A DNA stretch of 64,000 bases, from positions 310,001 to 374,000 of the forward strand of contig NZ_JAJNDA010000005.1 in the NCBI RefSeq assembly GCF_021026295.1. The letters are read 5' to 3'. The position numbers and the translations under genes were made by a program. The DNA is from Actinomycetospora soli. GTDB taxonomy: Bacteria; Actinomycetota; Actinomycetes; Mycobacteriales; Pseudonocardiaceae. Numbering within the stretch: position 1 is the first letter of the stretch; each line of letters opens with the position of its first letter. Below are positions 1-64,000 of this stretch, piece by piece. The notes under the pieces are model-generated. The model ran no database searches and was not told the DNA's origin. It saw only the letters and a program-made list of their open reading frames with translations.

Positions 1-340
1 CGCTCGCCTCCCCCGCCCGCGCCACGACGCCGGTGCGGCGCAGGGCCGCGTCGGCCTGCCGGGAACGACGCTTCGCCTCGGCCACCAGTCGGGCCATGCC
101 GCTGTCGGTGATCCGGTAGTAGCGCCGCGCGCGGCCCTGGTGGGTCTCCTCGCGGTCGGGCTCGACGAGCCCGTCGGCGCAGAGCCGGTCCAGCGCGCCG
201 TAGAGCGTGCCGACCTTGAGCGTCACCTCGCCGTCGGAGAGGGCGAGCGTCGACTGCACGATGCCGTAGCCGTGCAGCGGCTCGGCCGCGAGCGCCGTGA
301 GGATCAGGAACGTCTGTTCCGAGAGGGATCTCCGTGCCAT
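1..340 (-). CDS. PadR-family transcriptional regulator (C-terminus outside window)
   Basis: The visible part is the N-terminal 113 codons from an ATG at 338-340. It shows the PadR winged-helix: the start MARRSLSEQTFLILTAL, then a turn reading LHGYGIV, the recognition segment VGTLYGALDRL, and the wing with RYYRITDSG. PadR proteins are usually repressors controlling efflux or stress genes and often themselves. No Shine-Dalgarno is visible; a TATATA hexamer lies 7 nt before the ATG inside a perfect palindrome, which suggests a leaderless, self-repressed gene. The C-terminal dimerisation helices lie beyond position 1. The target gene is not in the window unless it lies to the left. Confidence 0.85.
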   Translation of the reverse strand, partial: MARRSLSEQTFLILTALAAEPLHGYGIVQSTLALSDGEVTLKVGTLYGALDRLCADGLVEPDREETHQGRARRYYRITDSGMARLVAEAKRRSRQADAALRRTGVVARAGEAS

Positions 341-343
341 GGG

Positions 344-357
344 GCGATATATATCGC
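344..357. promoter_or_regulatory. 14-bp perfect palindrome, probable PadR operator over its own -10
   Basis: GCGATATATATCGC is its own reverse complement and stands 3 bp before the PadR ATG. Its centre supplies a TATATA hexamer 7 nt upstream of the start codon. AT-rich palindromes overlapping the -10 are typical PadR autoregulatory operators, so a dimer here would block its own promoter. In this GC-rich sequence such an AT core stands out. Confidence 0.65.
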
Positions 358-391
358 ATGACGAGCTATGAGCGCCAGTCCACCGGACGCA

Positions 392-426
392 CGAAGGCCC
401 CGCCGGTGGGACCGGCGGGGCCTTCG
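392..426. terminator. Strong hairpin terminator after the suf operon
   Basis: A perfect 16-bp stem (392-407 pairing with 411-426) with a GGG loop lies just 3' of sufT and also downstream of nothing else on the minus strand before padR. It probably ends the sufRBDCSUT transcript and insulates padR. There is no U-tract, as is usual in actinobacterial terminators. Confidence 0.75.
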
Positions 427-438
427 GGATCGTCCGGG

Positions 439-837
439 TCAGACGGTGAAGCCGAGCGCCCTCAGCTGCTCGCGACCGTCGTCGGTGATCTTGTCCGGAC
501 CCCACGGCGGCATCCAGACCCAGTTGATGCGCACGTCGTCGACGAGGCCCCCGCCCGGACCCTTGGTGAGGGCGGCGCGGGACTGGTCCTCGATGACGTC
601 GGTCAGCGGGCACGCGGCCGACGTGAGCGTCAGGTCGAGCGTGGCCACCGTGCCGGCGTCCTCGTGGTGCACGTCGATGCCGTACAGCAGGCCGAGGTCC
701 ACGACGTTGATCCCGAGCTCGGGGTCGACCACGTCGCGCATGGCCTCCTCGAGGTCGTCGATCGACGGGGTCTCGGCCTTCGCGGCCGTCGCGGGCATGC
801 CCTCGGCACCGCGGGTGGGTTCGGTCGTCTCCGTCAT
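439..837 (-). CDS. sufT: SufT-like metal-sulfur cluster assembly factor (DUF59/MIP18)
   Basis: 132 aa. The DUF59 core is clear: DPELGINVVDLGLLYG at about residues 39-52, then LTSAACPLTD with the conserved cysteine at 76, and PPWGPDKI near 110. Proteins of this family assist maturation of Fe-S proteins or act in Fe-S carrier steps; SufT is the usual last gene of actinobacterial suf operons. Its ATG overlaps the sufU stop by 4 nt (834-837), so translation is probably coupled. A strong hairpin follows at 392-426. The family also includes PaaD, but the operon context decides for the Fe-S role. Confidence 0.9.
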   Translation of the reverse strand: MTETTEPTRGAEGMPATAAKAETPSIDDLEEAMRDVVDPELGINVVDLGLLYGIDVHHEDAGTVATLDLTLTSAACPLTDVIEDQSRAALTKGPGGGLVDDVRINWVWMPPWGPDKITDDGREQLRALGFTV

Positions 838-1307
838 CGCTGTCCCTCCAGCTCGGGGGCGTTCTCGTCAGCCTGGGCCACCGCGTCCTTGAACGCCAAC
901 CAGCCGAGCAGCGCGCACTTCACGCGCGCCGGGTAGGCGGCCACGCCCGCGAAGGCGACGGCGTCGTCCAGCACGTCCTCGTCGGCCTCGACCTTGCCGC
1001 GGCCCTGCACCATCTCCTGGTAGGCCGCGAGCACCTCGAACGCCTCGCCGACGGTCCGCCCGACGACGAGGTCGTAGGCCACCGAGGTGGCCGCCTGGCT
1101 GATGGAGCAGCCGAGCGAGTCGTAGGACAGGTCCACGACCTTCGCGTCGGCGCCCGAGCCCTCCAGGTGCACCCGCACGGTGACCTCGTCACCGCAGGTC
1201 GGGTTCACGTGGTGGACCTCGGCCTCGTAGGGCTCGCGCAGCCCGCGACCGTGCGGGTTCTTGTAGTGGTCCAGGATGATCTCCTGGTACATGGACTCCA
1301 GCTTCAC
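834..1307 (-). CDS. sufU: SufU Fe-S assembly protein / zinc-dependent sulfurtransferase
   Basis: 157 aa, GTG start preceded by a good AGGAGG. SufU takes persulfide sulfur from SufS and passes it to the SufBCD scaffold. The three conserved cysteines are present, Cys38 (NPTCGD, with Asp40 as the fourth zinc ligand), Cys67 (LGCSIS) and Cys131 (RVKCALLGW), so this is the zinc-binding SufU type and not IscU of the isc system. It lies 15 nt downstream of sufS and overlaps sufT by 4 nt. Confidence 0.95.
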   Translation of the reverse strand: MKLESMYQEIILDHYKNPHGRGLREPYEAEVHHVNPTCGDEVTVRVHLEGSGADAKVVDLSYDSLGCSISQAATSVAYDLVVGRTVGEAFEVLAAYQEMVQGRGKVEADEDVLDDAVAFAGVAAYPARVKCALLGWLAFKDAVAQADENAPELEGQR

Positions 1308-1322
1308 GGCGGGAACCTCCTC

Positions 1323-3406
<2,084 letters not shown>

Positions 3407-3439
3407 CAATCCTCTTTCAGTACGTAACCGTGGTGGTGG

Positions 3440-4696
3440 TCAGACGCCGACGGCCTCGAGCTCGGCCTCGATGGCCGCCTCGAGCCGGTCGCGCAGGGCG
3501 GGCACGCGGACCTTGGCGATGACCTCGCCGAAGAAGCCGCGGACGACGAGCCGACGGGCCTGGGCCTCGGGGATCCCGCGGGCCATCAGGTAGAACAGCT
3601 GCTCGTCGTCGAACCGGCCGGTGGCCGACGCGTGACCGGCGCCGGCGATCTCGCCGGTCTCGATCTCGAGGTTCGGCACCGAGTCGGCCCGCGCGTTGTC
3701 GGTGAGGAGCAGGTTCCGGTTCAGCTCGTAGCTGTCGGTGCCCTCGGCCTCCTTGCGGATGAGGACGTCGCCGACCCACACCGTGTGCGCGGCCTTGTCG
3801 CCCTCGGCGCCCTGCAGCGCGCCCTTGTACATCACGCGCGAGCGGCAGTGGGTGGCCGTGTGGTCCACCAGCAGGCGCTGCTCGAGGTGCTGCCCGCCGT
3901 CGGCGAAGTACAGGCCGTCGAGCTCGGCGTCGCCGCCGGGCGCGCGGTAGTTCACCGTCGGCGAGAGCCGCACGAGGTCGCCGCCGAGAGTGACCGAGGT
4001 GTGCCGGATCGTCGCGTCGCGGCCCACCGACAGGTGCTGCGCGCCGACGAAGACGGCGTCGTCCGCCCAGTCGTGGACCTCGACGACCAGCAGCTTGGCG
4101 CCGTCGCCGACCACGAGCTCGAGGTTGGCGGCCACCGTGCCGGAGCCGCGGTGGTCGACGACGACCACGGCCTCGGCCTGGTGCTCCAGGCGCAACTGCA
4201 GGTGCGCGTACGCGGTCTTCCCGAAGCCGGGTCCCTCGACCTGCACGGTCAGCGGCTCGTCGTCCGAGCGCGGCTGGTCGACGGTGACCACGGTCGCCGT
4301 CGGGAAGGCGGACCAGGCCTGCGCGGCGACGCGGTCGGCGGGGATGCCGCCCTCGCCGATCCGCGCGTCGTCGCGCCCGACGTGCTCGACCCGGACGCCC
4401 CCGAGGTCGTCGGAGGCCGAGTCGCCGAAGCCGGAGCGGACCGTGACGGCGACCTCGCCGTCGGCGGCCGCCCCGTCGTGCAGGCCGTTGAGGCGCCGCA
4501 GCGGCGTGAACCGCCACTGCTCCTCACGGCCGCGCGGGACCTCGAAGGCCTCGACGTCGTAGGAGGTGAACCGCTCCTCCCACGGCGCGATCTTCGGCGA
4601 CGAGGCGGTCTTGATGCCCGGGTCCACGTCGAGGACCGGGGCCCCGGGGGCGGTCGTCGAACCGCCCCCGGTCGAAGCGACAGGTGTGTCGGTCAT
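3440..4696 (-). CDS. sufD: SufD scaffold subunit
   Basis: 418 aa, SufB/SufD beta-helix family. SufD pairs with SufB to form the platform on which clusters are built. The C-terminal third carries the conserved [26 protein letters not shown] block also found in shifted form in SufB. The ATG overlaps the sufB stop by 4 nt, and a 33-nt gap separates it from sufC. The N-terminal 35 residues, rich in Gly, Pro and Ser, are probably disordered. Confidence 0.95.
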
Positions 4697-6126
4697 CCGA
4701 CAGCGCCCTCCATCTGCAGCTCGATCAGGCGGTTGAGCTCGAGCGCGTACTCCATGGGCAGCTCGCGCGCGATGGGCTCGACGAACCCGCGCACGATCAT
4801 CGCCATGGCCTCGTCCTCGGTGAGGCCGCGGGACATCAGGTAGAAGAGCTGGTCCTCGCTGACCTTCGAGACGGTCGCCTCGTGGCCCATCGTCACGTCG
4901 TCCTCGCGGACGTCGACGTAGGGATAGGTGTCCGAGCGGCTGATCGTGTCGACCAGCAGCGCGTCGCACTTCACCGTCGACCGCGAGTGGTGCGCCCCCT
5001 TGTTCACGCGGACCAGGCCGCGGTAGGAGGTCCGACCGCCGCCGCGCGCCACCGACTTCGAGATGATCGTCGACGACGTGTGCGGGGCCAGGTGCACCAT
5101 CTTGGCGCCGGCGTCCTGGTGCTGACCCTCGCCGGAGAACGCCACCGAGAGCACCTCGCCCTTGGCGTGCGGGCCGGTCAGCCAGACGGCCGGGTACTTC
5201 ATCGTCACCTTGGAGCCGATGTTGCCGTCGACCCACTCCATGGTCGCGCCCTCTTCGGCCTTGGCGCGCTTGGTGACCAGGTTGTAGACGTTGTTCGACC
5301 AGTTCTGGATGGTCGTGTAGCGGCAGCGGCCGCCCTTCTTCACGACGATCTCGACGACCGCGGAGTGCAGCGAGTCGCTCGAGTAGATCGGCGCCGTGCA
5401 GCCCTCGACGTAGTGGACGTAGGCGTCCTCGTCGACGATGATCAGCGTCCGCTCGAACTGGCCCATGTTCTCGGTGTTGATCCGGAAGTAGGCCTGCAGC
5501 GGGATGTCGACGTGGACACCCTTCGGCACGTAGATGAACGAGCCGCCGGACCAGACCGCCGAGTTCAGCGCGGAGAACTTGTTGTCGCCGGCCGGGATCA
5601 CCGAGCCGAAGTACTCCTCGAACAGCTCCGGGTGCTCACGCAGCCCGGTGTCGGTGTCCATGAAGATGACACCCTGCTGCTCCAGGTCCTCGCGGATCTG
5701 GTGGTAGACGACCTCGGACTCGTACTGCGCCGCGACACCGGCCACCAGACGGGCCTTCTCGGCCTCCGGGATGCCGAGCTTGTCGTAGGTCGACTTGATG
5801 TCGTCGGGCAGGTCCTCCCAGCTCTGGGCCTGCTTCTCCGTGGAGCGCACGAAGTACTTGATGTTGTCGAAGTCGATGCCCGACAGGTCGGAACCCCACT
5901 GCGGCATCGGCTTCTTGTCGAACATGCCGAGCGCCTTCAGGCGCAGCTGGAGCATCCAGTCCGGCTCGCTCTTCTTGGCCGAGATGTCGCGGACGACCGC
6001 CTCGTTGAGACCACGCTGGGCGCTGGCGCCCGCGTCGTCGCTGTCGTGCCAGCCGAACTGGTAGCTGCCCAGGGAGGCGAGGGTCTCCTCCTGGGTCAGC
6101 GTCTCCTTCTCCGGCGCGGTGGTCAT
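4693..6126 (-). CDS. sufB: SufB Fe-S cluster scaffold, without intein
   Basis: 477 aa, the main scaffold subunit. Landmarks are [10 protein letters not shown] near residue 100, [12 protein letters not shown] in the middle and [18 protein letters not shown] near the C-terminus. The gene is contiguous: the M. tuberculosis orthologue is known for carrying an intein, and none is present here, with the length matching intein-free SufB. It follows sufR with a 4-nt overlap, so the repressor and scaffold are made from one message. Confidence 0.97.
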
Positions 6127-6908
6127 ACGACCTGCCTTCCCTGGTTCTCGGGTGCTCCGCCGGTGGTGGTGGCGGCGGAGGAGGACTCCGTGGAGTCACC
6201 GGTGCCCGTGCGCTGGTCGCGCTGGGCCGGCACGTGGGTGGTGCACGCGGCGTCGCCGCGCGCGATCGTGGCCAGCCGTTGCACGTGGGTGCCCAGCAGC
6301 TCGGCGAAGACCTCGGCCTCCGCCTCGCAGAGCTGGGGGAACTCGGCCGCGACGTCCGCGACCGGGCAGTGGTGCTGGCACAGCTGCTCGCCCGCACCGC
6401 TCGTGGTGGCGCCGCGGCTGGTGGCCGCGTACCCCTCGGCGGTCAGGGCCCCGGCCAGCCGCCGGGCCCTGTCGGCCCGGTCGGCACCGGACTCGATGTG
6501 CTCGCGGTGCGCGCCGACCATGGCCAGCGCGCGGTCGCGGGCGAACGCGCGGACCGCGTCCTCCCCGGCCGCGTCGCCGAGGCGGCGCAGCGCGGCGACC
6601 GCGAGGTCGGCCGGACCGTGCTCGCCGCGACCGGCGCGGGCACGTCCCGACGTGGTGAGCAGGAACTGACGGGCCGGGCGTCCCCGCTTGCCGGAGGCGG
6701 GGGCGTCCCGGGTGGAGACGGTGCCCTCGGCGCACAGGGCGTCGAGGTGGCGCCGGACCCCCGGGCCCGAGAGCTGCAACTGGTCGGCGAGCGTCGCGGC
6801 GGTCGTCGGTCCGCGCTCGAGGAGGAGGCGGACCACCGCGTCCCGCGTACGCCCGTCGGCGGCGGAGCGAGCGTGTGCCGGGTGCACGTCGTGCGCGCCC
6901 TGGCTCAT
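6123..6908 (-). CDS. sufR: SufR Fe-S-sensing repressor of the suf operon
   Basis: 261 aa from the ATG at 6906-6908, chosen because GGAGG stands just before it; an upstream in-frame ATG at 6950 has no such site. An N-terminal winged helix (about residues 15-80) is followed by a dimer domain ending in the cysteine-rich sensor: [10 protein letters not shown], then FPQLCEAE, then GDAACTTH. These cysteines bind a cluster in SufR proteins, which repress suf when clusters are plentiful. First gene of the operon; mptB is divergent, the same arrangement as in mycobacteria. Confidence 0.93.
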
Positions 6909-7070
6909 CTCCCACCTCCGATCGATCGACTCCGGCAGATCATGACACATCGGCCCTCGCTTTTGACAACACCAGTCTTGCCTATATGTCCCGACCCGGC
7001 AAAGCCGGGCGGACCGGCGTGGTACGGGTCACGCCCACCGGCCCCGACCCGGCGTCGGGAAGGCCCTCGG
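6909..7070. promoter_or_regulatory. Divergent sufR / mptB control region
   Basis: 175 bp separate the two divergent starts. It holds a TTGACA (6963-6968) and TATATG (6983-6988) only 14 bp apart, a separated GACACAT and ATATGTC pair (6954-6960 and 6984-6990) that could be part of a SufR site, and a short hairpin CCCGGC-AAA-GCCGGG at 6995-7009. No copy of the mycobacterial SufR operator was recognised with confidence. Confidence 0.35.
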
Positions 7071-7076
7071 TATCGT
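7071..7076 (+). promoter_or_regulatory. Probable -10 of leaderless mptB
   Basis: TATCGT, matching the actinobacterial TAnnnT, ends exactly 7 nt before the GTG of mptB, and no Shine-Dalgarno is present, so the transcript probably begins at the start codon. Confidence 0.5.
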
Positions 7077-7083
7077 CCCCGGG

Positions 7084-8658
7084 GTGACCGCGACGGCCCC
7101 GACGGCTCCCCCCGGGTCCGAGCCGCCGACCCGGTCGCGGTCCGCGGCGGAGGCGCCCGCGACGCCCGACGAACGACGCCGGCTGCGGTTCTGCCGGCGG
7201 TTCGGCTTCACCGGGGCGCTCCTCATGGCCGTCGGGGCGCTCGGGTGCGGGGCGACGCCGGCGTCGGCGTACAACCCCCTGCTGGGGATGCGGGTCCTGG
7301 GCCTGCCCGGCCGACTGCCGACGGTGTCCCTCGCGATGGCCTACGTCGGCATGGGCATGGTCGTGCTCGCCTGGCTCTGGCTCGGGCGGCTCGCCTGGCC
7401 CGGCCGCGTCCGGCTGACCGTGCGACAGCTCTCCCGCATCCTCGTCATGTGGTGCGCGCCGCTGGCCGTGGCGCCGCCGCTGTTCTCCACCGACGTCTAC
7501 GGCTACCTCTCGCAGGCCGAGGTCGTCTCCCGCGGCTTCGACCCGTACGTCTTCGGCGCCGCGCAGGCCCTCGGGCTCGACGACCCGCTGGTCGCCTCGA
7601 TCCCCACCATCTGGCGGACGACGCCCTCGCCCTACGGCCCGGGCTTCCTCACCTTCGGGCGGCTGGTCACCGCGATCGCCGGCGAGAACATCGTGCTCGG
7701 CGTGTACCTGCACCGGATCCTGGCGCTGATCGGGCTCGGCCTCGTGATCTGGGCGGCGCCGCACCTCGCCCGCCGCGCCGGCGTCGAGCCGATCGCGGCG
7801 CTGTGGCTCGCGGTGAGCCCGCTGGTGCTCTTCCACCTCGTCTCGGGCATCCACAACGACGCGATCATGATGGGCGTCGTCCTGTTCGGCCTCGAGATCG
7901 GCTTCCGCTACTCCTGGTTCGTCGGCGCGCTGCTGATCGGCCTCGGCGCCTCCGGGAAGATCCCGGCGATCCTCGCGCTCGCATTCCTGGGTGCGCACGT
8001 CGCGCGGAAACGCTGCCTGGCCGCGGGCAAGGACCCGACCGGGCGCGACGGCGTGATCGCGCTGGTCCGGTACGGCGCGGGCGTGGCGGCGACGGGGCTC
8101 GCCGTCGTGGTCGCCGTGTCCGTCGGCTCCGGGCTGGGCTTCGGGTGGATCACCGCCCTGTCGGTGCCGAACCTGCTGCGCTCGTGGCTGTCGGTGACCA
8201 CCGACCTCGGGGTGCTCGGCGGCCAGATCGGCATCTGGCTCGGCCTCGGCGACCACACCGACGCGGTGCTCTCGCTCACCCGCTCGGCCGGGCTCGGCGT
8301 CGCCGCCCTCGTGTGCGTGCTGCTCGTGTTCATGGTGCTGCGCGGGCGGCTGCACCCGGTGGCGGGCGTCGCGTACGGCTTCGGCGCGGTGTTCCTGGCG
8401 GGGCCGGTGCTGCACCCCTGGTACCTGCTGTGGCTCATGGTGCCGCTGGCCTGCTCGGTGACCGCGCCGCGCGTGCGCGGGTGCGCGGTCGCCGTGATCG
8501 CCGCCGTCTCGCTGCTCGTGCCGCCCACGGGCAACGACTTCACCTTCCGCGCCTACCAGCTGCCGATGGCGATCACGGCGGCGCTGCTGGTCGCGATCGT
8601 GCCGCTGCTCGCCGCGCGCGGGAACACCCCGCGGGTCCCGCCGCGGACGGAGACCTAG
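7084..8658 (+). CDS. mptB: MptB-like polyprenyl-phosphomannose alpha-1,6-mannosyltransferase
   Basis: 524 aa integral membrane GT-C glycosyltransferase with about a dozen hydrophobic segments after a charged, Pro/Ala-rich cytoplasmic N-terminus. The first large loop carries the GT-C acidic motif as FSTDVYGYLSQ (Asp137), followed by PSPYGPGF. In mycobacteria and corynebacteria MptA/MptB build the alpha-1,6-mannan core of lipomannan from polyprenyl-phosphate-mannose outside the membrane. The position next to sufR and before the ABC genes matches mptB in M. tuberculosis. The exact acceptor here is inferred. Confidence 0.8.
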   Translation: MTATAPTAPPGSEPPTRSRSAAEAPATPDERRRLRFCRRFGFTGALLMAVGALGCGATPASAYNPLLGMRVLGLPGRLPTVSLAMAYVGMGMVVLAWLWLGRLAWPGRVRLTVRQLSRILVMWCAPLAVAPPLFSTDVYGYLSQAEVVSRGFDPYVFGAAQALGLDDPLVASIPTIWRTTPSPYGPGFLTFGRLVTAIAGENIVLGVYLHRILALIGLGLVIWAAPHLARRAGVEPIAALWLAVSPLVLFHLVSGIHNDAIMMGVVLFGLEIGFRYSWFVGALLIGLGASGKIPAILALAFLGAHVARKRCLAAGKDPTGRDGVIALVRYGAGVAATGLAVVVAVSVGSGLGFGWITALSVPNLLRSWLSVTTDLGVLGGQIGIWLGLGDHTDAVLSLTRSAGLGVAALVCVLLVFMVLRGRLHPVAGVAYGFGAVFLAGPVLHPWYLLWLMVPLACSVTAPRVRGCAVAVIAAVSLLVPPTGNDFTFRAYQLPMAITAALLVAIVPLLAARGNTPRVPPRTET

Positions 8659-8661
8659 GCT
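8656..8661 (+). promoter_or_regulatory. Probable -10 overlapping the mptB stop codon
   Basis: TAGGCT begins with the TAG stop of mptB and ends 7 nt before the GTG of the ABC ATPase. No ribosome binding site is seen. The same hexamer with the same spacing stands before ctaA. Confidence 0.5.
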
Positions 8662-8668
8662 GGGCCTC

Positions 8669-9595
8669 GTGAGTGCGGAACCGGCCGTCGAGGTGCACGA
8701 CCTCGTCGTGCGCTACAGCACGACGACGGCGGTCGACGGACTCGACCTCGAGCTCCGGCACGGGCGGGTCCTCGCGCTGCTGGGGCCGAACGGCGCCGGC
8801 AAGACGACGACCGTCGAGGTCTGCGAGGGCTTCCGGTCCCGGACGGCAGGTGCGGTGCGGGTGCTCGGGCAGGACCCGGCGGGTGCGCCGGAGTCGCTGC
8901 GCGCCCGCATCGGGGTGATGCCCCAGGGCGGTGGTGCGTACCCGATGGTGCGGGTGCGCGAGATGCTCGACCTCGTCGCCGCCTGCTCGGCGCACCCGCT
9001 CGACACCGGCTGGCTGATCGAGACCCTCGGGCTGGAGTCCTGCGCGAAGCTGCCCTACAAGCGGCTCTCCGGCGGCCAGCAGCAGCGGCTCAGCCTCGCC
9101 TGCGCGATCGTCGGGCGGCCGGAGCTGGTGTTCCTCGACGAACCCACCTCGAGCCTCGACCCGCAGGGTCGGCACCTGGTCTGGGACCTCGTGCGGGCCC
9201 TGCGCACCGACGGGGTCGCCGTCCTGCTGACCACGCACTTCATGCAGGAGGCCGAGGCGCTGGCCGACGACGTCGTGATCGTCGACCACGGCCGCGTCGT
9301 CGCCGCGGGCTCCCCCGAGGAGCTCACCACCTCCGGTGCCGAGGACACGATGCGCTTCCGCGCGCCGCCCGGCATGGACCTCACGCTGCTCGAGGGCGTG
9401 CTGCCCGAGGGCTACCTCTCGAAGGAGGGGCCGCCCGGCCACTACACCGTGTCGGGCCGGATCGACCCGCAGGTCCTCGCCGCCGTCACCGCCTGGTGCG
9501 CGCGCCAGGGCGTGCTCGCCGACGACGTGCGGGTGGGCCGCCGCAGCCTCGAGGACGTCTTCCTCGACCTCACCGGGCGGGAGCTGCGCTCGTGA
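8669..9595 (+). CDS. ABC transporter ATP-binding protein (DrrA-like)
   Basis: 308 aa. Walker A GPNGAGKTT (about 39-47), Q-loop in MPQGGGAYPM, signature LSGGQQQR, Walker B LVFLDEPTSS and switch His in LLTTHFMQEAEALADD. The C-terminal 90 residues form the extra domain common in drug and polyketide exporters of the DrrA type. It overlaps the permease gene by 4 nt. The substrate is unknown; in mycobacteria this pair also lies between mptB and the heme A synthase gene, hinting at an envelope or respiratory role. Confidence 0.92.
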   Translation: MSAEPAVEVHDLVVRYSTTTAVDGLDLELRHGRVLALLGPNGAGKTTTVEVCEGFRSRTAGAVRVLGQDPAGAPESLRARIGVMPQGGGAYPMVRVREMLDLVAACSAHPLDTGWLIETLGLESCAKLPYKRLSGGQQQRLSLACAIVGRPELVFLDEPTSSLDPQGRHLVWDLVRALRTDGVAVLLTTHFMQEAEALADDVVIVDHGRVVAAGSPEELTTSGAEDTMRFRAPPGMDLTLLEGVLPEGYLSKEGPPGHYTVSGRIDPQVLAAVTAWCARQGVLADDVRVGRRSLEDVFLDLTGRELRS

Positions 9596-10371
9596 GCACC
9601 GGCTTCGACACCGGCACCTTCTCCCCCGACCCCGGGGCGGGCTCGCGCGGACGCATGCTCGCCGTGCACACGCGCACCGAGACGCTGCTCGCGCTGCGGC
9701 ACTCCGAGCAGCTGCTGCTCACGCTCGTCATCCCGCTCGCCCTGCTGATCGGGCTCACGCTGCTGCAGGGGCTCGTCGAGCTGCCCGAGCCGCGGGTGAA
9801 CGCCGCGCTCGGCACCGTGCTCGCGCTCGCCATGATGTCCACCGGCTTCACCTCGCAGGCCATCGCGCTGGGCTTCGACCGGCGCTACGGCCTCATGCGG
9901 CGGCTCGCCGCGACGGCGATCCCCCGCTGGCTCGTCGTCACCGGACGCCTGGGCGGCATGGCGGCGGTGGTCGTCATCCAGGTCGTCGTCCTCGGCGGGG
10001 TCGCGCTGGCCCTGGGCTGGCGTCCCGACGCCGGGTCGCTCGGCTGGGCGCTGCTGCTGGTCGTCCTCGGGGCCGGCGCCTTCGGTGCGTGCGGGCTGCT
10101 GCTCGGCGGGTCGGTGCGCGCGGACCTCGTGCTCGTCATCGCCAACGTCGTGTGGTTCGTCCTGCTGTTCGTCGGCGGCATCGTGGTGCCGGCCGACCAG
10201 CTCCCCGGTGCCCTGGGGAGTCTCGTCATGCTGCTGCCCAGCGGCGCGCTCGCGGAGGGCCTGCGCGACGTTCTGCTCGGCGGGACGCCGGGGCTCGGGC
10301 ACGTCGTCGTCCTGCTCGTGTGGGGCGTCGTGGCGGGTCTCGTGGCGGGCCGCACGCTGAAGTGGGACTGA
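9592..10371 (+). CDS. ABC-2 type transporter permease
   Basis: 259 aa from a GTG that overlaps the ATPase stop. A cytoplasmic head of about 35 residues is followed by six hydrophobic segments, the ABC-2 topology; the segment GFDRRYGLMRRLAATAIPRW is the amphipathic coupling region typical of this family. It forms an exporter with the preceding ATPase. Substrate not predictable. Confidence 0.9.
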   Translation: MSTGFDTGTFSPDPGAGSRGRMLAVHTRTETLLALRHSEQLLLTLVIPLALLIGLTLLQGLVELPEPRVNAALGTVLALAMMSTGFTSQAIALGFDRRYGLMRRLAATAIPRWLVVTGRLGGMAAVVVIQVVVLGGVALALGWRPDAGSLGWALLLVVLGAGAFGACGLLLGGSVRADLVLVIANVVWFVLLFVGGIVVPADQLPGALGSLVMLLPSGALAEGLRDVLLGGTPGLGHVVVLLVWGVVAGLVAGRTLKWD

Positions 10372-10395
10372 TGGGTGCTCAACTACCCGTTGTCG

Positions 10396-10401
10396 TAGGC
10401 T
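10396..10401 (+). promoter_or_regulatory. Probable -10 of leaderless ctaA
   Basis: TAGGCT followed by 7 nt and the GTG start of the heme A synthase gene; no Shine-Dalgarno. The hexamer lies 24 nt after the permease stop. Confidence 0.5.
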
Positions 10402-10408
10402 CGGGGTC

Positions 10409-11356
10409 GTGAGGACTCCCCCGGCGCTGATGCGAGGGCTCGCGGTCGCGGCCGTGGTCGGCCAGGGCGGGATCGCGGTGACCGGCGCCGCCGTGCGCGT
10501 CACCGGCTCCGGCCTGGGCTGCCCGACCTGGCCGCAGTGCTTCCCCGGCAGCATGGTCCCGGTCGCGCACGCCGAGATCTCGGCGCTGCACCAGTGGATC
10601 GAGTTCGGCAACCGGCTGCTGGGCATCGCGCTCGTGCTCGTGACGGGCGCCTGCGTGATCGCGGCCCTGTTCGTGCGGCCGCGGCGCCGTCGGCTGCTCC
10701 TGCTGGCCTGCACCATGCCGCTCGGGGTGGTCGCCCAGGCCGTGATCGGCGGGATCACCGTGCTGACCGGGCTCGCCTGGTACACGGTGGCGCCGCACTT
10801 CATCGTCTCGGTGCCGCTCGTCTGGCTCGCGGTGCTGCTGGCGCGGGACGCGTGGGCCCTCGAGTCCCCGACCGAGGCGCGCGAGACCGTCGTCCCGCGG
10901 GCGGTGCGCGGGCTCGTCGGGGTGAGCGCGGCCGTGCTCGTCGCGCTGGTGGTGGTGGGCACGCTGGTCACGGCGGCCGGCCCGCACGCGGGCGACCCGG
11001 CCACGCCGCGCCTGACGGCGTTCTCGGTCGCCGACCTCGCCATGGCTCACGCGCACCTGCTGTTCGCGTTCCTCGGCCTGCTCGTGGGCCTGGGCTTCCT
11101 GCTGCACGCCGTGGCGGCGCCGCGGTCGGTGCTGGTCCGGTTCCGCGTGCTCGTCGCCGTGACGCTCGCGCAGGGCGTGCTCGGTGGCGTCCAGTACGCG
11201 ATCGGCGTGCCCGAGGTGCTCGTGGCGCTGCACGTGCTGGGCTCGATGCTCGTCGTCGCGGCCACGGCGTGGCTGTGGGCCGGGACCACCCGACCCGCGC
11301 TCGCGGACCCGTCGTCGGGAACGTCCTCGCGCGCGATGGCGGTGGCGCAGTCCTAG
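10409..11356 (+). CDS. ctaA: Heme A synthase (COX15/CtaA)
   Basis: 315 aa membrane protein that oxidises heme O to heme A for cytochrome aa3 oxidase. Eight hydrophobic segments; the conserved first-loop motif is present as GAAVRVTGSGLGCPTWPQCF with the cysteine pair, then HQWIEFGNRLLG with the heme-ligand His, and later HFIVS and AHAHL histidines. It works with CtaB (13942-14898), which makes heme O. Here ctaA and ctaB are convergent, separated by the quinone reductase and the repeat-flanked gene. Confidence 0.95.
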   Translation: MRTPPALMRGLAVAAVVGQGGIAVTGAAVRVTGSGLGCPTWPQCFPGSMVPVAHAEISALHQWIEFGNRLLGIALVLVTGACVIAALFVRPRRRRLLLLACTMPLGVVAQAVIGGITVLTGLAWYTVAPHFIVSVPLVWLAVLLARDAWALESPTEARETVVPRAVRGLVGVSAAVLVALVVVGTLVTAAGPHAGDPATPRLTAFSVADLAMAHAHLLFAFLGLLVGLGFLLHAVAAPRSVLVRFRVLVAVTLAQGVLGGVQYAIGVPEVLVALHVLGSMLVVAATAWLWAGTTRPALADPSSGTSSRAMAVAQS

Positions 11357-11359
11357 ATT
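11354..11359 (+). promoter_or_regulatory. Probable -10 overlapping the ctaA stop codon
   Basis: TAGATT, a full TAnnnT match, starts with the TAG stop of ctaA and ends 7 nt before the ATG of the quinone reductase. Confidence 0.55.
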
Positions 11360-11366
11360 GATCTCC

Positions 11367-12329
11367 ATGCGTGCCGTTCGCGTGGAGGCCCACGGCGGGC
11401 CCGAGGTCCTGGTCCCGGCCGAGGTGCCCGAGCCCGAGGTGGGCGCGGAGGACGTGCTGGTCGATGTCGCCGCGGCCGGGGTGAACTACATCGACACCTA
11501 CCTGCGCAGCGGGCTCTACCCCGCGACGCTGCCCGCCGTGCCGGGGCTGGAGGGTGCCGGGACGGTGCGGGCGGTCGGGTCGGCGGTGACCGACCTGGCG
11601 GTGGGCGACGTCGTGGCGTTCTGCGACGGCCCGGGCACCTACGCGGAGGCGGCGGCGATCCCGGCGGCGCGGTGCGTTCCGGTGCCCTCCGGCGTGTCGG
11701 TGGACCTCGCGGCGGCCGTGCTCCTGCAGGGGCTGACCGCGCACTACCTGCTGCACGACACGTACGCGGTGCAGCCCGGGGACACCGTGCTCGTGCACGC
11801 CGGGGCGGGCGGCATGGGGCTGCTGCTGTGCCAGATGGCCTCGGCGCTGGGTGCGACGGTGCTCGCGACGACGTCGACGCCGGAGAAGGCGTCGCTCGCC
11901 CGGGCGGCGGGGGCGTCGTCGGTGCTCGGCTACGAGGACTTCGCCGAGGAGGCCCGGTCGCTGACGTCGGGTGCCGGCGTTGCGGCGGTGTACGACGGGG
12001 TGGGCGCGACGACGTTCGACGGGTCGCTGGCCGCGCTGCGGGTGCGGGGTGTGCTGGCGCTCTACGGCGCGGCCTCCGGGCCCGTGCCGCCGGTGGACCC
12101 GCAGCGGCTCAACGCGGCCGGCTCGGTGTACCTGACCCGCCCGTCACTGGGGTGGCACGTGCGGACGACCGCGTCGTTGCGCGCCCGCGCGGCGGAGGTG
12201 TTCGCGGCGGTGGCGGACGGGTCGCTGTCGGTGCGGGTCGGGGCGCGGTACCCCCTCGAGGCGGCCGTGGACGCCCACCGGGACCTCGAGGGGCGGGCCT
12301 CCACGGGGAAGCTGCTGCTGGTGCCGTAG
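11367..12329 (+). CDS. qor: NADPH:quinone reductase, zinc-independent MDR family
   Basis: 320 aa from the ATG at 11367. The medium-chain reductase fold has an N-terminal GroES-like half (NYIDTYLRSGLYP near 50, VPGLEGAGTV near 65) and a Rossmann half with HAGAGGMGLLLCQ near 150. The zinc-binding cysteines of alcohol dehydrogenases are absent, as expected for quinone oxidoreductases. It probably reduces quinones or enals with NADPH. No Shine-Dalgarno; a TAnnnT hexamer 7 nt upstream suggests a leaderless message. The first repeat array starts 32 nt after its stop. Confidence 0.9.
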   Translation: MRAVRVEAHGGPEVLVPAEVPEPEVGAEDVLVDVAAAGVNYIDTYLRSGLYPATLPAVPGLEGAGTVRAVGSAVTDLAVGDVVAFCDGPGTYAEAAAIPAARCVPVPSGVSVDLAAAVLLQGLTAHYLLHDTYAVQPGDTVLVHAGAGGMGLLLCQMASALGATVLATTSTPEKASLARAAGASSVLGYEDFAEEARSLTSGAGVAAVYDGVGATTFDGSLAALRVRGVLALYGAASGPVPPVDPQRLNAAGSVYLTRPSLGWHVRTTASLRARAAEVFAAVADGSLSVRVGARYPLEAAVDAHRDLEGRASTGKLLLVP

Positions 12330-12360
12330 GGGGCGCGGGATGCGCCCATCACCTCCGTGC

Positions 12361-12522
12361 GCGAGTGGTCACTCAGGCAGGTTCTGGGGCTGTCCGACAT
12401 GCATGGTGTGCCAGTCGTGGGGCGTCGGTGGGCCTAGGTGCGCGCCCGGCCCGTCACAGCCGTGCGCGAGTGGTCACTCAGGCAGGTTCCGGGGCTGTCC
12501 GACATGCGTGGTGTGCCAGTCG
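12361..12522. repeat. Repeat array A1: two copies of the ~58-bp unit with one ~47-bp linker
   Basis: Copies begin at 12361 and 12466 (105 bp apart). Each starts GCGAGTGGTCACTCAGGCAG, containing the short palindrome GAGTG-GT-CACTC, passes CAGGTTC, and ends in TGGTGTGCCAGTCG with a TGG-TGTG-CCA palindrome. The second copy stops right after this point and is followed by GCGAGAAA; the last copy of array A2 stops at the same point followed by GCGGAGAAA. The array fills the 238 bp between qor and the nuclease-like gene. Confidence 0.9.
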
Positions 12523-12567
12523 CGAGAAAGGTGGAACCGGTCGCCGGCCGGCGCAGTCCGAGCTGAT

Positions 12568-13443
12568 GTGGAGAACATCAGCGGACCCTTCCGAGCCAGT
12601 GAGGCCGTGGCGGCCGGGCGGATCACCCGAGGACGCCTCGCCGGTCTGGGCACGACACGGCTGTATCCGAACGTCCACCAGCTCACCGACAGCGTGGCCG
12701 GGCCCGACGACCTCATCGGCCGGACACGGGAGGCCGTGCTCTACGTCCGCGGCGAGCCACCCGTGGTGGGCGGCTACGCGGCCACCGAGCTCCACGGGGC
12801 CGACATCGCCCCGCGCGGTACACCCGTGGAGCTGGTCGTCGGTCTGCGCCGGGTCCGACCACGACCGGGCCTGACGATCCGGCGCGACGTCCTGGCTCCG
12901 GCCGACATCGCCGAGGTGGACGGCCTTCTCGTGACGACGCCGGAGCGGACGGCCTGGGACCTCGTCCGGCGGCGCGGATTCGTCGACGGGGTGGTCGCTC
13001 TCGACGCGCTCGCCCGGGTCGGTCGTTTCAGGCCCGAACGTCTGTTGGACCGCCCTGCCGGCGCCCGGGGTGCTCGACGGGTGGCCCCCGCCGTGGAGGC
13101 GTCGGATCCGCGGGCGGGCTCTCGACCGGAGACGGTGATGCGGCTGGCGATGGCGCAGCTCGGCGTCCCGACCCCGACCCTGCAGTTCGAGGTGCGCGAC
13201 GCGCAGGACTTCTTCGTCGCCTTCGTCGACTTCGGGTGGGAAGAGTTCAAAGTCGCGGCCGAGTACCAGGGTGACGTGCACCGGCGGGACCAGGAGCAGT
13301 GGCGGCGCGATCAGTCGCGGTTCGCTGAACTCGCGTCCTGCGGCTGGATCGTGGTGCCCTGCACGGCGGACGACCTGCGGTTCCCGCTCCAGTTCGTCCG
13401 CCGACTGTGCAAGACCCTCGCCCTGCGTGGGTGCGTCCTCTGA
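12568..13443 (+). CDS. AbiEi/DUF559-like protein with a Vsr-type nuclease domain
   Basis: About 291 aa from a GTG at 12568; the start is uncertain because no ribosome site is visible, and codons farther upstream lie in repeat array A1. The N-terminal half (SEAVAAGRITRGRLAGL, then RLYPNV and GGYAATELHG) resembles the AbiEi antitoxin-like region seen in many actinobacterial singletons. The C-terminal half resembles the Vsr/DUF559 nuclease fold: VDF at 220-222 (Asp221), KVAAEYQGD with Glu232 and Gln234, then RDQSRF and VPCTADDL. No partner toxin (AbiEii nucleotidyltransferase) is adjacent. The gene is enclosed by repeat arrays A1 and A2, and is absent from the corresponding mycobacterial interval as I recall it. 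Function unknown. Confidence 0.75.
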   Translation: MENISGPFRASEAVAAGRITRGRLAGLGTTRLYPNVHQLTDSVAGPDDLIGRTREAVLYVRGEPPVVGGYAATELHGADIAPRGTPVELVVGLRRVRPRPGLTIRRDVLAPADIAEVDGLLVTTPERTAWDLVRRRGFVDGVVALDALARVGRFRPERLLDRPAGARGARRVAPAVEASDPRAGSRPETVMRLAMAQLGVPTPTLQFEVRDAQDFFVAFVDFGWEEFKVAAEYQGDVHRRDQEQWRRDQSRFAELASCGWIVVPCTADDLRFPLQFVRRLCKTLALRGCVL

Positions 13444-13450
13444 GAGGCCC

Positions 13451-13920
13451 GCGAGTGGTCGCTGAGGCAGGTTCGGGCGGTGCCGGGCCTGCGTGGTGTG
13501 CCAGTCGTGGGGGTGGAGGTCGGTGGGCGCCGGAGCCGACCCGGGCCGCTGCGCGAGTGGTCGCTGAGGCAGGTTCGGGCGGTGCCGGGCCTGCGTGGTG
13601 TGCCAGTCGTGGGGGTGGAGGTCGGTGGGCGCCGGAGCCGACCCGGGCCGGTCCCGCGAGTGGTCGCTGAGGCAGGTTCGGGCGGTGCCGGGCCTGCGTG
13701 GTGTGCCAGTCGTGGGGGTGGGGGTCGGCGGGTGCGCGAGCCAACCCGGGCCGGTCCCGCGAGTGGTTGCTCAGGCAGGTTCGGGCGGTGCTGGACCTGC
13801 GTGGTGTGCCAGTCGTGGGGGTGGAGGTCGGCGGGTGCGCGAGCCAACCCGGGCCGGTCCCGCGAGTGGTCACTCAGGCAGGTTCGGGCGGTGCCGGACC
13901 TGCGTGGTGTGCCGGTCGCG
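13451..13920. repeat. Repeat array A2: five copies of the ~58-bp unit with four ~45-bp linkers
   Basis: Copies begin at 13451, 13553, 13656, 13759 and 13862 (spacing 102-103 bp). Linkers are near-identical to one another (unlike CRISPR spacers) and contain GGTCGG and CCGACC, which can pair. The fifth copy ends after GTGTGCCGGTCG, the same end point as in array A1, 20 bp before the ctaB stop. The array fills the convergent gap between the nuclease-like gene and ctaB and may serve as a bidirectional terminator. The open frames running through it repeat with the DNA and are not taken as genes. Confidence 0.92.
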
Positions 13921-13941
13921 GAGAAACCGACGGCGGACGAG

Positions 13942-14898
13942 CTAGAAGGGCCAGCCGAAGACGGGCCACCCGAACGCCGAGTCCACGGCCACCGCGACGA
14001 ACAGACCCGTGAGGTACGTGTTGGACAGGTGGAACAGGCGCATCGAGTTCACGACCTCGTCGCGGTGCACGGCCCGGTCGAGCCGGTGCGCGGCGACGAG
14101 GAACCACGCGCCCCCGACGACGGCGGTCACGAGGTAGATCCACGAGGTCGCGGGCACCAGCAACACCGACCACGCCACCATCGCCCACGAATAGAGGACG
14201 ATCTGGCGCGAGACCCGCTGCGGCGCGGCGACGACCGGGAGCATCGGGACGCCCGCGGCGGCGTACTCGTCGCGGTAGCGCATCGCGAGGGCCCAGAAGT
14301 GCGGGGGCGTCCAGAAGAAGATGATCCCGAACAGCACCAGCGCGGGCCACTCCACGGTGCCCGTGACGGCCGCCCAGCCGATCACCACGGGCATGCAGCC
14401 GGCGGCGCCGCCCCAGACGATGTTCTGCGAGGTCCGGCGCTTGAGCACCAGCGTGTAGACCACGATGTAGAAGGCGATCGCGGCGACGGACAGGGCCGCG
14501 GCGACCCAGTTGGCCGTCAGGCCCAGCCACACCGCGGAGAGCGCACCGAGCACGAGGCCGAACACGAGCGCGTGCGAGCGTGGGACGGCGTCCCGCGCCA
14601 GGGGGCGCTTGCGGGTGCGCGCCATCTTGGCGTCGATGTCGGCGTCGATCACGCAGTTCAGCGCGTGGGCGCTGGCCGCCGCGGCGGCCCCGCCGAGCAG
14701 CACCGCCAGGACCAACCACAGCGACGGCACCGCGCGCTGGGCGAGCATCATCGCCGGCACGGTGACCACGAGCAGCTGCTCGATGATCCGGGCCTTCGTC
14801 AGCGCGAGGTACGCGCGGACGGTGGCCGCGGAGCGGGCCCAGTACCCGCCGAGCCTGGTCCTCGCCCCCGTCGGCGTCGGACCGACCGCCGTGCTCAC
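13942..14898 (-). CDS. ctaB: Protoheme IX farnesyltransferase (heme O synthase)
   Basis: 318 aa UbiA-family membrane prenyltransferase that adds farnesyl to heme B, giving heme O. The first Asp-rich motif is [20 protein letters not shown] and the second region is [15 protein letters not shown]; about nine hydrophobic segments. It supplies CtaA. The GTG start is at 14898; tkt is divergent to the right across 448 bp. The gene ends against repeat array A2. Confidence 0.95.
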
Positions 14899-15346
14899 CC
14901 GATCACCCGGTCCTCTCAGGCGTTCGGCGGCCCAGCGGGCCGCCTCCTACACGCTGTCGTGGATTGCAGTCTGCACCCCGGGCGTCCCTCGCGCTCGCCC
15001 GCCCCCCGGCAGGGGGTGGTGGTGCGGGACACGTCACCCGCGCGGACGCGCGTGACGGGAGCAGGACGTGATCGTAGAGGGCGCTGCGTCGTGCCCGGTC
15101 GGCGCCCGTCGCGGCGTGTCCGCGCAGCGCCGAGCGGGTATCTGCGCGTGAGGGACTCCGACGGTCCACCGCAGCGCCACCCCGACGTGACAGCATGGGC
15201 TCGACGGACATTCCGGATCGATCCAGATCGCACCGGCGCGACCCGGCCCACCGGGGCGCCCGCCCTGCGGACGAGTCGACCCGGACCACCGGGACGCGAC
15301 CACCCGAACGCGGCCCACCGACGTGAGACACAGGGAGAGCAGGTTC
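14899..15346. other. Divergent ctaB / tkt intergenic region
   Basis: 448 bp without a credible gene. It holds a hairpin GGCGGCCC-AGC-GGGCCGCC (14926-14944) in the ctaB leader, an imperfect inverted repeat around GTCACCCGCGCGGACGCGCG (from 15034), and ATCGTA at 15071-15076 (TACGAT on the minus strand), a possible ctaB -10. For tkt only the Shine-Dalgarno (AGGGAGAG, 15332-15339) is clear. No riboswitch recognised. Confidence 0.4.
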
Positions 15347-17470
15347 GTGACCACGACCGAGAGCACCCACCCGGCGAGCGAGTCGCCCGAGGAGATCGAA
15401 GCCCTCACCACCCCGCACCGTCCCGACGACTGGTCCGACCTCGACCAGCGCGCCGTCGACACGGTCCGCGTGCTCGCCGCCGACGCGGTGCAGAAGGTCG
15501 GCAACGGTCACCCCGGCACGGCCATGTCGCTGGCGCCGCTCGCCTACACGCTGTTCCAGCACACGATGACGCACGACCCGGCCGACGCGGACTGGCCGGG
15601 CCGCGACCGCTTCGTGCTCTCCGCGGGCCACTCCAGCCTCACGCTCTACATCCAGCTCTTCCTCTCGGGCTACGGCCTCGAGATGACCGACCTCGAGCAG
15701 CTGCGGACCTGGGGCTCGAAGACGCCGGGCCACCCCGAGCACGGCTACACGACCGGGGTCGAGATCACGACGGGGCCGCTCGGCCAGGGCCTCGCCTCCA
15801 GCGTCGGCATGGCGATGGCCGCCCGCCGCGAGCGCGGGCTGTGGGACCCCGAGGCGGCGCCCGGCGAGAGCCCCTTCGACCACTTCGTCTACGTGATCGC
15901 CTCCGACGGGGACATCGAGGAGGGCGTCACCGCCGAGGCGAGCTCGATCGCGGGCCGCCAGCAGCTCGGCAACCTGATCGTCTTCTACGACGACAACCAC
16001 ATCTCGATCGAGGACGACACGTCCGTCGCGCTGTCCGAGGACGTCGTCGGGCGCTACGAGGCCTACGGCTGGCACACCCAGGTGGTGCGCGGCGGCGAGA
16101 ACGTCGTCGGCATCCGCGAGGCCATCGAGAACGCCAAGGCCGAGACCGGCCGGCCCAGCTTCATCGCGCTGCGCACGGTCATCGGCTACCCCGCGCCGGA
16201 GAAGATGAACACCGGTGCCGCGCACGGCGCCGCCCTCGGCGACGACGAGGTGGCCGAGGTCAAGAAGATCCTCGGCTTCGACCCGGAGAAGTCCTTCCAG
16301 ATCGAGGACGAGGTCCTGGCGCACGCCCGCGAGGTCAAGGAGCGCGGTCGTCAGGCGCACGAGGCCTGGACGAAGAAGTTCGACGACTGGGCGCAGGCCA
16401 ACCCGGAGCGGCGCGAGCTGTTCGACCGGATGGCGAAGCGCGAGCTGCCGTCCGGCTGGGCGGACGCGCTGCCCACCTGGACCACCGACGACAAACCGCT
16501 CGCGACCCGCAAGGCGCTGCAGCAGATCCTCGGTGCCGTGGGCCCGCAGCTGCCGGAGCTGTGGGGCGGCTCGGCCGACCTCGCCGAGAGCAACAACACG
16601 ACGATCCCCGACTCGCCGTCGTTCGGGCCCGCGAGCGTCGAGACGAACAACTGGGGGCAGATGAGCCCCTACGGCCGCGTCCTGCACTTCGGTGTCCGCG
16701 AGCACGCGATGGGCTCGATCCTCAACGGGATCGCCCTGCACGGCGGCACGCGGGTGTTCGGCGGCACCTTCCTCATCTTCTCCGACTACATGCGGCCCCC
16801 GGTCCGCCTGGCGGCGCTGATGAACCTGAACACCACCTACATCTGGACCCACGACTCGATCGGTCTCGGCGAGGACGGCCCGACCCACCAGCCGATCGAG
16901 CAGCTCGCGAGCCTGCGGGCCATCCCGCGCATGTCGGTCGTGCGGCCCGCCGACCCGAACGAGACCGCGTACGCGTTCAAGGCGGTCCTGGACAACCCGA
17001 CCGGCCCGGCCGGCCTGGCGCTCACCCGCCAGAACCTCCCGGTGCTGGAGCACACCTCGGCCGAGGGCGTCGCACGCGGCGGCTACGTGCTCGAGGACGC
17101 CTCCGGCGACCCGCAGGTCGTCATCGTGGCCACCGGCTCGGAGGTGCAGCTCGCGGTCGAGGCCCGGAAGACCCTCGAGGCCGACGGCGTTCCCACCCGT
17201 TTGGTGTCCATGCCCTGCCTCGACTGGTTCGAGAACCAGGACGCGGACTACCAGGAGAGCGTCATCCCGTCGTCGGTGACCGCCCGCGTCTCCGTCGAGG
17301 CCGGCGTGGCGCAGCCCTGGTACCGCCTGCTGGGCACCACGGGCGAGCCCGTCTCCATCGAGCACTTCGGTGCCAGCGCGGACTACAAGACCCTGTTCGA
17401 GAAGTTCGGTTTCACCGCCGAGGCCGTCGTCGACGCCGCCCGCCGCTCGCTGGCGCGCGCGTCGAAGTGA
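15347..17470 (+). CDS. tkt: Transketolase
   Basis: 707 aa, thiamine diphosphate enzyme moving two-carbon units between sugar phosphates. The GTG at 15347 is preferred over one at 15323 because AGGGAGAG precedes it. Seen: [13 protein letters not shown] near the N-terminus, the ThDP motif [13 protein letters not shown] followed by DDNHIS, and the transketolase signature region [13 protein letters not shown]. First gene of the pentose phosphate operon tkt-tal-pgi-zwf-opcA-pgl; tal follows after 29 nt. Confidence 0.97.
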
Positions 17471-17499
17471 CCTCCGGAGCGACGCGAAGTGAGGACATC

Positions 17500-18621
17500 A
17501 TGAGCTCCACCCCCCTGGCGGACCTGTCGGCCGCCGGCGTCTCCATCTGGCTCGACGACCTGTCCCGCCAGCGCATCATGAGCGGCAACCTGGCCGAGCT
17601 CATCGAGCGCAAGCACGTCGTCGGGGTCACCTCGAACCCGTCGATCTTCCAGGCGGCGCTCGCCGACGCGGACCACTACGCCGAGCAGCTCGACGACCTC
17701 GCACGCCGCGGCGCCTCGGTCGAGGACGCCGTCCGCGAGATCACCACCGACGACGTGCGGCACGCCTGCGACATCTTCCGCAACGTCTACAGCGAGACCG
17801 CGGGCAAGGACGGCCGCGTCTCGCTCGAGGTCGACCCGCGCAGCGCGCACGACACCGAGAAGACCGTCGCCGAGGCCGTCGACCTCTGGAAGACCGTCGA
17901 CCGCCCCAACCTGATGATCAAGATCCCGGCCACCCCCGAGGGGCTCCCGGCGATCACCCGCGTGCTCGCCGAGGGCATCAGCGTCAACGTCACGCTGATC
18001 TTCTCGGTCGACCGCCACCGCGCCGTCATGGACGCCTTCCTCGCCGGCATGGAGCAGGCCCGCAGCAACGGGCACGACCTGTCGGCCATGGGCTCCGTGG
18101 CGTCGTTCTTCGTCTCCCGCGTGGACACCGAGGTGGACAAGCGGCTCGAGGCGATCGGCACCGACGCCGCCCTGGCCCTGCGCGGCACGGCAGCCGTGGC
18201 CAACGCCCGGCTCGCCTACCAGGCCTACCTCGACACGTTCTCCACCGAGCGCTGGGCGACCCTCAAGGGCGCCGGCGCGACCGTGCAGCGTCCGCTCTGG
18301 GCGTCGACGGGCGTGAAGAACAAGGCCTACCCGGACACGCTCTACGTGACCGAGCTGGTGGCCCCGGACACCGTGAACACGATGCCCGAGGCGACCCTCG
18401 ACGCGTTCGCCGACCACGGCGAGCTGCACGGCGACGCCGTCTCCGGCACCGCCGACGCCGCGGGCGAGGTGTTCGCCGCGCTCGCCGACGTCGGGATCGA
18501 CGTCGACGACGTCTACCAGGTGCTCGAGGACGAGGGCGTCGACAAGTTCGAGAAGGCCTGGACGGAGCTCCTGGAGACCATCTCCGAGCAGCTCACGCGG
18601 CGCAGCCCGGAGCAGTCGTGA
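17500..18621 (+). CDS. tal: Transaldolase
   Basis: 373 aa, moving a dihydroxyacetone unit through a Schiff-base lysine, seen in [12 protein letters not shown] (about residue 140). The N-terminal motif [13 protein letters not shown] is the transaldolase signature. Length equals the usual actinobacterial form. The reading frame stays open far upstream through tkt, which is only a GC-content effect; ATG at 17500 with GAGGA upstream is the start. The stop overlaps pgi by 4 nt. Confidence 0.97.
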
Positions 18622-20264
18622 GCGCCCCCGTCGAGGCCCCGCTGACGGTCTCCGTGGTCGACGCGCAGCTCGCGGAGGCCGCGTCGGCCCTCGTCGAGAA
18701 GCTGGTGACCGACGAGGTCGCGTCGAAGCTGGCCCGGCAGGACGACACCCTGTGGGGGCCCGACGCGCGCGACGAGGCGTCGAAGCGGCTGTCGTGGGTG
18801 ACGCTGTACGAGTCGTCGAAGCCGCTGGTGGAGCGCCTGACCGCGCTGCGGGGCGACCTGCACGCCGAGGGTGTCGACCGCGTCGTCCTCGCCGGCATGG
18901 GCGGCTCGTCGCTGGCGCCCGAGGTCATCTGCCACACCCGGTCGGGCTCGGCCGTCGGCGGCCGGCACCCGATCACGGTGCTCGACACGACCGACCCCGG
19001 CCAGGTCACCGACGCCCTCGCCGGCGACCTCGCGCGCACCGTCCTGGTGGTCAGCTCGAAGTCCGGCGGGACGGTCGAGACCGACAGCCAGCGTCGCGTG
19101 TTCGCCGAGCAGTTCGCGGCGAACGGGATCGACGCCGCGAGCCGCATGGTCGTGGTGACCGACCCGGGCACCAAGCTCGGCGACCTCGCGGCCGAGCAGG
19201 GCTACCGCACGACCGTGGAGGCGGACCCCAACGTCGGAGGGCGCTACTCGGCGCTCACCGCGTTCGGCCTCGTGCCGAGCGCGCTCGCGGGCGTCGACGT
19301 CGGCGGCCTGCTCGACGAGGCCGCCGCGGCGGCCCCGGAGCTGCAGCGCGACTCCGCCGACAACCCGGCGATCCAGCTGGGCGCCGCCCTGGCGGCCGCG
19401 CACAACGCGGGCGCGGAGAAGGTCGTGCTGGCCGACTCGGGCTCCGGCCTGATCGGGTTCGGGGACTGGGCCGAGCAGCTCATCGCCGAGTCCACCGGCA
19501 AGCAGGGCCTCGGGCTGCTCCCCGTCGTCGTCGAGTCGCCGGACGCCCCGGGCTTCGCCGACCACGGGCGCGACGCGACCACCGTGACGATCGGACCCGC
19601 CGTCGGGAACGCGAAGATCGCGACCGAGGGGTCGCTCGGGGCGCAGTTCCTGCTGTGGGAGACCGCGGTGGCCCTGGCGGGCCGCCTGATCGGGATCAAC
19701 CCGTTCGACCAGCCCGACGTCGAGTCGGCCAAGCAGGCCACGCGCGACCTCCTCGGCGGGGACGGCGCCACCGGCTCCGACGAGGCGCCCGTGCTCGTGG
19801 AGGGCGCGGTGGAGGTCCGCGGCGAGTGGCTGCGCTCCCCCGCCACCCTCACCGAGGCGCTCCAGCAGCTGATCGACCAGGCCCCCGACGGCGGGTACGT
19901 CGCGGTCCAGGCCTATCTCGACCGGCTCGACGACGCCTCGGCCGAGGTGCTGCGTCCGGAGATCGCGAAGAACACGGGGCTGCAGACCACCTTCGGGTGG
20001 GGCCCCCGGTTCCTGCACTCCACCGGCCAGTACCACAAGGGCGGGCACCAGAACGGCGTGTTCCTGCAGATCACGGGGTCGGTTGCCGACGACCTGGCGA
20101 TCCCGGACCAGCCGTTCACCTTCGGCGAGCTGCAGCACGCGCAGGCCGCCGGGGACGCCCAGGTGATCTCGCAGCACGGCCGCCCCGTCCTGCGCCTGCA
20201 CCTGGCCGACCGGGCCGCCGGGCTCGTCGCCCTGACGAACGCGGTCGCCGAGGTCGGTCGGTGA
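18618..20264 (+). CDS. pgi: Glucose-6-phosphate isomerase (SIS-domain type)
   Basis: 548 aa. Sugar-isomerase motifs are [12 protein letters not shown] (near 93), [15 protein letters not shown] (near 145), and a C-terminal [18 protein letters not shown] with the catalytic His region. It resembles the isomerase half of bifunctional transaldolase/isomerases rather than classic long Pgi. Coupled to tal and zwf by 4-nt overlaps, it feeds glucose 6-phosphate and fructose 6-phosphate exchange directly within this operon. Confidence 0.9.
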
Positions 20265-21796
20265 CTGCCCCCGCCTCGTGGCGCAACCCGCTGCGGGACG
20301 AGCGGGACAAGCGCCTGCCGCGGATCGCCGGCCCGAGCGGCCTCGTGCTGTTCGGGATCACCGGTGACCTCGCGCGCAAGAAGCTCATGCCCGCGATCTA
20401 CGACCTCGCGAACCGGGGGCTGCTGCCGCCCGGCTTCGCGCTGGTCGGCTTCGCCCGCCGCGCCTGGTCGCACGAGGACTTCGCCGAGATCGTCTACGAC
20501 GCGGTGCGCCAGCACTCGCGCACGCCGTTCCGCTCCGAGGTGTGGGACCGCCTCGCCGAGGGGCTGCGGTTCGTGCAGGGCACCTTCGACGACGACGCCG
20601 CGTTCGACCGCCTCGCCGACACCGTCGCCGAGCTGGACACCGAGCGCGGCACGAACGGCAACCACGCGTTCTACCTGTCGATCCCGCCCGACGCGTTCCC
20701 GACGGTGTGCAAGCAGCTCTCCCGGGCCGGTCTGGCGGACTCGACCGAGGACGCGTGGCGGCGGGTCGTCATCGAGAAGCCCTTCGGGCACGACCTGGCG
20801 TCGGCCCGGGAGCTGAACGCGATCGTCAACGACGTCTTCCCCGAGCAGTCGGTGTTCCGCATCGACCACTACCTCGGCAAGGAGACGGTGCAGAACCTGC
20901 TCGCGCTGCGCTTCGCCAACGAGCTGTTCGAGCCGATCTGGAACGCCCACCACGTCGACCACGTGCAGATCACGATGGCCGAGGACATCGGCGTGGGCGG
21001 CCGGGCCGGTTACTACGACGGCATCGGCGCGGCCCGGGACGTCATCCAGAACCACCTCCTGCAGCTCCTCGCGCTCACCGCGATGGAGGAGCCGCTGTCG
21101 TTCTCCCCCGACGACCTGCGCGAGGAGAAGATCAAGGTCCTCTCCGCCACGTCGCTCGTGGAGCCGTTGGAGGAGACGACCGCCCGGGGCCAGTACGCGG
21201 GCGGGTGGCAGGGCTCCACCGAGGTGAAGGGCCTGCAGCAGGAGGAGGGCTTCCCGCCCGACTCGGTCACCGAGACCTACGCGGCGATCACCTGCGCCGT
21301 GAACACCCGGCGGTGGGCGGGCGTGCCGTTCTACCTGCGCACCGGCAAGCGGCTCGGCCGCCGCGTCACCGAGATCGCCGTGGTGTTCAAGCGGGCGCCG
21401 CACCTGCCCTTCGACCAGACGATGACCGAGGAGCTGGGGCAGAACGCCCTGGTGGTGCGCGTGCAGCCGGACGAGGGCGTCACGCTGCGGTTCGGCTCGA
21501 AGGTCCCGGGCTCGGGCATGGAGGTCCGCGACGTCACCATGGACTTCGGGTACGGCACCGCGTTCACCGAGGCCTCCCCCGAGGCCTACGAGCGGCTGCT
21601 GCTCGACGTCCTGCTCGGCGAGCCGTCGCTGTTCCCGACCAACACCGAGGTCGAGCTGTCCTGGCGCATCCTCGACCCGGTGATCACCAAGTGGCACCGC
21701 GAGGGCTCCCCGGACCACTACGCGGCGGGCACCTGGGGCCCGCCGTCGGCCGACGAGCTGCTCTCGCGGACCGGGCGTGTCTGGAGGCGACCGTGA
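20261..21796 (+). CDS. zwf: Glucose-6-phosphate 1-dehydrogenase
   Basis: 511 aa from the GTG overlapping pgi. NADP-binding fingerprint GITGDLARKKLMPAIYDL and the active-site signature RIDHYLGKETVQN are intact. It makes 6-phosphogluconolactone and NADPH, the committed step. OpcA, encoded next with a 4-nt overlap, is its assembly or allosteric partner in actinobacteria. Confidence 0.98.
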   Translation: MTAPASWRNPLRDERDKRLPRIAGPSGLVLFGITGDLARKKLMPAIYDLANRGLLPPGFALVGFARRAWSHEDFAEIVYDAVRQHSRTPFRSEVWDRLAEGLRFVQGTFDDDAAFDRLADTVAELDTERGTNGNHAFYLSIPPDAFPTVCKQLSRAGLADSTEDAWRRVVIEKPFGHDLASARELNAIVNDVFPEQSVFRIDHYLGKETVQNLLALRFANELFEPIWNAHHVDHVQITMAEDIGVGGRAGYYDGIGAARDVIQNHLLQLLALTAMEEPLSFSPDDLREEKIKVLSATSLVEPLEETTARGQYAGGWQGSTEVKGLQQEEGFPPDSVTETYAAITCAVNTRRWAGVPFYLRTGKRLGRRVTEIAVVFKRAPHLPFDQTMTEELGQNALVVRVQPDEGVTLRFGSKVPGSGMEVRDVTMDFGYGTAFTEASPEAYERLLLDVLLGEPSLFPTNTEVELSWRILDPVITKWHREGSPDHYAAGTWGPPSADELLSRTGRVWRRP

Positions 21797-22743
21797 TCGT
21801 CGACCTGCCCTCGACGGACACGTCGGCGGTCAACCGCAAGATGGTGCAGCTGCGCGAGTCGGCGGGCGCGGTGGCCCTCGGGCGCGTGCTCACCCTCGTC
21901 ATCTCCACCGTCGACGGCCCGGAGGCCGAGCAGGCCATCCAGGCCGCGAACGACGCCTCCCGCGAGCACCCCTGCCGGGTCCTCGTGCTGGCCCGCGGGC
22001 AGCGTCAGGCCGCGACCCGGCTGGACGCGCAGATCCGCATCGGCGGGGACGCCGGCGCCAGCGAGGTCATCGTGCTGCGGATGTACGGGCCGCTGGCCGA
22101 CCACGGCGGGTCGATCATCGTCCCGCTGCTGCTGCCCGACGCGCCGATCGTCACCTGGTGGCCCGGCGAGCCACCGACCTGCCCGTCCGCGGACCCGGTG
22201 GGTGCGGTCGCGGGGCGGCGGATCACCGACGTCTCCACGACGGAGTCGCCCGCGCGGACGCTGCTCGAGCTCGGCGCGAACTACCACGCCGGGGACACCG
22301 ACCTGGCGTGGAGCCGGATCACCGGGTGGCGGGCGCTGATCACGTCCGCGCTCGACGAGCCGCCGTACGAGGCGGTGACGCGGGCCGAGGTCGACGGGCT
22401 CGCGGAGTCCGCGTCGGCGGACCTGCTCGCGGGCTGGCTGTCCTCGCGGCTCGACGTGCCCGTGACCCGTCGCGTGGTCGACGTCCCGGGCGGTCACCTC
22501 GGAGGGGTCCGGCTCGAGCGTCCGTCGGGCACGGTGGAGCTCACGCGGCAGGACTCGAAGACCGCGAAGCTCACCCAGCCCGGCCAGCCGGTCCGTCGCG
22601 TCGCGCTCCCCCGCCGGACCGCGCGCGACTGTCTGGCCGAGGAGCTCCGTCGGCTCGACCCGGACGAGATCTTCCACGAGGCGCTCGAGGCCATCTCGCG
22701 CGTCGAGACGCCGGCATCGTCGGCCGAGGAGGTGCCATCGTGA
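21793..22743 (+). CDS. opcA: OpcA, glucose-6-phosphate dehydrogenase assembly protein
   Basis: 316 aa. OpcA is required for active G6PDH in actinobacteria and cyanobacteria and mediates redox effects on it. The conserved pattern WWPGEPP in the first half and DLAWSRITGWRALI in the middle identify the family. GTG start overlapping zwf. Confidence 0.93.
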   Translation: MIVDLPSTDTSAVNRKMVQLRESAGAVALGRVLTLVISTVDGPEAEQAIQAANDASREHPCRVLVLARGQRQAATRLDAQIRIGGDAGASEVIVLRMYGPLADHGGSIIVPLLLPDAPIVTWWPGEPPTCPSADPVGAVAGRRITDVSTTESPARTLLELGANYHAGDTDLAWSRITGWRALITSALDEPPYEAVTRAEVDGLAESASADLLAGWLSSRLDVPVTRRVVDVPGGHLGGVRLERPSGTVELTRQDSKTAKLTQPGQPVRRVALPRRTARDCLAEELRRLDPDEIFHEALEAISRVETPASSAEEVPS

Positions 22744-23519
22744 GCGGGCGGCAGGTCATCACCCTTCCCGACGACGGGTCGGTGGCGGCGGACGGCGCGG
22801 CACGGCTGCTCGCGGCGCTCGCCGCCGCCCAGTCCGCCCGTGGCGTCGCCTCGGTGGTCCTCACCGGCGGCGGCATCGGGATCGCGATGCTCGAGGCGGT
22901 GGCGGCCTCGCCCGACGTCGACACCGTCGACTGGTCGCAGGTCGAGGTGTTCTGGGGCGACGAGCGCTTCGTCCCCGCCGGGTCCGAGGACCGCAACGAC
23001 GCCCAGGCCCGCGCGGCCCTGCTCGACCGGCTGGCGCTCGACCCGGCCCGGGTGCACCCGATGGCGTCGTCGACGCCCGGGCCGTCGGCGCTGGAGTCCG
23101 AGGACTCCGCCGACCCCGACGCGGGGGCGCAGGCCTACGCCCAGGTGCTCACCGAGGCGGCCGCCCGGCTCGGTGAGGGCGTCCCCGGCATCCCGGCGTT
23201 CGACGTGCTGCTCGCCGGCTGCGGGCCGGAGGGACACACCCTGTCGGTGTTCCCCGACTCCCCCGCCGTGCACGCGACGGCGGCCGGGGTGGTGGCGGTG
23301 CGCGACTGTCCGAAGCCGCCGCCGACCCGCATCTCGCTCACGCTGGCCGCCGCACGGTCCGCGCGGGAGGTGTGGCTGGTGGCCACCGGCGAGGGCAAGG
23401 CCGAGGCGCTGGCGAAGGCCGCCCACGGGGCGAGCGAGGTGGAGATCCCGCTCGCCGGGCTCGCCGGCACGGAGCGGACGCTGTGGCTGCTCGACGAGGC
23501 GGCCGCGGCGACGATCTAG
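22740..23519 (+). CDS. pgl: 6-phosphogluconolactonase
   Basis: 259 aa from the GTG overlapping opcA. Hydrolyses 6-phosphogluconolactone. Motifs: LTGGGIGIAML near 40, VFWGDERFVPAGSEDRN near 75, and AGCGPEGHTLSVFPDS, the active-site loop. Last gene of the operon; a perfect 13-bp hairpin follows 15 nt after the stop. Confidence 0.94.
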   Translation: MSGRQVITLPDDGSVAADGAARLLAALAAAQSARGVASVVLTGGGIGIAMLEAVAASPDVDTVDWSQVEVFWGDERFVPAGSEDRNDAQARAALLDRLALDPARVHPMASSTPGPSALESEDSADPDAGAQAYAQVLTEAAARLGEGVPGIPAFDVLLAGCGPEGHTLSVFPDSPAVHATAAGVVAVRDCPKPPPTRISLTLAAARSAREVWLVATGEGKAEALAKAAHGASEVEIPLAGLAGTERTLWLLDEAAAATI

Positions 23520-23534
23520 CCGGACCAGGGACGG

Positions 23535-23580
23535 ACGAACGGCACTCTCGCGCACCGGACGCCGCGGGAGTGCCGTTCGT
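23535..23580. terminator. Hairpin terminator after the pentose phosphate operon
   Basis: ACGAACGGCACTC (23535-23547) pairs perfectly with GAGTGCCGTTCGT (23568-23580) around a 20-nt loop. It lies between the convergent pgl and the small membrane protein gene and can serve both. Confidence 0.75.
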
Positions 23581-23599
23581 GTCTTCCCGGCGGGCGTGC

Positions 23600-23872
23600 T
23601 CAGCCGACCGGGCGCACGGAGCTGCGCTGGGTCTCCCACGGCCGCAGCGACCGGTCGTACGCGGCCCACGCCTGGCGCTGGGCGGCCACCCGGCGGGCGA
23701 AGGCGGCGACCAGGCGGAGGTCGGAGACCGGGGTGTGCCTGTACTGCGGGCCCCGGGGCAGGGCGGGGTCGCGGTGGTCCGCGGTGTCGTTCAAGCGGCT
23801 GTCGGCGCCGTACCGGCTGACGAGAGCGGCCACGGCCGCGAGGGCGACCAGGACGATGACCAGTTCGAACAT
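23600..23872 (-). CDS. Small single-pass membrane protein, unknown function
   Basis: 90 aa from the ATG at 23870-23872, chosen because AAGGAAG lies just upstream; an in-frame ATG at 23905 lacks this. Residues 2-18 (FELVIVLVALAAVAALV) form one membrane helix; the rest is a basic, soluble tail (RLVAAFARRVAAQRQAW near the C-terminus). It is divergent from a MocR regulator across 116 bp of repeated TGGCAG sites, so it is a plausible target of that regulator. I do not recognise the family. Confidence 0.65.
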   Translation of the reverse strand: MFELVIVLVALAAVAALVSRYGADSRLNDTADHRDPALPRGPQYRHTPVSDLRLVAAFARRVAAQRQAWAAYDRSLRPWETQRSSVRPVG

Positions 23873-23930
23873 GATGACTTCCTTCGTCGTCAGGAGGTGG
23901 TACATCTAGAGTGGCTGGGAATTGACAGGT

Positions 23931-23981
23931 CTGCCACGGCCACTGACAGGCCAGTGGCAGGCCGAGTGGCAGAAGTGGCAG
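23931..23981. promoter_or_regulatory. Cluster of AGTGGCAG direct repeats, probable MocR operator
   Basis: AGTGGCAG occurs at 23953, 23965 and 23974, a variant ACTGACAG at 23942, and an inverted CTGCCAC at 23931. A further TTGACAG stands at 23922. The cluster ends 7 bp before the MocR start. MocR-type regulators commonly bind multiple direct repeats in the divergent gap beside their own gene. Confidence 0.6.
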
Positions 23982-23988
23982 GTGACCG

Positions 23989-25464
23989 GTGGAACAGCAC
24001 CTCGGGGGGCTCGCGCTCGTCCGCCAGCTCGGCGAGTTCGCCGACGGGCCGGTGGGCTACGCCGCGCTCGCGGGCCGGATCCGCACGCTCCTGGGCGACG
24101 GCCGGCTCGCCGTCGGGACCCGGGTGCCGAGCGAGCGGGAGCTGGCCCTCGCCCTCGGGATCGGGCGGGGCACGGTCGCCGCGGCCTACGAGCAGCTCCG
24201 GGAGAGCGGGCACCTGCTGCGCCGCCGTGGCTCCGGCACCTGGACGGCGCTCCCGGCCGGGACGCCGACCGCCTCGCCCGCCCCGTTCGCGCCCAGCGGC
24301 GCCTTCGCCGTGCCGCCGGACCTGCCCAGCGGAGTGATCGACCTGGCGCACGCCGCGCCCGCGGCCCCGATCGAGGCGATGACCGCGGCCGGCGCCGAGG
24401 CCCTGGCCGCGCTGCCCACCCACCTCGTCGGGCCGGGCTACGACCTGCTCGGCACCCCGCTGCTGCGCGCCGCGATCGCGGAGCGCCTCACCGCGCAGGG
24501 GCTGCCGACGGCGCCCGACGAGGTCATGGTCACGGCGGGCGCGCAGCACGCGCACGCCCTCGCCGTCCGGGCCCTCGTGCGCCCCGGCGACCGGGTGCTC
24601 ATCGAGCAGCCCACCTACCCGGGCGCGGTCGACCTCGTGCGCCACACCTCGGCCCGACCGGTCCCGATGGCCCTCGACCGCGACGCCCACGGGCGCACCC
24701 GCTGGGACGTCGCCGCCTTCGCGGCCGGTCTGCGCGAGTCGTCCCCGGCCCTCGCCTACCTCGTGCCCGACCACCACAACCCGACCGGCGCCGTGATGGA
24801 CGCGGAGACCCGCGGGGCGGTCGTCGCGGCGGCCCGCCGCCACGGGGTGCCCCTCGTGGTCGACGACTGCCTGCGCGAGATGTGGCTCGACGAGCCGGTC
24901 CCGCCCCCGCTCGGGGCCTGGGCGACGACCGGCGGCGAGGCCCCCGTGCTCACCATCGGCTCGATGAGCAAGACCGTCTGGGGCGGCCTGCGGATGGGCT
25001 GGATGCGCGGCCCGCGCGCCGTCCTGCGGCGCATCGCCACCAGCCGGGCCTCCGACGACATCGCCTCGCCCGTCCTCGAGCAACTGGTGGCGACCGCGCT
25101 GCTCGCGCGCCTCGACGACCTGCTGCCCGAGCGCCGGGCGGCGGCGGCCGCGCAGCGCGACCACCTGGTCGCGGCCCTGCGGCGCGCCGTCCCCGAGTGG
25201 ACGGTGCCCAGCCCGACGGGCGGGCTCTCCACCTGGATCGACCTGGGCGCGGCCCGGTCCAGTGCGCTCGTCGACGCCGCGGCGCGCCAGGGGCTGCACC
25301 TCGCCGCGGGGCCCCGGTTCGGCATCGGCGGTGCCTTCGAGGGCTTCCTCCGCGTGCCGTACACCCACCGGGTCGACGTGCTCGACGACGCCGTGGAGCG
25401 GCTCGCCGCCGCGTGGGCCTCGCTGGGCTCCGCCCCGGCCGCCGCGCTCACCACCGTCGTCTGA
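23989..25464 (+). CDS. MocR/PdxR-type regulator: GntR wHTH fused to a PLP aminotransferase-like domain
   Basis: 491 aa. Winged helix at about 22-88 with the GntR signature VPSERELALALGIGRGTVAAAYEQL in two parts around residue 60, then a class I aminotransferase fold from about 115. The PLP lysine is Lys328 in SMSKTVWGG; upstream, DHHNPTGAV and DDCLREMWL are cofactor-contact motifs. Members sense PLP, GABA or related amines and switch neighbouring genes. Target is probably the divergent small membrane protein and itself. No pdxST is in the window, so the effector cannot be named. Confidence 0.9.
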   Translation: MEQHLGGLALVRQLGEFADGPVGYAALAGRIRTLLGDGRLAVGTRVPSERELALALGIGRGTVAAAYEQLRESGHLLRRRGSGTWTALPAGTPTASPAPFAPSGAFAVPPDLPSGVIDLAHAAPAAPIEAMTAAGAEALAALPTHLVGPGYDLLGTPLLRAAIAERLTAQGLPTAPDEVMVTAGAQHAHALAVRALVRPGDRVLIEQPTYPGAVDLVRHTSARPVPMALDRDAHGRTRWDVAAFAAGLRESSPALAYLVPDHHNPTGAVMDAETRGAVVAAARRHGVPLVVDDCLREMWLDEPVPPPLGAWATTGGEAPVLTIGSMSKTVWGGLRMGWMRGPRAVLRRIATSRASDDIASPVLEQLVATALLARLDDLLPERRAAAAAQRDHLVAALRRAVPEWTVPSPTGGLSTWIDLGAARSSALVDAAARQGLHLAAGPRFGIGGAFEGFLRVPYTHRVDVLDDAVERLAAAWASLGSAPAAALTTVV

Positions 25465-25529
25465 CATGCCTCCATCCTGCGAGGTCACGGGGCTGGACGA
25501 CATGGGTGATCCACGGACATAGTGGCCAG

Positions 25530-26051
25530 GTGACTTCAACCCTGGAACCGCGGGCCCGCGTTCACCTGGAGAACGACAGGGGCCTCCTCGACGACGTCAA
25601 CCGGGCCATCCTGCGGGCCCTCGCGGAGGACCCGCGGCTGTCCATGAGCGCCCTCGCACGGGTCGTCGGGATGTCCGCGCCCGCCGTCACCGAGCGGGTG
25701 CAGCGCCTCGAGCGCGCCGGCGTGATCCGCGGGTACCGGCTCGACGTCGACCCCGCCGCGGTCGGCTACCCGATCGGTGCCTGGGTGCGGGTCCGGCCCG
25801 CGCTGGGGCAGGGCAAGGCCCTCGAGCAGATCGTGGCCCGCACGCCCGAGGTGGTCGAGGCGCACCGGATCACCGGCGAGGACTGCCTGCTGGTGCGCAT
25901 CCAGGTCCGCGACGTGGCCGACCTCGACCGGGTCCTCGAACTCTGGATCGAGCGGGGGTCGACGGTCACGGCGGTGATCAAGACCTCGCTGGTCGAGCCG
26001 CGCCCCGTCGGGATCGACGCTTCCCCGGCAAACGGCAATCATGTTCGATAG
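25530..26051 (+). CDS. Lrp/AsnC-family transcriptional regulator
   Basis: 173 aa from a GTG at 25530. A 20-residue head precedes the AsnC helix-turn-helix (DDVNRAILRALAEDPRLSM, then VGMSAPAVTERVQRLERAG), followed by the RAM effector domain (VEAHRITGEDCLLVRIQV). Lrp proteins form octamers and respond to amino acids. A CATAGT hexamer (25518-25523) ends 6 nt before the start and no Shine-Dalgarno is seen, so it may be leaderless. The methyltransferase gene follows after 5 nt. Confidence 0.92.
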   Translation: MTSTLEPRARVHLENDRGLLDDVNRAILRALAEDPRLSMSALARVVGMSAPAVTERVQRLERAGVIRGYRLDVDPAAVGYPIGAWVRVRPALGQGKALEQIVARTPEVVEAHRITGEDCLLVRIQVRDVADLDRVLELWIERGSTVTAVIKTSLVEPRPVGIDASPANGNHVR

Positions 26052-26056
26052 GGCGC

Positions 26057-26821
26057 GTGACTGACGCGGCACGGGCGGTCTGGGACCGCGGCGACTACGG
26101 CCCGCTCGGCGACCTGCTCGCCCCGGCGGGGCCGGTCCTCCTCCACGCGGCGGGCCTGCGGGCCGGCGATCGGGTCGTGGACCTGGCGGCCGGCCACGGC
26201 AGCATCGCCGTCGAGGTGGCACGGCGTGGGATCGCCGTGGCGGCGCTCGACGTGTCCCCGGTGATGGTGGCGGCCGGCCGGACACGCACCGCCGGGCTCC
26301 CCGTCACGTGGCTCGAGGGCGACCTCGCGGCGGTACCGCTCGACGACGGCTCCGCCGACGTCGTGCTCTCCAACTTCGGCCTGATCTTCGCGGTCGACGC
26401 CGCGCCCGCCCTCGCCGAGGTCCGCCGCCTCCTGCGCCCCGGCGGCACCCTGGCCTACACCGCCTGGGACCCCGACGGCGTCGTCGGTCGGATGGGGGCG
26501 GTGATGGCCGAGTTCATGCCGGCACCGCCCGACGGGGCCCCGAGGCGCTTCCACGGCTCGGTGTGGACGACGGGCGAGGCGGTCCGGGCGGCGGGGTTCA
26601 CCGAGGTCGCGACCGAGACCCGGACGCTGCCGTGGCGCTTCGGCTCCCCCGCCGAGCTCACGACGTTCTTCCGCCACCACTCCCCCGCCCACATCGCCTC
26701 GGCCGCGGCGGCCGGCGAGCGGGCGGACGACATGTTCACCGCCATCGAGCGGGTGTTCGCCCCCGACGGCGGGCCGGTCGACGTGCAGGCGCCCTACGCG
26801 GTGGTGACCGCGCGCGCCTGA
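26057..26821 (+). CDS. Class I SAM-dependent methyltransferase
   Basis: 254 aa. Motif I is VVDLAAGHGSIA (about 40-51), motif II acidic turn AALDVS, motif post-II LEGDLAAVPLDDGSADVV, then LRPGGTLAYTAWD: the UbiE/Methyltransf_11 pattern. Substrate unknown. The GTG start lies 5 nt after the Lrp stop, so the pair is probably one transcript and the regulator may control it. Confidence 0.85.
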   Translation: MTDAARAVWDRGDYGPLGDLLAPAGPVLLHAAGLRAGDRVVDLAAGHGSIAVEVARRGIAVAALDVSPVMVAAGRTRTAGLPVTWLEGDLAAVPLDDGSADVVLSNFGLIFAVDAAPALAEVRRLLRPGGTLAYTAWDPDGVVGRMGAVMAEFMPAPPDGAPRRFHGSVWTTGEAVRAAGFTEVATETRTLPWRFGSPAELTTFFRHHSPAHIASAAAAGERADDMFTAIERVFAPDGGPVDVQAPYAVVTARA

Positions 26822-26827
26822 CCCGAC

Positions 26828-26846
26828 CGACCCGACGTCGGGAAGG
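26828..26846. terminator. Short palindrome between convergent genes
   Basis: CGACCCGACGTCGGGAAGG contains the perfect 12-bp palindrome CCCGACGTCGGG in the 26-bp gap between the methyltransferase and trpB2 stops. Near-copies stand at 7045-7063 and 38364-38383. Terminator role is inferred from the position. Confidence 0.4.
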
Positions 26847-26847
26847 A

Positions 26848-28143
26848 TCAGGCCTGCTCGGGCTCCTCGCCGAGGTCACCGGCGAGGTAGTCCTCGTACG
26901 CCTTGAGGTCGAGCAGGCCGTGGCCGCAGTAGTTGAAGAGGATGACCCGCTCCTCGTTCTTCTCGGCCGCGTCCTTCGCCTCGGCGATCGCCGACGCGAT
27001 CCCGTGCCCGGCCTCCGGCGCGGGCAGCTTGCCCTCGACGCGGGCGAACAGCACGTTGGCCTCGAACACCGCGCGCTGGCGGTGCGCCACCGCCTCCATC
27101 CGCCCCTCGTGGACGAGCTTGGAGATGATCGGGGAGTCGCCGTGGTAGCGCAGCCCGCCGGCGTGGATGCCGGGCGGCATGAAGTCGTGGCCGAGCGTGT
27201 ACATGTTCATCATCGGCGTCAGGCCCTGCGTGTCGCCGAAGTCGTACTCGTAGGTGCCCTGGGTCAGGGTGGGGCACGACGCGGGCTCGGCCGCGAGCAG
27301 CCGGACCGACGGGTCGGGCAGGAACGGCAGGGCGAGCCCGCCGAGGTTCGAGCCGCCCCCGCAGGGCGCGATCACGACGTCGGGTCGGGTCTCGCCGGCG
27401 AGCGCGAGCTGCTGCTGGGCCTCGAGGCCGATCACGGTCTGGTGCAGCAGCACGTGGTTGAGCACCGAGCCGAGCGCGTAGTGGGTGTCGTCGCGGCCGA
27501 CCGCGTCGCGCACGGCGTCGGAGATCGCCGAGCCCAGGGAGCCGGCGTTCGAGGGGTCGTCGATCGGCGACGGGACCACGGTGCCGCCCCAGGTCTCCAT
27601 GATGACCTTGCGGTACGGCTTCTGCTCGAAGCTCTTGCGCACCATGTAGACCGCGCACTCGAGGTCGTACTGCGCGCAGGCGAAGGAGAGCGCGGTGCCC
27701 CACTGGCCGGCGCCGGTCTCGGTGGACAGGCGCTTGATGCCCTCGCGGGCGTTGTAGAACGCCTGCGGCACGGCCGAGTTGGGCTTGTGCGAGCCGGCGG
27801 GCGAGACCGACTCGTCCTTGAAGTAGATGCGGGCGGGGGTCTTCAGCGCCGCCTCGAGCCGCCGGGCCCGGATCAGGGGTGTGGGCCGCCACAGCCGCAG
27901 CACGTCGAGCACCTCGCCCGGGATGTCGATCCACGGGTCGGCCGACATCTCCTGGCCGATGAGCTCCCCGGCGAACAGCGGGGCGAGGTCGTCCGGGCCG
28001 ACCGGCTCGCGCGTCGCGGGGTGCAACGGCGGGTCCAGCGGGCTGGAGAGGTGCGGGGCGACGTTGAACCAGGCCGAGGGGATCTCGGCCTGGCTCAACG
28101 AGAAACGGGTGTCGGTGATCTCGGCGGCGGTCACACCGGACAC
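26848..28143 (-). CDS. trpB2: TrpB2-type tryptophan synthase beta-like PLP enzyme
   Basis: 431 aa. PLP lysine Lys120 in AGSHKPNSA, a phosphate-binding loop CGGGSN, and an N-terminal extension ending in WRPTPL are those of TrpB2, the stand-alone TrpB paralogue, not of TrpB1 that pairs with TrpA. TrpB2 condenses indole with serine or O-phosphoserine, or salvages indole. No trpA or other trp gene is near. It lies 12 nt downstream of rbpA. Confidence 0.9.
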
Positions 28144-28155
28144 CTTGTCAGAACG

Positions 28156-28500
28156 TCAGTTCTCCCCGCGACGGGCGCGGAGCTTCGCGAGCGCCTCCTC
28201 GAGGAGCGCCTCGCCGTCGGCGTCGCTGCGGCGCTCCTTCACGTACGCGAGGTGCGTCTTGTACGGCTCGGTGCGCCGCGCGGGCGGCGGGTTCTTCATG
28301 TCGGTGTTGGCGGGCAGGCCGCAGCGCGGGCAGTCCCACGTGACGGGCAGCTCCGCGTCGTGGGCGAACGACGGCCGGGTCTCGTGGCCGTTGGAGCACC
28401 AGAACGAGACGACGACGCGCTGCGCGCTCTCGCCCCGCTCGGACTCGCCCATCGGACCGGACCCGACCCGGGTCCCCCGGATCGCGTTGCCAGTGGCCAT
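28156..28500 (-). CDS. rbpA: RNA polymerase-binding protein RbpA
   Basis: 114 aa. Actinobacterial general transcription factor that stabilises the open complex with SigA-type sigma factors. Present: the basic N-terminal tail with AIRGTRVGSG, the core domain with FWCSNGH and WDCPRCGLPA cysteines, the basic linker, and the C-terminal sigma-interaction helix ERRSDADGEALLEEALAKL. ATG preceded by a perfect GGAGGT. secG lies 51 nt upstream on the same strand. Confidence 0.96.
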   Translation of the reverse strand: MATGNAIRGTRVGSGPMGESERGESAQRVVVSFWCSNGHETRPSFAHDAELPVTWDCPRCGLPANTDMKNPPPARRTEPYKTHLAYVKERRSDADGEALLEEALAKLRARRGEN

Positions 28501-28551
28501 GTCGGCGCTACCTCCGCATCGTCACGAGCCCGGGGTGTGGGTCCGGGTCGG

Positions 28552-28788
28552 TCAACCTTCGATCTTGATGAGCAGGCCCGTCCCGACGATCGCGATCAAC
28601 CAGATCGCACCGACGAACAGGGTGAGCCGGTCGAGGTTCTTCTCGACCACGCTGGAGCCGGCGAGGCTCGACTGCACCCCACCGCCGAAGAGCGACGAGA
28701 GACCACCGCCCCGTCCGCGGTGCAGCAGCACGAGCAGCACCAGCAGCACGCTGGACACGATGAGCAGGATCTCCAGGAACAGTCGCAT
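28552..28788 (-). CDS. secG: Preprotein translocase subunit SecG
   Basis: 78 aa with two membrane helices (about 3-22 and 56-74) separated by the conserved glycine-rich loop GRGGGLSSLFGGG. It assists SecYE in protein export. As in other actinobacteria it follows the tpiA cluster, but here two hairpins intervene, so it probably has its own promoter. Confidence 0.96.
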   Translation of the reverse strand: MRLFLEILLIVSSVLLVLLVLLHRGRGGGLSSLFGGGVQSSLAGSSVVEKNLDRLTLFVGAIWLIAIVGTGLLIKIEG

Positions 28789-28850
28789 CGCGGGCTCCGT
28801 GACCTCCAGGTCTCTCCTCGCCCCGGATGCGGGGCGGGCGTTCGTGCGTC

Positions 28851-28856
28851 ACACTA
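28851..28856 (-). promoter_or_regulatory. Possible secG -10
   Basis: TAGTGT on the minus strand matches TAnnnT about 62 nt upstream of the secG start, just after the tpiA-side hairpins. An imperfect 13-bp inverted repeat (28857-28884) lies directly upstream of it. No good -35 is seen. Confidence 0.3.
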
Positions 28857-28960
28857 CCCGGCCCCTCCGACCGGAGGGTCCGGGGTCACTCTTCCCAACG
28901 ATCACCGGGCCGCCCGGAAACGACGTGGCCCGACCGGAGCGGGTCCGAGCATGAACAGGT

Positions 28961-28990
28961 GGGCCGTGCGGTCCACGGGCGGCACGGCCC
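28961..28990. terminator. Second hairpin downstream of tpiA
   Basis: GGGCCGTGC (28961-28969) pairs perfectly with GCACGGCCC (28982-28990) around a 12-nt loop. It follows the stronger hairpin at 28999-29043 in the direction of tpiA transcription, giving a tandem terminator. Confidence 0.55.
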
Positions 28991-28998
28991 GGAACGAC

Positions 28999-29043
28999 CG
29001 AAGGGCCCCTTCGGTCGACTAGATCGACGGAAGGGGCCCTTCG
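28999..29043. terminator. Long hairpin terminator after gap-pgk-tpiA
   Basis: A 20-bp stem with one mismatch (28999-29018 with 29024-29043) around a 5-nt loop, 24 nt after the tpiA stop. Each arm also contains the palindrome GAAGGGCCCCTTC or its counterpart, so alternative folds exist. Confidence 0.8.
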
Positions 29044-29067
29044 CTCAGGACGGGCGGCGGCGGGGCC

Positions 29068-29850
29068 CTACAGGGGGCCGCCCGCCGCGAGGGCGCACAG
29101 CTCGGCGAAGCCCTCCGGGTCCAGGGACGCGCCGCCGACGAGCGCGCCGTCGACGTCGGCCTGCGCCACGAGCTCCTTGACGTTGCCGGACTTGACCGAC
29201 CCGCCGTAGAGGATGCGCACGGCGTCGGCCACCGCCGGGCCGTGGACCTCCCGCAGCCGCTCGCGCAGCGCCCGGCAGACCTCCTGGGCGTCCTGCGTGG
29301 TGGCGGTCTTCCCGGTGCCGATCGCCCACACCGGCTCGTACGCGATCACCACGCGGCCGACCTGCTCCGACGACAGGCCCGTCAACGAGCCGTCGAGCTG
29401 GGCGGTGCAGTGCGAGACGTGGTTCCCGGCCTCGCGGACGTCCTCCCCCTCGCCGAGGCAGAGGATCGGGATCAGGTCGTGCTCGAGGGCCTTGGCCACC
29501 TTGCGGGCGACCAGGGCGTCGTCCTCGCCGTGGATCGTGCGGCGCTCGGAGTGCCCGAGCACCACCCACGTGCAGCCCAGCTTCTTCAGCATGGCCGCGG
29601 AGACGTCCCCGGTGAACGCGCCGGACTCCTCGGGCGAGCAGTCCTGCCCGCCGTAGGTGATCGGCATCGAGTCCGCGTCGATCACCGTCTGCACGCTGCG
29701 CAGGTCGGTGAACGGCGGGCACACGGCCACGTCGACGTGGTCGTAGTACTTCGTCGGCAGCCCGAAGTAGAGCTTCTGGACCACCCCGATCGCCTCGAGG
29801 TGGTTGAGGTTCATCTTCCAGTTGCCGGCGATCAGCGGCGTGCGTGCCAT
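29068..29850 (-). CDS. tpiA: Triosephosphate isomerase
   Basis: 260 aa. Catalytic residues are visible: AGNWKMN (Lys12 region), GHSERR (catalytic His near 100), [11 protein letters not shown] (catalytic Glu near 170) and [10 protein letters not shown] (phosphate site). ATG one nucleotide after the pgk stop. Last of gap-pgk-tpiA, followed by tandem hairpins. Confidence 0.98.
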
Positions 29851-29851
29851 C

Positions 29852-32160
<2,309 letters not shown>

Positions 32161-32200
32161 TCACCCCGGCCGCTGACCAGCAGGTCCGGGTGCGGACGGA

Positions 32201-33208
32201 TCAGTGCTCGCGGCCTGCGGGGACCTCGACCATGTCGTCCTCCTCCATGTCCGCGGTGACCGCGGCGGAGGTGTCGGGCACGCGCAGGTCCTTGGCCTTC
32301 TTGTCGGCCATCGCGAGCAGCCGGCGGATGCGCCCGGCGACCGCGTCCTTCGTCATCGGCGGGTCGGCGAGCTGGCCGAGCTCCTCCAGCGAGGCCTGCT
32401 CGTGCTGCACGCGCAGGCGGCCGGCCGTGATCAGGTGGTCGGGCACCTCGTCGCCGAGCAGCTCGAGGGCGCGGTTCACCCGGGCGGAGGCGGTCACGGC
32501 CGCCTTGACCGAGCGGCGCAGGTTCGCGTCGTCGAAGTTCGCCAGGCGGTTCGCCGTCGCGCGCACCTCGCGGCGCATCCGGCGCTCCTCCCACTGCAGC
32601 ACCGAGGAGTGGGCGCCGATGCGGGTGAGCAGCGCGCCGATGGCGTCGCCGTCGCGGACCACGACACGGTCCGCGCCGCGCACCTCGCGCGCCTTCGCGG
32701 CCACGCCGAGCCGGCGGGCCGCGCCCACGAGCGCCATCGCGGCCTCCATGCCCGGGCAGGTGATCTCGAGCGCCGACGAGCGGCCCGGCTCGGTCAGCGA
32801 GCCGTGGGCGAGGAACGCGCCGCGCCACGCCGCCTCGGCGTCGCACACCCCGCCGGAGACGACCTGCGGCGGCAGCCCGCGCACCGGGCGACCGCGCGGG
32901 TCGAGCAGGCCGGTCTGGCGGGCGAGCGAGTCGCCGTCGGCCGCGACGCGGACCACGTACCGGGTGCCCTTGCGCAGGTTGCCCTGCGAGAGCACGTGCA
33001 CCTCGGGCTGGTGGCCGTAGAGCTCGTGGATCTCGCGGCGCAGGCGGCGTGCGGCGTTGCCCGTGTCGAGCTCGGCCTCCACGACGACGCGGCCGTTGAC
33101 GATGTGCAGGCCACCCCCGAACCGCAGCAGGGCCGACACCTCGGCCCGCCGGCAGCAGGTCTTCGTGACGGCGAGCCGGCTCAGTTCGTCCTTCACCGCA
33201 GCGGTCAT
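32201..33208 (-). CDS. whiA: WhiA sporulation/division regulator
   Basis: 335 aa from the ATG overlapping yvcK by 4 nt. WhiA has an N-terminal degenerate LAGLIDADG homing-endonuclease fold and a C-terminal helix-turn-helix. Seen: [17 protein letters not shown] at the N-terminus, [11 protein letters not shown], and the DNA-binding end [25 protein letters not shown]. It controls division and, in spore formers, sporulation genes. The last 25 residues are an acidic tail absent from many homologues. Confidence 0.96.
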
Positions 33209-34362
33209 GGCCACCGTAGGTCCTCCTCGTCGTGGCGGTAGGTGCCGTCGGTGGGCGTGAAGAACACGTCCGCTCCGAACCGGCGCCGTGCCGCTCTCCC
33301 CCAGGTCTCGACTCGCGCGTCCCACTCGTCGTCGGGCACGCGCTCGCGCGAGGCGGCACTGCCCGCCGCCTCCCGCAGGGCCCCGGCCAGTGCGACGGCG
33401 TCGTGGCGCGGGGCGCCGTCGGGTTCGCCGACGGCGGTGAACAGGGTGGTCGCGCCGAACGCCTCGGCGCCGCGGCGGAGCCGGTCGGGCTCCGGCGTCG
33501 CGTCGGGGTCGGCGATCACGACGTCGAGCCGCAGCCGCGGGGCGTGCTCGGCCAGCGCGTCGAGGTGCTGCTCGGGCGAGAAGCCCGCGGTCTCCCCCGG
33601 CTGCGGGGCGAGGTTGAGCACCAGGACGCGGCGGGCGTCGGTCTCGGTGAGCGCGGCGAACAGCTCGGGCACCAGCAGGTGCGGCATGACGCTGGTGAAC
33701 CACGACCCGGGGCCGAGGGTCACGACGTCGGCCGAGCGGATCGCGGCGACGGCCTCCGCGCACGCCTTCGGCCGCCGCGGCACGAGCCGGACCTGCCGGA
33801 CGTGGCCGGGCGTCGTCGCGACCGCGACCTGGCCGCGGATCCGGTGGGCGACGTCGTCGTCGCGCGCGGCCGAGGAGGAGATGCCGAGCCCGGTCACGTC
33901 GGCCTCGATGTCCACCGGCACGGTGCTCATCGGTAGCACCCGCCCACGCACCCCGAGCAGCCGGCACGCCTCGTCGAGCGCCGCGACCGGGTCGCCGAGC
34001 ACGTCGAGCAGCCCGGCGAGCACGAGGTTGCCGACCGCGTGGCCGGCCAGGGCCCCCGAGCCGCCGAAGCGGTGCTCGAAGAGCCGGCGCCAGGCGGACA
34101 TGTCGGTCGGGCCGGCGTGGTCGCGCTCGGCGAGCGCGTCCAGGGCCATCCGCAGGTCGCCCAGCGGGAGGATGTCGAGCTCGCGGCGGATGCGCCCGGA
34201 GGACCCGCCGTCGTCGCCGACCGTCACGACGGCGGTCACGTCGTCGGTGAGCCGGCGCAGCGCCCGGAGCGTGGCGTGCAGGCCGTGGCCGCCGCCGAGC
34301 GCGGTCGCGCGGAACGGGGAGCCGGGTCCCTCGCCGTTGGTCCGGCCGTTGGTGCCGCTCAC
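33205..34362 (-). CDS. yvcK: YvcK/CofD-like protein (gluconeogenesis factor family)
   Basis: 385 aa from a GTG overlapping rapZ. CofD-like fold: [13 protein letters not shown] at the nucleotide site, [19 protein letters not shown], then [12 protein letters not shown] and [15 protein letters not shown]. YvcK binds UDP-sugars and links carbon supply to cell-wall growth; the mycobacterial orthologue is CuvA. The C-terminal ~60 residues extend past the usual end of the family and carry [18 protein letters not shown]. Confidence 0.93.
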
Positions 34363-35252
34363 TCGCGGCCCACGTCCCGGTGCGAGACGGTCACCCGCAC
34401 CCCGTCCTCGCCCGCCATGCGCCGGGCGATCTCCTCGGCGATGGCCACGCTGCGGTGCTTGCCGCCCGTGCAGCCGATCGCCACCGTCAGGTAGCGCTTG
34501 CCCTCCCGCCGGTAGCCGACCCCGACGATGCGCAGCAGCTCCAGGTACCGGTCGACGAACTCGGCGGCGCCCTCCTGGGTGAGCACGTAGTCGCTGACCA
34601 CGGCCTCGCGCCCGTCGTGCTCGCGCAGCTCGGGGATCCAGTGCGGGTTGGGCAGGAAGCGCACGTCGACGACGAGGTCGGCGTCCTGCGGCAGCCCGTG
34701 CTTGTAGCCGAACGAGAGCACGGTGACGCTGGAGGTCACCTCGGCGGCGCTCTCGTGGAACGCCTCCTCGATCGCCTTGCGCAGCTCGTGCACCGACCGG
34801 TTCGAGGTGTCGACGACGAGGTCGGCGAGGTCGCGCAGCGGCGCGAGCAGCTCGCGCTCGGCGTCGATCCCGTCGACGAGCCGGCCGTCGCCCTGCAGCG
34901 GGTGCGAGCGGCGGTTGGACTCGAAGCGCCGGATCAGCACGCTGTCGTCGGCGTCGAGGAACACCACCCGCGGGCGGGCGCCCCGGGTGTCGAGCTCCTT
35001 GATCGCGGCGCCGAGGTCGGCGGTGAAGGCCCGGCTGCGCACGTCCATCACGACGGCGATCCGGGTCACCTGCCCCTGCGACCGCGCGCCGAGGTCGACC
35101 ACGGTCTCGAGCAGCTCGGGCGGGAGGTTGTCGACGACGAACCACCCCAGGTCCTCGAGGACCTTCGCCGCCGTGCTGCGCCCCGCCCCCGAGACGCCCG
35201 TGATGATCGCGACCTCCACCCCGCCGTCGGGTGCGTTCCCCCCGTCGGTCAC
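34359..35252 (-). CDS. rapZ: RapZ-family nucleotide-binding protein
   Basis: 297 aa from a GTG overlapping uvrC. The P-loop reads GVSGAGRST, with Arg in place of the usual Lys, as commonly seen in actinobacterial members. C-terminal signature [17 protein letters not shown] is intact. In enterobacteria RapZ presents small RNAs for decay; in Gram-positives it acts with YvcK in cell-wall precursor control. The role here is inferred from that linkage. Confidence 0.94.
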
Positions 35253-37273
35253 GACGCCTCCCCCTGGTGGTGATTGAGGGCGTCGAGCACCGCTTCCGCG
35301 GTCCGCTTCCCGACGCCGGGTACCTCGGTGATCTGCTCGACCGTCGCCGCCCGCAGCTTCTTCACGGACCCGAAGTGCTTGATCAGAGCGGTCTTGCGGG
35401 CCGACCCGAGCCCCGGCACCCCGTCGAGCTCGGAGGCCGTCATGCGGGTCGAGCGCTTCTGGCGGTGGTAGGTGATCGCGAAGCGGTGCGCCTCGTCGCG
35501 CACGCGCTGCAGCAGGTAGAGCGCCTCGGACGTGCGCGGCAGGATCGCCGGCATGTCCTCGCCCGGCAGCCACACCTCCTCGAGGCGCTTCGCGAGGCCG
35601 CACACCGCGACGTCGGTGATGCCGAGCTCGGAGAGCACCTCCTGAGCGGCCGCGACCTGCGGGGCGCCGCCGTCGACGACGAGCAGGTTGGGCGCGTAGG
35701 CGAACTTCCGCGGGCGGCCCGTCGTCGGGTCGATGCCCGGCAGCGGCCCGTCGATGGCCACCGGGTCGATCTCGCCGCTCGCCGGGGAGCCGTCGGGGGT
35801 CTCGCCCGAGCACGACGTCGTCGTCGGGTCGTGCTCGTTCTCCTCCGCGGTCTCCCGCAGGTAGCGCTGGAACCGGCGGCGGACGACCTCGGCGATCGCC
35901 GCGACGTCGCCGCCCTCCGCGCCGCCGCGGATCGCGAACCGGCGGTAGTCCGACTTCTTCGGCAGCCCGTCCTCGAACACGACGAGGCTCGCCACGACGT
36001 CGGAGCCCTGCACGTGGCTGACGTCGGTGCACTCGATGCGCAGCGGCGCCGAGTCGAGCTCCAGGTACTCCTGGATCTCCTCCAGGGCCGCACTACGCGC
36101 CGTGAGGTCGCCCGCCCGCTTCAGCTTGTGCTGGGTGAGCGCCTCCTTCGCGTTGCGCTCCACGGTCTCGGCCAGCGTGCGCTTGTCGCCGCGCTGCGCG
36201 ATCCGCAGGCTGACGCGGCTGCCGCGCAGCCCGGTCAGCCACTGGGCGAGCGCGGCGTGGTCGTCCGGCAGGGCGGGGACGAGCACCTCGCGCGGCACGG
36301 GCTGCACGGCGTCGTCGGCCGAGCCGGCGAGCGCGGCCTGCTCGCCGTAGAACTGCGAGAGGAACTGGCCGGTGAGGACCTCCAGGGAGTCCTCCTCGCC
36401 GCGTTCGACCACCCAGCCGCGCTGCCCGCGCACCCGGCCGCCGCGCACGTGGAAGATCTGGACGGCGGCCTCGAGCGGGTCGAGCGCGAAGGCCACGACG
36501 TCGGCGTCGGTGCCGTCGCCGAGCACCACGGCCTGCTTCTCGACGACCCGCTTGAGGGCCCCGGCGTCGTCGCGCAGCCGGGCGGCCCGCTCGAAGTCCA
36601 TCTCGGCCGACGCGGCCTGCATGTCCTTCTCGATGCGGTTGATCAGCTGGTCGGTGTGGCCCGCGAGGAAGTCGCAGAAGTCCAGCACGATCTGGCGGTG
36701 CTCCTCGGCGGACACCCGCCCCACGCACGGGGCGGCGCACTTGCCGATGTAGCCGAACATGCAGGGCCGGCCGATCTGGCCGTGCCGCTTGAAGACGCCC
36801 GGCGAGCACACCCGCGCGGGGAACACGCGGGTGAGCAGCTTCAGCGTCTCGCGGATGGCCCAGGCGTGCGCGTAGGGGCCGAAGTAGCGCACGCCCTTGC
36901 GACGGGGGCCGCGGTACACCTTGAGCTGCGGGTACTCCTCGTTCAGCGTCACCGCGAGGACCGGGTAGGTCTTGTCGTCGCGGTAGCGGACGTTGAACTG
37001 CGGGTCGTACTCCTTGATCCAGTTGTACTCGAGCTGGAGGGCCTCGACCTCGGTGGAGACGACCGTCCACTGCACCGCGGCCGCGGTGGTCACCATCCGG
37101 CGCGTCCGCGGGTGCAGCCCGGAGAGGTCGGCGAAGTAGGAGTTCAGGCGGCTGCGGAGGCTCTTGGCCTTGCCGACGTAGATCACGCGGCCGCCCGCGT
37201 CGGAGAACCGGTAGACGCCAGGCGCCTCCGGGATGGTTCCCGGGGCGGGGCGGTAGGTGCTCGGATCGGCCAT
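35249..37273 (-). CDS. uvrC: Excinuclease ABC subunit C
   Basis: 674 aa from the ATG at 37271-37273; an in-frame GTG three codons upstream (37282) is possible. Order: GIY-YIG nuclease ([20 protein letters not shown], residues about 15-40) for the 3' cut, UVR helix pair ([21 protein letters not shown]), RNase H-like nuclease ([11 protein letters not shown]) for the 5' cut, and two helix-hairpin-helices ([27 protein letters not shown]). First gene of uvrC-rapZ-yvcK-whiA, all joined by 4-nt overlaps. Confidence 0.97.
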
Positions 37274-37292
37274 GGCGAGCACCAGCGTAGGC

Positions 37293-37399
37293 GTGTCTCC
37301 TCAGCGTGTCGGCGTGCACCCAAGCGGGTGGTGTCGGCGTGTCGTTCGGCGTGTCCCGTCCCGAGACACTTGCGTTCCGGTGTGTCGGCTTGCGGTGTC
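37293..37399. repeat. GTGTC-rich stretch between uvrC and the MarR gene
   Basis: In 107 bp GTGTC occurs seven times (37293, 37306, 37331, 37339, 37351, 37382, 37395) and GACAC once (37365), often within GTGTCGGCGTG. The spacing is irregular. It lies upstream of uvrC and against the MarR stop. Confidence 0.5.
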
Positions 37400-37958
37400 A
37401 GCGCCCTCCGTCCGCCCGTTCCCGGTGCTCCAGCCACCGGCGGTGGCGGGTCTGCCGGCACCGCTCGACGGCCTGCTCCTGCACCGACCGCATCACCACC
37501 CCGGTGACCTGGACCAGCGCGTGGAGCGTCGCCACCCGACCGGCCGGGGTCAGCCCGGCGGCGAGGTCGGCGAGGTCGTGCCGGAGGGTCGCCCGGGCGT
37601 GGCGCAGCGCGGCCACCGTGTGGTCGGGGAGGTCGACCAGCCAGCCCCGGGCGTCGTCGGGGTCCACGTAGCGACCCACGCGGTCGGCGGCCACCAGGCG
37701 GTCGACGGCCCGGGCGGTGGCGGCGTGGCTCAACGCGCAGCGCCCCGCGAGCGCGGCGATCGACAGCGGCGCGACGCCCCGGAGCACCTCGAGGATCGTC
37801 AGCTCCGTCGGATCGAGCCCGAGCCGTGCGGCGTCGGCCCGGTGCAGCTGCACGACCGTCGGGACCAGTTGGTCGAGGACCGACAGCGCGAACTCGAGAT
37901 TCTCCGCCTCCAGCTCGGCGCCCCACGGCGGTCTCGGCGGTGGGTGTTCCTCGGACAC
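37398..37958 (-). CDS. MarR-family transcriptional regulator
   Basis: 186 aa from a GTG at 37958; start not certain, no clear ribosome site. Winged helix at about 60-125: LDPTELTILEVLRGVAPLSI, then LAGRCALSHAATARAVDRLVAA, and the wing with DPDDARGWLVDL. Helices before and after form the dimer. Target unknown; no divergent partner gene, since the upstream region is occupied by repeat array B. Confidence 0.85.
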   Translation of the reverse strand: MSEEHPPPRPPWGAELEAENLEFALSVLDQLVPTVVQLHRADAARLGLDPTELTILEVLRGVAPLSIAALAGRCALSHAATARAVDRLVAADRVGRYVDPDDARGWLVDLPDHTVAALRHARATLRHDLADLAAGLTPAGRVATLHALVQVTGVVMRSVQEQAVERCRQTRHRRWLEHRERADGGR

Positions 37959-38017
37959 GGACAGGACGCCAGGTCGTTCCGCGTCCTGGTGGGGGCGGTT
38001 CGGGAGATCGCGACGCT

Positions 38018-38348
38018 GCTGCGCGTCGTGCACATGGTGGGGCGCCCGGGGCGAGGAGGTCCTTCGAGTTCTGCGCGCCGCGCACACAACTCGGGGAGCG
38101 TGACGACGACGTCGGCTGCCCGACGCGCATGATCGCAACGTCGTGAGCGTGTCGCATCAGGGCTTGCGCGCGTCGCTCTCGAACTCGTGATCATGGTCGA
38201 GCCGAGTTCGGCGTCGGGCCGGGTGGGTTGTGTGCGGGGCGCGCGGGTGTCCCGGGGGCTCGGTGCCGGGCCGGGTGGGTTGTGTGCGGGGCGCGCGGGT
38301 GTCGGGTGGACTCGGTGCCGGACCGGGCCGGTTGTGCGCGGGGCGCGC
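38018..38348. repeat. Repeat array B of the 52-bp phased family
   Basis: Inverted-orientation cores TGTGTGCGnnnCGCGC start at 38229, 38281 and 38333, exactly 52 bp apart. One perfect forward core GCGCGnnGCGCACACA is at 38073-38088, 156 bp (3 x 52) before the first inverted one, and a degraded forward copy is at 38018. The array occupies the 426-bp gap between the MarR start and the PIG-L stop, which contains no credible gene. Confidence 0.85.
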
Positions 38349-38363
38349 AGCGCGGACCCGTGC

Positions 38364-38383
38364 CGACCCGGCGTCGGGAACGG
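38364..38383. terminator. Palindromic motif just 3' of the PIG-L gene
   Basis: CGACCCGGCGTCGGGAACGG, with one mismatch in the CCCG(A/G)CGTCGGG palindrome, ends 2 nt before the PIG-L stop codon region. Near-copies at 7045-7063 and 26828-26846. Confidence 0.35.
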
Positions 38384-38384
38384 G

Positions 38385-39110
38385 CTACTTGGTGTCGAGG
38401 ACGAGGAAGCCCTCGGCGTAGCGACGCTCCTCGGGCGGCGTGCCGTCGGTGCACCAGCCCGCGGCCTTGGCCTGGGAGTAGCCCCACATCTGCATGCGCT
38501 CGGCGAGGTCGGTCATGTGGGCGGTCTGCGACTCGTGGGCGCGGAGGGCCTCGATCTTGCGCTCGAGGGTGTCGGTGATGTCGACGTAGAGGTCGGCGCC
38601 GTCGCCGGGGTTGGCGATCCACGTCTCCGGCACCGTCCACGCCTCGAGGCCCTCGTCGGCGAGGAGCTCGGGGTGGGCGAAGGGGTTGCGGGCGTCGGGG
38701 TAGATCGCGCACATGGCGGCCTCACCGGCGGCGATGTGGTCGGGGTGGCTGCCGTAGGTGCTGCGCAGGTTGCGGGTCGGCGAGGGCACGACGCACCGGT
38801 CGGGGCGGCGCTGCCGGATCACGCGCGAGAGGTCGCGGCGCAGGTCGTGGGTGACGTAGAGCCGACCGTCGGGGTAGCCGAGCCAGTCGATCTCGCCCAC
38901 GCCGTACACGTCGGCCGCGGCGCGCTGCTCCTTGCGGCGCAGCTCGGCCATCTCCACGCGGCCGACGGCCTCGTCGAACCCGCCCGCGTCGCCGTCGGTG
39001 ACGATGCAGTAGTCGACGGTGTCGCCCTCGGCGATCCACCGGGCGACGGAGCCGCCGCTGCCGAAGTCGATGTCGTCGGGGTGCGCGACGATCATGAGGA
39101 TACGAGCCAC
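38385..39110 (-). CDS. PIG-L/LmbE-family deacetylase
   Basis: About 241 aa. Zinc motif AHPDDIDFG near the N-terminus and SHPDHIAAGEAA further on identify the N-acetyl-hexosamine deacetylase family, which includes MshB and Mca of mycothiol metabolism; GDAGGFDEA is also typical. This is a shorter generic member, so the substrate is not assigned. I place the start at the GTG 39110 because a TAGAAC hexamer ends 7 nt before it; a GTG two codons upstream (39116) is the alternative. Confidence 0.9.
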   Translation of the reverse strand: MARILMIVAHPDDIDFGSGGSVARWIAEGDTVDYCIVTDGDAGGFDEAVGRVEMAELRRKEQRAAADVYGVGEIDWLGYPDGRLYVTHDLRRDLSRVIRQRRPDRCVVPSPTRNLRSTYGSHPDHIAAGEAAMCAIYPDARNPFAHPELLADEGLEAWTVPETWIANPGDGADLYVDITDTLERKIEALRAHESQTAHMTDLAERMQMWGYSQAKAAGWCTDGTPPEERRYAEGFLVLDTK

Positions 39111-39117
39111 GCGCACC

Positions 39118-39123
39118 GTTCTA
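39118..39123 (-). promoter_or_regulatory. Possible -10 of the PIG-L gene
   Basis: TAGAAC on the minus strand, 7 nt before GTG 39110 and 6 nt after the SWIM-gene stop. The last base departs from TAnnnT. Confidence 0.35.
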
Positions 39124-39128
39124 CCGGC

Positions 39129-39971
39129 TCAGGCGCCGAGACGCCGGTAGAGGGGGCGCAGCGCCTCCCGGGCATCGACGCCGTCGACGGTCACGCCGAG
39201 CGGCGGCATCTGGTCGAGCAGCTCCTCGGAGTTGCCCGACGCGGGCCCGCCGACGTCGGGCAACGGGCCGCCGGCGGTCCAGAACCGGTCGACGACCTCG
39301 GCGAGCGGGGTGACGGCGGGACCGGTGTCGTCGCGGCGGTCGCGGATTCCCGCGAGCAGCGTCGCCCTGTCCCGGCCGCGCCAGCGCAGGATGAGGAACG
39401 GGTCCTCGTCGAACCGCTCCGCCACCAGGTACGCCACCGCCGCGAGGTGCTTGCACGGCACCGACCAGTCGGGGCAGGAGCAGTCCATCGGCATCTCGCG
39501 GGCCCCCGTCGGGAAGAGCGAGAGACCGACGCGGCCGAAGACCTCCTCGAGGTCGTCGGGCACGGTGCCGCCGAGCAGCGAGGCGGCGTACCAGGAGTCG
39601 GCGGCGAACGCGTTCTCGACGGCGTCCCAGGCCTCGTCGGCGAAGGTGGTGATGCCGATCCGCGCGCGGTACGGCTCGGCCCGCGACCCCTGCACCGTCG
39701 CGACGACCTCCCCCGGCTCGATCGCCAGGTCGATCACTTGCCCGGCGCGCGCGTAGGTCTTCCCGCGGTCGAGCCGGCCGCCGACGCCGAGCTTCTCCAG
39801 GACGGCGAGGAACCGGCCCGACCACCAGGACGCCCCGATCGCCCCGCGACGGCTCTTCGCGGCGATGCCGTCCTCGACGGCGATCCGCTTGCCGTACTCG
39901 GCGAAGGTCGCGGGACCCGGCTCGGGGAACTTCTCGCGGAACGGCTCCTTCGGGCGGCGCCTAGGCGGCAT
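39129..39971 (-). CDS. SWIM zinc-finger protein, partner of the SNF2 helicase
   Basis: 280 aa. SWIM motif MDCSCPDWSVPCKHLAAV (about 164-181) gives the C-x-C-xn-C-x-H zinc site. The N-terminal WWSGRFLAVLEKLG and the region VIDLAIEPGEVVATVQGS are the usual companions. The ATG overlaps the helicase stop by 11 nt. SWIM proteins beside SNF2 helicases are common in actinobacteria and are presumed to act together on DNA; the exact role is unknown. Confidence 0.92.
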   Translation of the reverse strand: MPPRRRPKEPFREKFPEPGPATFAEYGKRIAVEDGIAAKSRRGAIGASWWSGRFLAVLEKLGVGGRLDRGKTYARAGQVIDLAIEPGEVVATVQGSRAEPYRARIGITTFADEAWDAVENAFAADSWYAASLLGGTVPDDLEEVFGRVGLSLFPTGAREMPMDCSCPDWSVPCKHLAAVAYLVAERFDEDPFLILRWRGRDRATLLAGIRDRRDDTGPAVTPLAEVVDRFWTAGGPLPDVGGPASGNSEELLDQMPPLGVTVDGVDAREALRPLYRRLGA

Positions 39972-42900
39972 CGTCGTCGTCCAGTTCGTCGTCGTCGTCG
40001 TCGCCGCCGTCGTCGCCGCCGTCGTCGGTGGCCCCCGGGTCGAGGGCGACCACGCGGCGCAGCTCGTCGGTGGACAGGCCCGTGAGCCAGTCCGGGTCGT
40101 CCCCGCCCTCGCCGATCACCTGGCCGGCGAGGGTGCGCTTGCCCTCGATGAGGTCGTCGATCCGCTCCTCGACGGTGCCGCCGCAGACCAGCTTGCGGAC
40201 CTGGACGGTGCGCTTCTGCCCGATCCGGAACGCGCGGTCGGTCGCCTGGTCCTCGACGGCGGGGTTCCACCAACGGTCGAGGTGGATCACGTGCTGTGCG
40301 GCGGTGAGGGTGAGCCCGGTGCCGCCGGCCTTCAGCGAGAGCAGGAACAGCGGCGGGCCGCCGTCGGACTGGAACGCCTCGACCATGCGGTCGCGGGCCC
40401 TGCGCGAGGTCCCGCCGTGCAGCCACAGCACCTCGACGCCGAAGCGACGGGCCAGGTAGGGCGCGAGCGCGTCGCCGAACTCGGTGAACTGCGTGAAGAG
40501 CAGGGCCTTCTCCCCCGCGGCCAGGATCTCGGCGACGATCTCCTCGACCCGCGCGAGCTTGCCCGAGCGCCGGGCGAGCGGGGACCCGTCGTGGAGCAGC
40601 AGCGCGGGGTGGTCGCAGACCTGCTTGAGCTTCGTCAGCGCCGCGAGCACCTTGCCGCGCCGCTCGATGCCCTCGCGGCCCGCCGTCTCCAGCCCGGAGA
40701 GCGTCTCGGTCATCTCGTCGACGACCACCTGGTACAGCGAGGCCTGCTCCGCGGTGAGGCTGCAGCGCTCGACGGTCTCGATCTTGTCGGGGAGGTCGTC
40801 GACGACGGTGCGGTCGGTCTTGACCCGGCGCAGCAGGAACGGGCGGACGGCGGTCTGCAGACGGCGTGCGACGTCCTCGCGGCCGTGCCGCTCGATCGGT
40901 ACGGCGTAGCGGTCGCGGAACGCGGTGACGGTGCCGAGCAGGCCGGGGTTGACCGCGTCCATGATCGACCACAGCTCGGCGAGGCGGTTCTCCACGGGCG
41001 TGCCGGTGAGGGCGAGGCGGTGCCCGGCGTCGATGGTGCGGACCGCCCGGGCCGCCCGGGAGCGGTTGTTCTTCACCAGCTGCGCCTCGTCGAGGACGAG
41101 CCGGTGGTAGCGGTGGCGGGACAGCTCGGCCACGTCGCGGGTCAGCGTGCCGTAGGAGGTCACGACGAGGTCGGCGGCCGCGAGCGTCGCCGTGAGGTCG
41201 CCCGTCGCCCGGCCCGCGCCGTGGTGCACGACGACGCGGAGCCCGGGCGTGAACCGCGCGGCCTCCCTCTGCCAGTTCCCGACGACGGACGTGGGCGCGA
41301 CGAGCAGCGTGGGAGACGTGGCGGGACGGAGCTCGGCCCCGGAGGTGGGCCGCTCCGGCCCGTCGTCGGGGCCGCCCCGCTCGTGGGCCTCGAGGGCGAG
41401 GACCTGGAGCGTCTTGCCCAGCCCCATGTCGTCGGCGAGCAGCCCGCCGACGCGCAGCCCGGCGAGGAACGCCAACCAGGAGACCCCGCGCCGCTGGTAG
41501 GGCCGCAGGGTCGCCTCGAGCGCCGGCGGGTCGTCGAGCAGTTCGAGGTGGGCGTCCGCCGCGCCGGAGAGCAGCGCGCCCAACGAGCCGGCCGCCGTGA
41601 CGTCCTCGACGGGCAGCGGCGCGGCCCACTCGGGCGGCAGGTCGTCGTGGTAGGCCGAGTGCAGCGCGAGGACGTCGCCGACCGTGCCCTCGCCCGGAGC
41701 GCGGTCGAGGAACTCCAGACCGGCCCGCAGCCGCTCGGCGTCCACGGCCACCCAGCGGCCGCGCAGGAACACCAGCGGCGCCTTCGCGTGGACCAACGCG
41801 CGCATCTCGTCGTCGGAGAGCGGGTCGCCGTCGACGGCGAGCTTCCAGGAGAACTCGACCAGCTCCTCCTTGCGCAGCCGCCCGCGCAGCGCCACGACGC
41901 CCTCGGGCCCGGCGCCGCCCGTGGCGTTCGCCGTGACGCCGAGCCGCGCGGGCTGCGACCACCAGCTGGGCAGCAGCACGCCGAAGCCGGCCCGGTCGAG
42001 CGGCGCGGCGACCCGGAGCAGGAAGTGGTGGGCGCCCTCCCGGTCGAGCTCCATCCCCGTCGGGCGCGGCACCCGCAGCGCCTCGGTCAGCTCCGGGTAG
42101 ATCGCGGCGGCGCGGCCGAGCTCGGCCAGCAGCATCTCGCTGGGGTCGTCGAGCCAGCGGCGCAGCGACCCGGCGTCGCGCCAGATCGACTCCGCGGTCA
42201 CTCGCAGGCTCGCGTCCTGCGCGGACTGCAGGGAGAACTCGAGCCAGAACCGGGGCTCGCCCTCGACCGCATGGCCCAGGTCGTCGACGACGATCTCGGT
42301 GAACCGGAAGGTCCCGCGGGCGGGGCCGGCGTGCGGGGCGCCGACGACCTCCCAGCGGGCGAGCCCGGGGTCCAGGTCGCCCTGTGCAGTGGCCGCGAGG
42401 AGGGCGGGCGCGGCGGGCTCGTCGCGGAGCCGGTGCCGGGCCTCGGCGTCGACCAGGGCGGTGAGCGCCTCGGTGACCAGTTCGGCGGGGTCGGGACCGA
42501 TCCCGTCGGCGACGGGTCGCCCGTCGACCGCCTCGGCCCGCACGGCCGGCGGCAGGGCCGCGGCGAACGCGTCGGCGGCGACCAGGTCGCGTCCCTGCAG
42601 CACGGGACGCCAGCCGAGCGGATCGTCGTGGTCGGGGTGCGGGGCGGGCAGGACCCGGCCGCGTGCGACGAGGTCGGCCGCGAGCCGCCCGAGGGCCCGC
42701 AGCACGGCGAACTCCCCGCCCTCCCCCGGCAGCGGCTCGGACCGCAGGAGGACGTCCGCGTCGAGCTCGAGGACCGGCACCGTCCACGGGGCGAGGGCGG
42801 CTGGGGTGTCGGAGCCGTCGGACGGGACGGGTTCGCGCGTCGCCCCGGCAGGACCGGCCGTCGACGGCAGGTGCAGGACCGCCTGCCCCTCCCCGCCGGC

Positions 42901-43071
42901 GGTGCCGAGCGCCGCCGCGACGGCCCGCAGCTGCTCGTGGTCGGCCGCGAACGGGTGCGGGCGGGCGCCGCGTGCCCGGCTCCGCGTCGACCCGCCCGCG
43001 CGGCGCGCCGGGTCCTCGGCCCAGAGGCAGAGCCCCCGGCCGGGCGACCACGCGGCGTGCAGCGCGAGCAT
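39961..43071 (-). CDS. SNF2-family DEAD/DEAH ATPase (HelZ-like)
   Basis: 1036 aa. The N-terminal ~450 residues are the SNF2-associated domain. Helicase motifs follow: DDMGLGKTLQVLAL (I), VAPTSVVGNWQ (Ia), VLDEAQLVKN (II), LTGTPVENRL (III), and C-terminal LKAGGTGLTL and RAFRIGQKR (V, VI). DNA translocase of RapA/HelZ type. The C-terminus is a run of Asp and Glu residues. The ATG has no ribosome site; a TAAGTC hexamer overlapping the Rieske stop lies 7 nt upstream. Confidence 0.95.
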   Translation of the reverse strand: MLALHAAWSPGRGLCLWAEDPARRAGGSTRSRARGARPHPFAADHEQLRAVAAALGTAGGEGQAVLHLPSTAGPAGATREPVPSDGSDTPAALAPWTVPVLELDADVLLRSEPLPGEGGEFAVLRALGRLAADLVARGRVLPAPHPDHDDPLGWRPVLQGRDLVAADAFAAALPPAVRAEAVDGRPVADGIGPDPAELVTEALTALVDAEARHRLRDEPAAPALLAATAQGDLDPGLARWEVVGAPHAGPARGTFRFTEIVVDDLGHAVEGEPRFWLEFSLQSAQDASLRVTAESIWRDAGSLRRWLDDPSEMLLAELGRAAAIYPELTEALRVPRPTGMELDREGAHHFLLRVAAPLDRAGFGVLLPSWWSQPARLGVTANATGGAGPEGVVALRGRLRKEELVEFSWKLAVDGDPLSDDEMRALVHAKAPLVFLRGRWVAVDAERLRAGLEFLDRAPGEGTVGDVLALHSAYHDDLPPEWAAPLPVEDVTAAGSLGALLSGAADAHLELLDDPPALEATLRPYQRRGVSWLAFLAGLRVGGLLADDMGLGKTLQVLALEAHERGGPDDGPERPTSGAELRPATSPTLLVAPTSVVGNWQREAARFTPGLRVVVHHGAGRATGDLTATLAAADLVVTSYGTLTRDVAELSRHRYHRLVLDEAQLVKNNRSRAARAVRTIDAGHRLALTGTPVENRLAELWSIMDAVNPGLLGTVTAFRDRYAVPIERHGREDVARRLQTAVRPFLLRRVKTDRTVVDDLPDKIETVERCSLTAEQASLYQVVVDEMTETLSGLETAGREGIERRGKVLAALTKLKQVCDHPALLLHDGSPLARRSGKLARVEEIVAEILAAGEKALLFTQFTEFGDALAPYLARRFGVEVLWLHGGTSRRARDRMVEAFQSDGGPPLFLLSLKAGGTGLTLTAAQHVIHLDRWWNPAVEDQATDRAFRIGQKRTVQVRKLVCGGTVEERIDDLIEGKRTLAGQVIGEGGDDPDWLTGLSTDELRRVVALDPGATDDGGDDGGDDDDDELDDDDAA

Positions 43072-43078
43072 CTCGGGA

Positions 43079-43084
43079 GACTTA
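43079..43084 (-). promoter_or_regulatory. Possible -10 overlapping the Rieske stop codon
   Basis: TAAGTC on the minus strand begins with the TAA stop of the Rieske gene and ends 7 nt before the helicase ATG. Confidence 0.4.
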
Positions 43085-43552
43085 CGCGAACTGCACCTGC
43101 CCGTTCACGACGGTCGTCGCGACGGGGGTGAGCCCACTCTCCGCCGGGCCCTTCTTGAGGGCGCCCGACGTGGCGTCGAACTGGCTGCCGTGGTTCGGGC
43201 AGGTGATGGTGCCGCCCTCGGGCGGGTCGACCGGGGTGCCCTGGTGCGGGCACGCGGCGTCGAAGGCCTTGATGACGCCGGCCTGGGGCTGGGTGAGCAC
43301 GACCGGCCCGTTCGGCCCCTCCACGACGACGCCGCCGCCGACCGGGACCGCGGAGACCGGGGTGCCGCCCGCGGGCGGGGCGGTGGTGGCGCCGCCGGTC
43401 GCCCCGCTGCCGCCGCCGGCGGGTGCCGTGCTCTCGCCGCCCGACGAGCAGGCGGCGAGGGCGGCGGGTGCGGCGAGGGCGACGACGAGGCCGCACAGGG
43501 CGCGACGGCGGGTCAGGCCGCCCGGGGTCGCAGGCGTGTTCTCGAGGGTCAC
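43082..43552 (-). CDS. Tat-exported Rieske [2Fe-2S] lipoprotein
   Basis: 156 aa from the GTG at 43552, preceded by GGAGG inside the palindrome GGAGGCCTCC; longer frames upstream are not credible. N-terminus: RRR at 15-17, a hydrophobic stretch, and a lipobox LAAC (Cys35), so a Tat signal plus lipid anchor. A Gly/Ala/Thr/Pro linker (36-75) leads to the Rieske fold with CPHQG (Cys101, His103) and CPNHG (Cys118, His121). It resembles small Rieske proteins of unknown redox partner; no cytochrome or oxygenase gene is adjacent. Confidence 0.92.
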   Translation of the reverse strand: MTLENTPATPGGLTRRRALCGLVVALAAPAALAACSSGGESTAPAGGGSGATGGATTAPPAGGTPVSAVPVGGGVVVEGPNGPVVLTQPQAGVIKAFDAACPHQGTPVDPPEGGTITCPNHGSQFDATSGALKKGPAESGLTPVATTVVNGQVQFA

Positions 43553-43616
43553 GGGCGGAGGCCTCCGTCGGGGTCGCGGTGGTGGTCGCGGCTGGTCGTC
43601 GAACCTACTCGGGGCG

Positions 43617-44309
43617 TCACTCGGGCAGGGCGAGCAGCCCGGCGACGACGTCGTCCAGGCTCTCCGCCACGACGTGCGGCCGGAGTACGGCGTCGGGGAC
43701 CCGGCCCTCGAGCCGCTCGCAGTAGCCGCCGAGGAGCCCGGCCGCCTGGGCACCGTGGACGTCCCAGGAGTGCACCGCGACCAGGGCCGTCCGGCCCGGC
43801 TCACCGCCCACGCGCTGCACCGCGAAGTCGTACACCCGCCGCGGCGGCTTGAACGAGGCGATCTCCTCGCAGGAGAAGACGTCGTCGAGCAGGTCGCGCA
43901 CGCCGGCGTTCTCCAGGGCCGCGCTCGCCGTGGCGGCCGAGCCGTGCGTGAAGCCGTAGGCGGCCACGCCGGCGTCGCGGAGCAGCGTGAACGCGGCGCG
44001 GACGTCGTCGTGGACGGGCAGTTCGCGGAAGCCGTCGAGGACCGAGGCGACCTGGTCGTCGTCGAGGTCGCGTCCGCTGGTGCGTCGGAGCATGTCGGTG
44101 GCGACCGTCCGGAACGGCGGCGCCTCGCCCGCGAGCGTCATCGCCATGCCCTGGTGCAGCAGCCGGGCGAAGAACAGCTCCAGCTCGTGACCCGGGCGGC
44201 CCAGGGCGACGAACCGCGGCCGCAGGCCCTCCAGCTGCAGGCAGGTCTCGAAGAGGTCGAACAGCACGACCTTCGGACGGCGGGCGGGCGCGGGCTGCGG
44301 GGCGGTCAC
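43617..44309 (-). CDS. HAD-superfamily hydrolase, haloacid dehalogenase-like
   Basis: 230 aa from a GTG. Motif I FDLFETCL (nucleophile Asp18), motif II Thr/Ser in FTHGSA, motif III Lys in SFKPPRRVY, and motif IV Asp in HSWDVHGA. The cap lies between I and II. The pattern is that of the type II haloacid dehalogenase subfamily, though whether the substrate is a haloacid or a phosphate ester cannot be told. Repeat array C begins 87 nt upstream. Confidence 0.88.
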   Translation of the reverse strand: MTAPQPAPARRPKVVLFDLFETCLQLEGLRPRFVALGRPGHELELFFARLLHQGMAMTLAGEAPPFRTVATDMLRRTSGRDLDDDQVASVLDGFRELPVHDDVRAAFTLLRDAGVAAYGFTHGSAATASAALENAGVRDLLDDVFSCEEIASFKPPRRVYDFAVQRVGGEPGRTALVAVHSWDVHGAQAAGLLGGYCERLEGRVPDAVLRPHVVAESLDDVVAGLLALPE

Positions 44310-44395
44310 GGGCGCCCATCGTGCCGGGTGTGCCGTAGCTCGGCGCGTTCAGTCGGGATCGGCTCGGGTCGCCGGGTGCTCGGTGCGGCCGGCTC

Positions 44396-44780
44396 GCGCG
44401 CGGCGCACACATTCGGTTGGGAGGGACGTTCGTGGTCCGGGATCTCTGCGCGTGGCGCACACAGTCGGCCGGGAGGGACGTTCGTGGTCGGGGACTTCTG
44501 CGCGTGGCGCACACAGTCGGCCGGGAGAGACGTCCGTCGTCCGGCACTTCTGCGCGTGGCGCACATATTCAGGCGGGTCGGGCGTCCGCGTGGAAGAACC
44601 TGCGCGTCGCGCACACGCTCCGCGTGGAGGGACGCTCGTCGTCGAGGGACCCCCGCGCCACACTCGGTCCGGCAGATAGCCCGTCGGGCCGCATCGAGGT
44701 CCCCCCCGGCGTTGTGTGCGGGACGCGCGGGGTTCAGTAGACGGGTGCCGTGGTCCCGCGGATGTGTGTGCGGGACGCGC
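44396..44780. repeat. Repeat array C of the 52-bp phased family
   Basis: Forward cores GCGCGnnGCGCACACA start at 44396, 44448, 44500, 44552 and 44602 (spacing 52, 52, 52, 50). Inverted cores TGTGTGCGnnnCGCGC start at 44713 and 44765 (52 apart); the last ends 6 nt from the pyrD stop. Between cores the first four units are also similar (GGGAGGGACGTTCGTGGTC). The 476-bp gap between HAD and pyrD holds nothing else. Confidence 0.93.
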
Positions 44781-44785
44781 GGAGG

Positions 44786-45811
44786 TCAGGTCGACAGCGG
44801 GCGTGCGAGCTCGGTGTTGACCCGCGCGGGCCAGGCGGGCCCGCCGTAGACGAACCCGGTGTAGGACTGCACCAGCGTGGCGCCGGCGTCGAGGCGACGG
44901 CGGGCCTCGGCGGCATCGGCGATGCCGCCGACGGAGACGATCGTCAACCGGCCGCCCACCCGCGCGACGAGGCGCGCGAGGATCGCGCGGGCGGGCTCGA
45001 CGAGCGGGGCGCCGGACAGGCCGCCGGTGCCCGCGGCGTCCACGACGGCGGGGTCGGAGCGCAGCCCGGACCGCGCGACCGTCGTGTTGGTGGCGACGAT
45101 CCCGTCCAGGCCCGCGGTCACCGCGAGGTCCGCGACCGCGTCGACCCCGTCGTCGTCGAGATCGGCCGTGATCTTGACGAGCAGCGGCGTCGCGCCGATC
45201 TCCTCGCGCACCGCCGCGAGCAGCGGCTCGAGGGCGTCGACGCCCTGGAGGTCGCGCAGGCCGGGGGTGTTCGGGGAGGACACGTTGACGACGACGTAGT
45301 CGGCGTACGGACCGAGGGCACGCGCGGAGTACCGGTAGTCGGCGACGGTCTGCTCGGGCCCCGTGGCGGCCTTCGACTTGCCGATGTTGACGCCGAGCAC
45401 GGTGCCGAGCGGCCCGCCGTCGCGCAGCTGCGCCAGCCGCTCGGCGACGGCGTCCGCACCGGCGTTGTTGAAGCCCATGCGGTTGACCAGCGCGCGGTCG
45501 TCGGGCAGGCGGAACAGGCGGGGCCGGGGGTTGCCGGGCTGCGGCCGGGCGGTGACGGTGCCGATCTCGACGGCGCCGAACCCGAGTCGGGCGAGCCCGC
45601 GGATGCCCTCGGCGTCCTTGTCGTAGCCCGCGGCGACCCCGAGCGGCGACGGGAACGTCAGGCCCATCGCGGTGACCGCGAGCGACGGGTCCGGGGTGCG
45701 CTCCGGGATCACCGGCGTGGCCGCGGCGAGGGCGCGGATCCCGATGCGGTGGGTCCGCTCGGCCGGCACGCGCACCGCGACGTGCCGGAAGAGCGACTCG
45801 TACAGCGTCAC
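44786..45811 (-). CDS. pyrD: Dihydroorotate dehydrogenase, quinone-dependent (class 2)
   Basis: 341 aa from a GTG overlapping the PH-domain gene by 4 nt. Class 2 features: hydrophobic N-terminal helix region for membrane quinone, AAGYDKDAEG and NRMGFNNAGAD, the catalytic serine in NVSSPNTPGLRDLQ, KITADL and SVGGIADA contacting FMN, and YTGFVYGGP. It oxidises dihydroorotate to orotate; pyrF and carAB are in the same window but a different operon. Coupled to riboflavin genes that supply its FMN. Confidence 0.97.
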   Translation of the reverse strand: MTLYESLFRHVAVRVPAERTHRIGIRALAAATPVIPERTPDPSLAVTAMGLTFPSPLGVAAGYDKDAEGIRGLARLGFGAVEIGTVTARPQPGNPRPRLFRLPDDRALVNRMGFNNAGADAVAERLAQLRDGGPLGTVLGVNIGKSKAATGPEQTVADYRYSARALGPYADYVVVNVSSPNTPGLRDLQGVDALEPLLAAVREEIGATPLLVKITADLDDDGVDAVADLAVTAGLDGIVATNTTVARSGLRSDPAVVDAAGTGGLSGAPLVEPARAILARLVARVGGRLTIVSVGGIADAAEARRRLDAGATLVQSYTGFVYGGPAWPARVNTELARPLST

Positions 45812-46290
45812 CGGGCGTACGTCGCGTGCAGGTCCCGCAAACCCTTCACGGCCTCGACGGCGTGGAGCTTGTCCACGGCCTGGATCGCGGAGACGACCAG
45901 GTACTCGTCGTCGGGCAGGTCGATCCGGGCGAACTGGGCGCCGTCGGGGAAGCTGATGCCGACCACGTCGGCCCACGCGACGCGTCGCGTGAGGATCGTC
46001 GCGCGGACCTCCACCCCGCCGGCGCCCGCGCGCAGCCGGGGCCGGGTGAACAGCAGCGCGCAGCCCGCGAGGATCAGCCCGAGGACGACCATGGCGACCT
46101 GGTCGGCGGGCCGGAAGTTGAAGCCCGCCGACTCGACGTACACCAGCAGCGCGCCGCCGGCGAAGAACGCGAACAGCAGGATCGCGACGACCCAGGCGAC
46201 CCACCGGATGCGCCGCGGCCGGATCTCCAGCTCGACCGGGCCGAGGTCCAGACCCTCGGGCGGGACGACGACCGGGGAGTCGGCGCTCAT
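45808..46290 (-). CDS. PH-domain membrane protein
   Basis: 160 aa. Two hydrophobic segments (about 30-53 and 63-82) precede a bacterial PH-like domain ([20 protein letters not shown], then [20 protein letters not shown]). Homologues sit directly after ribH in mycobacteria as well. Function unknown. Joined by 4-nt overlaps to ribH and pyrD on either side. Confidence 0.88.
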
Positions 46291-46793
46291 CGCGCGAACC
46301 CGACGGGCGCGCGGTGCGTCCCGTCGCGCAACTGCTTGAGGGTGATCGCGGCGTCGAGGGCGGCCACGACCGCCTCGAACCCCTTGTCCTCCGTCGACTG
46401 CGGGGTCCCGGCGCGCTCCCAGGCCTGGTCGAGGTTCTCCGTCGTGAGCACCCCGTTGCCGACCGGCGTGCGCTCGTCGAGCCCGACGCGCAGCAGCCCC
46501 GCCGTCACGGCGTCGCAGACGTAGTCGAAGTGCGGCGTCGCGCCGCGGATCACCACGCCGAGCCCGACGACCGCGTCGTGCCCGGCCGCGAGGCCCTGGC
46601 AGACGACGGGCAGCTCCATCGCGCCCGCCACCCGCACCACCGTCGGGTGCTCGACGTTGCCGCGCTCGGCCGCGAGCAGCGCCCGCTCGAGCATCGTCTC
46701 GACGATCTCGGCGTTCCACCGGGTCGCCGCGATCCCCAGGCGCAGGCCCGTGGCGTCCGGCACCGCGATGTCGGGGCGTCCCTGCGTGCTCAT
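46287..46793 (-). CDS. ribH: 6,7-dimethyl-8-ribityllumazine synthase
   Basis: 168 aa. [11 protein letters not shown] near the N-terminus, [11 protein letters not shown], and [20 protein letters not shown] with the catalytic His are the family landmarks. Condenses the pyrimidine and butanone phosphate precursors; ribE then makes riboflavin. 4-nt overlaps on both sides. Confidence 0.97.
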
Positions 46794-48055
46794 GCGCCGG
46801 ACTCGCTGCTCGCCAGGCCGGCCTCGTAGACGTCGAGGCCCTGGAGGTCGTGCCCCATGCGGTCCCGCTTGGTGCGCAGGTAGTGCAGGTTCTCCGGGGT
46901 CGCGCGCAGCGGCAGGGCGACGCGGTCGAGGATCGTCAGGCCGTAGCCCTCGAGCCCCGCGCGCTTCTCCGGGTTGTTCGTCAGCAGGCGCATGCTCCTG
47001 ATGCCGAGGTCGGCGAGGATCTGGGCACCGGTGCCGTAGTCCCGCGCGTCGGCGGGCATGCCGAGCGCGAGGTTCGCGTCGACGGTGTCGGCCCCGGCGT
47101 CCTGCAGCTGGTAGGCCTGCAGCTTGTGGATCAGGCCGATCCCCCGGCCCTCGTGGCCGCGCACGTAGAGCACCACCCCGCGGCCCTCGGCGGCGACGGC
47201 GGCCATCGCGGCGTCGAGCTGCGGGCCGCAGTCGCAGCGGCGGGAACCGAGGACGTCGCCGGTGAGGCACTCGGAGTGCACGCGGACCAGGACGTCCTCG
47301 CCGTCGCCGAGGTCGCCGTAGACCAGGGCGAGGTGCTCGATGCCGTCGAGCAGCGAGTCGTACCCGTAGGCCTCGAACTCGCCGTGGACGGTCGGGAGGT
47401 GCGCGTGGGCGACCTGTGCGACCTGCTTCTCCGACCGGCGCCGGTAGGCGATCAGGTCCTTGATGGTGATGAGCGCGAGGTCGTGCTCGTCGGCGAACAC
47501 CGCGAGCTCCTCGTAGCGCGCCATCTCGCCGTCGTCCTTCTGCGAGACGATCTCGCAGATCGCGCCGGCGGGCTCCAGCCCGGCGAGGCGGGCGAGGTCG
47601 ACGGCGGCCTCGGTGTGCCCGGGGCGGCGCAGGACGCCGCCGTCGCGGGCCCGCAGCGGGACGACGTGCCCGGGGCGGGAGAGGTCGGTGGCCGCCGACG
47701 CCGGGTTGGCGAGGACCTGGATGGTCCGGGCACGGTCGGCGCCGGAGATGCCGGTGCCGATGCCCTCGCGGGCGTCGACGGACACCGTGTAGGCGGTGCC
47801 GTGCCGGTCCTGGTTGATGGAGTGCGCGGGCGGCAGGTCGAGGCGGTCGCACGCCTCGCCGGTCAGCGGCACGCAGATGTAGCCCGAGGTGTAGCGCACC
47901 ATGAAGGAGACGAGCTCCGGCGTCGCCTTCTCGGCGGCGAAGATCAGGTCGCCCTCGTTCTCGCGGTCCTCGTCGTCGACCACGACGACGGCCTTGCCCG
48001 CGGCGATGTCCTCGATGGCCCGCTCGATGTGCTCGAAGCCGTCCACGTGGTTCAT
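46790..48055 (-). CDS. ribBA: Bifunctional DHBP synthase / GTP cyclohydrolase II
   Basis: 421 aa. N-terminal DHBP synthase half (1 to about 205) with [19 protein letters not shown] and [11 protein letters not shown]-terminal GTP cyclohydrolase II with [19 protein letters not shown] (zinc cysteines) and [12 protein letters not shown]. It supplies both riboflavin precursors. ATG overlapping ribE. Confidence 0.98.
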
Positions 48056-48696
48056 GCTCCCGACTCCGTTCCCGCCGGCTGCTGCACGGACCCCGTGCCG
48101 AGCAGCCGTTCGACGTACTTGGCCACCACGTCGACCTCCAGGTTCACGGTCGCGCCGACCTCGCGCGACCCGAGGGTGGTCTCGGCGAGCGTGGTGGGGA
48201 TCAGCCCGACGGCGAACCCGTCGTCGTCCACCTCGGTCACGGTGAGGCTCACGCCGTCCACGGCGATCGAGCCCTTCTCGACGATGTAGCGCGCGATCCC
48301 GACGCTCCCGTCTGCCGCGCGCGGGGTGCGGAAGCGCACCGCGGTCCAGTGCTCGGACGGTTCGACGGCCGCGACCGTGGCCGTGCCGTCGACGTGGCCC
48401 TGCACGATGTGCCCGCCGAGCCGGGCGCCCGCCGCCAGGGCACGCTCCAGGTTCACCGGGGTTCCGGCGGCCGCGCCCGCGAGGCTCGAGCGGCGCAGGG
48501 TCTCGCCCATGACGTCGACGGCGAACGACTCCGGCTCCGGGTCGACCACCGTCAGGCACACGCCGTTGACCGCGATCGAGTCGCCGGGCCGGGCGTCGGA
48601 GACCACCAGCGGGCCGCGGATGCGCAGCCGGGCGGCGTCCGCCTGCGGGGTGACGTCGACGATCTCGCCGACCTCCTCCACGATCCCCGTGAACAC
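48052..48696 (-). CDS. ribE: Riboflavin synthase alpha chain
   Basis: 214 aa from the GTG at 48696 ([11 protein letters not shown] follows). Two lumazine-binding repeats: NGVCLTVVD with [12 protein letters not shown], and [10 protein letters not shown] with [12 protein letters not shown]. First gene of ribE-ribBA-ribH-PH-pyrD. The 122-bp upstream gap shows no FMN riboswitch. ribD is not between rpe and ribE, unlike the mycobacterial arrangement. Confidence 0.96.
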
Positions 48697-48818
48697 TCCT
48701 GGCTCCCCTGCCCCGTCGTCCGGTCGTCGCTCGCGTGAACGATCGACGCTGCCTGCATCATCCTCGCGCGGCCGTCGCTCACCGGGTCCCTTCCCGGTGA
48801 CAACCGCCACTGCTCAGG

Positions 48819-49508
48819 TTACTCGCGAGTAGACCGTGAACGGTGCGGGGAGACCGCCGCGGCCTGCTCGCGCAGCGCCGCGACCGCCCGCGCCGGGTCG
48901 TCCGCGCCGTAGACCGCGCTGCCCGCGACGAAGCAGTCGACCCCGGCCTCGGCGGCCTGCTCCACGGTGTCCGCGCTGATCCCGCCGTCGATCTCGACGA
49001 GCACCCGCAGGTGCCCGGTGTCGACCAGCCGCCGCGCCGTGCGGACCTTGTCCAGCACCTCGGGCATGAAGCTCTGCCCGCCGAAGCCGGGCTCCACGCT
49101 CATGACGAGCAGCGTGTCGTAGTCGGCGAGGACCTCGATCCAGTCCTCGAGCGGCGTCCTCGGCTTGATGGAGAGCCCGGCGAGGGCGCCGGCGGCGCGG
49201 AGGTCCTTCGCGAGCTTGCGCGGGTCGTGCGCGGCCTCGGCGTGCACGGTGACGTTGTGGGCCCCGGCCTCCGCGTAGGGCGGCGCCCAGCGGTCCGGGT
49301 CCTCGATCATCAGGTGGCAGTCCAGCGGGATGTCGGTGGCCCGCAGCAGGCTCTCCACCACCGGCAGGCCGAGCGTCAGGTTGGGCACGAAGTGCGCGTC
49401 CATGACGTCGACGTGTAGCCAGTCGGAGCCGTGCACCGCCGCGGCCTCGTCGGCGAGCCGGGCGAAGTCCGCGGACAGGATGCTGGGTGCGATGAGCGGG
49501 GCGGGCAC
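48819..49508 (-). CDS. rpe: Ribulose-phosphate 3-epimerase
   Basis: 229 aa from the GTG at 49508; a GTG six codons upstream (49526) is possible. [41 protein letters not shown] and EIDGGI give the metal and phosphate sites of the TIM barrel. Links the pentose phosphate pathway; lies 24 nt after rsmB. Confidence 0.96.
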
Positions 49509-49532
49509 GGCCCCAGTCTCCCGCACCCCTGA

Positions 49533-50996
49533 TCAGCCGCTGCGCCGCAGGGTCGCGCAGTACATGGCGTCGGTCCCGTGCCGGTGCGGCCACAGCTGCA
49601 GGCCTGGCCCCGTCCCGACGTCGGACCCGGTCAGCTCGGGCAGGGCGGCGGCGGTGTCGAGCACCTCGGCGCCGGTCGCCGCCGCGACGGCCCGGACGAC
49701 GTCGACCGTCTCCTCCGGGTGCGGCGAGCAGGTCGCGTAGGTGACCACCCCGCCGGGCCGCACCCGCTCCAGGGCGTGGGTGAGCAGGTCGCGCTGCAGC
49801 GCCGTCAGGTCGACGACGTCCTCGGGCCGGCGGCGCCAGCGGGCCTCCGGACGGCGGCGCAACGCCCCCAGCCCGGTGCACGGTGCGTCGACGAGGACGC
49901 GGTCGTAGGCCGCCTCGGGCAGCGCGATCTCGCGGGCGTCGCCGGTGTGCACGCGCACGGGCAGGCCGGCGGTGGCCTTCTCGACGAGGGCCGCGCGGTG
50001 CGGGGCGCGGTCGACGGCGTCGAGGGTGGCGCCGGAGATCGCGGCGAGCGCACCGAGCAGGGCGGCCTTGCCGCCGGGGCCCGCGCACAGGTCGAGCCAG
50101 AGCTCGTCGCGGCCCTCGAGCGGGGCACGGGCGGCGGCGAGCGCGACCAGCTGGCTGCCCTCGTCCTGCACCGCGGCGAGGCCCTCGCGGACCGGCTCGA
50201 GGTCGCCGGGGTCGCCGCCCTCGGTGAGCAGCACCCCGTAGGGCGAGTACGGCGCCTCCTCGCCCCCGGTGATCGCAGCCAGTTCCTCGGCGCTGATCTC
50301 GCCCGGGCGCGCCGCGAGGTGGACCGCGGGCCGGGCGTCGTCGGCCGCGAGCGCCGCGTCGAGCTCGGACTCCGGCAGGACCGCCGCGAAGACCTCGGCG
50401 ATCCAGCGCGGGTGGGCGTGCACGAACGCGAGGTGCCCGACCGGGTCGGTCCCCGCGTCCGGCGCGAGCTCGGCGACCCACCCGGCCTCGTCGCGCTCCG
50501 CCACCTTGCGCAGCACCGCGTTGACGAAGCCGGTCGGCTTCGAGCCCGCCCGCGAGCGCACGAGCTCCACCGTGGCGCCCACCGCGGCGTGTGCGGGGAT
50601 GCGGGTGCGCAGCAGCTGCTGGGCTCCGAGGCGCAGGGCGTCGAGGACGACGCCGTCGAGCCGGTCGAGGGGTCGGTCGACGCACGCGGAGAGCACGGCG
50701 TCGAGCAGGCCCTGCGCCCGGCACGCGCCGTAGGCGAGGTCGGTGGCCAGGGCGGCGTCGCGGCCGGAGACGCGGCGCTCGCGCAGCAGTCGCGGCAGCG
50801 TCAGGTTGGCGTAGGCGTCGTCCTCGCGGACGGCCCGCAGGGTGTCGAGGGCGGCCTCGCGGGCGGCGTCGCCCTGCGGCGGACGGTTCGGCCCGGAGCG
50901 GCCGCGCGGCGGGCCCGACCGGTGCGGTCGGTCGGGCTTGCGGCGCGGTCCCTTGCCGGAGCGGTGGCCGCCGGGCGGGACGGAGCTGTCGGTCAT
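49533..50996 (-). CDS. rsmB: 16S rRNA m5C967 methyltransferase RsmB
   Basis: 487 aa. A basic, disordered N-terminus of about 45 residues, a NusB-like RNA-binding domain (to about 190), then a Rossmann methyltransferase with [12 protein letters not shown] (motif I), [15 protein letters not shown] (motif IV cysteine) and [10 protein letters not shown] (motif VI catalytic cysteine). ATG overlaps fmt by 4 nt. Confidence 0.95.
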
Positions 50997-51934
50997 CCGG
51001 TTCCCGTCGTCTCGAACCGCTCCCCCGCCGTCGGCTGGACGCCGCGGCTCCAGTCGACCGCGGGCATCATCGGCTTGCCGGCCGGCTGCACGCTGCCCAG
51101 CACGACGGGCGCCGCGGCCGTCCCGACGAGGACCCGCCTGCGCTCCACGACGATCTCCCCCGGGGCCAGGTCGTCGAAGCCCGTCGTCGTGACCGGGCCC
51201 AGCTTGAGCCGGGTACCGCGGAACTCGGTCCACGCCCCCGGGGCCGGCGTGACCGACCGGACGTGCCGGTCGATCGCGAGCGGCGGGTCGGTCCAGCGGA
51301 CCCGGGCGTCGTCGACGGTGACCTTCGGGGCGACCGAGACGCCCTCGGCGGGCTGCGGCACGGGCTGCAGGGAGCCGTCGGCGATCCCGTCGAGGGTCGC
51401 CGCGAGCAGGCCCGCCCCGCTGTGGCTGAGCCGCTCGAGCAGCGCGCCTGCGGTGTCGTCGTCGGCGATCTTCTCGGTGACGGTCCCGAACACCGGGCCG
51501 GTGTCCATGCCCTCCTCGAGCCGGAACGTGCTGGCGCCGGTGATCTCGTCCCCGGCGCGGATCGCGGCCTGCACCGGCGCGGCCCCGCGCCACGCGGGCA
51601 GCAGGGAGAAGTGGAGGTTGACCCAGCCGTGGGCCGGGATCGCGAGGGCCGCCGGACGCAGCAGGTTCCCGTAGGCGACGACGGGACAGCAGTCCGGTGC
51701 GATCGCCGTGAGGCGCGCGAGGAACTCGGGGTCCGACGCCTTCGCCGGGGTCAGCACCTCGACCCCGGCCTCGTCGGCCAGCAGGCCCACCGGGGAGCGC
51801 TGCAGCCGGCGCTTCCGCCCGGCGGGCGCGTCGGGGCGGGTGACCACGGCGACGACCTCGTGCGCGGTGCCCTCCAGCAGGCGGCGCAGCGAGGGTACGG
51901 CGGGGTCCGGGGTGCCGGCGAAGACGAGCCGCAT
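50993..51934 (-). CDS. fmt: Methionyl-tRNA formyltransferase
   Basis: 313 aa. [38 protein letters not shown] (catalytic Asn and His) and [10 protein letters not shown] are the expected motifs. Adds the formyl group that Def, encoded immediately upstream with no gap, later removes. Def-fmt-rsmB form one unit. Confidence 0.97.
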
Positions 51935-52516
51935 CTAGCGGACGCCCCCGAACAGCGGGTTGACCTTCTGCGACGGGTCGGCCACGTGCGGGTTCTGCTT
52001 GATGCGCGGCGGCGCCGTGGGGTCGAACCACTCGGCCTGGCGGATCGCCGCCATCGCCTCCTTGCGGGTCGCCGCGTCCAGCCGGTCGAGGAAGAGCACC
52101 CCGTCGAGGTGGTCGGTCTCGTGCTGGATGGCGCGGGCCAGCATGGCCGTGCCCTCGACCCGCAGCGGCTCGCCGTGCATGTCCCAGCCGGTCGCGACCA
52201 CGTGGTCGTACCGCGTGCAGTCCCAGCGGAAGCCCGGGATGGACAGGCAGCCCTCGGGGCCGGTCTGCTCGGTGTCGTCGAGGACGTTCCAGGTCGGGTT
52301 GACCAGGTGGCCGTGCATGTCCTCGCCGGCGCGGTAGGTGAACACGCGCAGCCCCACGCCGATCTGCGGCGCCGCGAGACCGGCCCCGCCCTGCTCCCGC
52401 ATCGTCTCGTCGAGGTCGGCGACGAGCTGGCGCAGCTCCTTGTCGAACGTGGTCACCTCGGCGGCGCGCTCCCGCAGGACGGGATCCCCGAAGTAGCGGA
52501 CGGGCTGGACGGTCAC
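51935..52516 (-). CDS. def: Peptide deformylase
   Basis: 193 aa from the GTG at 52516. All three metal-site motifs are present: GGAGLAAPQIG, EGCLSIPG (Cys) and QHETDHLDG (two His, catalytic Glu). A perfect TAGACT hexamer lies 8 nt before the GTG and no Shine-Dalgarno is seen, so the message is probably leaderless. Repeat array D begins 33 nt upstream. Confidence 0.97.
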   Translation of the reverse strand: MTVQPVRYFGDPVLRERAAEVTTFDKELRQLVADLDETMREQGGAGLAAPQIGVGLRVFTYRAGEDMHGHLVNPTWNVLDDTEQTGPEGCLSIPGFRWDCTRYDHVVATGWDMHGEPLRVEGTAMLARAIQHETDHLDGVLFLDRLDAATRKEAMAAIRQAEWFDPTAPPRIKQNPHVADPSQKVNPLFGGVR

Positions 52517-52524
52517 GGTCGTCC

Positions 52525-52530
52525 AGTCTA
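52525..52530 (-). promoter_or_regulatory. Probable -10 of leaderless def
   Basis: TAGACT on the minus strand, full TAnnnT match, 8 nt before the def GTG. It stands 20 bp from the first core of repeat array D. Confidence 0.5.
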
Positions 52531-52549
52531 GGCGCGTGCCCGATCCGGC

Positions 52550-52821
52550 CGAGTCGGCGCACACCCCTCGCCCGCGCCGCGCGGGGCGCACACACTCCGG
52601 CGGCTGTGGCGCAGGGCTTCACGAGAACCTACGCGAGGCGCACACACCGTGCCGGCGCGCGCACAGCGCCTCGGGGAACCTGCGCGTGGCGCACACACCG
52701 CGGCGACCGCACGGCGCCACGACGAGCCCCCGCACTCCGCACGTATCCGGGGATGTGTGCTTGGCGCGCTGGTTTCTCGGGACCCGGGTCGTGGGGCGTC
52801 GGATCTGTGTGCGTGGCGCGT
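52550..52821. repeat. Repeat array D of the 52-bp phased family
   Basis: Forward cores GCGCGnnGCGCACACA at 52579, 52631 and 52682 (spacing 52, 51), degraded forward copies at 52550 and 52652, and inverted cores TGTGTGCGnnnCGCGC at 52754 and 52806 (52 apart). Flanks include AGGTTCTCG on the minus strand after two cores, shared with arrays A and C. The 410-bp gap between def and priA holds no credible gene. Confidence 0.9.
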
Positions 52822-52926
52822 CGGATCGTCGGGACCCACGTCGTGGGGTGTTCGCCCCGGTCCGTGAGGGGAGGATTCGAGCGCTCTTGTGGCACGAGGG
52901 TTCCCCTCGCGCGGGGGTGGACGGGG

Positions 52927-55065
52927 TCAGAGCGGGTCGTGCGGGTCGAGCAGCACCCGGACCGGCTCGCGTTCGCGCCGTGCGCCGCGCACCGCCTGCG
53001 CCTCCTGCAGGGCCCGCGCGAGCTCCCGGCCCACCGGCCGCGGCACGCGCACCAGGATCCGTTCGGCCCGCTCGGTGCGTTCGTCGGCGCCCGGCAGCCG
53101 CGTGCCCGGCGGCAGCTCGACGGGCCCGAGGACGTCGGCGTCCGCCGGGAGCCGGGTGGTGTCGACGAGGTCGCGCAGCGCCTCCGGGTCGCCGTCCAGG
53201 GCGGCCATCCGGACGGCGGGTGGCAGGCCCAGCTCGGTGCGGGCGTCCAGTTCCGCGCCGGCGTGCCCGGCCGGGTCCCACCGGATCAGGGCCTGCACGG
53301 CGGGCAGGTTCGACTCGGCCACCACGACCACGCGCCCGCCCTCCGGGCCCGGGCGCACGAGCTTCGCGGCGGCGAACCAGCGCCGGACCGTGTCCTCGGC
53401 CGCGCGCAGCTCCGGGCGCGCGAGCAGGGCGGCCCCGTCCAGCAGCAGCGCCGCGCCGTAGCCGCCGTCGGCGACCGGCTCGGCCCCGGGCGTGGCGACG
53501 ACGATGGCGGGCGCCGCGTCGACCGTCTCCAGGATCGTCGCCCCTCCCCCGGAGCTGCGGACCACCGTCTGCGGGAAGGCCCGCCCGAGCTCCTCGGCGG
53601 TCCGGCCCGCGCCCACGACGGTGGCCCGCACGCGCGGGGAGGCGCACGCCGGGCAGCGGTAGTTGGTGGCGGGGCGGCCGCACCAGCGGCAGGTCGGCGG
53701 GGCGGGGACGTCCTCGGTCCCGGCGGGGATGCCGAGCGGCCCGTGGCAGTGCCGGCACCGGGCGGGCTCGCGGCACTGCGCGCAGGCGATGGCGGGGAGG
53801 TAGCCGCGGCGCGGGACCTGGACCAGCACCGGGCGGCCCGCCCCGAGTGCGGCCCGTGCGGCCTCGAACGCCACCGAGGGGATACGGGCCGCGCGCGCGG
53901 TGGGGTCGCGCAGCAGCTGCCGCTCGTCCTCCCCGATCGCGGTGACGCGCGGGGCGTGCTCGCGGACGGTCGAGCGCTCGGCCGCGATCGGGTGCGCCCA
54001 CCCGCTGCGGACGAGCACCTCGGCCTCCGCGGTGCGGGTGGTGCCGGCGACGAGCAGGGCGGCGCCACTGCCGTGCGCACGGGCGATGAGGACGTCGCGG
54101 GTGTGCGGGTACGGCGCGCGCGGCTCGGTGTGCGAGTCGTCCCCGTCGTCCCACACCGCGAGCAGGCCCGGGTCGGACACCGGGGCGAACGCGGCCGCGC
54201 GGGTGCCGATCGCGAGCCGGGCGCGGCCGCGCGAGACCGCCAGCCACCGGCGGTAGCGCTCGGCGGGTCCGAGGTCGGCGGCCAGCGCGGCGACCTGCTC
54301 CTCCCCCACGACCTCGACGCACGCCGCGTGCAGGCGGTCCAGGTCGCGCCGGTCGGGCACGACGATCACGGCGCCCCGACCCGCGGCGAGCGTCGCCCGT
54401 GCGGCCTCCGCGAGCCGCCGCGCCCAGTCCTCCCCGGGCAGCGCCTGCCACACCCCGTGCGCGGGCCGGTGCGCGACCAGCGCCTCGAGGAACGCCGGGC
54501 CGCGCGGGTAGGCCGCCCAGCCCGACCCGTCGTCGGGAGCCGGCGGCGGGACCGGCCCCGACCCCCTGTCGGCGTGCTCGGTCGCTGTGTCGGGAGCGAC
54601 GGTCTCCTTCTCCACCCGCGCGTGCCGCGGCGGCAGCGCGAGGCGCAGGACGTCGGCGAGCGTGCCGGCGTAGCGGTCGGCCACGGTGCGGCAGAGCGCG
54701 GCGAGCTCGGGCGAGAGCACCGGCTCGGGCGAGACGACCTTCTCCAGCCACTGCAGCCGGCCGTCGTGCTCGGTGGTGTCGGAGCGCGCGAGGACGTAGC
54801 CGTCGACCACGCGCCCGGCGAAGCGCACCCGCACGCGCGCCCCGACCACGGCGGCCTCGTCGAGCTGGACCGGCACGCGGTAGTCGAACGGCCGGTCGAG
54901 GTGCGGCAGCGGCACGTCGACCGCCACCGACGCGACCGAGTCCTGCTCCGCGGGCAGCCGCTCGTTGTGCTTCGGCGGCCGCTTCTGTTTTGCGACGGCG
55001 GGTGGTGCCGGCTCGGGCATCCCGGGCAGCGCCAGCAGCGCCTCGTCGCCCGGTGATCCGTTCAC
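52927..55065 (-). CDS. priA: PriA-like primosomal protein N', helicase motifs lost
   Basis: 712 aa from the GTG at 55065; an earlier in-frame start would fall inside the metK terminator. The PriA 3'-DNA-binding domain (VASVAVDVPLPHLDRPFDYRVP region) and the two zinc clusters (CAQCREPARCRHCHG; CRWCGRPATNYRCPAC) are intact. Where active PriA has GxTGSGKT this protein has only GAVIVVPDRRDLDRL downstream, and WDDGDDSH replaces DEEH. Loss of the ATPase motifs is typical of actinobacterial PriA. A TAGACC hexamer 7 nt upstream suggests a leaderless message. Confidence 0.9.
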   Translation of the reverse strand: MNGSPGDEALLALPGMPEPAPPAVAKQKRPPKHNERLPAEQDSVASVAVDVPLPHLDRPFDYRVPVQLDEAAVVGARVRVRFAGRVVDGYVLARSDTTEHDGRLQWLEKVVSPEPVLSPELAALCRTVADRYAGTLADVLRLALPPRHARVEKETVAPDTATEHADRGSGPVPPPAPDDGSGWAAYPRGPAFLEALVAHRPAHGVWQALPGEDWARRLAEAARATLAAGRGAVIVVPDRRDLDRLHAACVEVVGEEQVAALAADLGPAERYRRWLAVSRGRARLAIGTRAAAFAPVSDPGLLAVWDDGDDSHTEPRAPYPHTRDVLIARAHGSGAALLVAGTTRTAEAEVLVRSGWAHPIAAERSTVREHAPRVTAIGEDERQLLRDPTARAARIPSVAFEAARAALGAGRPVLVQVPRRGYLPAIACAQCREPARCRHCHGPLGIPAGTEDVPAPPTCRWCGRPATNYRCPACASPRVRATVVGAGRTAEELGRAFPQTVVRSSGGGATILETVDAAPAIVVATPGAEPVADGGYGAALLLDGAALLARPELRAAEDTVRRWFAAAKLVRPGPEGGRVVVVAESNLPAVQALIRWDPAGHAGAELDARTELGLPPAVRMAALDGDPEALRDLVDTTRLPADADVLGPVELPPGTRLPGADERTERAERILVRVPRPVGRELARALQEAQAVRGARREREPVRVLLDPHDPL

Positions 55066-55072
55066 GGCCGCC

Positions 55073-55078
55073 GGTCTA
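55073..55078 (-). promoter_or_regulatory. Probable -10 of leaderless priA
   Basis: TAGACC on the minus strand, 7 nt before the chosen GTG of priA, downstream of the metK hairpin. Confidence 0.4.
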
Positions 55079-55163
55079 CCAGAGCGCCCCGACCGCCCGG
55101 GCGACGATGCGGATTTCCTGCTGCTGGACGACAGCAACGACGCTTTCCTGCCACCGAGGGCAC

Positions 55164-55217
55164 GCACGACGACGGCCCGGCCACCCCTGCAGGGGCGGCC
55201 GGGCCGTGGGGTCGTGC
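55164..55217. terminator. Long hairpin terminator after metK
   Basis: GCACGAC (55164-55170) pairs with GTCGTGC (55211-55217), ACGGCCCGGCC (55172-55182) with GGCCGGGCCGT (55197-55207), closed by CCCCTGCAGGGG. It begins 6 nt after the metK stop and separates metK from priA. Confidence 0.85.
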
Positions 55218-55222
55218 AGGCG

Positions 55223-56416
<1,194 letters not shown>

Positions 56417-56449
56417 AATCTCTCCCTGCCTCGACAGTGGGACCGGGCA

Positions 56450-56455
56450 ACACTA
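56450..56455 (-). promoter_or_regulatory. Possible metK -10
   Basis: TAGTGT on the minus strand, 33 nt upstream of the metK GTG, giving a leader of about 27 nt that includes the Shine-Dalgarno. -35 not recognisable. Confidence 0.35.
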
Positions 56456-56586
56456 ACGGCATCCGGCCCATCGGGCAGGCCACTGACCGGCGCTTCTGCG
56501 CACCGCGTCACAGTGCGGTTGTGCTCGGTCACCAGGTGTGGGAGTGGAATTCACGCCCGATTTCGTCACGGAGCGTGGCTGGGCGT

Positions 56587-57804
56587 TCACGCCAGGCGAT
56601 CGGCCACCGTGTCCCAGACGCGCGCCGCGAGCGTCGCCTTCGAGCCCATCGGCAGCTGCACCGACGACCCGTCGGCCCCGAGCAGCCAGCCCTCGTTGTC
56701 GGTGCCCTCGAAGGCGTTGTGCCCGGTGACGCCGCCGACGGCGTTGACGACGAGGTAGTCGCACCCCTTGCGTTCGAGCTTCGCCCGGCCGAAGGACAGG
56801 ACGTCGTGCTCGGCGTCGCCGGTCTCCGCCGCGAAGCCGATCACGAGCCGGCCGGGCACCTGCTCGGCCACGAGCTCGGCGAGGATGTCGGGGTTGCGTG
56901 TGAGACGGATCGCGTCCGGTTCCCCGGGACCCTTCTTGATCTTGAAACCGGCCACGTCCACCGGCCGGAAGTCGGCCACGGCGGCGGCCATGACGACCAC
57001 CTCGGCGCCCTTCGCGGCGTCGAGGACCGCCGTGCGCATCTCCTCGGTGGTGCGGACGCCCACCACGTCGACCGCGGCGGGCGGCTCGAGGGCGGCGGTG
57101 GTGCCCGCGACGAGCGTGACCCGGGCGCCGCGCTGGGCGGCGACGCGGGCGAGCGCGTAGCCCTGCCGGCCGGAGGAGCGGTTGCCGAGGGTGCGCACCG
57201 GGTCGAGCGGCTCGGCGGTGCCACCGGCGGAGACGACCACGTGGCGGCCCTCGAGGTCCCGCGGCAGCGCGGCGGGGTTCTCCAGGAGCAGCCGGGCGAA
57301 CTCGGCGATCTCGACGGGCTCGGGCAGGCGGCCGGGCCCGGAGTCGGCGCCGGTCAGCCGGCCGGAGGCGGGCTCGAGCACGACGGTGCCGCGGCGGCGG
57401 AGCGTGGCGACGTTGTCCACCGTCGCCGGGTGGTCCCACATCTCGGTGTGCATCGCCGGCGCGGCGAGCACCGGACATCGCGCCGTGAGCAGCGTCGAGG
57501 TCAGCAGGTCGTCCGCGCGGCCCGCCGCCATCCGCGCGAGCAGGTCGGCGGTGGCGGGGGCGCAGACGACGAGGTCGGCCCGGCGGCCGAGGGCGACGTG
57601 CGTGACGTCGGGGACGTGCTCGAACACCCCCGAGAGGACCTCGCGGCCGGAGAGGGCCTCGAAGGTCGCCTTCCCGATGAACTCGAGGGCGTTCGGGGTG
57701 GCCACCACCTGCACGTGGTGGCCGGCCTCGCGCAGCCGGCGGAGCAGTTCGCAGGCCTTGTAGGCGGCGATGCCGCCGGCGACGCCGAGGACGATCTCAG
57801 CCAT
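56587..57804 (-). CDS. coaBC: Bifunctional phosphopantothenoylcysteine decarboxylase / synthetase
   Basis: 405 aa. CoaC half (1 to about 180, FMN flavoprotein): GVAGGIAAYKACELLRRL, the catalytic His in DVTHVAL, and PAMHTEMW. CoaB half: VVSAGGTAEPLDPVR, AAAVADFRP, and the lysine-rich KIKKGPGE. Two steps of coenzyme A synthesis. ATG 32 nt after the rpoZ stop. Confidence 0.97.
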   Translation of the reverse strand: MAEIVLGVAGGIAAYKACELLRRLREAGHHVQVVATPNALEFIGKATFEALSGREVLSGVFEHVPDVTHVALGRRADLVVCAPATADLLARMAAGRADDLLTSTLLTARCPVLAAPAMHTEMWDHPATVDNVATLRRRGTVVLEPASGRLTGADSGPGRLPEPVEIAEFARLLLENPAALPRDLEGRHVVVSAGGTAEPLDPVRTLGNRSSGRQGYALARVAAQRGARVTLVAGTTAALEPPAAVDVVGVRTTEEMRTAVLDAAKGAEVVVMAAAVADFRPVDVAGFKIKKGPGEPDAIRLTRNPDILAELVAEQVPGRLVIGFAAETGDAEHDVLSFGRAKLERKGCDYLVVNAVGGVTGHNAFEGTDNEGWLLGADGSSVQLPMGSKATLAARVWDTVADRLA

Positions 57805-57836
57805 GGCGGTCGGCTACCCGATCCGGATCGTCGGGA

Positions 57837-58121
57837 CTACTCGCCCTCGGTGTGCTCGAGCAGGTGCGAGTGGATCTCGCGCATCGCGATCGACAGCGGC
57901 TTCTCGCGCGGGCCCGGCTCCACGAGCGGGCCGACGTACTCGAGCAGGCCCTCGCCGAGCTGGGCGTAGTAGTCGTTGATCTGCCGCGCCCGCTTGGCCG
58001 CGTAGATCACCAGCGCGTACTTCGAGCTGACCGTCTCCAGCAGCTCGTCGATCGGCGGGTTGGTGATGCCCTCGGGCACGTCGTGGAAGCCACCGGTGAC
58101 GCGACTGGTGGTGATGCTCAT
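57837..58121 (-). CDS. rpoZ: RNA polymerase omega subunit
   Basis: 94 aa. Omega fold with [28 protein letters not shown] in two halves and the C-terminal [10 protein letters not shown]. Assists assembly of beta-prime. ATG overlaps gmk by 4 nt in the conserved mihF-gmk-rpoZ order. Confidence 0.96.
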
Positions 58122-58768
58122 TCACTGGCTCCTGCGGATCGGGGTCCGACCGCCCCGGCCCGGGCATCGCCGCAGGCAGGCTCGTCGGAGGGGTGTGCCA
58201 AGTCTACCAACCGGCGCGCGGTCTCCCGGACGTCGTGGTTCACCAGCCCGACGTCGAACTCGCGGCGGGCGTCGAGTTCGATGCGGGCGGTGGCGAGCCG
58301 CCGGTCGATCACGTCCTGGGGTTCGGTCCCGCGGCCGGTGAGCCGGTCCACCAGGACCTCCCACGACGGCGGCTCCAGGAACACCAGCAGCGCGTCCGGC
58401 CGGCGTTGCCGCACCGCCCGCGCGCCGGCGAGGTCGAGCTCCAGGAGGACCGGCTGCCCGGCGGCGAGGTGGTCCTCCACCGGCTGCGCCGGCGTGCCGG
58501 AGCGGTGCAGGCCGCGGTGGATGGAGGCCCACTCGAGCATCTCGCCCTCGGCGACCATCCGGTCGAAGTCCGCGTCGGAGACGAAGTGGTACTCCCGGCC
58601 GTCCTGCTCACCGGGCCGGGCCGCCCGGGTGGTGGCCGAGACGCTGAACCACAGCGGGGCCTCCATCCGGCGCAGCTCGGCCACGACGGTGCTCTTGCCG
58701 ACGCCGGACGGGCCGGCGAGGACGAGCAGACGTCCCCGCCCGCCCGCGCCTCCGTCGTCCCGGGTCAC
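58118..58768 (-). CDS. gmk: Guanylate kinase
   Basis: 216 aa from a GTG overlapping mihF. P-loop [14 protein letters not shown]-binding [13 protein letters not shown] and [25 protein letters not shown]. Converts GMP to GDP. The C-terminal tail past about 190 is low-complexity. Confidence 0.97.
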
Positions 58769-59082
58769 TCCCCGTCGAACTCCGCGAGCAGCGCCTTGCG
58801 CTGGCGCTCTCCGAGGCCGCGCAGGCGGCGGCTGGGGGCGATCTCGAGGCGCTCCATGATCTGCTGGGCGCGGACCTTGCCGACGCCCGGGAGGGCCTCG
58901 AGCAGGGCCGAGACCTTCATCTTGCCGAGCACCTCGTCCGAGTCGGCCTGCTCGAGCACGTCACCGAGGGTGGTACCGCCGCGCTTGAGCCGCTCCTTGA
59001 GCTCGGCCCGGGCGCGGCGGGCAGCGGCGGCCTTCTCCAGCGCGGCCGCCCGCTGCTCCTCGGTCAGCTCGGGAAGTGCCAC
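58765..59082 (-). CDS. mihF: Integration host factor MihF
   Basis: 105 aa from a GTG with perfect GGAGGAG upstream. Actinobacterial nucleoid protein, unrelated to enterobacterial IHF; contains the helix-two-turn-helix DNA-binding region [20 protein letters not shown] near residue 60. Helix-rich basic N-terminus ([20 protein letters not shown]). Confidence 0.96.
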
Positions 59083-59248
59083 GGTCTCCTCCGATATCAG
59101 TGCTGGGATGGGTGCGGGCCCCCACGCTCGGCGGGGCGCGCTCGTCGTCAGCGAACGTACCGTCTGGGGTGCGAGTCCACAGTGCTCGGGTGTCCGGGGC
59201 GTGAACGGTGTCGCGGTCCGCGGGCAGCCGCTTCGGGGCGCGTCCCGT

Positions 59249-59275
59249 CCGGCCCGGCCGCAGGCGGTGGGCCGG
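59249..59275. terminator. Hairpin after pyrF
   Basis: CCGGCCC (59249-59255) pairs with GGGCCGG (59269-59275), with inner CCGC and GCGG also pairing. It starts 10 nt after the pyrF stop in the 203-bp gap before mihF. Confidence 0.6.
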
Positions 59276-59285
59276 TCGGCGGGTG

Positions 59286-60202
59286 CTACGCGCCGATCGG
59301 TCCGGCGGGCAGCGCCAGGGAGCGCAGCGCACCGTTCAACGCCCGACACGCGTCGCGCAGCGCCTCCGGGTCGGGGCCCGCGGACAGGATCTCCCGCGAG
59401 CTGGACGGGACGACGGGTCCGGTGCCGTCGGCGAACGTGCGGGCCAGGTCGTCCGGGGTGGCGCCCTGCGCGCCCAGCCCCGGGACGAGGACGGGTCCGT
59501 ACAGCCGCGTGAGGTCGAGCCCGTGGGCCCGGCCGGTGGTGCCCCCGGTGGCACCGACGACGACGCCCGCGGGCCCGCTGCCGCCCGCGCCGGCCCGCGC
59601 CGCGTTCGCGGCGGCACAGGCGTCGACCACGCTCTGCGCGACCTCCCGCATCCCCGGCGACGACGGGTCCGACAGCGAGGTCCACGACTGGGCCGACTGC
59701 ACCGCCGACGCCTCCGGGTTCGAGGTGCGGGCCAGCACGAACACCCCGCGGCCGGTCTCGGCGGCGAGGTCGAGGGCGGGGGTCAGCGAGCCGACGCCCA
59801 GGTAGGGCGACAGCGTCACCGCGTCGGCCGCCAGCGGTGAGGTGTCGGCCAGCCAGGCCCGCGCGTAGGCGGTCATGGTCGAGCCGATGTCCCCGCGCTT
59901 GGCGTCCGCGACGGTGAGCAGGCCGGCGTCACGGGCGTCGGCGAGGACCCGCTCGAGCGCCCGCACTCCCCCGCTGCCGTGCACCTCGAACAACGCCACC
60001 TGCGGCTTCACGACGGCGACGTGGCCCGCCAGGGCGGCGACCGCGTCCCGTCCGAAGCGCTCCACGCCCGCCGCGTCGTCCTCGTGGCCCCACCGCGCGA
60101 GCAGGCCCGGGTGGGGGTCGATCCCGACGCACAGCGGGCCGTGCGCGGCGACGGCGGCGGTGAGGCGGTCGGTGAAGGCCGACCGCCCGGTCGGCCCGGC
60201 CG

Positions 60203-60206
<4 letters not shown>
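59286..60206 (-). CDS. pyrF: Orotidine 5'-phosphate decarboxylase (actinobacterial type)
   Basis: 306 aa from a GTG overlapping carB. Longer type 2 form. [25 protein letters not shown] and [13 protein letters not shown] carry the catalytic Asp-Lys network; [16 protein letters not shown] binds phosphate. Last step to UMP. Coupled to carB, so expression is tied to carbamoyl phosphate supply. Confidence 0.97.
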
Positions 60207-63565
<3,359 letters not shown>

Positions 63566-63569
63566 GGGC

Positions 63570-64000
63570 TCAGCGCCCTCCCATCAGGGCAGCGAAACGG
63601 TCGAAGAGGTCCGCGGCGTCGTGCGGGCCGGCGGCCGCCTCGGGGTGGTACTGCACGGAGAACGCCGGGATCGAGGTGCAGGTCACGCCCTCGACCACGT
63701 CGTCATTCGGACAGCCGTGCGACAGGTGCACCCGGCCGAACGGCGAGTCGACGTGCTCACCGGGCGTGCCGGCGAGCGCGAACCCGTGGTTCTGGCTGGT
63801 GATGGCCACCGTGCCGGTGGTGTGGTCGATGACCGGCACGTTGATCCCGCGGTGGCCGTAGCGCAGCTTGAACGTCCCCATCCCCAGGGCGCGCCCGAGG
63901 ATCTGGTTGCCGAAGCAGATGCCGAACAGCGGGACGCCGCGCTCGAGGACGCCGCGCGTGAGCTCGACGGCGTGGTCGGCCGTGGCGGGGTCGCCGGGGC
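63570..64000 (-). CDS. carA: Carbamoyl-phosphate synthase small subunit (N-terminus outside window)
   Basis: The C-terminal ~142 residues are in the window: the class I glutamine amidotransferase domain with the nucleophile in [30 protein letters not shown], and the catalytic His and Glu in [12 protein letters not shown]. Supplies ammonia to CarB. The start and N-terminal domain lie beyond 64000. First of carA-carB-pyrF within view. Confidence 0.97.

Follow-up and report, generated by a model that had tools for sequence, protein, structure and literature searches.

A common explanation of intergenic repeats is that they are non-autonomous transposons. Among actinobacteria, the mycobacterial MIRU/VNTR elements are intergenic tandem repeats of about 50-100 bp that occur at many loci and are built of related units running in one direction, and we know of no inward-facing arms or unrelated spacers among them. 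CRISPR arrays consist of a repeat that is conserved within the array and of spacers of fixed length. According to the portion of PMC2817692 consulted, BIME-2 elements are binding sites for gyrase, and REPs have a role in Rho-dependent termination. Pneumococcal BOX, RUP, SPRITE, and IS elements are enriched between convergent genes, a distribution that the sections of PMC3049150 used here read as that of tolerated parasites. The initial annotation knew of no actinobacterial repeat with the form of the arrays considered below, and searches of open-access literature listed none.

The window, a stretch of 64,000 nucleotides from Actinomycetospora soli, carries 16 cores in three arrays, termed B, C, and D, which include all cores of the initial annotation; at up to two mismatches, the 16 matches compare with a shuffle mean of 5.91 and a largest value of 13, and 16 or more were reached in 0/100 shuffles. 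Array B consists of a single plus-strand core (38073..38088, located by motif search) and a minus-strand arm of three cores beginning at 38229, 38281, and 38333 (38229..38348). It lies between a MarR-family regulator gene whose start faces the array (37398..38033, minus strand) and a PIG-L family deacetylase gene whose stop faces it (38385..39095, minus strand), both assigned from gene models and Pfam. A long palindromic hairpin, CATGATC...GATCATG, was read from the sequence in the center of B (38128..38195) and is not counted as a defining part; it resembles a dispersed family that also occurs alone, and B is not among the exact pattern matches of that family in its own genome. Array C comprises five plus-strand cores at 44396, 44448, 44500, 44552, and 44602 (44396..44617) and two minus-strand cores at 44713 and 44765 (44713..44780), flanked on the minus strand by genes for a HAD-type hydrolase (43617..44309, gene model and Pfam) and a quinone-dependent dihydroorotate dehydrogenase (44786..45811, gene model), the stop of the latter being 5 bp from the outermost core. 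Array D, with three plus-strand cores at 52579, 52631, and 52682 (52579..52697) and two minus-strand cores at 52754 and 52806 (52754..52821), lies between the minus-strand genes for peptide deformylase (51935..52564) and PriA, the primosomal protein N' (52927..55065), both from gene models and Pfam. The within-arm spacings given by the initial annotation were reproduced, namely 52 and 52 bp in the minus arm of B, 52, 52, 52, and 50 bp in the plus arm and 52 bp in the minus arm of C, and 52 and 51 bp followed by 52 bp in the respective arms of D.

The genome-wide core search that the initial annotation had proposed gave 68 cores at up to one mismatch in the host genome, against 6 for the reversed pattern, distributed over approximately 15 sites, with 27 core pairs 47-53 bp apart against 0 in the control; the excess and the 52-bp spacing thus extend beyond the window. 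The cores also bear out the description of a single, intergenic repeat family, as just 2/530 overlap a gene predicted by a small codon-usage script rather than a standard program. In 372 genomes of the family outside the genus, no dispersed arrays were detected with the one exact pattern on which the absence at family and order level is based. Three of 38 stretches, from Victivallales, Streptomyces, and Chloroflexota, were excluded from all counts; the parts read show similar motifs, scattered or in short tandems, and no inverted arms. The initial annotation did not mention that the arms face inward, that the family is spread within the genus, or that relatives use other pitches.

When seven species of these soil actinobacteria are compared, the motif proves to be the dyad GCG-NNN-CGCACAC, and it forms two-armed, inward-facing arrays between genes. 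Each core joins half-sites of GCG-NNN-CGC with unlike outer parts, the outward half being CCTGCGCG in class I and GCGTTGCG in class II, and the inward half CGCACACACTCC or CGCACACGGCCGG. The GCG-NNN-CGC dyad is kept, and its NNN is almost always not-A, C/G, not-T, which is a reverse-complement-symmetric alphabet. In class I, C at -1 (0.93) faces A at +9 (0.99), so that the stem is reduced to 3 bp, and class II has a T-A pair next to the dyad. The cores are more conserved than the spacers, as claimed initially, a difference that is partly ascertained because the units were located with a position weight matrix (PWM) of the core. With few exceptions, each species has one of the two flank classes: the class II 17-mer has 182 copies in genome G017, 13 in G005, 7 in G006, and none in any of the four class I genomes, and class I pairs number 0 in G005, G006, and G017. 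The switch is imperfect, since at C17:276219 G006 has two cores 50 bp apart whose flanks resemble class I; this pair is not among the called clusters. The spacers have a class-specific consensus at both ends.

The order of the arms was assessed in clusters with at least two PWM hits and without a weak best score; for three named species, the class I set covers only places with an exact 52-bp pair, the G017 clusters are places among the matches listed (later ones, such as C22:944279, left out), and two G005 places (C1:1260909 and 2444348) were left out. No class I cluster breaks the order (0/51), and in all 43 of the 51 that are two-armed, every plus core lies to the left of every minus core. 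Inward order is found in 33/37 two-armed class II clusters among the matches listed, and each of the other four contains one discordant call. In 5/25 two-armed G017 clusters among the matches listed, and in 1/4 of G005, a central core of two outward halves occupies the exact middle; such central dyads number 0/4 in G006 and 0/43 in class I. The NNN is common within an arm and not between arms (equal in 0.45 against 0.08 of comparisons, the within-arm figure being for unrelated spacers). A target-site duplication, with NNN flanking each unit, was rejected, since adjacent and non-adjacent units share NNN alike (0.44 and 0.47, at spacer identity <0.4) and since the effect was weak when arms were compared on the same top strand, where the observed value was reached in 86 and 377 of 2000 permutations.

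The pitch is fixed in each species, at 52 bp in four species, 50 bp in G006, 49 bp in G005, and 48 bp in G017; the modal value accounts for 151/179 pairs at 52 bp, 13/17 at 50 bp, 6/10 at 49 bp, and, among the matches listed for G017, 128/144 at 48 bp. It persists where neighboring spacers are unrelated (identity <0.4), being exactly 52 bp in 58/73 class I pairs and 51-53 bp in 66/73, exactly 48 bp in 25/30 G017 pairs among the matches listed, 50 bp in 3/5 of G006, and 49 bp in 2/5 of G005, which indicates that something constrains the length. The arrays often occupy the same chromosomal places across species, and the same sites can carry another class and pitch in relatives: window array C and the 48-bp array L180 of G017 lie between orthologous genes on both sides, and one orthologous site carries all four pitches. 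For array B, one flank only, the PIG-L family deacetylase gene, is shared with the 48-bp array L180 in G017 and a 49-50-bp array in G006 (L193), as deduced from the clusters. The initial annotation had interpreted 52 bp as five helical turns that place all cores on the same face; given 50, 49, or 48 bp in relatives with the same element, several at the same chromosomal site, the cores need not share one face of B-DNA, and that interpretation is not supported in this form. Protein binding, proposed with it as cooperative, is consistent with the data but loses its helical-phase argument.

Adjacent class I spacers are at least 80% identical in 39/179 pairs, and 94/139 G017 spacers among the matches listed have a match of at least 0.8 inside their own array. 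The expansion of copies as a unit, also suggested initially, therefore applies to some arms and does not account for arms of exact pitch with unrelated spacers. In other arrays, the best match of a spacer averages 0.69 against 0.56 for shuffled spacers in G017 and 0.68 against 0.56 in class I; matches of at least 0.8 between arrays are few (5/142 in G017 among the matches listed, 13/176 in class I, 12 of these 13 being orthologous or from one copied array), and spacer exchange between arrays was rejected on this basis. The sole copied array found (L050/L052) is a 276-bp segment that includes a gene end and is not a bounded element. Faster-than-neutral turnover of spacers between species was dropped as a proposal, the fourfold sites of flanking genes themselves being 0.55-0.82 identical.

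The placement at operon boundaries noted initially holds in the sense of gene 3' ends. Among 90 of the 96 clusters (six without a predicted flank were left out, and the 96 include four arrays, L066, L160, L173, and L177, split in two by distant arms), 35 lie in convergent gaps against 13/217 ordinary gaps, and 7 in divergent gaps against 90/217, with class II places taken among the matches listed and orthologous arrays counted as independent in the pooled test. The lean toward 3' ends is the same in each genome set alone, and two of the seven divergent clusters (L045, L052) depend on short, weakly scored gene models. The outermost core is at a median of 46 bp from a stop (n=123) and 105 bp from a start (n=63). 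At a site next to an acyl-CoA dehydrogenase gene, the position of the array corresponds to a gene-gene abutment in 9/9 non-carriers with the whole gene recovered. The tree of the genomes is built on a single gene and drawn with a midpoint root, and G004 and G010 (gene in pieces) of 18 genomes were left out of it.

No excess RNA folding of the arms was detected in 25 sampled of 49 (z < -2 in 3). Central hairpins reach z < -2 in 11/49 arrays, 12/40 ordinary 3'-end gaps, and 3/40 divergent gaps; the array centers fold no better than ordinary 3' gaps and so do not speak for a terminator. Hairpins of several families are found repeatedly in the centers. The central hairpin was rejected as a defining part, since the hairpin family searched for also occurs alone and the centers fold like ordinary 3' gaps. 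Rfam gave no match above the gathering score in the window and, over 17 loci that contain arrays, no match other than two tRNAs at L055, each outside the array; an RNA family was rejected accordingly.

The arrays look like undescribed protein-binding arrays or an unusual genomic repeat. Our tentative preference, held at somewhat less than even confidence, is that they are dyad DNA sites read as double-stranded DNA by a putative trans-acting protein, perhaps as boundary or termination elements. The species-set pitch of 48, 49, 50, or 52 bp would correspond to the length of each protein-DNA module along a chain, with both arms facing the center; in five 48-bp arrays, the chain would continue unbroken through the central core of two outward halves. 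Between gene ends, the complex would most likely form a two-sided boundary that stops or insulates transcription, or supercoils, from either side, and if the specificity or geometry of the protein changed in a lineage, arrays throughout the genome would follow. This preference is drawn from the dyad-symmetric NNN, the order of the arms, a species-fixed pitch that holds with unrelated spacers, the nearly exclusive classes, the shared sites, the central dyads, the seat at 3' ends, and the absence of excess folding in the arms. The seven divergent clusters, the imperfect switch in G006, and the lack of central dyads in G006 and class I count against it, and the arm-specific NNN, which would not be expected from protein binding alone, suggests that cores are copied or converted locally. 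Both arms are usually present between co-directional genes as well, where a polar terminator would not need them. A regulator encoded beside divergent arrays was rejected as the binder: in the 10 of 14 flanking proteins that were scanned, the families vary by site, with LuxR-type and GntR-type regulators once each, and give no consistent candidate.

The main rival, a realistic though doubtful possibility, is a non-autonomous intergenic repeat without host function, comparable to BIMEs, NIMEs, or BOX, whose cores would be used by a recombinase, a transposase, or replication slippage to copy and shuffle units; arrays would persist behind genes because insertion there is harmless, and the pitch would be fixed because the copying enzyme cuts at the core-to-core distance. 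Such a repeat would fit the visible duplication of units, the NNN homogenized within arms, the weak spacer consensus common to different arrays, and the abutting genes of the nine non-carriers; replacement of a class genome-wide would suit a spreading family, and the enrichment between convergent genes would be expected just as much of a tolerated parasite and, in the sections of PMC3049150 used, is a typical feature of repeats in pneumococci. However, with so few close spacer matches between arrays, there is no visible movement of units from site to site, the single copied array includes a gene end, and sites common to species despite another class or pitch favor conserved position over random insertion. 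The RAYT-type Y1 transposase PF01797 was found in 0/18 genus genomes (15 at least 90% complete) and in 5/14 control genomes, and a RAYT/REP origin was rejected.

Two further readings draw on the same arrays. It is improbable that the arms act in RNA, as 3' UTRs with, for instance, decay signals or a series of C-rich Rho-loading sites (CACACACUCC) that are read alike from either side: transcription that comes in from outside does meet the same strand in both arms, the outermost cores lie close to stop codons, and the class I inward half is C-rich and G-poor, but in class II this half becomes CACACGGCCGG and is no longer G-poor, the NNN constraint is dyad-symmetric, as for DNA, some arrays lie between divergent genes, and neither excess structure in the arms nor an Rfam match in the arrays was detected. 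The constant pitch with unrelated spacers, together with arm-specific repeats, is also the pattern of a CRISPR-like acquisition, in which spacers of fixed length are inserted and a short repeat is duplicated; this is very improbable in view of the class-specific consensus at both spacer ends, the many near-duplicate spacers within an array, the arms inverted about a center, and the many arrays per genome.

The arrays keep many places while pitch and flank differ together by species and the spacers drift, and a length ruler is imposed on the genome either by a fast-evolving DNA-binding protein or by a copying enzyme. Should the arrays prove to be boundaries at gene ends, they would represent a means of termination or insulation distinct from hairpin and Rho terminators. 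A bolder proposal, which we consider rather unlikely, is a new class of chromosomal element: chains of dyad sites in two inward arms, with the pitch set by a lineage-specific ruler, that would serve as the boundary system of one fast-evolving protein, at fixed gene-end sites while flank class and ruler change together genome-wide.

Compared with known systems, the arrays resemble mycobacterial MIRU/VNTR in being actinobacterial, intergenic, and present at many loci, and they differ from CRISPR in their inverted arms, their number, the consensus at the spacer ends, and the near-duplicate spacers. They share intergenic clustering, potentially unrelated inter-core segments, and short cores, palindromic there and built on a dyad here, with the REP/BIME elements of enterobacteria and Stenotrophomonas; in the portions of PMC2817692 and PMC3733652 consulted, however, BIME REPs alternate in orientation, a trait not found here (inward order in 43/43 class I and, among the matches listed, 33/37 class II two-armed clusters), inter-REP length varies in Stenotrophomonas, where each species here has one pitch, and the stems of GTAG and CGTC REPs, which have tagged ends, measure 5-13 bp, against 3 bp in class I. 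Neisserial NIMEs are likewise intergenic arrays, 200-2700 bp long, in which short, 20-bp dyad repeats are combined with variable segments, but their dRS3 is ATTCCC-N8-GGGAAT, which differs from the core consensus here, their RS segments span 30-160 bp, and neither a single pitch nor inward arms appear in the part of PMC3898611 used. Pneumococcal BOX is also intergenic, with a tandem module in variable copy number and convergent-gene enrichment; in the sections of PMC3049150 used, it has boxA and boxC ends around tandem boxB and an RNA fold, with no inverted arms or species-specific pitch described, and it is by this description that the present arrays, inverted and without excess arm folding, are set apart from BOX. 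The logic of the proposed boundary system would resemble that of centromere or hotspot DNA, which co-evolves rapidly.

The 16 cores and the spacings claimed by the initial annotation were all recovered in arrays B (cores at 38073-38348), C (44396-44780) and D (52579-52821) of the window. The expected core excess and spacing of about 52 bp beyond the window were also borne out in the host genome, an assembly of 69 contigs totalling 6.52 Mb in which the window occupies positions 310001-374000 of contig 55. This genome holds 68 cores with at most one mismatch versus 6 for a control of the same pattern read backwards, and 27 core pairs 47-53 bp apart versus 0. A position weight matrix applied to four class I genomes yielded 51 clusters, or arrays as called, with 273 units, each reading GANNCC-TGCGCG-NNN-CGCACACA-CTCCGGC followed by a spacer, with a conserved block from about -9 to +18. 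The NNN of the GCG-NNN-CGC dyad is restricted, its first base being almost never A, its second nearly always C or G, and its third almost never T, an alphabet symmetric under reverse complementation. Both arms, or same-strand rows of cores, are present in 43 of the 51 clusters, and a plus core lies to the right of a minus core in none of the 51, so that the CACACA ends point to the array centre.

The exact 52-bp pair also occurs in Actinomycetospora chiangmaiensis DSM 45062, A. sp. NBRC 106378 and A. sp. TBRC 11914 (35 of the 38 stretches retrieved from the genome collection). A variant array with a 47-48-bp period was found in genome G005 at one shared site, with genes for an acyl-CoA dehydrogenase and an alpha/beta hydrolase, and a full 48-bp array was met in G017 through a hairpin search. 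Ten of the 390 family genomes contain a generalised pattern (GCGNNNCGCACAC twice, 40-60 bp apart), and seven of the ten are among the 18 of Actinomycetospora (30 pairs in G000, 23 in G002, 5 in G005, 17 in G006, 50 in G009, 38 in G013 and 129 in G017); the remaining three matches look unrelated, G059 and G071 having one hit each and G180 a 24-bp tandem repeat, and the reversed control gave 2 pairs over all 390 genomes. In an order-wide sample of 397 genomes, 318 of them from other families, nine matched (control 1), namely G000, G005 and seven others with 1-6 hits each, interpreted as isolated pairs or short tandem repeats. In Streptomyces sp. KL109B (L077, 2039-2142), two tandem 52-bp units starting ATGTGTGCGCTGCGCCGGGG and a third, partial one were observed, with no inverted arm seen.

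The other flank class, class II, has the consensus GCGTTGCG-NNN-CGCACACGGCCGG; its 17-mer has 182 copies in G017, 13 in G005, 7 in G006 and 1 in G016 (control 2 over 18 genomes) and none in the other 14 genus genomes, all four class I species among them, and class I pairs are absent from G005, G006 and G017. The split is imperfect, as G006 holds a 50-bp pair whose flanks resemble those of class I. These cores (C17:276217-276329, about 3217-3330 of L193) lie outside the called clusters of a genome otherwise class II, possibly representing an intermediate between the classes.

Pitch, the core-to-core distance, is a species trait. Of 179 pairs within class I arms, 151 are spaced at 52 bp and 165 at 51-53 bp, and in class II the distance is 48 in G017 (128 of 144 pairs), 50 in G006 (13 of 17) and 49 in G005 (6 of 10). 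The initial annotation had taken 52 bp as five turns placing all cores of an arm on the same helix face; at 10.5 bp per turn, pitches of 52, 50, 49 and 48 correspond to 4.95, 4.76, 4.67 and 4.57 turns, so one face is not kept across species and that proposal is not supported as stated. The distance is intact where adjacent spacers are unrelated (identity below 0.4, the between-array mean being 0.35), being exactly 52 in 58 of 73 such class I pairs and exactly 48 in 25 of 30 in G017, with small sets in G006 (50 in 3 of 5) and G005 (49 in 2 of 5). Because neutral drift after tandem duplication would bring indels, this suggests a unit length that is under selection or measured.

The chief thing to explain is why pitch and flank vary jointly, throughout the genome, at sites that are conserved. 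Many arrays sit at orthologous sites: array C and L180 of G017 have both flanks orthologous, with pitch 52 versus 48 and different classes, one site with both flanks orthologous carries all pitches, 52 (L032, L043, L062), 48 (L175), 49 (L196) and 50 (L192), and further such sites with different classes exist. In a midpoint-rooted tree of the acyl-CoA dehydrogenase protein from 16 of the 18 genus genomes, one branch (100/100) parts seven carriers from nine non-carriers, and pitches are interleaved among the carriers (50 with 52, 87/88; 48; 49 among 52s, 88/95). The dehydrogenase gene directly adjoins the next gene in all nine non-carriers, this neighbour being the hydrolase gene in all six whose sequence was inspected. 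Some carriers also lack an array at this site, G006 having a short palindrome and G017 a different neighbour gene. In L086 of G006 (3145-3184), a perfect 19-bp inverted repeat (GTGCGTGTGTTTCCGTGCC) occupies the position at which an array is found in several other carriers.

Class II clusters are two-armed in 37 of 45 cases, with the inward order kept in 33 of the 37; in each of the four exceptions a single call is discordant, at 53 or 55 bp from the one next to it (pitch + 5), and we read these calls as near-palindromic cores assigned to the wrong strand. A core of two outward halves, GCGTTGCG-NNN-CGCAACGC, lies exactly halfway between the two arms in 5 of 25 two-armed clusters of G017 and 1 of 4 in G005; 96 bp separate the innermost arm dyads of such arrays, and in those of G017 the chain crosses the centre in a single 48-bp phase. 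This central dyad occurs in none of 43 class I and none of 4 G006 two-armed clusters. Of 361 core pairs taken within class I arms, a fraction of 0.50 have the same NNN, as do 0.45 of the 141 whose spacers are unrelated, compared with 0.083 between arms of one array and 0.095 between arrays (2000 permutations: mean 0.098, maximum 0.177); the G017 values are 0.52 within arm (0.41, unrelated spacers), 0.04 between arms and 0.10 between arrays. Since matching extends to cores with unrelated spacers, the core is homogenised per arm, apart from the spacer; the simplest explanation, though not a secure one, is short conversion among adjacent cores.

Spacers with a match of at least 0.8 inside their own array number 94 of 139 in G017 and 78 of 170 in class I, and those with such a match in other arrays 5 of 142 and 13 of 176, 12 of these 13 being orthologous or from one copied array. 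A weak consensus is common to spacers, the mean best cross-array match being 0.69 (G017) and 0.68 (class I) versus 0.56 after shuffling. NBRC 106378 has one array duplicated inside a 276-bp segment that also includes the end of a neighbouring gene (L050 2631-2905, L052 5554-5828); the two copies look closer to each other in the array than in the coding portion, perhaps through conversion between them.

Array centres often carry one of several recurrent hairpins. A 70-nt fold score of z < -2 was obtained for 11 of 49 centres versus 12 of 40 ordinary 3'-end gaps and 3 of 40 divergent gaps (each sampled of 58), and arms showed no excess folding (3 of 25, sampled of 49). Centres and arms thus fold no better than ordinary 3'-end gaps, and any function is therefore assigned to the DNA of the arms. 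The palindrome CATGATC...GCGACACGCGCAAG...GATCATG is dispersed over L036, L040, L066, L111, L112, L118, L121 and L123, with a similar one at window 38128-38195; its exact pattern has 5 host-genome matches, 3 in array centres, and occurs in 7 of 18 genus genomes, where the G013 match may be chance. It also stands alone, for example near a tRNA-like sequence in G017. Elsewhere in the window, seven copies of a hairpin-like 99-bp unit, CGCGAGTGG...CAGGCAGGTTC...CCTGC...TGGTGTGCCAGTCG, form two clusters (12360-12563 and 13450-13959), 102-105 bp apart within a cluster, and resemble by eye the central hairpin of some arrays (L032, L043, L054, L062).

Both flanks were predicted for 90 clusters. Of these, 35 are flanked by convergent genes, 48 by co-directional and 7 by divergent ones; the corresponding counts among 217 ordinary gaps of 50 bp or longer from the same loci are 13, 114 and 90 (Fisher p 8e-12 and 1e-9, orthologues being treated as independent). 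The same lean appears per genome set, with convergent p of 0.029 in G006, 0.023 in G005 and between 0.0058 and 5e-05 in the three larger sets, and divergent p from 2.6e-05 to 0.086. Median distances from the outermost core are 46 bp to a stop and 105 bp to a start, and an overlap with a predicted gene was seen for 2 of 530 cores. In L160 of G017 (3005-3244), a predicted gene of ~80 codons lies between the plus and minus arms of one array.

The arrays form a genuine repeat system that is confined to one clade and follows unusual rules, for which boundary elements bound by a putative protein are the leading mechanism, closely followed by a non-autonomous intergenic repeat without host function. 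Pneumococcal repeats, also enriched between convergent genes, are read as tolerated parasites in the portion of the source drawn on (PMC3049150), a precedent by which convergent enrichment is no proof of function. The Y1 transposase family of REP elements was found in none of the 18 genus genomes.

No description of these arrays was found in searches of an open-access library, judged by titles and the starts of abstracts. As far as the portions of the sources drawn on describe them, known systems differ from the arrays: the cores of BIMEs alternate in orientation, and their spacing is sometimes variable (PMC2817692, PMC3733652), NIMEs have a different core and segments of 30-160 bp (PMC3898611), and BOX elements place tandem modules between distinct ends (PMC3049150).
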